33,682 bases of DNA from Gammaproteobacteria bacterium (GCA_013695765.1 JACCZW010000091.1:1-33682), one strand, 5' to 3'. Positions 1 through 33,682 are shown, numbered from the stretch's first letter. Translations and numbers: made by a program. Notes: a model not told the origin generated them from the sequence alone.

Positions 1-48
1 CTGCAGGCGGCGGCGCTCCAGTGCTTGCTGCTTGGTAACCTTGTTCAT
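1..48 (-). CDS. Start of an unidentified gene, cut by left edge
   Basis: On the minus strand an ATG at 48 opens a frame that stays open to the window edge and reads MNKVTKQQALERRRLQ, a basic, helix-prone N-terminus. A purine-rich AGAGGGG lies about five bases upstream and could be its ribosome binding site. Only 16 codons are visible, so the product cannot be named. A transposase or helix-turn-helix protein would fit the basic start and the fragment-rich neighbourhood, but that is a guess. Confidence 0.4.
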   Translation of the reverse strand, partial: MNKVTKQQALERRRLQ

Positions 49-192
49 CGACCCCTCTCGTGTTGCGCCTAAAGGATCGGACCAATGCACACCACAAAAA
101 GTTCACCCATTATTCAAGGTTCAGTAGTGTCCGCATGAGTAGCGCTCCCTTCCCAAAACGTCTTAGTGGTGACAGGGCGATTATCTTAGAGC

Positions 193-459
193 CTACGCGA
201 CCTCCCGACGCCTCTGTGCTTGGTCAAGGTCGTAGGTTGCTTGCAGATTCATCCATAGCTTTGCGGATGTTCCCAGCTCACTAGCCAGATCCAATGCGGT
301 ATCGGCAGCGACGCCACGTTTTCCCTTGATGAACTCGTTCAGGCGAGCTCAGGTCCAGCCCAGCCTCTTGGCAAAAGCCAGTTGAGTTATGCCAGCGAGC
401 TTGAGGAACTCCTCCAGAAGGATCTCACCAGGATGAAAAGGATTCTTGGGTTGATTCAT
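193..459 (-). pseudogene. higA: HigA-type antitoxin with in-frame nonsense codon
   Basis: The 89-codon frame from ATG 459 to TAG 193 reads like a HigA/XRE antitoxin: the opening FHPGEILLEEFLK is the family's hallmark, followed by an HTH region with LNEFIKGKRGVAADTALDLA and a C-terminus containing LWMNLQ. In this family HigA binds and neutralises the HigB mRNA interferase and represses the operon. Codon 37 (349-351) is TGA where the family usually has a residue such as Arg in the recognition-helix region; one C-to-T change from CGA would explain it. The rest of the frame is intact, so the lesion looks recent or is a sequence error. The toxin-like gene lies 23 bases upstream in the usual toxin-first order. 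Confidence 0.8.
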
Positions 460-482
460 CGCTAACGCCCCGCGCATGTGAT

Positions 483-704
483 TCAGTGATAATCTTCAAT
501 GCGTACATCTTTGGCGTTGCCGCCTTCCCACCGAAACACGACGCGCCGCTCATCATTGATTCTGATCGAGCGTTGTGCTGCTAGCTTGCCCTTGAGCGCT
601 TCCAGCCGATTTCCAGGCGGAATGCTCAGGTCTCTGAGCTCAGCGGCATCGTGCACATAAAGCAGTTTACGCCGCGCCATGCGCGTAAGCTCCGGTGGGA
701 ACAA
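483..704 (-). CDS. higB: HigB/RelE-type toxin, N-terminally truncated
   Basis: The 73-residue product contains the HigB core: a helix with RRKLLYVHDAAELRDL, the signature IPPGNRLEALKGK, then SIRINDERRVVFRWEGG and the terminal VRIEDYH. HigB toxins are ribosome-dependent mRNA endonucleases of about 90-100 residues; here roughly the first 20 are missing. Upstream sequence in this frame no longer resembles the family and runs into an RND-pump fragment read in another frame. The catalytic C-terminal part is complete, so residual toxicity cannot be excluded. It precedes a HigA gene with a stop codon, suggesting the whole module is decaying. Confidence 0.75.
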   Translation of the reverse strand: MFPPELTRMARRKLLYVHDAAELRDLSIPPGNRLEALKGKLAAQRSIRINDERRVVFRWEGGNAKDVRIEDYH

Positions 705-751
705 TCGCGCTTCTTTCGAGGTTCTATCCGCGTCAACGACGTCTCGTACAG

Positions 752-880
752 CGCCGCCATCTTCTCGCGTCCGCGCTCCTGCAGTGTATTCGCGAACTCC
801 ACGATCAGGATGCCGTTCTTCGCGATCAGTCCCACCAGGGTGATCAACCCGACCTGCGAGTAGATGTTGATCGTGGTCAG
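752..880 (-). pseudogene. RND efflux pump fragment 1
   Basis: Read on the minus strand, this stretch encodes INIYSQVGLITLVGLIAKNG followed by ILIVEFANTLQERGREKMAA. That is the conserved membrane segment of AcrB/MexB-type RND transporters (usual form QVGLITLIGLI..GILIVEFAN). RND pumps exceed 1000 residues; only about 43 remain, with no start and no flanking pump sequence. The downstream end runs directly into the truncated HigB gene. It shares sequence and orientation with a second fragment near 1795-1897. Confidence 0.75.
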
Positions 881-1119
881 ATCAAATGAGCTAGACTCAG
901 CACTCTCTCGGCCTCAGCTCTCCTTAGTCCCTCCATTGCGGCACTCTTTGCAGCCGACTCGGGCCGTGGTCCGCCGCGGGACCGGGCCTCGCGATGGATG
1001 CCAGTCATCCTCTCGATCTTAGCGAGAAACCGTTCCTTGTCAGGCCACTTCGCATTGAGAGCAGCGAGCCCGCCTGTAGTACAATCGCCGAGTGAGCCAT
1101 TGCCAATGCAGAGCAACCC

Positions 1120-1344
1120 ATGAGAACCAAGGTAACCGAGCACGGCGTGCTGATCCCTAAGCAGATGTTAGAAGGCGTGGATGAGGTCGAGATCCGCAAG
1201 GAGCGTAGTGCGATCTTGCTATTGCCCGTTGGCCATGCGGACCCGATTCGCGAGCTTGGTCAGCAACCTGTCACGGGCAATGTCGATGATGCCTCCATCA
1301 ACCACGACCGCTATTGTACGGTCAGTGAACCCCGTCTTTCTTGA
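1120..1344 (+). CDS. VapB-like antitoxin partner of PIN toxin
   Basis: This 74-residue protein begins MRTKVTEHGVLIPKQMLEGV, which resembles the swapped-hairpin AbrB/MazE/VapB DNA-binding fold (a 'G-V-L-I-P' strand-turn, then EVEIRKERSAILLLPV). It overlaps the start of the next gene by 20 bases, typical of translationally coupled antitoxin-toxin pairs. The C-terminal half (ADPIRELGQQPVTGNVDDAS) would be the toxin-wrapping segment. The assignment rests on size, order, overlap and the short N-terminal motif. The inferred role is to neutralise the PIN nuclease and autoregulate the operon. Confidence 0.65.
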   Translation: MRTKVTEHGVLIPKQMLEGVDEVEIRKERSAILLLPVGHADPIRELGQQPVTGNVDDASINHDRYCTVSEPRLS

Positions 1345-1750
1345 CACGAGCTATCTGTTAGCACTTGAGTTCGCGAAAGACCAAAATCATCAAGCATCGG
1401 TACGTCACTGGCAACGAATCGTCGCTAACGTTCCGCCGCTGGTGACGACGTCATACGTCTTAGATGAGGCGGTAACCTTCTTCAATAATCGCGGTCATCA
1501 TGGCAAAGCGATCCGAGTCGGCAACACCCTTCTGTACAGTCCCTCGGTGAGCTTGATCCAGGTCGACGAAACGTTGTTCTACGAAGGCTGGCAATATTTC
1601 CAGCAGCATCAAGGCAAGCGCTACTCACTCACCGATTGCATCTCGTTTATGGTGATGCGCAAGCTTGGCGCAGGCGTGGCGTTCATCTTTGACCGGCACT
1701 TTGCTCAGGCAGGCTTTACCATCGCGCCTGAAGCGCCGTCGCCCGGATGA
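1325..1750 (+). CDS. PIN-domain toxin, VapC type
   Basis: The 141-residue protein has the PIN ribonuclease signature: VFLDTSYLLAL with Asp7, YVLDEAVTFF with Glu48, YSLTDCISFMVM with Asp104, and VAFIFDRHFAQAGF with Asp123. These acidic residues bind Mg/Mn in VapC toxins, which cut tRNA or rRNA. The GTG at 1325 is chosen because it places the first strand at the N-terminus as in the family; a longer frame upstream merely reads through the antitoxin in another phase. The acidic set appears complete, so this module looks functional, unlike the neighbouring HigBA. Confidence 0.8.
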   Translation: MNPVFLDTSYLLALEFAKDQNHQASVRHWQRIVANVPPLVTTSYVLDEAVTFFNNRGHHGKAIRVGNTLLYSPSVSLIQVDETLFYEGWQYFQQHQGKRYSLTDCISFMVMRKLGAGVAFIFDRHFAQAGFTIAPEAPSPG

Positions 1751-1794
1751 AACGCAGTGCAATCCGGAAACATGTTCCCGGCATGCGCCTCCGG

Positions 1795-1897
1795 ACCCGC
1801 AAGGTGTTGGCAAACTCCACGATCGGAATGCCGTTCTCGCCGATCACTCCGCCAGGGTGATCAGCCCGACCTGCGAGTAGATGTTGGTCGTGGCGAG
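1795..1897 (-). pseudogene. RND efflux pump fragment 2, frameshifted
   Basis: The minus strand reads TTNIYSQVGLITLAE followed by a stop, and after a one-base shift ENGIPIVEFANTL. Together these correspond to the same RND membrane segment as the fragment at 752-880, with one nucleotide missing in the middle. It lies in the same orientation about 1 kb away, with the VapBC-type module between the two copies. Confidence 0.65.
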
Positions 1898-2096
1898 GGT
1901 TAGGCCTTGAGCAGCTTTGCACCGTCAATTTCGCGGCTGCCTTCAAAAGTCCAAAGAGGAGTTTGCCCCGCGCCATAGCCACATGCACGCAGTCCGAGGA
2001 GTCGGCGCCGCTTCGCCGGCACCCGTCGGTGACGTCTTAGAGTTGCTGTAAATTCGAAGTGGGATGCATCCTTTCGGCTTAATGCAAGCAAGCCAA

Positions 2097-2768
2097 CTAG
2101 CCCACCCGCCGGAACGGTCGCCCATATGCCTTCGGATCCACGGTCATCTTGTCCGGTGACGGCCGGTGGCCGCAGAGCCACGCGGCGAGATTGTCCACGA
2201 AATGATCCAGATGCTGGATCTGCTGCACGCCGTGCTCGACGATGGGATCGGAAGTGGCGGCGAACAGCACGCCGCCATAATCCGTTGTTTGCCACGCGAT
2301 CACCTCGCCAACGCGATTGCTTTGCAGAATCTCGGCGCCTTCGGGAATGCGGGTGTAAACACCATGAACGTGCCAGCATGCCTGCCGCGGCGTTAGCCCC
2401 GCAAACAAGGGATGATCAAAGCGCGTGTTCGCGATCGGTGGGTGCGTCGGATCATCGGCCCACCAGTAGTTGTTGACCGGGCGGTCTACCCACTGCGCGT
2501 CGATCCAGTGAGCCGAGTCACCGAACACAGCGATCTTTTTACCCGCGGCGAGAAACGCATACAACGCATCGCGATAAGCCGCAAGCGCAGCGTGATCAGT
2601 CTGAAACGGCACGATCAGAGAGTCGAAGCGCTCAAGCCGCGCGCGACCCAGGTCGCGTACGTAGATCAACTCGATGAAGGCCCGATATTTCGGTGCGGTA
2701 GCGACAGCGTACTGCGACCACACGCCGTTGAACACCATGCCGATGGGTTTGGATAATTGTTCAGACAT
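2097..2768 (-). CDS. Amidotransferase/ThuA-like protein 2 of uptake operon
   Basis: A 223-residue protein of unknown function and last gene of the seven-gene minus-strand operon. Its layout (N-terminal strand, FDSLIVPFQTDH, YAFLAAGKKIAVFGD) resembles the Rossmann-like class I glutamine amidotransferase or ThuA-like fold, with a central His-rich part (CWHVHGVY) and GGVLFAATSDPIVEHG near the end. The usual nucleophile Cys is replaced by a Gly/Asp/Ser stretch (FGDSAH), so amidotransferase activity is doubtful. It is a paralogue of the preceding gene: both share the 'LIVPF/LVVVP..DH..L' strand, the W-rich middle and an 'HGV/HGI' segment. Its ATG lies inside the preceding gene's final codons (ATGTCTGA), implying translational coupling. 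Confidence 0.7.
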   Translation of the reverse strand: MSEQLSKPIGMVFNGVWSQYAVATAPKYRAFIELIYVRDLGRARLERFDSLIVPFQTDHAALAAYRDALYAFLAAGKKIAVFGDSAHWIDAQWVDRPVNNYWWADDPTHPPIANTRFDHPLFAGLTPRQACWHVHGVYTRIPEGAEILQSNRVGEVIAWQTTDYGGVLFAATSDPIVEHGVQQIQHLDHFVDNLAAWLCGHRPSPDKMTVDPKAYGRPFRRVG

Positions 2769-3382
2769 GCGCCTGCTCCTGACGGGCGGAGGCGGCCCGA
2801 ATGATATTGCGATAAAGCCGCTGCAGGCCCGACGACGGCTTGGCCGGGTCCCAGTCGCCGAGCGGGCCGCTGGCGGTGGCGACGATGAGTCCTTTTGTTG
2901 AACTGATTATCCGCGATCATCACCACGCGATCGAAGTTGTCGGCCAGAACAACGCTTTCCGGGTGCGCGGTCTCGATGTGCCCGCACGCCCACCATCCGC
3001 TGATGCCGTGGGACTCGAACGTCAACTGATCCAGCTCGACGCCGTTCATAAGATCGAGCGGATCATTGATCATGCGGTAACGCACCTCGCGCAGCGGGCG
3101 CGTGTTGTCGTGCACCCACACGTTGCCGGGAATCCACGGTGTGAAAAAGCCGCAGAAGCAGGCGAGCGTCCCGCCTTGGGCCAGAAACGCCGCGATTCGA
3201 TCGCGGACTTCGTACAGCGCTACGTGATCCGCGCCGTTGGGCACGACCACTAGGTCGCCGTGCGAGAAATCCGGCGACCAGCCATCGCGCACCCGTTCGA
3301 TGCGGTAGCGAACCTGCTCGCTGTCACGAAAATAGCGCGTCGCGCCCGTGACTCCGTTATCGATTAACACGGCCTTCAACAT
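2761..3382 (-). CDS. Amidotransferase/ThuA-like protein 1, frameshifted
   Basis: From ATG 3382 the protein reads MLKAVLIDNGVTGATRYFRD and continues with DLVVVPNGADHVALYEVRDR, AAFLAQGGTLACFCGFFTPW and a WWACGHIET segment. This suggests an amidotransferase/ThuA-like fold; Cys residues sit where a nucleophile elbow is expected (LACFCGFF). After ADNQF the frame breaks at a run of four T (2893-2896; AAAA in the coding sense). Removing one base restores NKGLIVATASGPLGDWDPAK and a natural end at 2761-2763, overlapping the next start. The corrected protein has 206 residues; uncorrected, the frame runs to 2666 with an unrelated tail. The clean repair suggests a sequencing indel or a very recent mutation. 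It follows the ATPase gene immediately, whose stop codon shares a base with this ATG. Confidence 0.7.
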
Positions 3383-4167
3383 CACACCGACTCCCGCTTC
3401 ACTTGGCACGTCGGGCCGGACGCCGCGGCGTCGGCGCCCAACGCTTCCCAAAAGCTTAGCTCGCGCTGTACGCCGCTGTCCGGGTCGGCGCAGAACGCGG
3501 CGCGATCCGGATAATGACGCAGGCGTCGATCGATGATCAGGCCGAATTGATCGCCGACGCGCAGCGCCTCTTTTAGATCATGCGTGACGAACACTGAGGT
3601 GATCTCGTGTTGTCTCGCCACGCGTTTGAATAATTCCTGCATCGCTTCACGCGTCTCGGGATCCAGACTGCCAAAGGGTTCGTCCAGCAACAGCAATGCC
3701 GGCTGCACCACCAGCGCACGACCGAATGCGACTCGCTGGCGTTGCCCGCCGGACAGGCTCTCGGGTTTGCGCGCGCCGAAACCGGCTAGTTCGAGCTCGC
3801 TTAAGATTCGCTCCACCCGCGCGCGCACCTGCGCGTCCGGCTGACGCCGCAGCCGCAATCCAAACGCGATGTTTTCGAACGCGTTGAGATGGGGAAACAG
3901 CAACGGTTCCTGATACAGATAAAGCGCCTGCCGCTGCCGCGCGGGCAGACCGCTGACCTCGCGATCGTTGATAAAGATACTGCCCTGATGATCACGATCC
4001 AGACCCGCGAGCATCCGCAGCAGGGTCGTCTTGCCCGAACCCGACGCGCCGATCACGGCCAAGGTTAATCCGCGCGCGGCGCTGAAGCTCACGTTGTCGA
4101 ACAAAGGTTGCGCGCCAAAGGTCTTGCGCATCGCCTCGACCTTGAGCCAAGCCGCGGATGCATGCAT
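3382..4167 (-). CDS. ynjD: ABC transporter ATPase, YnjD-like
   Basis: A complete 261-residue nucleotide-binding subunit. It carries Walker A GASGSGKTT (residues 40-48), a Q-loop in YQEPLLF (about 85-91), the signature LSGGQ (138-142), Walker B LLLLDEP (158-164), D-loop SLD (167-169) and the switch His in THD (195-197). It should power import through the two permeases encoded just upstream. YnjD similarity is inferred from gene order with a YnjB-like binding protein. The ATG at 4167 is one base beyond the permease stop at 4169 and the stop abuts the next start, as in a tight operon. Confidence 0.88.
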   Translation of the reverse strand: MHASAAWLKVEAMRKTFGAQPLFDNVSFSAARGLTLAVIGASGSGKTTLLRMLAGLDRDHQGSIFINDREVSGLPARQRQALYLYQEPLLFPHLNAFENIAFGLRLRRQPDAQVRARVERILSELELAGFGARKPESLSGGQRQRVAFGRALVVQPALLLLDEPFGSLDPETREAMQELFKRVARQHEITSVFVTHDLKEALRVGDQFGLIIDRRLRHYPDRAAFCADPDSGVQRELSFWEALGADAAASGPTCQVKRESV

Positions 4168-4168
4168 C

Positions 4169-4984
4169 TCAGCCGCGGGCGCCGCTCGCCGCGCCGAGCG
4201 GCCACGCCAGCAAGCGGCGATTCAGCAGCACGGCGGTCAGCGGTGGCGCGATCAGCAGAACGCCGCAGGCGGCGGCCAACCTGAAATCGCCGGACCCGAA
4301 GTAGTCGAAGACCATCAAAGGCAAGGTTTGTACGCGGCCCGCACCGATCAGCCGCGCGAGCGCGAAATCGAACCACGAGATCAGAAAGGTCTGGAACAGG
4401 CTGACTCCAAGCAGCCCGGTCGCCAGCGGCACTCGCACCCGCCACCAAATCTGCAATCGATCGGCGCCGATAGACTCCGCCAGCTCGGACAGGGCCGCGA
4501 TTCTCGTGTTCCAGAATCCGCTCAACAGCAGCACCGCATAGGCGTACGTGAAAAGGAACTGCGCGATGATGACGCCCCCCACGCTCGCCGCCAGATGAAA
4601 TTTGATGAAGCCATAGTTCAGGGTCACGCCAAGCACCACAGGCGAAATCGCAAACGGCAGCAGCGCCAGCATCAAGAGCACGCCGCGCCGCCGATGCGCG
4701 GCAATGCGCTGACTGGTCACGAAGCCCGCTGCGGTCGCGCCGATGGCGACGGTCACGCCGATGAACAGTGACCGCAGCAATGCCTCCAGCAGCTCGCGAT
4801 CACCCGACAACATCACGCGCCACTGGCTCCATTGCAGTGCCGCGGGCCACAGCGCCGGGTAGCTCCACTCTCGCGTCACGGAGAGTACCAGCAGCAGGGC
4901 GAGCGGCGCCACAATCAGCACGCATAGCAGGGAAGCAAGCCCGGCGCGGATCACGCTGGCGCTCGCACGGCTCGCGGCCGCCAT
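4169..4984 (-). CDS. ABC transporter permease 2
   Basis: A 271-residue inner-membrane permease of the binding-protein-dependent type. It has about six hydrophobic segments, starting with LASLLCVLIVAPLALLLVLS, and the cytoplasmic coupling loop LAESIGADRLQIWWRVRVPL, the 'EAA' motif that contacts the ATPase. The start at 4984 (MAAASRAS) is preferred because the open frame upstream is basic, non-hydrophobic sequence overlapping permease 1. It overlaps permease 1 by 34 bases. In E. coli YnjC both permease halves are one polypeptide; here they are two genes. Confidence 0.85.
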   Translation of the reverse strand: MAAASRASASVIRAGLASLLCVLIVAPLALLLVLSVTREWSYPALWPAALQWSQWRVMLSGDRELLEALLRSLFIGVTVAIGATAAGFVTSQRIAAHRRRGVLLMLALLPFAISPVVLGVTLNYGFIKFHLAASVGGVIIAQFLFTYAYAVLLLSGFWNTRIAALSELAESIGADRLQIWWRVRVPLATGLLGVSLFQTFLISWFDFALARLIGAGRVQTLPLMVFDYFGSGDFRLAAACGVLLIAPPLTAVLLNRRLLAWPLGAASGARG

Positions 4985-5838
4985 CGGAGCGCGACCGACC
5001 AGGCTGCAAGCATCAGCAGCAGATACGCCGTCGCCATCGCGTAGGCCTGCGGCCTGGCAGTGAGATCGTAGCGCGCGAACTGAGAGTAGATCTCCACCGA
5101 GACCATTGTCGGATAACGGGCGCCGATCAGGAGTGGCACCTCGAACGCCCCCATCAGCACCACGCCATACACCGCGCACACTGGCAGCGCCCTGGCGAGC
5201 AACACGGGCAAGACCACGCGGGACAGCGCCTGCATCCGCGTGGCGCCCAAGGTGTAAGCTGACTGCCGCAGCTCCGCCAACCGCTCATTCTCGAACAAGC
5301 GATCGAAAAGAATCACAAAAAATGGCGTGATCATCGCAAAATGCGTGAACACGATGCCGACGCCGAGCCGGTCGAAGACCAGCGCGGGAAACTCCGCCGG
5401 GCGTTGAATCCAGCCCGCGGCAAACGCCAGCCGGGACAGCAAGCCGGCGTCGCCGAGGATCTGATAGCTGAGCAAGGCCGCGACGATGCCCGGCACGGCC
5501 AGCGGCGCGTAGACAAGGAACGCCTGGGGGCCGCGGCGCAACCGCGCGCCCAGCAGCAACGAGATCGCCAGGGCCGCGAGCGTCGCCAGAACCAGGGTCA
5601 CGACGGTCAGCGCCAGGCTATAGCCCAGCGACGTCCAGAAGCTGCTTGCAAGCAGCATTTCCCGCCAGTGCGCCGTGGTCCAGCCCTCGCTGAGTAGTCC
5701 CAAGGCGCCCAGGCTGTAGAGCGCCGCGAACGTCAGCGCCAGCAACGCGGTTCCCGCCGTCAGCACCACAAAGCCCGCGATCCACGGGTCCGGCCACGCG
5801 GGGCTATTGGCGAAGGATCTCGTTACGAAAGTCTTCAT
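4951..5838 (-). CDS. ABC transporter permease 1
   Basis: A 295-residue permease with about six membrane segments, for example WIAGFVVLTAGTALLALTFA and ALPVCAVYGVVLMGAFEVPL. Its EAA-type loop is LRQSAYTLGATRMQALSRVV. It would form the translocation channel with permease 2. The ATG at 5838 overlaps the end of the binding-protein gene by 35 bases, and its own end overlaps permease 2, so all membrane components appear translationally coupled. Fold and role are clear; the substrate is not. Confidence 0.86.
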   Translation of the reverse strand: MKTFVTRSFANSPAWPDPWIAGFVVLTAGTALLALTFAALYSLGALGLLSEGWTTAHWREMLLASSFWTSLGYSLALTVVTLVLATLAALAISLLLGARLRRGPQAFLVYAPLAVPGIVAALLSYQILGDAGLLSRLAFAAGWIQRPAEFPALVFDRLGVGIVFTHFAMITPFFVILFDRLFENERLAELRQSAYTLGATRMQALSRVVLPVLLARALPVCAVYGVVLMGAFEVPLLIGARYPTMVSVEIYSQFARYDLTARPQAYAMATAYLLLMLAAWSVALRWRPRAVRAPA

Positions 5839-7054
5839 CCAGACGAATCATGTACTGGGGCGCCGGCTCGGGGCGCGCATAGGGCTGCAAGTCCTCGCGC
5901 GCCGGCGCCCGGGAGCGGCCGGGGACGTTCTTAAATCGACTGCGCCAGGGTTCCGGCAAACGCTCCACCGCCAGCACGGTGCCGTCGCCCCACACGGCGG
6001 GTTTGAGTTTTTCGAGTTGCGCCGCTGGCGAAATCAAGAAGTTCGCCACCACCATCGCGGCGGCCTTGTGGGCTGAGCGCGCGACAATGCCCAAATAATG
6101 CGTGTTTTGCAGCGTGCCGGTTTTCAGCGCATAGGCTGTGGCCGTCTTCGGGAACAGGCCGATGGCGACCTTGTTGTCCACCTCGCCGTCGTTGAAACTC
6201 ATGGTAAAGTCGACCTCACCGTTGGCGAACAGTTGATGCAACTGCGCCACGTCTTTGGGAAAGGTGCGCCCGCCGCGCCAGAGGTCGGCGCGCACGCCGC
6301 GCACCCAGTCGAAGACGCGGTTCTTGAGCTGTTCGTAAACCTCTGGATCGAATGGCCCCTGCAGTTCTCGCGGCGATTCGGCGAACGTGTACATTAAAGA
6401 TTTGAGAAAACTTAAGCCCGTGAACTCGTTGTCGAAGGTGAAGCGACCCGGATGCCCGCGGATCCACTCCGCCAGCGCGTGTGGGGTTCGCGGCGGATTG
6501 GGAACCCGAGCGCGATCGATGATGAGCAATAACTGCACGTTTCCCCAGGGGCTCTCATAGCCATTGACCTTTTGCTGAAAGTCCGTCGCGATCATCGGAT
6601 TGTCCCAGTCCAGGTAGCGATCGTTGGGCAAACGCCCGGTAAAGGGGCCGTACAAAGCATCGATCTGCCGCAACTGATAAAAGACCTGACCGTTGATCCA
6701 CACCATGTCCATGCTGCTGACCGACTGGCCGGCTTCCATCTCCGTCATGAGCATGCTGGGAATGTCCGCCTGGCCGGGAACGATCTCGAGATTGATGCCG
6801 TGCCGCTCGCGCAGGCGCGGGACGACGAACTCATTCATGTAACGATTGATCGCGGGATCGCCGGTCCACATCACGAAGTAGACGGTCTGGCCGCGCGCCG
6901 CCTGCTCAATCTCCGGCCACGACAGAGATCGCGGGTCGGTCGTGTTGTCGTCGGAAGACGGGGAACAGGCCAGCAGTAAAGTCGTCAAGACGATGGCCAG
7001 CAGCAGCCGTGTTGCCGTCTCCAGCCGGATTAAACGATTGCCAGTGCGCGTCAT
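5804..7054 (-). CDS. ynjB: YnjB-like ABC substrate-binding lipoprotein
   Basis: A 416-residue binding protein with a long N-region, a hydrophobic stretch and a lipobox ending at Cys30 (LTTLLLAC), so it is probably a lipoprotein. The mature part begins with QTVYFVMWTGDPAINRYMNE, matching the start of the YnjB family (extracellular solute-binding proteins resembling iron/thiamine/polyamine binders). Later landmarks are ESPWGNVQLLLIID and FTMSFNDGEVDNKVAIGLFP. E. coli YnjB is slightly shorter. The gene lies five bases after the TonB receptor and overlaps permease 1, so outer- and inner-membrane transport are co-transcribed. The ligand of this family is not established. Confidence 0.85.
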   Translation of the reverse strand: MTRTGNRLIRLETATRLLLAIVLTTLLLACSPSSDDNTTDPRSLSWPEIEQAARGQTVYFVMWTGDPAINRYMNEFVVPRLRERHGINLEIVPGQADIPSMLMTEMEAGQSVSSMDMVWINGQVFYQLRQIDALYGPFTGRLPNDRYLDWDNPMIATDFQQKVNGYESPWGNVQLLLIIDRARVPNPPRTPHALAEWIRGHPGRFTFDNEFTGLSFLKSLMYTFAESPRELQGPFDPEVYEQLKNRVFDWVRGVRADLWRGGRTFPKDVAQLHQLFANGEVDFTMSFNDGEVDNKVAIGLFPKTATAYALKTGTLQNTHYLGIVARSAHKAAAMVVANFLISPAAQLEKLKPAVWGDGTVLAVERLPEPWRSRFKNVPGRSRAPAREDLQPYARPEPAPQYMIRLDEDFRNEILRQ

Positions 7055-7058
7055 CGAT

Positions 7059-9488
7059 TCAGAAATAGTGCCGCACGCTCACCAGCGCGCTGATCGGTTG
7101 CTCTGGAAAGACCAGGGTCGAGCCGAAGAATCCGCCATCGAAGATGGGCGAGAAGTTCTCCTGATCCGTGAGATTCAACACATCCAGCCTGAAATCGGTG
7201 TCGATGCGCCGCCAATAATAATGCGCCGAGGCGTTGAGCGTGTACTGATCCCGAATCTTTACGGTGCCGAGAAAATCCAGCGGGAACGAGCTGGTGTAGA
7301 CCAGCGAGGCGTCCGCGCCAAATCCTGACTCAAACTCGTAGCCCGCGAGCGCGGAAACCAGCACGTCCGGCAGACCCGGCACTCTTCGGTCGCTAGGGTC
7401 GAACACGGTGACGTTGGGGCTGCCGATGCCGGTGCCGTCGATAATATCCGGGCGGGAGTCGTCGAAGGCGTCGACGACGGCGCGTGAGTCCTGTACGCCG
7501 GACGAGTCGTCAAAGCGCGCGTCCAGATAGCTGGCCGCCAGATTGAAATAGGCGTGCTCCGGCCGATAGGCGAGTTGCGCTTCCACTCCCTGCGTCTTGA
7601 TGCCGCTGTTGCTGCCGTCGCGGTTGCGCAGCGAGCGGGTTTGATCGAACAGCGCGAGATCGGCGTACCAGTCGGCATTCTCCGGAGCATACTTCACGCC
7701 GACCTCGTAAAGCCGGCTTTCCGTGGCTAAGTCTTCTTCGTCGATCTGATTGCCCTCTCCCAGCACGAAACCGCCGCCCAGACTGTTCGAGGTCGACTCG
7801 CTGTAGCTTACGGCAGCGTAGGTTGCCAGGGATGGTATGGGTTTGAACGTGAGGCTGCCGTTGGCGGAGCCGAGTAACTCGCGCGTCGAGTCCTCGGCGG
7901 CCTCGACTCCAGGCGGCGGGATGGGATCGCGGGCAGTGACGTCGTACCAGTCGCCGCGCACACCGCCCAGCACATTCCAGCGCGGTGTCAACTGGACGTC
8001 CTGCTGAGCGAAGGCGCCGATCTGATAGTGCGTCGAGTCCGTGGTGTCGGAGATCATGAAGTCCCCTTCGCCGTCGCCATCTAAATCATATTGCCCGCCG
8101 GGCGAGACGAACACGCCGGGACGCAATTCCACCAGCGCCGCGCGCTGCTCAGGTGTCAGCGGGATGCGGCGACTCTCGACGGGCGCGGTCAGATCGATCG
8201 GATTGTCCGCCTCGGTCGTGAACTGGCTGTAGCCGGTGACGTCGTGATATCGCGCGTCCAGCCCGATCGTCGTCTGCTGGCGCGTCTTCAAACCTAACAG
8301 TTCGGGCGCGTCATCGATGATCAGCTCGGTGCGGTTCTCCAGCGTATCCGCGTCATCGATGATCTCGACGAAGCTGTTCTGCGCGATCTCCTCGCGTTCG
8401 AAATGCTGATAAATTCCGCGGCTGGCCACGCGCCATCCGGGCGAGAGCGTGCGTTCGAAACGCGCGTTGGCAATCACGCTCTCGTTGCCGCTGATGTCGG
8501 CCGGATCGGTGAGCACCTGGCTGCGAGGAAGCTGCACCATGCCGGTCGGGCTGATCACGGCGCCGGGCGCGGGAATGGTCGAGCCGTTGGGTTGCAAACC
8601 TTCGCCGGTGATATAGGTGCCGTTGTCGATGAGTTCCTGCGTCGGTCGGTTCCAGCCGCCGATGTCGGTAAAATCGACGTTGAAGTATTCGAAGTTGAAG
8701 TCAAACAAAGTGGAGGCGTCCGGCTTGAGCCTATAGGCCGCGAACACGCTCTGGCTTTCGTACTCGGCGAAGTCGTAGAAACTTCCTTCATCACGATTTT
8801 CAACGGCAATTCGCACACCGGATCGACCCGCGTCCAGCGGTCGCGAATAGTCCAGTTGCTGGCGGTACTGATCATAACTCCCAGCGCTCAGTTCCAGGCT
8901 TCCGCGAGCCTGATCGAGATCCGGCCGTTTGGGGATCAGGTTGATAAAGCCGCCCACTCTCTGCGTGGACCCGAGCACCACCGGCGGCGGGCCTTTGATC
9001 ACGTCGATCTGCTCGAAACTGTTCAACGACAACGGCGCGCCCAAACCGTTGTTTCCGCCCTGACGACGCAGGCCGTCCTGAAATATCTCGCCTAACTGGC
9101 CGCGGATCTCCGGCAGGCTCGCGACACCAAAGGTGTTCGGCGCGTAGGTGTTCGGCACCACTCTTTGCAGATCGCGAATTTCGACGATGTTCGCGCGTTC
9201 AATTAAATCCCCGGAAATCGGCGTCACGGCGCGCGGCGTGTCGAGCACGGAGCGGCTGCCGCCGAACGGCCCCTCTACATCGAGTTCGCTCGGCAGCGCC
9301 GGCAGAATAAGCGGCGCGCTCGCCTCGGCCTCGATCAATATCGGTTCCAGCTCAACCGGCTTTGCGCGCCCGACGCCCGACGTTTCGTTCTCGGCTCGGA
9401 CAAGGCTTGAAGTCAAAGCCATTCCAGCAAGCAATAGAGCTACGGTTAACGCGCAGCGCCCAGCCTCGCTATTGTTAGTTTTCGACAC
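7059..9488 (-). CDS. TonB-dependent outer-membrane receptor
   Basis: An 809-residue receptor opened by GTG at 9488. It has a signal peptide (residues 1 to about 32, ending SSLVRA), a possible TonB box around 47-56 (ELEPILIEAE), a plug of about 75-190 with the conserved IDVIKGPPPVVLGSTQRVGG, and a long beta-barrel ending in the aromatic VRHYF expected for BAM insertion. Plug style is close to the siderophore-receptor group, but no ligand can be inferred. It is the first gene of the minus-strand operon and probably moves the ligand into the periplasm for the YnjB-like protein. The ribosome binding site is weak. A perfect 11-bp hairpin lies in its leader. Confidence 0.9.
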   Translation of the reverse strand: MSKTNNSEAGRCALTVALLLAGMALTSSLVRAENETSGVGRAKPVELEPILIEAEASAPLILPALPSELDVEGPFGGSRSVLDTPRAVTPISGDLIERANIVEIRDLQRVVPNTYAPNTFGVASLPEIRGQLGEIFQDGLRRQGGNNGLGAPLSLNSFEQIDVIKGPPPVVLGSTQRVGGFINLIPKRPDLDQARGSLELSAGSYDQYRQQLDYSRPLDAGRSGVRIAVENRDEGSFYDFAEYESQSVFAAYRLKPDASTLFDFNFEYFNVDFTDIGGWNRPTQELIDNGTYITGEGLQPNGSTIPAPGAVISPTGMVQLPRSQVLTDPADISGNESVIANARFERTLSPGWRVASRGIYQHFEREEIAQNSFVEIIDDADTLENRTELIIDDAPELLGLKTRQQTTIGLDARYHDVTGYSQFTTEADNPIDLTAPVESRRIPLTPEQRAALVELRPGVFVSPGGQYDLDGDGEGDFMISDTTDSTHYQIGAFAQQDVQLTPRWNVLGGVRGDWYDVTARDPIPPPGVEAAEDSTRELLGSANGSLTFKPIPSLATYAAVSYSESTSNSLGGGFVLGEGNQIDEEDLATESRLYEVGVKYAPENADWYADLALFDQTRSLRNRDGSNSGIKTQGVEAQLAYRPEHAYFNLAASYLDARFDDSSGVQDSRAVVDAFDDSRPDIIDGTGIGSPNVTVFDPSDRRVPGLPDVLVSALAGYEFESGFGADASLVYTSSFPLDFLGTVKIRDQYTLNASAHYYWRRIDTDFRLDVLNLTDQENFSPIFDGGFFGSTLVFPEQPISALVSVRHYF

Positions 9489-9828
9489 GTGAGCCTCGGT
9501 GACTGGATGGTTCTTTACGCGTTACGGTCGATCAGCGGCGGAGCAGCGCCCGCATTAGTGCGAGGCCCGCGCACTAATGCAAAGACTCGTGCAAAGACCC
9601 AAGAACCCTCGACTTGAATTTTTGTTCATAGGAACGTGCGGCGTTTTTTGCGAACGCGTGTTTGGGCGACCGCTACTCGTTAGTGACCCCGCACCGCGCA
9701 GTCTACGTTAAACGCTCTTGCTTTGGCGCCGCGAGTTTGCGCGCTCGCTTATCCTTAATGCAGGCGCTTGCACATACATGGTCCGGTCCTGGTCTTACCG
9801 GTTGGTGGCCGCGAGATAACTTGTGCGC
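9489..9828. other. Gene-free leader of the TonB/ABC operon
   Basis: About 340 bases separate the DUF547 stop from the TonB receptor start. Apart from the hairpin at 9552-9580 I see no open frame or known riboswitch signature; in particular, no TPP-box CUGAGA pairing with an ACCUGAUC-like partner on the minus strand. The operon promoter is probably here, but no convincing -35/-10 pair could be assigned. Confidence 0.5.
9552..9580. repeat. Perfect 11-bp inverted repeat in receptor leader
   Basis: GCATTAGTGCG (9552-9562) pairs with CGCACTAATGC (9570-9580) across a 7-base loop. It lies about 65 bases upstream of the receptor start. No T-run follows on either strand, so a regulator-binding site or 5'-UTR structure is more likely than a terminator. 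Confidence 0.6.
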
Positions 9829-10647
9829 TTACTTTGCGTCGTTCAAGGTCCAGTCGTAATCGTCGCCGCTGCTGTGGTCCACGCCTGCAAGCTGCTTGCG
9901 GAGCTCGGGCCCGGCGTATCGCTTGAGGTGTGCAATCACGCCGGCGTCGGAGCCGCCGAAGTCGGACTTGAACCACTCGTAAATGCTGGAGACGTACAGC
10001 TCGCCCTCCTCCATGCGCGCGCCGCGCGGCGAGTTGACGTATGCGCTGGCGTTGGCTTCGGCAAGCCTTTGCGCGTTTTCGCCGGTATACGCGTCGCGGA
10101 CAAGATTGGGGCAGCCAACCGAAGCGCAGTTCACGCTGTAGTGGATAAGCGGGTCTTTCCAGATGGGGCGCAGGATGCGGTGCTCGATGTCGTCGAGGCT
10201 CACGGCCTCACCTTCGACCTTAAGAAACGGCTCGCTCCACGGCCCGCTGGTGAAAAACCCGCCGCCCAGATCGATGTCGCGGATGCTCTCCACCGGGTAA
10301 TGCTCGAGCACTGTTTTGATCGTGGCGGCGTTGTATAGATTGATCCAGTACGCGCGCTGTTCATCGCGGTTGTAGCCGCTGATTTTAACCGCCTGTAGCG
10401 CGGCCAGATAACCGGACAGATCCCACAGGTCCTTTGCCGTTACTGCACCGTAGCTGAAACGGTTCAAGCCCAGTGCGGCTGACCGAATGTACTTCTTCAG
10501 CAGCTTATCCCAGACGGCGTGGTCAATGACCGCGGTGGACTTTTCGTCATGCGCTGTCCAGCGCTCCCACAGCTCGGCCTCGGGCGCGGCCGATGCAGTG
10601 ACCGCGAAGGTCAACCCCACCGCCAGTAAAGCAAGTTGCCGCAGCAC
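9829..10647 (-). CDS. Secreted DUF547 protein
   Basis: A 272-residue protein with a clear signal peptide (MLRQLALLAVGLTFAVTASA) and the DUF547 core: RAYWINLYNAATIKTVLEHY, the Cys-containing HYSVNCASVGCPNL (the family's most conserved segment), and SPRGARMEEGELYVSSIYEW. DUF547 proteins are secreted or lipid-anchored proteins of unknown activity. The gene is transcribed away from lactonase 1, with a shared 310-base intergenic region. It precedes the TonB operon on the same strand, but the 340-base gap suggests a separate transcript. Confidence 0.88.
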   Translation of the reverse strand: MLRQLALLAVGLTFAVTASAAPEAELWERWTAHDEKSTAVIDHAVWDKLLKKYIRSAALGLNRFSYGAVTAKDLWDLSGYLAALQAVKISGYNRDEQRAYWINLYNAATIKTVLEHYPVESIRDIDLGGGFFTSGPWSEPFLKVEGEAVSLDDIEHRILRPIWKDPLIHYSVNCASVGCPNLVRDAYTGENAQRLAEANASAYVNSPRGARMEEGELYVSSIYEWFKSDFGGSDAGVIAHLKRYAGPELRKQLAGVDHSSGDDYDWTLNDAK

Positions 10648-10957
10648 GTTAGTCCCTCCGCTTATTTTTCATTACCGAGTCTACGAGCCTTCCAAAGCAA
10701 TGCAGGCTGTACCACCGCGTAAGCGTTACGCCGGCAAGCTCGGTCGGATGCGGGCAGTATGTTAACTGAATCTTCTCGCGCCGCGAATCAGTGTTTTCAC
10801 TGCCAAAAAGTACTTGTTAGTGCCGATTCTATGCGTTCGAGCACCGCCTACACTCGTTTTTTAGTTGCCCCACGGTTCATCGACCTATCGTCAAGCAGTA
10901 GTAAACGGCGCCGCCTCGTTGAACACATGCTCACCATCGCTTCCGGAGACATGCGTT
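10648..10957. other. Divergent promoter region, DUF547 / lactonase 1
   Basis: This 310-base region separates two genes read in opposite directions and must hold both promoters. It lacks the 11-bp repeat element found before lactonase 2. No inverted repeat of note was seen. GGAG at 10944-10947 is the lactonase ribosome binding site. Confidence 0.4.
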
Positions 10958-12154
10958 ATGCAACCAATCGAATTATCCAATATCTTTAAACGAACAACAC
11001 TTTGCGCGGGACTGACCCTGATCGCAGGCACCACCTACGCCGCCAGTCAGGAGGCGCCGCAACCCGGCGCCGTCTACGTGATGACCAACGAGGCCGCTGG
11101 CAACGGCATAGCAGTGTTTGCTCGCGCCGCCGGTGGCACAGTGGCGTTGCAAGGCACCGTTGCCACCGGCGGCCTGGGTGTCGGTGCGTTACTGGATTCG
11201 CAGGATGCCCTGATCCTGAACGATGACCACAGCTTGCTGTTCGCGGCCAACTCCGGCAGCGACGAGATCACCGTATTTGCCGTGAGTGCCGACGGCCTGG
11301 AATTAACCGAGGTCAGCCGCGTTGCTTCGGGTGGTGACCGCCCGGTAAGCCTGACCATCAATGATAGTCTCCTCTACGTCCTCAACTCCGGCAGCGAGGG
11401 CAACATCACCGGCTTTACGGTGGGCGAGAACGGAGCCCTTACTCCGCTGGCGGATTCAACCCAATCTTTAAGCACCAGCGAATTCATCCCCTGCAGCGAA
11501 CTACCCTTTCCTCGCGAAGCCACGGGCGACTGCAATGTCGTGAGTCCCGGCGAGGTGGAGTTCAGCCCCGACGGCCGCTTTCTGGTGGTGACGGAACGCT
11601 TGATCAACCAGTTCAGCGTCTATCCGGTAAGCGATGCAGGGGTAGCGGGCTCGGCCACGCAGCAGCCTTCCGCGGGTGAGACACCGTTCGGATTCGCCTT
11701 CGATGCGCAAGGCCGCATGTTCGTTTCGGAGGCCTTTGAGGACCGTCCCGCCGAGGGCGCGGCCTCCTCGTATAACCTTTCCGAGGATGGCGAACTAAGC
11801 GTCATCACCAACTCACTCCATAATACGGAAAACGCCTCGTGCTGGCTCGTGGTCACGCCGGACGGACGCTATACCTACACCGCGAACCCACAGGCCGGCA
11901 CCATCACGGGCTACGCCATCAACGAAAACGGCAGCCTGCGCTTGCTCGATGCGGACGGCGTCACTGGCGGCGGTGAGGACCGCACCGGCGACCCTCGGGA
12001 TATCGAATTGAGCGCCGACGGTCGTTATCTGTACTCACTGAACAATGTCGGGTTCACCTTGGCGATTCATCAGGTGAACGGCAACGGCAGTCCCACCCGT
12101 CTACCTGGCGCGCGCGGGTTTCCACCCAACTCGGTAGGAATCGCGGCCTTCTGA
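10958..12154 (+). CDS. Secreted beta-propeller lactonase-family protein 1
   Basis: A 398-residue secreted protein. ATG 10958 is chosen because GGAG precedes it by about ten bases and it opens a signal peptide ending near TTYAASQ; longer reading adds non-signal sequence. The mature part has repeated beta-propeller blades (LLFAANSGSDEITVFAVSAD, LLYVLNSGSEGNITGF, FSPDGRFLVVTERLINQFSV, LSADGRYLYSLNN), the pattern of the lactonase/YncE-type propeller (PF10282, 6-phosphogluconolactonase-like). The export signal argues against a cytosolic pentose-phosphate role. Substrate unknown. Lactonase 2 is a clear paralogue with the same blade order and similar ends. Confidence 0.88.
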   Translation: MQPIELSNIFKRTTLCAGLTLIAGTTYAASQEAPQPGAVYVMTNEAAGNGIAVFARAAGGTVALQGTVATGGLGVGALLDSQDALILNDDHSLLFAANSGSDEITVFAVSADGLELTEVSRVASGGDRPVSLTINDSLLYVLNSGSEGNITGFTVGENGALTPLADSTQSLSTSEFIPCSELPFPREATGDCNVVSPGEVEFSPDGRFLVVTERLINQFSVYPVSDAGVAGSATQQPSAGETPFGFAFDAQGRMFVSEAFEDRPAEGAASSYNLSEDGELSVITNSLHNTENASCWLVVTPDGRYTYTANPQAGTITGYAINENGSLRLLDADGVTGGGEDRTGDPRDIELSADGRYLYSLNNVGFTLAIHQVNGNGSPTRLPGARGFPPNSVGIAAF

Positions 12155-12192
12155 CCTTCCCGCCAGAAGTCGTCTACGGCCGGCTAAGGAAT

Positions 12193-12209
12193 CTCTGATT
12201 AAGTCAGAG
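12193..12209. repeat. Short inverted repeat after lactonase 1
   Basis: CTCTGA and TCAGAG form six-base arms around TTAAG, about 40 bases past the lactonase 1 stop. There is no T-run, so it is a weak terminator candidate at best; it may also be a remnant of a transposon end. Confidence 0.3.
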
Positions 12210-12340
12210 CTTCCCTGACAAGGCGCCAGTGTTATAAGTCCAGGGATGGACGCTGGCCCCGGCTATCCGTGACGGGCGAAACCTTGACCTCGCCCGTTAC
12301 GACCCCAATCAACATAGGCGCCGTCCGCTCATGAGCCGAC

Positions 12341-12448
12341 ATGCTCAAGCGTGTGACAATCGTCGCACTGACGCTCGCAATGCTAACGATCTCCAGTCAT
12401 GGCGACGGGCAAAGTCACGACCGTGTGCGTAGAGGCGCCGCTTTATGA
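12341..12448 (+). CDS. Small signal-peptide-like ORF overlapping regulator
   Basis: A 35-residue frame, MLKRVTIVALTLAMLTISSH then a short polar tail, ends in TGA overlapping the ATG of the response regulator by ATGA. The N-terminus looks like an export signal or single membrane helix. It could be a leader that couples translation to the regulator, or the surviving front end of a lost secreted gene. No family was recognised. Confidence 0.35.
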   Translation: MLKRVTIVALTLAMLTISSHGDGQSHDRVRRGAAL

Positions 12449-12987
12449 TTAAGGTGCTGGTAGTCGACGATCACGCCTTGTTCCGGCAGGGCATCATCAA
12501 TCTATTCGAGCGAATCGATGACTTCCCGGTGGGCGGCGAAGCCAGCTCCGGAGCGCAAGCAATTCAAGTGGCGAAACGGCTGTCACCCGACGTGATCGTC
12601 ATGGACATTAAGATGAAGGACATCGACGGCATCACGGCCGCGAAGCTATTGCGCGAACGCGGCGTGCAGGCGGCGGTCGTGCTGATCACCTTGCATCGCG
12701 AGCGACATTTCACCGAGCGCGCGCGCCGGGAAGCGAACGTCAATGGCTATGTGCTCAAGCAGGACGCCTTCGAAGACCTGGTCAATTCGGTGCGCACGGT
12801 GCACCGCGGAGGCAGCTATTACAGCCCGATCCTTGCCCGCGAGCTCGGCCTGATCGGTGAAGACGGCGCTTGGTTTGCCTCTAATGGGCGGCGAACGTAC
12901 GGTTTTGCGCTGATCGCCGAGGCTATAGCAGCGAGGCGATCGCGGGAAAACCCCATTTTACGCTTTGACATTGCCACGATCTTTTAG
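12445..12987 (+). CDS. NarL-type response regulator with destroyed HTH domain
   Basis: The first about 120 residues are an intact receiver: acidic pair Asp8/Asp9, phospho-acceptor Asp54 (VIVMDIKMKDIDG), switch Thr82 (VVLITLH) and Lys105 (GYVLKQDAF). Then the expected LuxR-type HTH breaks up. Reading across phases recovers ERTVLR (12893-12910), LIAE (12910-12921) and GYSSEAIAGKPHFTL (12921-12965), the order seen in NarL family HTHs, but in three different frames. The downstream tail contains PAELVCSSMRTRE, like the end of such a domain. The protein as encoded keeps a phosphorylatable receiver and an unrelated C-terminus, so it probably cannot bind DNA. No kinase gene is adjacent. Confidence 0.8.
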   Translation: MIKVLVVDDHALFRQGIINLFERIDDFPVGGEASSGAQAIQVAKRLSPDVIVMDIKMKDIDGITAAKLLRERGVQAAVVLITLHRERHFTERARREANVNGYVLKQDAFEDLVNSVRTVHRGGSYYSPILARELGLIGEDGAWFASNGRRTYGFALIAEAIAARRSRENPILRFDIATIF

Positions 12988-13087
12988 CGCCGGCCGAACT
13001 CGTGTGTTCGTCTATGAGAACTCGTGAAAAGCGTGCAGTGCAAGGTGTGGATCTTGGGGACGTCCTACTGAACTGACCAAGACCGCC

Positions 13088-13402
13088 ATGCCTGATCCTC
13101 AAACACCAACCCTGCGCTTCGCGCACGTGGATCACCAGACCAACGCGGAGACGGTCGGACTCGATCTTCGTCCAACGGAAGTGATTCTGTTCGGGAACCC
13201 CGCACTCGGCACGCCGCTCATGCAGCAAAGCCAGACCGCGGGCCTGGACTTGCCTCAGAAGATCCTGGCGTTTCAAGACGCGCAAGAGGCAGTGCAGATC
13301 GCCTACGACGCTGCGTCTTATATCGCAAACCGCCACGCGATCGAGGGCGCCGACGAAGCACTCGGCATGCAGCCAACGCCGCGACTGTCGACATGTTTTT
13401 AA
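13088..13402 (+). CDS. DUF302 protein, N-terminally short
   Basis: The 104-residue product carries the DUF302 core: LRFAHVDHQTNAETVGLDLR, PTEVILFGNPALGTPLMQQS, AGLDLPQKILAFQDA and QIAYDAASYIANRHAIEG. DUF302 proteins are small, often secreted or lipid-linked domains of unknown function. Compared with typical members, the first strand/helix and the signal peptide are missing, so it may be a truncated gene expressed from an internal ATG. It is followed directly by a second, broken copy of the same domain. Confidence 0.75.
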   Translation: MPDPQTPTLRFAHVDHQTNAETVGLDLRPTEVILFGNPALGTPLMQQSQTAGLDLPQKILAFQDAQEAVQIAYDAASYIANRHAIEGADEALGMQPTPRLSTCF

Positions 13403-13546
13403 GGCCCACCCGATTGCTGGTATTCGGAATCCGGCGCTCGGCACGCCACTGATACAATGCGCTCAAACCATTGGCATCGACCTTCCTCAAAAAGTTCTCG
13501 TCTACAAAGATGCGGACAGGCGCGTGATGATTGCGTATAACGATTC
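13402..13546 (+). pseudogene. Second DUF302 domain fragment, frameshifted
   Basis: Immediately after the first DUF302 stop, the sequence reads RPTRLLVFG in one phase and, after a one-base change near 13430, NPALGTPLIQCAQTIGIDLP then QKVLVYKDADRRVMIAYND in another. This matches the middle and end of DUF302 and aligns with FGNPALGTPLMQQSQTAGLD of the upstream gene. There is no start codon or N-terminal part. It ends shortly before the methyltransferase ATG. Confidence 0.75.
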
Positions 13547-13579
13547 AATAACCCTTCTTTCAGCGACCGTAACAATTTT

Positions 13580-14443
13580 ATGCGTAGCTTTATTATCTTG
13601 ATTCTCGGCGGTTGCATGGTTTGCTCGTCCGGCGCGCATGGCGCGCCGATCAACGAACTCGTCACGCAGGCCATGCAAGGTGATCATCGCGATCCCGCAA
13701 ACGTTGAACGTGACCGTTATCGTCATCCCTTACAAACCTTGCGGTTCTTGGGATTAAGGTCGGACATGACGGCGGTCGAAATATGGCCCGGCGAGGGCTG
13801 GTACACGGAGATTTTAGCGCCGGTCATGCGGCCTGAAGGCATCTACTATGCGGCGGGGTTTGCGATGACGGCGAGCCGCACTCCACAGTGGCGCGAGGAC
13901 ATGCAGATCGCCTACATGAACAAACTCGGAAAACAGCCGGACGTCTACGATCACGTCGTCAGTACCGAACTCTCATACCCCGAGCGCACGACCATCGCGC
14001 CGCCGGGAACCGCCGACATCGTGCTGACCTTCCGCAACGTGCACAACTGGATGCAAGGCCACTATGCCCCCGGAATGTTTCGGGCGTTTTACCGGGCCTT
14101 GAAACCGGGCGGCATCTTGGGGTTGGTGGAACATCGCGCCAAGCCCGGCGCCACTATGAAAACCATGATCGAGAGTGGCTACGTCACCGAGCGGCACATC
14201 ATCGACCTGGCCCGCCAGGCCGGTTTCGAACTGGAGGCGAAGTCCGAGATCAACGCCAACCCCGAAGATACGAAAGACTATCCGGAGGGCGTCTGGACAT
14301 TGCCGCCGACTTTGCGTCTCTGCGCGGAGATGGATGAGGGTCCCGATCAGAAGCGTTGTGACCGGAAGTACCGTGCGATCGGCGAATCGGACCGCATGAC
14401 GCTTCGCTTCCGTAAGCCCGTGACGTCCACTACTGCGAAATGA
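13580..14443 (+). CDS. Secreted SAM methyltransferase-like protein 1
   Basis: A 287-residue protein with an N-terminal signal (MRSFIILILGGCMVCSSGAH) followed by a class I methyltransferase-like domain. Motif I is TAVEIWPGEGWYTEILAP; motif IV resembles DIVLTFRNVHNWM; post-motif GGILGLVEHR is also present. It matches the COG4798 'predicted methyltransferase' pattern, in which the nucleotide-binding glycine loop is modified and many members carry export signals. Activity outside the cytoplasm would lack SAM, so a non-methyltransferase role is possible. A close paralogue lies at 30412-31197. The ribosome binding site is poor. Confidence 0.82.
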   Translation: MRSFIILILGGCMVCSSGAHGAPINELVTQAMQGDHRDPANVERDRYRHPLQTLRFLGLRSDMTAVEIWPGEGWYTEILAPVMRPEGIYYAAGFAMTASRTPQWREDMQIAYMNKLGKQPDVYDHVVSTELSYPERTTIAPPGTADIVLTFRNVHNWMQGHYAPGMFRAFYRALKPGGILGLVEHRAKPGATMKTMIESGYVTERHIIDLARQAGFELEAKSEINANPEDTKDYPEGVWTLPPTLRLCAEMDEGPDQKRCDRKYRAIGESDRMTLRFRKPVTSTTAK

Positions 14444-14541
14444 GCGCATAGAGATCCATCAGACCGGCGAGATAGCGCGGAAAACACAGCGATCCAATAC
14501 TGTTTGAATCCCGGTCTACCAAACAGCCTGGTGATCTCTAG

Positions 14542-15201
14542 TTGTCACACCAATCTCTTATCGATCTGAATCGGCGTCGCTGGCAGCGCCTCTGTGTGTC
14601 GCTTCGGGTTGTAAACCTACCGGATAAGGCGAGCGTCTATCGGCAAGGAGAGCGCTGCGCCGATGTATATGCCATCGCGCGCGGACACATCAAACTCACC
14701 CGGGTCAGCGCAGCCGGCATGGCTCACACCATGATCATCCTGCCTGCCGGCGACGTGTGCGGCGCGCCCCTCACCGGCGAGCCCATCCCGCGGGTTCCCG
14801 ACACAGCAACCACGAAAGGGGCGGCCGAGCTCTATCGCATTCCGGTACGGGAGCTGATGGCGGCCGTGGCCACAGATACCGAACTCGCGGAATTCATCAT
14901 CCAGCGCCTCGCGAAACGGCAGGGTTTCCTGGAACGCCGCGTCGAACAACTGCTGAATCGCGACGTGAGCGGCCGGGTGGTGGCAATACTCTTCGAGTTG
15001 ACCGGCAGCTACGGCGGGCGTTGTGCGCATGGACACGAGATCGATGTCCGCTTGACCCAGCAGGAGCTCGCGGAGATGACCGGCGCCAGCCGCCCGACGG
15101 TGAGCACGGTCCTGAACCGGCTGCGCGATAAAGGCATCATCAGCTATACGCGCCACTACATCTGTATCGAAAGCCTGCGCGCGCTCGAAAAATATATCTA
15201 A
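14542..15201 (+). CDS. Crp/Fnr-family transcription regulator
   Basis: A 219-residue regulator. The N-terminal half is a cyclic-nucleotide-binding-like beta barrel (VYRQGERCADVYAIARGHIK, MIILPAGDVCGAPL); then comes a long dimer helix (FIIQRLAKRQGFLERRVEQL) and an HTH_Crp_2 winged helix with recognition region LTQQELAEMTGASRPTVSTV. The TTG start at 14542 directly follows an in-frame TAG, so no earlier start is possible. The FNR cysteine cluster is absent; a single Cys near residue 18 does not suggest an Fe-S sensor. It lies 160 bases before the P460 gene, which it might control. Confidence 0.85.
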   Translation: MSHQSLIDLNRRRWQRLCVSLRVVNLPDKASVYRQGERCADVYAIARGHIKLTRVSAAGMAHTMIILPAGDVCGAPLTGEPIPRVPDTATTKGAAELYRIPVRELMAAVATDTELAEFIIQRLAKRQGFLERRVEQLLNRDVSGRVVAILFELTGSYGGRCAHGHEIDVRLTQQELAEMTGASRPTVSTVLNRLRDKGIISYTRHYICIESLRALEKYI

Positions 15202-15217
15202 CGGGCGATACGCGCCG

Positions 15218-15247
15218 CTTGATGGGTGCCGCACCCGGACCATCAAG
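15218..15247 (+). terminator. Hairpin after Crp/Fnr gene
   Basis: CTTGATGG (15218-15225) pairs with CCATCAAG (15240-15247), with an internal GGGTG/CACCC option. It starts 17 bases after the regulator stop. The following bases lack an immediate T-run; a T7 stretch occurs about 25 bases later. Terminator function is plausible but weak. Confidence 0.35.
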
Positions 15248-15364
15248 TCCCGTGTTTGTGTAGCTACTGCTTCGTTTTTTTGCGAACTGTCGCGAGGCTG
15301 ACAGACACCGCAGGGCGCGATTCCTATATTCGGGCGCGTACACCTGAGCTGCGGAGGAAATGTG

Positions 15365-15979
15365 ATGAAGGCGATCGCGTTGATTGTGGGTAGCGGGCTA
15401 CTGCTGTGGGGAAGTGTGTTGCTCTTGCCGGGTTTGCTGCCAGACGCCGTGGCGGTGGCCGGGAACGACCCCGGCCGTGAGGACTTCTCTCCTTACGTGG
15501 ATCAACACGGCAACATCTCCCGGCCAACAGGATTCCGCCAGAACTGGACGCATCTGGGCACCTGGTATGTACCCGACACCGAGCAAGCCAAGGGCCCCGG
15601 ATTCCACGACGTGTATGCCTCACCCGGAACCGTCGAGGCGTATAAGAAGACGGGCAAATTCCCGGATGGCGCGGTCCTGGTGAAGGATATCCGCGCGATC
15701 GAATCCAAACCGCTAACCACCGGCAACGCGCACTGGGCAGGCGACACGGGGGTCTGGTTCGTCATGGTGAAGGATCGCAAGGGCCGCTTTCCGGACAACG
15801 CGATATGGGGTGAGGGCTGGGGCTGGGCCTTGTTCAAGGCAGACAAACCGTCGGTGAATGTCACTCACAACTGGAAACAGGACGAGGGTTTGAGCAACTG
15901 CTACGGCTGTCACGTGCCGACCAAGCAAACGGACTGGGTATACACCGAAGGCTATCCCACGCTCAGGAGTGAGAAATAA
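15365..15979 (+). CDS. Cytochrome P460-family c-type haem protein
   Basis: A 204-residue exported protein with an N-terminal hydrophobic signal (residues about 3-30) and a single haem-binding CYGCH near the C-terminus (179-183), the position typical of the cytochrome P460/cytochrome c'-beta family. The family strand TGKFPDGAVLVKD is present, as are several aromatic beta strands (GVWFVMVKDRKGRFPD, GWGWALF). P460 enzymes oxidise hydroxylamine or NO via a Lys-haem cross-link, while c'-beta members bind NO. I cannot tell from sequence alone which lysine, if any, is cross-linked. ATG 15365 is chosen over GTG 15362 because GGAGG (15353-15357) is optimally spaced. Confidence 0.85.
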   Translation: MKAIALIVGSGLLLWGSVLLLPGLLPDAVAVAGNDPGREDFSPYVDQHGNISRPTGFRQNWTHLGTWYVPDTEQAKGPGFHDVYASPGTVEAYKKTGKFPDGAVLVKDIRAIESKPLTTGNAHWAGDTGVWFVMVKDRKGRFPDNAIWGEGWGWALFKADKPSVNVTHNWKQDEGLSNCYGCHVPTKQTDWVYTEGYPTLRSEK

Positions 15980-16180
15980 CGGCGGACCAGAGCGAGGCGT
16001 ATATCCAGGTCGGCAGCGATAGATGTCGTGCCCGCCGCGCTCGCCTTGCTGTGTCTCGTGCAACATGGGGATCGGTACAGATCGATGTGTTATGTGCGAA
16101 CAGGTCTGCCTGATTCGTCAGTGTTTATCCGTATACAAAAATACCTATTTCCGCCGATACAGGATATTTGACACGATGTT

Positions 16181-16186
16181 TATAAT
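16181..16186 (+). promoter_or_regulatory. Candidate -10 (TATAAT) for small lipoprotein gene
   Basis: A perfect TATAAT lies 33 bases before the start at 16219 in an AT-rich pocket. A TTGACA at 16171-16176 is much too close to act with it as a -35; at proper spacing only TACAGG is seen. A promoter is likely, but its -35 is uncertain. Confidence 0.45.
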
Positions 16187-16218
16187 AAACCGAGAATCAA
16201 TAGCTTATCACGCGAGCC

Positions 16219-16431
16219 ATGAAAAACATTTATCCGTCAGGCGGTATTGCGCTGGCCACCGCCGCCGCTGCTTTGTTTGTGACAGTATCGCTGCCCGGTT
16301 GCGCGACGCAGGAGCAGGCTGCTCGGCAAGCAGCTAATAGCTCGACTCGAGGTTATATGCAGGATCAATATCCGGGCCCCGCGCGTCCCTGCACCGTCAA
16401 CATCTGCGGCGGGCACAGCGACTGCAAGTGA
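16219..16431 (+). CDS. Small Cys-containing lipoprotein, bufferin-like remnant
   Basis: A 70-residue protein. MKNIYPSGGIALATAAAALF leads into a lipobox-like SLPGC (Cys28), so it is probably a lipoprotein. The C-terminus CTVNICGGHSDCK matches the first Cys repeat of the next gene ([15 protein letters not shown]) and stops there. This suggests a shortened BufA2-type protein keeping one of several Cys repeats. Bufferins are small periplasmic metal-sequestering peptides, usually encoded with DUF692 and DUF2063 maturation genes. Neither partner is in this window. Confidence 0.6.
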   Translation: MKNIYPSGGIALATAAAALFVTVSLPGCATQEQAARQAANSSTRGYMQDQYPGPARPCTVNICGGHSDCK

Positions 16432-16624
16432 GTAACATCCGGCGTGTGCCACCACGCACGAATACACTCGCAAATCGGTGTTTTCCCTGATTTCTTTACT
16501 GATTGGCTCGGCATATATTCAGTTCGGGCAATACCTGTATTGATTGAACGACTAAATACGGCGTGCTTTGCAGTAACGGTTTGCTCAGCGCCTGCCAAAA
16601 TCACCCGAATTGAAGAGAGTTACC

Positions 16625-16914
16625 ATGATTACATCAAAAAGAATTACGGTCTCGCTCTGGCCGCCACCGCCGCCGCCTTGTTCGCCACGGCGCCGATCAC
16701 CGCTTCCGCGGCGGAGTCCAGCGAAAGCCACTGTATGGGTGTCAATGCGTGTAAAGGCCAGAGCGACTGCAAGACAGCCCACAATGCCTGCGAAGGAAAG
16801 AATGCCTGCAAGGGCAAGGGCTTCATGACCATGACCGAAGAGGAATGCGCGGAGGAAGGCGGAGATTTTGTGATGGCGGGTTTTCTGAAGAAAGGCATGA
16901 TACAAGCCAACTAA
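16625..16914 (+). CDS. BufA2-type bufferin metallophore, start frameshifted
   Basis: The body reads [20 protein letters not shown] then [37 protein letters not shown] and a C-terminal [20 protein letters not shown]. That is an export signal followed by the Cys/Gly/Lys repeats of BufA2-family periplasmic metal-binding proteins. The natural start, ATG 16625 behind GAAGAGAG, is one base out of phase with it. Adding one A to the A5 run near 16636-16640 would give [14 protein letters not shown]. So this is either a homopolymer sequencing error, a fresh mutation, or slippage. No DUF692/DUF2063 partner gene is adjacent. A strong hairpin follows the stop. Confidence 0.7.
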
Positions 16915-16935
16915 GGCAAAGGGATTTGCATGGTT

Positions 16936-16974
16936 CGCCTGAGGCATCGACATCCATGAAGAGTGCCTCAGGCG
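16936..16974 (+). terminator. 11-bp hairpin after bufferin gene
   Basis: CGCCTGAGGCA (16936-16946) pairs perfectly with TGCCTCAGGCG (16964-16974) across a 17-base loop, about 20 bases after the bufferin stop. Only TTA follows rather than a full T-run. Best read as a transcript-ending or stabilising hairpin. Confidence 0.5.
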
Positions 16975-16983
16975 TTACTGTGT

Positions 16984-16998
16984 ACTGACACTGTCAGT
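16984..16998. promoter_or_regulatory. 15-bp palindrome, possible operator
   Basis: ACTGACA-C-TGTCAGT is a perfect 7-1-7 palindrome located 40 bases upstream of regulatory repeat A. Its size and symmetry suit a homodimeric repressor; it is too small for a terminator. No cognate regulator can be named. Confidence 0.4.
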
Positions 16999-17038
16999 CT
17001 TGAACCACCGCCTGATTCGCTCTGAAAAGACCGCCCTT

Positions 17039-17093
17039 CCTTGCCAGATCCTTACCCGATCTTTATCGTATCTTTAGATTGGCTGGCGAATCT
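17039..17093 (+). promoter_or_regulatory. Tandem 11-bp repeat promoter element A
   Basis: Four adjacent 11-base units: CCTTGCCAGAT (17039), CCTTACCCGAT (17050), CTTTATCGTAT (17061), CTTTAGATTGG (17072). A -10-like GAATCT sits at 17088, 16 bases after the start of unit 4. It shares units, phase and -10 spacing with elements B and C. Direct repeats of 11 bp are typical of OmpR/PhoB-family response-regulator sites. It precedes the VTT/flavoprotein pair. Confidence 0.7.
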
Positions 17094-17225
17094 TCAGGCC
17101 GTTACCTGGCAGGGCACAATCTCTGCCAGTTGACCTTGCGCTTCGGCGCGCAGACAAGCTCCACCGACCATGCATTGAAACCCCAATCCCGAATAATTCA
17201 CTGAGTCATGACAAAGGGAGCACAC

Positions 17226-17846
17226 ATGGCAATTCACAACGAGGATGATCGCAACATACCGTGGTTGTGGATAGGTCTCGGACTGGCCCTGATCGCGCTC
17301 ATGGCTGCCTGGTTTTTCCTCCCGGTGAGTGAGCGGCTGAAGTCCTTCAATCAATGGATCGAGAGTCTGGGTGTGTGGGGTTACGTGATCTTCGCCGCGG
17401 TCTATATTGTCGCCACGGTGCTGCTTGCGCCCGGCTCACCCTTGACGATCGCGGCGGGACTTGTCTTCAGCGGCTGGGGATTTCCGCTGGTCGTCATCGC
17501 CGCGACCGTCGGCGCCGCGCTCGCCTTTCTGGTCGCGCGTTATCTCGCCAGGGCGCGGGTCGAGCGCATGACCGAGAACAGGCCCAAGTTCAAGGCCGTC
17601 GACCAGGCCGTTACCGAGGATGGCTGGAAGGTGGTAATGCTATTGCGCTTGAGCCCAGTGGTGCCTTTTAACCTGCAGAACTATTTCTTCGGCGTCACCG
17701 ATGTCAAATTCTGGCATTACGTCGCGGCGACCTTTGTCGGCATCATCGCGACGATCGTGGTCACCGTGCTGATCACTCGCAAGGCCAAGGCGAGACTCGA
17801 CGAGATCGGTCTCGAGGCGGGCTCAGCCAAGGGTTCTTCAGCGTAG
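17226..17846 (+). CDS. TVP38/TMEM64 (VTT) membrane protein
   Basis: A 206-residue inner-membrane protein with about five hydrophobic segments. The VTT-domain core is ATVLLAPGSPLTIAAGLVFS, followed by GAALAFLVARYLAR and LLRLSPVVPFNLQNYFFGVT, the most conserved motifs of the TVP38/TMEM64/DedA-related family. The ATG at 17226 is preferred to the one at 17208, since AAGGGAG lies just before it. The family is linked to lipid scrambling/transport in eukaryotes; the bacterial role is unclear. In many bacteria such genes sit next to a MerA-like flavoprotein, as here. Confidence 0.88.
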   Translation: MAIHNEDDRNIPWLWIGLGLALIALMAAWFFLPVSERLKSFNQWIESLGVWGYVIFAAVYIVATVLLAPGSPLTIAAGLVFSGWGFPLVVIAATVGAALAFLVARYLARARVERMTENRPKFKAVDQAVTEDGWKVVMLLRLSPVVPFNLQNYFFGVTDVKFWHYVAATFVGIIATIVVTVLITRKAKARLDEIGLEAGSAKGSSA

Positions 17847-17889
17847 GGGAGCGGTGGGCGATGAACGCACACCAGTGGACTGTGACGGT

Positions 17890-17958
17890 CGAATGCGTAG
17901 CATTCGTAGGTCGCCAATCCTTTGGCGACAGCGCGTCGGGAAAGGATTCCCGACCTAC
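17890..17958. repeat. REP-like cluster of palindromes
   Basis: Three consecutive hairpins: CGAATGC/GCATTCG (17890-17906, loop 3), GTCGCCAA/TTGGCGAC (17910-17929, loop 4) and GTCGGGAA/TTCCCGAC (17935-17954, loop 4). GTAGGTCG (17906-17913) can also pair with CGACCTAC (17951-17958), closing the last two hairpins into one structure. The GTAGGTCG...CGACCTAC frame with a TCGGGAA stem is typical of repetitive extragenic palindromes. It lies between the VTT and flavoprotein genes. Confidence 0.65.
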
Positions 17959-18032
17959 AAGATTCGCTCCTGAAATGGCCGTTACAGTCCGCTAGTACAT
18001 GAACTATTCGACGATCTTGTCTGGTTTACACG

Positions 18033-19454
18033 ATGACAAATAACGAGCGGCAGGACCTGGTGATTCTGGGCGGTGGCGTCGGCGGACTGATCGTCGCCAG
18101 CGTGGCGGGGCAGCTTGGCCTAAAGGTGACCCTGATCGAGAAGGCCGACAGCCTGGGCGGTGACTGCCTGCACCACGGCTGCGTTCCCAGCAAGACCCTT
18201 ATTCACAGCGCCAAGGTGGCCTCGCTCATGCGACGCGGCGAAGAGTTCGGCTTGCCGGGGATCGATGCGGACATCCATCTGGGGCGTGTGATGAAACACG
18301 TTGCGGATGTGGTCGCCGCTATTCAGGAACACGATGATCCGGAGCGTTTTCGAGGATACGGTTGTGAAGTCATCTTCGGCAGCCCGCGATTTCTGGACTC
18401 TCATCGTGTAGAGGTGAACGACAAAACGATAAGCGGCCGGCGCTTCGTGATCGCGACCGGCGCGGGTCCCGCGGTGCCGCCTGTGGAGGGACTCGACCGG
18501 GTCAAGCACCTCACCAACAGGACGGTTTTCAGCCACGACAAGCTCCCCAATAGGCTGTTAGTCCTGGGCGGCGGCCCGATCGGCGTCGAGCTCGCGCAGG
18601 CCTTTCTGCGCCTGGGGAGTCAGGTCGCGCTTGTGGAGCAAGGCGCGCATCTGGTGCCAAAGGAAGATCCGGACGTCTCCACCGCGCTGCGAGAGCAACT
18701 CATGCGCGAAGGCATGGAGGTCCACACCGATAGCAGCGCGCAGCGCATCCAAAGTATCGACGGAACGCTAGAACTCGAGTGCAAGGGTGGCCTAAAGCTC
18801 AAAGGCGACACGCTGCTGGTCGCACTCGGCCGCAAGCCCAACATCGAAGGTCTCGGCCTCGAAGCCGCCGGGGTCGCCCATGACAAGCGCGGGATCGAAG
18901 TCGACTCCCGCCTGCGCACCTCGCAAAAACACATTTTTGCCTGCGGCGATGTATGCGGGCCGTATCCATTCACGCATATGGCGGAGTATCAGGCCGGGAT
19001 CGTCATCAGCAACGCTGTGTTCCGCTGGCCAAAAAAGGTCGATTATTCCGTGGTGCCGTGGGTGACCTACACCGACCCGGAGGTCGCTCGTGTCGGCTTG
19101 AACGAGACGCAGGCGAACGAGCAAGGCGTCGATTACAAACTGCTGCGTTTCAACTTCAAAGATGTAGATCGCGCACTCGCCGAAGTCGAGCCGCATGGTT
19201 ATATCAAGATGCTGATTCGCAAGAACCGCATCCTCGGCGCGACCATACTCGGCCCGCAGGCGGGCGAACTCGTACACGAGATCGTTCTGGCCATGCAAGC
19301 AAAAGTGAAGCTGGGCACCATCAGCGCCGCCATTCATGTGTATCCTACGCTTGCGCAAATCACCCGCCGCGCGGTGAATACCTATTACGGGGAAAAGCTT
19401 TTTTCGCCCCGCACGAAAAAACTGGTTGGCGTCATCAATAGGCTGATTCCGTGA
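18033..19454 (+). CDS. MerA-like FAD/NAD(P) disulfide oxidoreductase
   Basis: A 473-residue class I pyridine nucleotide-disulfide reductase. It has the FAD loop LGGGVGG (12-18), redox-active pair Cys45/Cys50 in GGDCLHHGCVPSK, a second Rossmann loop LGGGPIGVE, the second FAD motif HIFACGDVCG and a dimerisation domain ending IHVYPTLAQITRR. The catalytic His is kept, but the Glu that normally follows in the His-Glu pair is Gln here. It lacks the N-terminal metal-binding domain and C-terminal Cys pair of true mercuric reductase. Pairing with the upstream VTT gene is a recurrent arrangement, though the REP cluster separates them. Substrate unknown. Confidence 0.88.
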   Translation: MTNNERQDLVILGGGVGGLIVASVAGQLGLKVTLIEKADSLGGDCLHHGCVPSKTLIHSAKVASLMRRGEEFGLPGIDADIHLGRVMKHVADVVAAIQEHDDPERFRGYGCEVIFGSPRFLDSHRVEVNDKTISGRRFVIATGAGPAVPPVEGLDRVKHLTNRTVFSHDKLPNRLLVLGGGPIGVELAQAFLRLGSQVALVEQGAHLVPKEDPDVSTALREQLMREGMEVHTDSSAQRIQSIDGTLELECKGGLKLKGDTLLVALGRKPNIEGLGLEAAGVAHDKRGIEVDSRLRTSQKHIFACGDVCGPYPFTHMAEYQAGIVISNAVFRWPKKVDYSVVPWVTYTDPEVARVGLNETQANEQGVDYKLLRFNFKDVDRALAEVEPHGYIKMLIRKNRILGATILGPQAGELVHEIVLAMQAKVKLGTISAAIHVYPTLAQITRRAVNTYYGEKLFSPRTKKLVGVINRLIP

Positions 19455-19790
19455 CGCTGGGGTCGGTTAGCGCGGCGCAAGATAGTCACCGTTAAGCTTG
19501 CGAAGCCGCGAGAATTTGGCGCAGGACGTTCAAAACATTCTCCGCCACCCTCGGCAACAGACACATCGCGCAAAGACGGCTGCGTATAACCGTCGATCGT
19601 GCGGGCGCTGAGAGTTCAGCCAGCAAGCCCTGCATCTGGTTCACCTTTCCTGCGTGCTCCGACCGTGTTCGCTTCTTTACCAAATCTTTACCTCGTCTTT
19701 ATCCTGCCTTTAAATCGGTCTGCGAACCTGTAGCCCTGTCCTCGATACCGCAACCGGACCGAGAAGCTAGATTGACAACAGGAGAGCAAG
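19455..19790. other. Intergenic region with regulatory repeat B
   Basis: These 336 bases between the flavoprotein and lactonase 2 hold element B (19675-19729) and the ribosome binding site AGGAGAG near 19780. The first 200 bases show no convincing gene. Confidence 0.5.
19675..19729 (+). promoter_or_regulatory. Tandem 11-bp repeat promoter element B
   Basis: Four contiguous units: CTTTACCAAAT (19675), CTTTACCTCGT (19686), CTTTATCCTGC (19697), CTTTAAATCGG (19708). A -10-like GAACCT sits at 19724. This is the most regular of the three elements; every unit begins CTTTA. The start codon of lactonase 2 lies about 60 bases downstream, so this is very probably its promoter. Confidence 0.75.
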
Positions 19791-21011
19791 ATGAATAGCA
19801 CACGACAAAGATACCGGCACCTCGACCTCTTAGCGGGGATCATGTTGACGATGATCGCGACGGGCGCTGGCGCGGCCCATGCCCAGGCCGATAACGTATC
19901 GAATCCCCACGAGGGTAACGGCGACAGTGATGTGGGTGCTGTCTACGTCAACAACAATGCAACGCCCCGTAACAGCGTCGTCATCCTTAGCCGGGAAGCC
20001 GACGGCACGCTCAAAGAGCAGGATAGAGTCGGAACAGGCGGCCGAGGAACCGGAAATATATTGGAGTCGCAAGGTGCTCTAGTCCTTAGCGAAGGCGGCG
20101 AGTGGCTGTTCGCAGCCAACGCAGGCAGCGACGATATTTCTGTTTTCGCCGTCATTGAGGGTGGTGGGCTGGTCCGCGTCGATAAAGTTTCTTCGGGTGG
20201 TGATCGGCCACTCAGTTTAGCCGTTTCGGAGGATCTGTTGTACGTCCTCAATGCTGGCAGTGCAGGTAACATCACGGCCTTCACCGTGAACCCGAACGGC
20301 AGCCTGACCCCGTTGGCCGATTCAACCCGTTCACTGAGCACTACCGCAATCGAGCCGTGCCCGCCTCTTGTGACAGATCTCGGCGACCCTGACGCCGTGT
20401 GCAGCGTCGCCGGCCCCGCACAGATACAGTTCAGCCCAGGCGGCAACGTAATCGTCGTCACGGAAAGGCTCACCAACCTGATCGACACCTACACGGTCGG
20501 AGACGACGGGCGGACGACCGGCTTTGCGACACACCCCGCCGCCGGAATGACGCCGTTCGGCTTCGACTTTGCCAAACGCGGGCGGCTGATCGTCTCCAAT
20601 AACTTTCTCGACGGCTCCGGCCTCGGCGGGGCGGCCTCTTATCTCCTCTCTGAAGATAGCGGCGTCGTCGCTACAGTGACCGAAAACTTACCTAATGGCC
20701 AGACAGCGTCCTGTTGGATGATCGTCACGAACGACGGGCGCTACGCCTACGTGTCCAACCCCCTATCCGGCACGCTCACCAGCTACACCATCCAAAATGA
20801 CGGCGGCATCAGCTTGCTGAGGGCCGTGGCCGGTGTGACCGGCGAAGACCCCAGAGACCCGGGCCTGAGCGACAACGGCCGCTATCTATACATTTTGAAC
20901 AACTTCGCGGGAACGGTTAATGCCTTCCGCGTGAATGGAAACGGAAGACTCAAGTTTATCGAAGAGGTAAGCGGAATTGTACCAGGCGCTGTGGGCCTCG
21001 CTGCGCGCTAA
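19791..21011 (+). CDS. Secreted beta-propeller lactonase-family protein 2
   Basis: A 406-residue secreted propeller protein paralogous to lactonase 1. The signal peptide covers about residues 1-34 (LAGIMLTMIATGAGAAHAQA). Blade motifs include LFAANAGSDDISVFAVIEGG, LLYVLNAGSAGNITAFTVNP, FSPGGNVIVVTERLTNLIDT and LSDNGRYLYILNNFAGTVNA. The two paralogues also share a Cys-bracketed insertion after LADSTRSLSTT. AGGAGAG precedes the ATG. Expression is probably under element B. The lactonase name reflects the fold family (PF10282); a periplasmic or extracellular substrate is likely but unknown. Confidence 0.88.
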   Translation: MNSTRQRYRHLDLLAGIMLTMIATGAGAAHAQADNVSNPHEGNGDSDVGAVYVNNNATPRNSVVILSREADGTLKEQDRVGTGGRGTGNILESQGALVLSEGGEWLFAANAGSDDISVFAVIEGGGLVRVDKVSSGGDRPLSLAVSEDLLYVLNAGSAGNITAFTVNPNGSLTPLADSTRSLSTTAIEPCPPLVTDLGDPDAVCSVAGPAQIQFSPGGNVIVVTERLTNLIDTYTVGDDGRTTGFATHPAAGMTPFGFDFAKRGRLIVSNNFLDGSGLGGAASYLLSEDSGVVATVTENLPNGQTASCWMIVTNDGRYAYVSNPLSGTLTSYTIQNDGGISLLRAVAGVTGEDPRDPGLSDNGRYLYILNNFAGTVNAFRVNGNGRLKFIEEVSGIVPGAVGLAAR

Positions 21012-21239
21012 GCCAAATGAATTGACATCGGGGCGTTTATTTTCTGGAGGTGTTAGCCGCCTGAACAGACAACATTAGGGTATCGCTCAATTTTGTAGCG
21101 ACCCTTGCGGAAAACTTTTGCGCGTCACATCAGGCGCTGATGTTACACAGTCGATACGGCGATTATTGCTTGCCACGGTAAACACTGATGTTGATCGACC
21201 GAATTGATTATTACGAACCTAAAGATTAAGGAGAAGAAT

Positions 21240-22340
21240 ATGTCGCACCGAATGACTTCGCATCACGTCTCTATGGTAATGCTGCTCGTCGGGCTAATGT
21301 CCGTGCCGGCTTTCGCCCAAGACAACGAGGACGTAAGAGGTGACCTGCCAGCGAACCAGTTGACAATGCAGAGCGTCCTGAACGTCGACCTGAGCAGAGA
21401 TATCGCCCGGGTCCCACTATTCAAAGGCACCGTAAAAGGTACGACCGTCTGGTACGTCATCATGGACGTTTCCGACAGAGACTTGGCGCGTGAACTCGGG
21501 ATCAACTTTGCGCCTAGGTTAGCCAACGCAACTGACGGTTGCCCCGGTTGCGTGCAGAAAGTGAAGTCCAGCAACAGTGTTTTAGGTCGCGCGGACGACG
21601 TCGAGTTTGGAGGCCTGATCGACTTCAGTCCCGCTCGCATCTACGTTCCTGGTGCGATGGCGTTCCCCCCAGTCGAGACCCAAGCTGGCGCCATCGGCGA
21701 TAGAAACTACACAGACCTTGTCCGCGTGCAGGGCACCACCGCTGTCTTCAACGCTCCGATAGTAGCAGTGGGCGACGGTCCCTTCGATGTCCTTGAGCAC
21801 ACCAACACGAATGATCGCGTCATGAGCATCGATACGGACAATAGAATCGTAGACCTGCTCTTTATACGCGCCTTCTCTCACGGCCAGGACGTCTTCTATT
21901 TCAGCTTCGGGTCCACCTCAGCACTTGGAGCGGTGTTGGAGCGAGGAACCTTTGTGCCGGCACAGGGCTTACTGCCTTTCCAAAACGGGAGCCAGGATCC
22001 GGACGGAACGCGCTCCGCCATCTTTGCTTTCACTAACGGTCAGACCGGCCCCACGAGCCCGCCCGCGCAAGGGCTAAGGCATGTCGTCATAGATGGCTTG
22101 CTACCGCAGGAAGCGAACCTGGCAAACACAGCCGTGCTCGAGGCCTTGCGCATCGGCGGCGATTCGCACAACGTGCTTGATTCCTTTCCAACGCTCCGCA
22201 ATCCACGTCTGGCTCGCCTCTACACACCGATGTGGGACACGCGGTTCGCCGTGTGGACCCCGTCGGCGGTCAACAGCGGGCTGAACGTCGCACAGACGGA
22301 CGCGAACGAGATCCGTCAGTTGGCGGTTAGAGGCTGGTGA
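21240..22340 (+). CDS. Secreted protein of unknown function
   Basis: A 366-residue protein; ATG 21240 is chosen because AAGGAG lies just before it and a signal peptide follows (MVMLLVGLMSVPAFAQ). I do not recognise the family. The mature part looks mostly beta: VPLFKGTVKGTTVWYVIMDV, then a CPGC pair within DGCPGCVQKVKS, ARIYVPGAMAFPPVETQAGA, and a C-terminal stretch ending near YTPMWDTRFAVW. There is no haem motif, since the CPGC is not followed by His. It lies 228 bases after lactonase 2 and may be co-expressed. A cell-surface or periplasmic role is inferred from the signal only. Confidence 0.75.
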   Translation: MSHRMTSHHVSMVMLLVGLMSVPAFAQDNEDVRGDLPANQLTMQSVLNVDLSRDIARVPLFKGTVKGTTVWYVIMDVSDRDLARELGINFAPRLANATDGCPGCVQKVKSSNSVLGRADDVEFGGLIDFSPARIYVPGAMAFPPVETQAGAIGDRNYTDLVRVQGTTAVFNAPIVAVGDGPFDVLEHTNTNDRVMSIDTDNRIVDLLFIRAFSHGQDVFYFSFGSTSALGAVLERGTFVPAQGLLPFQNGSQDPDGTRSAIFAFTNGQTGPTSPPAQGLRHVVIDGLLPQEANLANTAVLEALRIGGDSHNVLDSFPTLRNPRLARLYTPMWDTRFAVWTPSAVNSGLNVAQTDANEIRQLAVRGW

Positions 22341-22767
22341 CCGGTCCGGGTGGCGTTCCGCTGGGCTCGGTTAACGCCATTGCTAACTGCCCCGTGTTTG
22401 GCTTCCTGAACAATCCGCCGACTGAGCCCCAGGCTCCGAGGCCGCCTGTTAGAGGACGGATAGTTGATTAGCAATACGGCTTGGCCGCGACCGTGCCCCA
22501 AGGCCGAAAGCTACGAACGTTAGCTGGTGAATGGGCAGGAACCGGGGGCCACTGTCCCCGGTTCCACCAAAGAAACCGATGTTCGATGTTTTCTGCCGCC
22601 GCCAGTCGGAGCGTAGGCTGCTCTTTCCTGTGGCCTTGTGACGGTGGCGGTCATCGTGTGCTTCATGCCATCGATTTTCTTCAAAGCAAATGCAGCCGAT
22701 GCGTGGGAGAATCCCGTTATCGGCGGCATATCTGTCCATTGCAACTTAATGCCTAGTGGCAGCGCCC
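22341..22767. other. Gene-free stretch before GMC operon
   Basis: About 430 bases without a convincing gene. The notable element is a 10-bp hairpin at 22538-22565. The sugar-operon promoter must lie here, but no clear -35/-10 pair was found. Confidence 0.4.
22538..22565. repeat. Perfect 10-bp inverted repeat
   Basis: GGAACCGGGG (22538-22547) pairs with CCCCGGTTCC (22556-22565) across GCCACTGT. It is very stable but has no T-run on either side. It may be a scattered repeat element or a read-through barrier. Confidence 0.5.
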
Positions 22768-24315
22768 ATGACTCCTACCAGCCGCTATGACGTGATCATC
22801 ATTGGCAGCGGGGCCGGCGGAGCTACGTTGGCCTGGCGACTCGCGGCAACGCAAAAAAGCGTGCTGGTTCTGGAACGCGGCGACTACCTGCCGCGCGAAA
22901 CGGAGAACTGGAGTTCGGACGCTGTTTTCGTTCGCAACCGCTACAAGACGCGCGAGGAGTGGCTGGATCGTCGAGGACGCAGGTTCAAACCGGCGACGCA
23001 CTATTGCGTAGGTGGCAATACCAAAGTTTACGGCGCGGCCCTATTCCGCCTGCGCGAACGCGATTTTCTCGAGACCAGACACAAGGACGGGATGTCTCCG
23101 GCATGGCCGATAAGCTATGCGGATCTGGCGCCGTATTACCTGGCGGCCGAACGTTTGTACCAGGTGCACGGCCATCGCGGCAGCGATCCCACCGAGCCGC
23201 CTTGCGATGTCGATTACGATCACCCGCCGGTTGCTCACGAGCCGGCGATCAAACAGCTATTCGACAGCCTGACGCGCAGCGGCAGCCGACCTTTTCCGCT
23301 CCCACTTGCGCTACGGCTCGACGAAACCCGGCCACAAACCAGCCCGTGCATCAAGTGCGCAACCTGCGATGGTTTCCCATGCCTGCTTCACGCCAAGGCC
23401 GATGCGGAGGTCATTTGCATGCGCCCGGCGCTCGCGAAAGGCAATGTCACCTTGTTGACGGACCGGTATGTCGAGCGCCTGGAAACCAGCGCATCGGGCC
23501 GTGCGATAACCACGGTGCAAGCGCGCTGCGGTTCTGAGCCAGAAACGTATGCGGCCGACATCGTGGTGGTCGCATGCGGCGCCATCAACTCGGCCGCCTT
23601 GCTGCTGCGCTCCGCTAACGACTCTCACCCGCACGGGCTCGCCAATTCTTCCGGCGTCGTCGGTCGACATTACATGTGCCACATCAATTCCGCGGTTGCC
23701 GGGCTGATGCCAGCGCGAAACCCGACGCGCTTTCAGAAGACCTTCGGCTTGAATGATTTCTATAATGGGGATGGGGAAAGCGAGGTTCCACTCGGGCATA
23801 TACAGATGCTGGGTAAGCTGGACGGTGCTCAGCTAGCGCCGCAGGCGCCGATACCCGTGCCACGGCGGCTGCTTGATGCCGTCGCCCACCATACGATCGA
23901 CTTCTGGCTGATAAGCGAAGACCTGCCGCAGCCTGAAAATCGCGTTACGATCGATCCGACTGGCGCCATACGCCTTAGTTACCGGGCCAATAATCATCGC
24001 GCGCATCGCGAGCTGCGGCGGCGTTTTCAGAAGACGCTGAAGGCCGCCAATCATCCAATGCCGCTGCTGTCGCGCCGGGCATATGTCTGCCAGCAGATCC
24101 CCCTTTCCGGCGTCGCGCACCAATGCGGCACTGTCCGGTTCGGGTGCGATCCTGCGAGTTCCGCGCTGGATATCACATGCCGTGCCCACGACGTCGATAA
24201 CCTCTACGTCGTCGATAGCGCCTTCTTTCCGTCCAGCAGCGCGGTCAATCCGACCTTGACGATTGTCGCGAACGCGCTGCGGGTAGGCGATGTCATCGCG
24301 GAGCGGCTCGCCTGA
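22768..24315 (+). CDS. GMC-family FAD oxidoreductase
   Basis: A 515-residue flavoprotein. The FAD loop is IIGSGAGGATLAWRLA (residues 12-27), ending in the ribose-binding LERGDYLP. The GMC substrate domain ends with GVAHQCGTVRFG and VVDSAFFPSSSAVNPTLTIV, which carry the usual catalytic His and Asn. An unusual CIKCATCDGFPC (Cys194, 197, 200, 205) lies mid-protein. GMC enzymes oxidise alcohols or sugars. First gene of a plus-strand operon with VOC, transporter, two SDRs and GH15, which suggests carbohydrate oxidation. ATG 22768 is chosen; GTG 22756 would add four residues. Its stop overlaps the VOC start. Confidence 0.88.
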   Translation: MTPTSRYDVIIIGSGAGGATLAWRLAATQKSVLVLERGDYLPRETENWSSDAVFVRNRYKTREEWLDRRGRRFKPATHYCVGGNTKVYGAALFRLRERDFLETRHKDGMSPAWPISYADLAPYYLAAERLYQVHGHRGSDPTEPPCDVDYDHPPVAHEPAIKQLFDSLTRSGSRPFPLPLALRLDETRPQTSPCIKCATCDGFPCLLHAKADAEVICMRPALAKGNVTLLTDRYVERLETSASGRAITTVQARCGSEPETYAADIVVVACGAINSAALLLRSANDSHPHGLANSSGVVGRHYMCHINSAVAGLMPARNPTRFQKTFGLNDFYNGDGESEVPLGHIQMLGKLDGAQLAPQAPIPVPRRLLDAVAHHTIDFWLISEDLPQPENRVTIDPTGAIRLSYRANNHRAHRELRRRFQKTLKAANHPMPLLSRRAYVCQQIPLSGVAHQCGTVRFGCDPASSALDITCRAHDVDNLYVVDSAFFPSSSAVNPTLTIVANALRVGDVIAERLA

Positions 24316-25121
24316 TGCCGGGCGAAACTATGCCGCGCTGCGTCGGGGTGCGCGTGACGGTAGCGGATCTTGATCGGTCGGCGGCCTTTTACACCGATCT
24401 CCTCGGCTTCGAACGTGTTACTGCCACAGCGGAAGAGATTGAGCTAGGGATGGGAGAAATGAGACTGGCCTTGCGGCGAGCAGCACCGCAAGCACTGCGC
24501 GTCATGCCGCCTGACAGCCGCGCCAACGACCGCTGGTTTCGTCATCTCGCGATCGTGGTACGCGACATGGCGGCTGCCTCCGAGCGCCTGCAGACGTATG
24601 GTGTCGAGCTGATTTCGCGCGAACCGCAGACCTTGCCCGACTGGAATCCTGCCTCGGACGGCATCGAAGCATTGTATTTCCGCGACCCGGACGGTCACCC
24701 GCTCGAGCTTATTCGCTATCCGCCGGACAAGGGAAAAGCCGTGTGGCGTGAGTCAAACGAGGAGCTTTTTCTCGGCGTCGATCACAGCGCCATCGTGGTC
24801 GCGGATACCGCGGCGAGTCTCGCCTTCTATCGGGACAAAATCGGCCTCTCGGTAGTCGGTGAGGTTTACAACTTTGGCGCCGAACAGGCGGCCTTAAGTG
24901 GGCTATCGGAGGCCTGCGTTCAAGTGACTTCCCTGCTCGGCCGCGGCACGTTCGGGCTTGAGCTTATTGAATACGTGGCCCCGCGGGGAGGTCGGCCGAT
25001 GCCGGCAGATACCGGCGTGGATGACTTGTGGTGGGCGGAAACGCTCATCGAGCTAGATAACCCAGAAGGCGAGCGGCGACTGATACGCGATCCGGATGGG
25101 CACACAGGAGAGATACGATGA
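24315..25121 (+). CDS. Two-domain VOC/glyoxalase-type protein
   Basis: A 268-residue protein with two vicinal-oxygen-chelate domains. Domain 1 (about 6-135) begins CVGVRVTVADLDRSAAFYTD and ends ALYFRDPDGHPLELIRYP; domain 2 (about 150-268) begins FLGVDHSAIVVADTAASLAF and ends RRLIRDPDGHTGEIR. Each carries the beta-alpha-beta-beta-beta layout and a Glu in the last strand of the metal site. VOC proteins include lyases, dioxygenases and isomerases, so the reaction cannot be assigned. The start shares a base with the GMC stop, and the end overlaps the next gene by ATGA, so expression is coupled. Confidence 0.85.
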   Translation: MPGETMPRCVGVRVTVADLDRSAAFYTDLLGFERVTATAEEIELGMGEMRLALRRAAPQALRVMPPDSRANDRWFRHLAIVVRDMAAASERLQTYGVELISREPQTLPDWNPASDGIEALYFRDPDGHPLELIRYPPDKGKAVWRESNEELFLGVDHSAIVVADTAASLAFYRDKIGLSVVGEVYNFGAEQAALSGLSEACVQVTSLLGRGTFGLELIEYVAPRGGRPMPADTGVDDLWWAETLIELDNPEGERRLIRDPDGHTGEIR

Positions 25122-25564
25122 GTTGGTTACTCGCACCGCTCGCGATGCTGTGCGGCGTTTTTGTCACGACTCAGATTGCCAGCAACACGCTGCTGGGCGA
25201 GAGCCTGGGCAATCTCTATTTGCCAGCCGCGGTCAATATGCTGGTCGGCTTCTGCTTTACCAGCGTGCTGGTCTGGGCGGTAACCGATACGGCGCCGGCT
25301 GCGGCGATGATCCGGGCCGCTCCGTGGTGGACGTGGATCGCGGGTGGTCTTCTGGGGACGATGTATCTCACCGGCAGTATTCTGCTCGCGCCGAAACTGG
25401 GCGCCGCGGCGCTGATCGGGTTCGTCGTCTCCGGCCAGCTCATCTGGGGGGTGCTACTCGATCATTTTGGCTGGATCGGTTTCGAACAGCACGACGCGAG
25501 CGTCGCGCGCCTGATCGGCTGCGGATTGCTGCTCGGCGGCGTGTTCCTGATTGCGAAGTTTTAA
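25118..25564 (+). CDS. YdcZ-type (DMT superfamily) small transporter
   Basis: A 148-residue, very hydrophobic protein with about five membrane helices, starting LLAPLAMLCGVFVTTQIASN and including LAPKLGAAALIGFVVSGQLI and LIGCGLLLGGVFLIAKF. This matches the YdcZ/DUF606 half-size members of the drug/metabolite transporter superfamily, which usually act as dimers. It overlaps the VOC gene by four bases. In the sugar operon it may move a substrate or product across the inner membrane. Confidence 0.8.
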   Translation: MSWLLAPLAMLCGVFVTTQIASNTLLGESLGNLYLPAAVNMLVGFCFTSVLVWAVTDTAPAAAMIRAAPWWTWIAGGLLGTMYLTGSILLAPKLGAAALIGFVVSGQLIWGVLLDHFGWIGFEQHDASVARLIGCGLLLGGVFLIAKF

Positions 25565-25589
25565 GTGTTCAAAGATAAAGGAGAATACG

Positions 25590-26390
25590 ATGGATTTTGG
25601 TCTCTCGAAAAAAGTAGCCGTCATAACCGGTGCGGACGGCGGCATCGGTAAGGCGATCGCGCGCGCGTTCCTGGCGGAAGACGCGCAGGTTGCCGCGATC
25701 GGACATCAACGTAAGCGTATCGACGAAACCGCGCGTGAACTGTCTGAGAATGGCGGCAGGGTCGAACCATTCGTGGCCGATTTAACCGACGCGCGCTCGG
25801 TCACCCATCTAACCCAGGCAGTGCTCGAGCGCTTCGGCACTGTGCACGTGCTCGTCAATGCGGCCGGCGGCGTCGGAAAATTCGCCGGCTTCGACAAACT
25901 CACGGACGAAGATTGGCACAAAGACATCGAGCTCAACCTGATGACCGCGGTGCGGGCGACGCGGGCCTTTCTGCCGGCAATGCGGAAACAGAAATGGGGA
26001 AGAGTGATCAGCATCGCCTCGGAATCCGGTGTCCAGCCGGACGCCGACATCCCCAACTATAACGCCGCCAAGGCGGCATTGATCGCCTTCGGCAAAAGCA
26101 TCTCCAAGGCTTACGCCGTGGATGGCGTCCTCGTCAACTCGGTCTCTCCCGCCTTCATCAGGACGCCGTTGGTCGACCGCATGCTGCAGGAACGGGCGGA
26201 CAACGAAGGTACGACCTTTGACGAGGCGCTCGAAGCGTTCTTGAAGACCGAACGGCCGCACATCGAACTTCATCGCCCCGGCAATCCCGCCGAAGTTGCC
26301 GCGGCTGTCGTCTTTCTCGCCTCCGAGCAGGCGAGCTTCATCCTCGGGAGCAATCTGCGCGTGGACGGCGGCTCGATCGCGACCGTGTAG
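25590..26390 (+). CDS. Short-chain dehydrogenase/reductase 1
   Basis: A 266-residue classical SDR. It shows the cofactor loop TGADGGIG (13-20), NAAG (90-93), the catalytic Ser144 in IASESG, and Tyr157/Lys161 in YNAAK. The C-terminus ends in the typical GSNLRVDGGSI. The ATG at 25590 follows AAAGGAG by seven bases. It starts 25 bases after the transporter gene. Likely an NAD(P)-dependent alcohol or sugar oxidoreductase; the presence of two SDRs in the operon suggests successive oxidation steps, but the substrate is unknown. Confidence 0.87.
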   Translation: MDFGLSKKVAVITGADGGIGKAIARAFLAEDAQVAAIGHQRKRIDETARELSENGGRVEPFVADLTDARSVTHLTQAVLERFGTVHVLVNAAGGVGKFAGFDKLTDEDWHKDIELNLMTAVRATRAFLPAMRKQKWGRVISIASESGVQPDADIPNYNAAKAALIAFGKSISKAYAVDGVLVNSVSPAFIRTPLVDRMLQERADNEGTTFDEALEAFLKTERPHIELHRPGNPAEVAAAVVFLASEQASFILGSNLRVDGGSIATV

Positions 26391-26471
26391 TCGAGCGGCG
26401 CGGTTCGGCTGTTGATTGCAACAACATGAGCGCTTGTGCGCACCGTAGTGTCCGCCACACCGGAGTAACCT

Positions 26472-27284
26472 GTGACTTCCAACAACACGCTTACTCTCGC
26501 TGGTCAAACAGCGATCGTTACCGGCGCCAATTCAGGTATCGGCGCGGCCATCGCGCACTCGCTCGCCTCAGCCGGCGCCGCCGTAGGAGTTAATCACCGC
26601 GGCAAACACGAGGCCGCGGAAAAGATCGTACGCGCGATCCGCGATCGGGGCGGCGAGGCCGCGGCGTTCAAAGCGGACGTCTCGCGCGAGGCCGACGTAT
26701 TGCGGTTATTTGACGATTTTACCAACACGTTCGGCCGAGTCGACATTCTGGTCGCCAACGCCGGCATTCAGAAGGACGCACCGTTAACGTCAATGACGCT
26801 CGAGGAATGGCGCGCCGTAATCGAGGTTAATCTCACCGGCCAGTTTTTGTGCGTGCGCGAGGCGGTGCGCCGTTTTCTTGCGCAGGCCGAATCACCCGAA
26901 TCGAGGGCCCGCGGCAAGATCGTTTGCATGAGTTCGGTGCACCAGATCATTCCCTGGGCCGGTCACGTGAATTATGCCGCCGCCAAAGGCGGTATCCAGC
27001 AGATGATGAGAACCGTGGCGCAAGAAGTCGCCGAGCATAAAATCCGTGTAAACGGCATAGCGCCTGGCGCCGTCAAGACAGAGATCAATCGCGAAGCCCT
27101 GGAAGCGCCGGACGCCGAACGCAAGCTCCTGAAGCTGATCCCTTACGGTCGCCTCGGTGAACCGGAGGATGTTGCGAAAGCTGCGCTGTGGTTGGCATCC
27201 GAAGAGTCGGATTACGTCACGGGCACGACGCTGTTCGTGGATGGCGCGATGAGTCTCTATCCGGCCTTCCGCGATAATGGATAA
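26472..27284 (+). CDS. Short-chain dehydrogenase/reductase 2, glucose-1-DH-like
   Basis: A 270-residue classical SDR opened by GTG 26472 behind CGGAG. It has TGANSGIG (17-24), NAG (96-98), Ser155, Tyr168 and Lys172 (YAAAK). IRVNGIAPGAVKTEINREAL and TGTTLFVDGAMSLYP are close to the glucose 1-dehydrogenase style of SDR. The end overlaps the GH15 start. With a GH15 enzyme that releases glucose encoded next, glucose oxidation is an attractive role but remains an inference. Confidence 0.85.
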   Translation: MTSNNTLTLAGQTAIVTGANSGIGAAIAHSLASAGAAVGVNHRGKHEAAEKIVRAIRDRGGEAAAFKADVSREADVLRLFDDFTNTFGRVDILVANAGIQKDAPLTSMTLEEWRAVIEVNLTGQFLCVREAVRRFLAQAESPESRARGKIVCMSSVHQIIPWAGHVNYAAAKGGIQQMMRTVAQEVAEHKIRVNGIAPGAVKTEINREALEAPDAERKLLKLIPYGRLGEPEDVAKAALWLASEESDYVTGTTLFVDGAMSLYPAFRDNG

Positions 27285-29208
27285 CAACGAAGGCAGCTAT
27301 CGACCGATCGGCGATTACGCGGCGATCGGCGATTGTCACGGCGGCGCGCTGGTGTCTTCGGATGGCCGCATCGATTGGTGCTGTCTCGAGCGCTTCGATG
27401 CAGACCCGGTTTTCTGCCGTTTGCTCGACGATCGGAAAGGCGGATTTCTCGGCTTGCAGCCGCGAGCCGAATTCACAACGAAGCGAGCCTATCTCGACGA
27501 CACGAACATCGTGCGCACCGACTTCCACACCGACTCGGGTCGCTTCGCGGTGACCGACTTCATGCCGGTAGGCCGCAAGCCAAAAGCCAGCGCGCACGAT
27601 TACGTGAGTCTCAGCGCGCCGAAATGGCTGATCCGCCGGATCGAGGGAATAGACGGCGAGGTCGATATTGATTGCGTTTATCGGCCGAGTGTGGCGTTTG
27701 CCACGCTGAGCGCGCGATTGTCGATGGCCGGCACCGCCGTCGTCGCCGGTAGCGGCGGCGCGGCGCTTCGTTCCGATATCGCGTTCACCATCTCAGACGA
27801 TCACGCCGTGGCAAACGCCACGGTGCGCGCCGGGGACGTGCGGTTTATCGTCGTGATGGCGAAACTGGAATCGGTTTCGCGCGAACGGGTCGAAGAATTG
27901 CTGGCGATGACCATCGCGTTCTGGCGCGAGTGGCTATCGTACTGCCGCTACCAGGGTCCGTACTGCGATGCGGTCAGACGCAGCGCGCTGGCGTTGAAGC
28001 TCATGACCTATGCCCCTACAGGCGCGGTGGTTGCCGCCTTGACGACCTCACTGCCCGAACATCTCGGCGGCAATCGCAACTGGGATTACCGCTTCTGCTG
28101 GGTCCGCGACGCCAGCCTGACGCTGACTGCGCTTGCGACCCTTGGTTACGCGAGCGAGGCGGCCATGTTCTACAACTTTCTGCGCGCGGTATCGGAAGAT
28201 TCGCTGTCCGATCTTCAAGTTCTCTACGGGATCGAGCGCGAACGCGGGATGACCGAACAGCAGCTCGATCACCTGAACGGCTACATGGACTCCCGGCCAG
28301 TGCGGGCAGGCAACGGCGCCCACGACCAGCGGCAAACCGATCTCTATGCTTACGTGATGGAAGGCGTACACAGCTTCAAAACGCTGGGTGGCAAGCTCGC
28401 GGCCAGTGACAAGCACATGTTCGAGAAGCTGATCGAGTTTATGGGGCATTGCTGGTCGGCGCCGGATCAGGGAATCTGGGAGATACGCGGGCCGCCGCAG
28501 CATTTCGTGCATTCCAAGGCGTCGTGCTGGGCGGCGGTCGATCGGGCGATAAGGCTGTTCGGCGACCAGGATGACTGGGTTGCGTTGCGCGACAGGATCC
28601 TTAACGAGACCCACGCCAGAGGGCGCAGCGCCGATGGCGGTCATTTTTGCCAAGCCTTTTCAGGAACGGATTCCGACGCCTCGCTGCTGCTGCTGCCGGC
28701 AATCGGTTTTCCCGCGGGCGAGCAGTTGCTGCGCGGTACGCTTGAAGCCGTAGAGAAAGAGTTGCGCAAAGGCGAGTTTGTCTGGCGCTACCTGGGCGAG
28801 GACGGACTCGAAGGCAAGGAATCGCCGTTTCTCGTGTGCAGCTTCTGGCTGGTCGACGCGCTGTTATTTGCGAACCGGTCTGATGATGCGAAAGCGCTCT
28901 TCGACACGTTGCTCAAGCGCGCCAATGACGTCGGCCTGTACGCCGAAGAGATGGATGAGCAAACTGGCGCCTTTCTCGGCAATTTCCCGCAGGCCTTGAC
29001 ACATATCGGCTTGATCGGCAGCGCGGTCAACCTGGAGCTATACGCCAAGGAAGGGGTCGATGCGTTGCGTGGCGCCTATGCGGACCGCGCCAAACGCTAT
29101 GTCGGCGCAACCATCGGCTGGCGCGGCGTTCTCGCCGGTCTTTTGTATCACCGATTCATGTTTCGGCTCTATTCGTCCAGAAAATCGCGCATGTCCGCGA
29201 ACCGTTAG
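27277..29208 (+). CDS. GH15 glucoamylase/trehalase-type enzyme
   Basis: A 643-residue glycoside hydrolase family 15 protein. The N-terminal beta domain begins YRPIGDYAAIGDCHGGALVS, continuing SDGRIDWCCLERFD. The (alpha/alpha)6 catalytic domain holds NRNWDYRFCWVRDAS (about 265-280). A catalytic Glu lies near 555 in GLYAEEMDEQTGAFLGNFPQ, followed by ALTHIGLI. Family members hydrolyse terminal alpha-glucosidic bonds of maltodextrins or trehalose. No signal peptide is seen, so it is likely cytoplasmic and acts on storage or compatible sugars. The ATG overlaps the SDR2 end by eight bases. Confidence 0.9.
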   Translation: MDNNEGSYRPIGDYAAIGDCHGGALVSSDGRIDWCCLERFDADPVFCRLLDDRKGGFLGLQPRAEFTTKRAYLDDTNIVRTDFHTDSGRFAVTDFMPVGRKPKASAHDYVSLSAPKWLIRRIEGIDGEVDIDCVYRPSVAFATLSARLSMAGTAVVAGSGGAALRSDIAFTISDDHAVANATVRAGDVRFIVVMAKLESVSRERVEELLAMTIAFWREWLSYCRYQGPYCDAVRRSALALKLMTYAPTGAVVAALTTSLPEHLGGNRNWDYRFCWVRDASLTLTALATLGYASEAAMFYNFLRAVSEDSLSDLQVLYGIERERGMTEQQLDHLNGYMDSRPVRAGNGAHDQRQTDLYAYVMEGVHSFKTLGGKLAASDKHMFEKLIEFMGHCWSAPDQGIWEIRGPPQHFVHSKASCWAAVDRAIRLFGDQDDWVALRDRILNETHARGRSADGGHFCQAFSGTDSDASLLLLPAIGFPAGEQLLRGTLEAVEKELRKGEFVWRYLGEDGLEGKESPFLVCSFWLVDALLFANRSDDAKALFDTLLKRANDVGLYAEEMDEQTGAFLGNFPQALTHIGLIGSAVNLELYAKEGVDALRGAYADRAKRYVGATIGWRGVLAGLLYHRFMFRLYSSRKSRMSANR

Positions 29209-29427
29209 AATCAGGGTTTCCCCTGTCGAGTTTTACACATCGCTACTGATTCGATCTTTAGCAGCGATAGCTACGCTCTAGCGATCGCCTGTGTCGAGCA
29301 AGCAGCTTATCGGCAAGAGGCGTGCGTGGTCATCGACCAAGTAATCTTTGAGATTCATGACTGGAGGTGAACATCAGCCGGGCACGATTTAATTTAAAGA
29401 AAAATTCCTAATCCCTTTCGGAGATAC
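29209..29427. other. Spacer after sugar operon
   Basis: About 220 bases with no gene or clear terminator. A single CTTTA at 29258 is not repeated in 11-bp steps, so it is not a fourth regulatory element. Confidence 0.35.
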
Positions 29428-29580
29428 GCAATAAGCGCCGATGGGCGTTATCTCTACGTGCTGAACAAGGAAGGCGCCTTCGTCGATGGTTATCAGGTAA
29501 ACGAGGATGGGACCTTGACGCTGATTACGACTCAGCAAGGCGCGCTACCCGTCTTTGGCAACGGCCTCGCAGCTTTCTAG
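29428..29580 (+). pseudogene. 3' remnant of a third lactonase-family gene
   Basis: The frame ends AISADGRYLYVLNKEGAF then VDGYQVNEDGTLTLITTQQG and GLAAF before TAG. This aligns with the last blade and C-terminus of lactonase 1 (LSADGRYLYSLNN...SVGIAAF) and lactonase 2 (LSDNGRYLYILNN...AVGLAAR). Upstream the similarity ends abruptly at about 29420 and there is no start. Roughly 50 of about 400 codons remain. Confidence 0.8.
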
Positions 29581-29843
29581 AATACGACACGGCGGATTGC
29601 CCATCACAATAGCGCACAAACGGCGGCATCATGCACCGCGGCCGGCCTCCGGGCTGGTCGAGTGCCGTCCGCGCCCGGCGCGGTGGCTTTGCTCGGTCGC
29701 CGTCAGCACGGCGGGTACCAGACCGAAGCATGAATTCACCCAATGCGTGGCCGAATCCCTCCACAACTGGCGATTGACGGTTTATCCTGCGAGTAGAGCT
29801 TAGGAGTGATGGCTGAGGGACAACCGCCTGGAGGAGCTTCCCA
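29581..29843. other. Spacer before DoxX-like gene
   Basis: GC-rich, no credible gene. Contains the short palindrome CCGCGCC-C-GGCGCGG near 29675 and the DoxX ribosome binding site GGAGGAG near 29830. Confidence 0.35.
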
Positions 29844-30251
29844 ATGAACCACGCAGACCGACAACCCGCGCTTTCTTTGCTGCTGCTGCGGCTCAGCGTC
29901 TTCCTGGTCATGGTAATGTGGACCTTGGACAAGTTCGTGCGCCCGGCGCACGCCGCTGGCGTTTATGGGGAGTTTTACTCACTCGGCGGTCTGAGTCATG
30001 AGCTCTTTTACGTGGTGGCCGCGCTGGAGCTCGCGGTGATTATCGGTTTTGTATTGGGATTCAAAAAACGCATCACCTACGGCGCGGTATTGCTCTTTCA
30101 CGCCGTCTCCACCTTGTCCTCGTACCGGCAGTATTTCGCGCCGTTCGAAGATGTGAATCTGTTGTTCTTCGCCGCGTGGCCGATGCTGGCCGCATGCTTT
30201 GCGTTATACAGTTTGCGCGATCGCGATACCCTGTTGGCCTGGGACAAATAG
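29844..30251 (+). CDS. DoxX-like four-helix membrane protein
   Basis: A 135-residue inner-membrane protein with four helices: LSLLLLRLSVFLVMVMWTLD, FYVVAALELAVIIGFVLGF, ITYGAVLLFHAVSTLSS and LLFFAAWPMLAACFALYSL. Layout and the N-terminal LRLSVFLVMVMWTLDKF resemble the DoxX superfamily. DoxX-like genes (HvfD) are found with HvfA/HvfB/HvfC metallophore loci, and an HvfA-like start lies 3.7 kb downstream, but DoxX proteins occur in many contexts. A strong GGAGGAG precedes the ATG. Confidence 0.65.
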   Translation: MNHADRQPALSLLLLRLSVFLVMVMWTLDKFVRPAHAAGVYGEFYSLGGLSHELFYVVAALELAVIIGFVLGFKKRITYGAVLLFHAVSTLSSYRQYFAPFEDVNLLFFAAWPMLAACFALYSLRDRDTLLAWDK

Positions 30252-30411
30252 CCGGCATTCACATGCGGCGCCACCAGTGCATCTCGCGAAGACTGGCTTC
30301 GACCGTTCCCGGGCCTATCTGCCGATATCAGACCTCTTCAGTCAACGCTACATAGGGTGACGCAATCATGCGCAAGCTCTTGATCCTCGTTTTGCCTTTC
30401 AGTCTCCTTGT

Positions 30412-31197
30412 ATGGGCGCCGCTATCACACAACTCGTGCAGCAGGCGATGGGCGGCGATCATCGAGCGCCGGCGAACGTGGCTCGAGATCAATATCGGCA
30501 TCCCGCACAAACGCTGCGGTTCCTGGGACTCAAGCCGGAGATGACGGTGGTGGAGATCTGGCCGAGTGAGGGGTGGTACACGGAGATCCTGGCGCCGGCG
30601 ACCCGGCCGCGGGGCATCTACTACGCGGCCGGCTGGCGCAAGGAAGTGCACACGGGCTTCACGGAGAAGCTCGAAACTCGGCCCGACGTCTATGATCACG
30701 TCGTCGTCACTGAGCTGTCGGTGCCCGAACGCACGACGATTGCGCCGCCGGGCACGGCCGACATGGTTCTCACCTTCCGCAATGTCCACAACTGGATGCA
30801 GGGCGACTATGCCCAGGAGATGTTCCGGGTGTTCTACCGTACGCTGAGACCAGACGGAATCTTAGGATTGGTCGAGCATCGCGCCAGGCCCGGCGCCTCG
30901 ATCAAGGCCATGAAGGCTAGCGGGTACGTCACCGAGCGGCACGTGATCGGCCTGGCCGAGCAGGCGGGTTTCGTGCTGGAGGCGAAGTCCGAGATCAACG
31001 CCAACCCCAAGGACACCACAGACCATCCAGCGGGCGTTTGGACATTGCCCCCGACCTTGCAGCTCTGCGAGGAGATGGACGCGGGTCCCGATCGAAAACG
31101 CTGTCTCAAGAAGTATGGGGCGATCGGAGAGTCCGACCGCATGACGCTTCGATTTCGCAAGCCCGTCAGCACGCCTGCTTGGAGCGCGGTTCGCTGA
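30412..31197 (+). CDS. Methyltransferase-like protein 2, signal peptide out of frame
   Basis: A 261-residue COG4798-type protein very similar to the one at 13580-14443: VVEIWPSEGWYTEILAPATR, YDHVVVTELSVPERTTIAPP, VLTFRNVHNWMQGDY and EINANPKDTTDHPAGVWTLP. The internal ATG 30412 starts just at the mature region. An ATG at 30368 encodes a signal-like MRKLLILVLPFSLLVW in a frame one base off (offset 44), so the original exported start appears broken by an indel between 30368 and 30412. As it stands the protein would be cytoplasmic, or the gene is damaged. Its neighbours differ from those of copy 1. Confidence 0.8.
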   Translation: MGAAITQLVQQAMGGDHRAPANVARDQYRHPAQTLRFLGLKPEMTVVEIWPSEGWYTEILAPATRPRGIYYAAGWRKEVHTGFTEKLETRPDVYDHVVVTELSVPERTTIAPPGTADMVLTFRNVHNWMQGDYAQEMFRVFYRTLRPDGILGLVEHRARPGASIKAMKASGYVTERHVIGLAEQAGFVLEAKSEINANPKDTTDHPAGVWTLPPTLQLCEEMDAGPDRKRCLKKYGAIGESDRMTLRFRKPVSTPAWSAVR

Positions 31198-31219
31198 CCA
31201 ACACGCGCGCTGCAAAGAG

Positions 31220-31246
31220 GGGATCGCTGCGGGGAGACGCGATCCC
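31220..31246 (+). terminator. Hairpin after methyltransferase 2
   Basis: GGGATCGC (31220-31227) pairs with GCGATCCC (31239-31246) across an 11-base loop, 22 bases after the methyltransferase stop. There is no following T-run, so factor-independent termination would be inefficient. Confidence 0.4.
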
Positions 31247-31603
31247 GCAAGCATGCCTGCGGTGGGATAACCGATACCCCGCCGCCCGGATATCACCCCT
31301 CAAAAGATTCAGCATTTTGCTTGACGCCGAATACGTATTAACACTGATTCGATCGGCGGGCGCCGCGCGTATTTTTAGTGTGCCGTCACGATACCGCAAC
31401 GCGCGAGCGTTAAGCTGCGGATCGTGGCACCGAAACCCATCACAATACGGGAGGTTTAATCGTGAACTTTCGCCCACCTCCGCCACGGACGATGACCGAC
31501 AAAGCTATCCACGTGCCGCTAGCGGGCGGACCGGTGTCACGGGTGCCACAGGTGGTGCACGAATTCGTGTGCTCCGGCATGCGCTTAACGCGGCAGTCCT
31601 CTT

Positions 31604-31658
31604 CATTACCAAATCCTTACCCAATCTTTATCCTAACTTGATATGAGTTAGCCATACT
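31604..31658 (+). promoter_or_regulatory. Tandem 11-bp repeat promoter element C
   Basis: Units CATTACCAAAT (31604), CCTTACCCAAT (31615), CTTTATCCTAA (31626) and CTTGATATGAG (31637), then a -10-like CATACT at 31653, again 16 bases into unit 4. It is in the same phase as elements A and B. Downstream lies a lactonase-like start codon region (31772) and then DUF4331. Confidence 0.7.
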
Positions 31659-31771
31659 CGTCAAGGCATCGGCACCGCCTGAACCTGAGCGAGAACGGCT
31701 GCGGTTGCCTGCGCCAATGCAAACCACCACTTTCGCTAACGAAGATAAAGATTGGTAACCAGAAAGCAGAG

Positions 31772-31933
31772 ATGAACGGCACCAGACATCCAGTTCCCAC
31801 TCGCCGAAGACACCGGTACTTCGCGTTACCAACCATTGACAAATCCTTTGATCACAATCTGAAAGCCCCGGGCAATCCTGACGCCTATCATAAAGCGGCC
31901 AACGAGACTAGTCGCAGCGTACCAACACTCTAA
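31772..31933 (+). pseudogene. 5' remnant of a lactonase gene (53-codon ORF)
   Basis: The frame MNGTRHPVPTRRRHRYFAL... runs 53 codons. The DNA around the start (AGATTGGTAACCAGAAAG, then CAGAGATGAACGGCACCAGA) closely follows that of lactonase 2 (AGATTGACAACAGGAGAG, then CAAGATGAATAGCACACGA), including a shared arginine-rich beginning. The signal peptide and all propeller blades are missing. Together with element C it looks like the surviving promoter and first codons of a lactonase paralogue, now acting as leader to DUF4331. It could still be translated. Confidence 0.55.
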
Positions 31934-31949
31934 ACTCAAGGAGACGACC

Positions 31950-33350
31950 ATGCAGCAATTCAAAACTAAGCCCGTAAGTAAACTTGAACGAGCCGCAAAA
32001 CGTTATCGTGCAAACGGCCTGACAACCTTATGCGCCAGCGCGCTGACCACGGCGGCAATCTTTAGCAGCTTTTGGCTTCCCGTCGCGTCAGTCAATGCTT
32101 CCGACCACATTGATGGGCCGCAGCTAGCCAACGACCATGCTTCTGACATCAACGACATGTATTTCTTCCTCGACCCGAACGACAATACGGAGGTTGTCAT
32201 GATTATGACGATCAACCCGTTCCTGATTTCATCGGAAATCATCGGTCAAGCCATTTTCGACCATAACCTCAGATACCGGTTCGAGATTGAAAACAACGGC
32301 GACGCACGGACAGACAGATTCATTGACGTCAGTTTTACGCGCGGAGTCGGTCGTGAAATCGAGCCGCAGATTGCTACCATCAGGCTTCCCGACGGAAACA
32401 CGTTTACCGCGCCGACGAACATCCCGAGTCAGGGCGCAGACACGCCGGATATTGAGCCGCCCGAGTTACCGGTGACAAACGATGCGGCAAGCGGGGTCAG
32501 TTTCTTCGCCGGTGTAACGGACGATCCGTTCTTTCTCGACAACACCGCCGCTAACCGTTTCGTTCTATCGTCAATTCGCGACCCGGGCAATCCTGATCGG
32601 CAGGTATTTCGGAATCGCGCCGGGTTTAATGCTCCTGACGGCTCAGCCCCTAATGCCGACAGTCAACTTGCAGGTGAACTTCCGGGCCAGGCGCGGAATC
32701 GGGGTCTCAACACAGGTCCGGGTCGGGACACGTATTCGGGCTTCAGCACTCTGACAATCGCCGTCAGCGTTCCGGTAGCGACGTTGCAGGGAACGGGCGA
32801 AGAACTCGGTTTGAACGGAGTGACACAACGTCGTCAGAACCAGAATGTTCTCAGAAACGGACAGGTCGAAGGGTCCGGTCCTTTCATAACGGTTGACCGA
32901 GAAGCGGTTCCGCTCGTCAACAACGGACTCATCCCGGCTCCGCGCAAAGACGAATACAACGGCGCAACGCCGGTTGCTGATGCGAACGGCAGGTTCAGGG
33001 CGGATTTGATCGAATCGCTGCAGAACTTCGACACCAACGATGAATTCATCGGAACAATCCTGAGCATGATTCAGGCGCGGGGCGACATCCTGCGTCTCAA
33101 CATCACCGTTCCGAACAGCGGGCCGGGCGGCGGCAACAACCCCGACGGCGGTCCTGCGAACATGGGCGGTCGCCGCTTGCAGGACGACGTGGCTGATGCG
33201 ACATTTACGCTCATCAACAACGGACGGGCCTTAGGCGATTTCGTCAATCGTAACGACTTCAGGTTCGGCAACACTTTTCCGTTTGTCGCGCCTCAGGTTA
33301 TGCCGAATCCGAATGGTATCAATCGCCGGGATACCAGACTTCGCTTGTAA
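31950..33350 (+). CDS. Secreted DUF4331 protein
   Basis: A 466-residue exported protein. The signal region spans about 24-50 (LTTLCASALTTAAIFSSFWL, cleavage near VNASDH), and the mature start SDHIDGPQLANDHASDINDM is the DUF4331 hallmark, followed by YFFLDPNDNTEVVMIMTINP. DUF4331 proteins are secreted, of unknown function. AAGGAG precedes the ATG. Element C, 290 bases upstream, may drive it. Base composition looks slightly less GC-rich than its neighbours, which could indicate transfer. A strong hairpin follows the stop. Confidence 0.87.
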   Translation: MQQFKTKPVSKLERAAKRYRANGLTTLCASALTTAAIFSSFWLPVASVNASDHIDGPQLANDHASDINDMYFFLDPNDNTEVVMIMTINPFLISSEIIGQAIFDHNLRYRFEIENNGDARTDRFIDVSFTRGVGREIEPQIATIRLPDGNTFTAPTNIPSQGADTPDIEPPELPVTNDAASGVSFFAGVTDDPFFLDNTAANRFVLSSIRDPGNPDRQVFRNRAGFNAPDGSAPNADSQLAGELPGQARNRGLNTGPGRDTYSGFSTLTIAVSVPVATLQGTGEELGLNGVTQRRQNQNVLRNGQVEGSGPFITVDREAVPLVNNGLIPAPRKDEYNGATPVADANGRFRADLIESLQNFDTNDEFIGTILSMIQARGDILRLNITVPNSGPGGGNNPDGGPANMGGRRLQDDVADATFTLINNGRALGDFVNRNDFRFGNTFPFVAPQVMPNPNGINRRDTRLRL

Positions 33351-33363
33351 CTTTATCACCCTA

Positions 33364-33406
33364 CTTTGCCCGCGCCGGAAGTTGATGATTTTCGGCGCGG
33401 GCAAAG
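33364..33406 (+). terminator. 14-bp intrinsic-type terminator after DUF4331
   Basis: CTTTGCCCGCGCCG (33364-33377) pairs perfectly with CGGCGCGGGCAAAG (33393-33406) across a 15-base loop, 13 bases after the DUF4331 stop. T-rich sequence (TTTG, then CCCTTTTA) follows. This is the strongest terminator in the window and separates DUF4331 from the HvfA-like gene. Confidence 0.7.
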
Positions 33407-33570
33407 TTTGCCTGCCCTTTTACCCTCAAAACTTCAAGCGTTGATAGCCGCTGAAATGTCGGGTGTTGCGATGCAATTACGAGTCGCCTCGAGCAAATTT
33501 TTTGCCGTGTCTGTTCTTACCCTTTTTTCCGCGAGCGCTTTCTCCGAGCCCCGTTCAAGGAGATTTACAA

Positions 33571-33682
33571 ATGAGCAAACGAAACAACTTGAAACCCATC
33601 GCGATCGCCTTCGGCGCGGCGTTGGCAGCCGGCGTGACATCTATCCCTACCGCTAATGCCGATGCAAATCCGTTCGGCATGA
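33571..33682 (+). CDS. HvfA-like RiPP metallophore precursor, N-terminus only
   Basis: ATG 33571 follows AAGGAG by eight bases and opens MSKRNNLKPIAIAFGAALAA, continuing to TANADANPFGM at the window edge (37 codons). The Lys/Asn-rich start, short export signal and 'A-(D/E)-NPFGM' junction match precursors of the HvfA family. Known members continue with EGKCGEGKCG repeats, whose cysteines are converted to oxazolone/thioamide copper ligands by HvfB (DUF692) and HvfC (DUF2063). Those repeats and partner genes would lie beyond the window. The assignment rests on N-terminal motifs I recall, not on a search. Confidence 0.65.
   Translation, partial: MSKRNNLKPIAIAFGAALAAGVTSIPTANADANPFGM

Follow-up and report, generated by a model that had tools for sequence, protein, structure and literature searches.

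In this study we asked what is imported by an operon of a Gammaproteobacteria bacterium that joins a TonB-dependent receptor to a YnjBCD-type ABC importer and to two small paralogous proteins (here A and B), and what these two proteins contribute. The operon lies within a DNA stretch of 33,682 nucleotides (GCA_013695765.1 JACCZW010000091.1:1-33682), referred to as the window. A sequence-only reading had taken seven packed, co-directional genes for one operon, and our analysis agrees: they run on the minus strand from 9488 to 2097 and overlap or lie a few base pairs apart. In the order of transcription they encode a siderophore-receptor-like TonB-dependent receptor of 809 aa (7059–9488; Pfam plug and barrel domains), a 416-aa solute-binding lipoprotein (SBP) of the YnjB family (5804–7054; lipobox LLLAC, SBP_bac_8 match), ABC permease 1 (4951–5838, overlapping the SBP gene), ABC permease 2 (4169–4984; the frame is open from 5179 and a start near 4984 was assumed), an ABC ATPase of 261 aa (3382–4167), protein A (2762–3382) and protein B (2097–2768; 223 aa), with gene B overlapping the end of gene A. 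A and B comprise ~210–223 aa. The transport assignments were confirmed by matches to Pfam, NF008633, BPD_transp_1 (both permeases) and ABC_tran (115 bits).

The unit is probably larger by one gene, and one of its members is damaged. A DUF547 gene (9829–10647, minus strand; Pfam DUF547, 82.7 bits) precedes the receptor gene across a gap of 340 bases, in contrast to the overlaps or few-base spacing between all other neighbors, and is probably the upstream start of the transcription unit, making eight genes. This assignment is based on its presence at the same place in a second genomic copy and on a 23-bp site located upstream of it in both copies. The second copy, on contig C12 of the genome (3.13 Mb, 99% complete), contains the eight genes in identical order, and the two copies are 77–87% identical. 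Since the whole eight-gene block was duplicated, we regard it as a unit and not as chance packing. The dN/dS values between the copies were 0.07–0.20 across all eight genes, with the lowest value for B (0.067), 0.10 for the receptor and 0.20 for the DUF547 gene, indicating that all eight are under purifying selection. Window gene A carries a one-base frameshift near 2900 relative to the intact C12 gene, and the sequence beyond it remains conserved in another frame; it is thus present but not as one intact ORF, the cause being a recent mutation or an error of assembly.

The 23-bp site, with the dyad CAGTG-AAAA-CACTG (window 10782–10804, minus strand; C12 23848–23870), has exactly two occurrences in the genome, one ahead of each DUF547 gene. 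The copies differ at one variable position and one dyad arm is imperfect in C12, and the arrangement suggests a candidate operator. Riboswitches were found neither in the window nor in seven loci of relatives. In the C12 copy, A and B are split by an insertion of ~9–10 kb (about 6.3–15.9 kb of locus L005), which contains type I restriction-modification genes and a Fic-type gene. Beside gene B of this copy (L005 2034–5389, plus strand) are genes for a radical SAM protein, another DUF547 protein, a DUF427 protein and a YnjF-like CDP-alcohol phosphatidyltransferase, the last of which was not seen at the window copy. Elsewhere the window encodes a cytochrome P460 and, directly after it, a small protein of secreted appearance whose repeat region is Cys-rich and of the ACKG type (15362–16914, plus strand), as well as paralogue pairs of methyltransferase-like proteins (13580–14443 and 30412–31197) and lactonase-type beta-propellers (10865–12154 and 19791–21011).

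The SBP scored 391.7 bits against NF008633, the YnjB-containing subfamily (cut-off 203), and SBP, permeases and ATPase are encoded in one operon, as in a YnjBCD system. The locus resembles Escherichia coli ynjABCDEF in this SBP and, at the second copy, in the YnjF-like gene adjoining gene B; the split permeases are as in Metabacillus and Deinococcus. It differs in that the window SBP is a lipoprotein and that a TonB receptor, a DUF547 protein and A–B are added, none of which occur in the canonical loci inspected. YnjB relatives in other genomes are 31–39% identical to the window SBP, and every YnjB locus inspected outside the window genome lacks TonB, A and B. The VTT (TVP38/TMEM64) protein and pyridine-nucleotide-disulphide oxidoreductase genes of the window (17208–19454, plus strand) have counterparts next to the ynjBCD genes of Metabacillus, at 37% and 40% identity. 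The literature revealed no established ligand for YnjBCD-type importers and nothing relevant on ynjBCD or ThuA-like proteins with siderophores; to our knowledge, such importers are not known to carry iron. The closest solved structures of the receptor are the enantio-pyochelin and pyoverdine (FpvA) receptors, with which it shares plug and barrel. Its score against TIGR01783, however, was 107.2 bits, below the cut-off of 223.5.

To follow the two small proteins across genomes, we used tblastn of B against plasmids, which revealed relatives at 25–30% identity in Rhizobium, Methylosinus, Paenibacillus, Cupriavidus and others, and a scan of 84,980 species genomes, which yielded at least 305 relatives. 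The best 80 of these genome loci together with 12 plasmid loci gave the 92 loci compared here. A adjoins B in all 92, as it does in the window, and 33 ORFs are A–B fusions; some Rhizobium loci have a second fusion in the order B–A. The two genes form a conserved, importer-linked pair. On haloarchaeal plasmids of Natribaculum, A and B are located between an SBP gene and genes for an Fbp-like permease and ATPase, and these archaeal proteins match the window proteins at E 2e-12. The pair is present in Rhizobium johnstonii 3841, and in some genomes, e.g., Thalassospira, it has no neighboring transporter. Gene B was found in none of the 368 other genomes of a 369-genome sample of the class (Gammaproteobacteria) and in three other genomes of a 398-genome phylum sample, with the host order represented by only three genomes.

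The partner of the pair is not constant. At least five classes of importer were found with A–B. Importers of the FecBCD iron-chelate type account for about 74 of the 92 loci, a class over-represented because the 80 genome loci were picked for their resemblance to the Methylosinus protein, and those of the Opp/Nik type for about 13. The others are an Ssu/Nrt-type importer in Chelatococcus, the Fbp-like archaeal importer and YnjBCD, the last in the window genome only. Parsimony on the B tree, with loci lacking a recognised importer left out, gave at least eight changes of importer class, so the pair swaps between unrelated importers. The sequence-only reading had named conserved co-occurrence of YnjB with a TonB receptor and the two families as the point to check; a linkage specific to YnjBCD was not borne out, and YnjBCD as the constant partner of A–B was rejected.

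In 75 of the 92 loci FecBCD and A–B are followed by gene C, which encodes a ~171-aa distant relative of FmdE (e.g., L013:9554-10078, L014:9602-10117 and L015:12596-13111, and most of the loci L022–L101). Matches of this protein to TAL effectors in the PDB were rejected as an artefact of short-repeat composition. Gene C also follows a FecBCD set that leads into C–P lyase genes, and FecBCD with gene C stands directly upstream of phnG in L015, L017, L020, L070, L078, L090 and L094, which suggests either metal-phosphonate import or a shared importer. The Rhizobiales FecBCD-type siderophore importer operons share with the window the A–B pair, usually followed there by gene C. They differ in the importer superfamily, in gene C, which was not found in the window operon, and in B itself, the window protein being only ~20–30% identical.

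Homology between A and B (36% over ~100 aa; phmmer 8e-6 to 2e-5) confirms that they are paralogues, and window A matches Paenibacillus A (phmmer 3e-11). Their earlier description as ThuA-like holds for B at the level of fold and, weakly, in the sequences of its relatives, 4 of 34 of which match PF06283 (best E 4.7e-4); neither window protein has a match in Pfam or NCBIfam, including ThuA PF06283. A predicted model of window B (pLDDT 83.7) was matched by Foldseek to ThuA-like 1t0b (TM about 0.58), lin1909 and amidotransferase domains (E 1e-5 to 1e-4, probability 1.0, TM 0.55–0.59). For a fused A–B relative the model gave a confident two-domain arrangement (pLDDT 90.1, pTM 0.90), and its PDB matches are superfamily members: the IFT52 N-terminal domain, STM3548 and lin1909. 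No homologue came up in PDB sequence searches, whether each protein was used singly or profiles of B and of A–B were used, so that support for the fold comes from structure prediction. On this prediction and the weak Pfam matches of relatives, B is placed in the ThuA/class-I-amidotransferase superfamily. The fused model and the constancy of the pair are also in line with the heterodimer that had been suggested. The pair departs from known superfamily members in lacking a Pfam match in the window proteins and a conserved Cys nucleophile, and in being an obligate two-protein pair.

Which of the two would be catalytic is another matter. The sequence-only reading had assigned a Cys nucleophile to A and a non-catalytic role to B, so that A would be the enzyme, a Cys-dependent amidotransferase or hydrolase, and B a pseudoenzyme; the class-I amidotransferase-like fold of B and the Cys residues close to a strand-end glycine in window A are consistent with this. 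Comparison of 98 A and 101 B proteins argues strongly the other way. The Cys is present at its column in 1 of the 98 A proteins, window A itself, and nearly all 98 have F and G where window A has these Cys residues; the Cys nucleophile of class-I glutamine amidotransferases is likewise absent in A relatives and at the corresponding place in B. B is in addition the more conserved subunit, keeping W102, W103, H119, W132, H133, H135, D174, P175 and G180 from the window through archaea, whereas A varies more, and many residues of the A family have been lost from window A. We therefore rejected the Cys/pseudoenzyme pair, which is very improbable. Since the Cys of A is confined to the window lineage and B retains invariant His, Asp and Trp residues, the earlier assignment is reversed and B appears to be the working subunit; an active site, if confined to one subunit, more likely sits in B than in A. 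No signal peptide was seen by eye on either protein.

The promoters of the relatives point to iron. RirA is a repressor of iron uptake genes. Its operator, TGA-N9-TCA as defined in PMC6386902 and PMC8822346, was found upstream of the FecB gene in 42 of 75 relatives, within 200 bp in 40. When independent upstream clusters of the Rhizobiales FecBCD operons were counted, the box was present in 21 of 36, against a frequency of 12.5% in control windows of matched GC content (P about 1e-10). No enrichment was seen upstream of relatives for Zur, NikR, ModE, Mur, Irr or PhoB boxes. A near-perfect palindromic Fur-like box, GCAAATGATAATCATTTGC, precedes the TonB gene in Cupriavidus, with a close variant in a second genome, and in Methylosinus and Methylocystis the A–B copies lie in iron islands with siderophore receptors, FecIR-type regulators, HemP and flavodoxin. 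At the window operon itself no convincing Fur box was found, nor a RirA or Irr operator at its promoter. Its link to iron is therefore inferred from the relatives and the receptor type, and its regulator may be something other than Fur.

Three other cargoes were weighed against a ferric chelate. The cargo could be an organophosphorus compound (phosphonate or phospho-ester), possibly metal-bound, with A–B preparing it for C–P lyase or lipid metabolism. In Labrenzia and Martelella, phnG/phnH are closely preceded, on the same strand, by A–B, FecBCD and gene C, PhnG is found in 8 of the 92 loci, CDP-alcohol phosphatidyltransferase genes occur in canonical ynjBCD loci as well as by the second copy here, and permease 2 best resembles 2-aminoethylphosphonate permeases, although with a score far below the cut-off. 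Most loci, however, have no phn genes, none was recognised among the window ORFs listed, and the RirA and Fur boxes indicate iron where PhoB-type boxes are not enriched. We consider this cargo unlikely but keep it in view because 8 loci have phn genes and canonical ynjBCD has neighbors of the phospholipid type.

Slightly less probable again is a chelate of another metal (nickel, cobalt, molybdenum or zinc), for which the Opp/Nik-type importers, a HupE/UreJ gene with DUF2478 in a Paracoccaceae locus and the distant relationship of gene C to FmdE could be cited; the strong enrichment of RirA boxes, with none for Zur, NikR, ModE or Mur, speaks against it. TonB receptors import glycans too, and the fold neighbors of A–B include ThuA-like 1t0b, GH42 galactosidases and IFT52, so that a sugar or glycoside cargo might be envisaged, with A–B ThuA-like in action or carbohydrate-binding like GH42 trimerisation or GIFT domains. 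Considering that A–B has, in the loci read, no constant neighbor among genes for glycoside hydrolases, SusD or sugar catabolism, and that the relatives have iron-type promoters, we rate this as the least probable of the three cargoes.

The reading we prefer, and to which we give about an even chance, is that the locus is an operon for TonB–ABC uptake of a ferric (or similar) chelate, with an A–B heterodimer acting on the cargo inside the cell. A complete route from the outer membrane to the cytoplasm, with two paralogous amidotransferase-fold partners, had been proposed from the gene content and is supported here. By analogy with the relatives, whose cargo class the window operon would share, the cargo would be an anionic metal chelate, and most likely ferric. 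The receptor would bring the chelate into the periplasm, where the YnjB-family lipoprotein would pass it to the two-permease, ATP-driven importer. In the cytoplasm the A–B heterodimer, of a divergent amidotransferase (ThuA) fold, would take the chelate and then strip its iron or hydrolyse the ligand. B would bear the candidate ligand or metal site (H119, H133, H135, D174 and the WW pair), and A would be the more variable partner, stripped in the window lineage of most family-wide residues. Because window B is on a very long branch of the B tree, the cargo may have changed relative to that of the relatives.

More broadly, A–B may be an undescribed portable two-protein module of bacteria and haloarchaea, an iron-release or chelate-cleaving heterodimer of amidotransferase fold that carries out a single common step on ferric chelates once they are inside the cell and that the window lineage rewired to a TonB–YnjBCD route; we advance this proposal tentatively and with less confidence than the reading of the locus itself. 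As the pair is located beside many unrelated pumps in bacteria and archaea and is often iron-controlled, its role is probably that of a general partner in dealing with iron compounds after import. Only in the case of a few siderophores is it understood how imported chelates give up their iron. Conserved, shifting from one unrelated importer to another and placed behind iron-responsive promoters, the A–B pair offers a concrete candidate for a general step. It also gives a handle on what YnjBCD-type importers carry and, being present in genetically tractable rhizobia, is directly testable.
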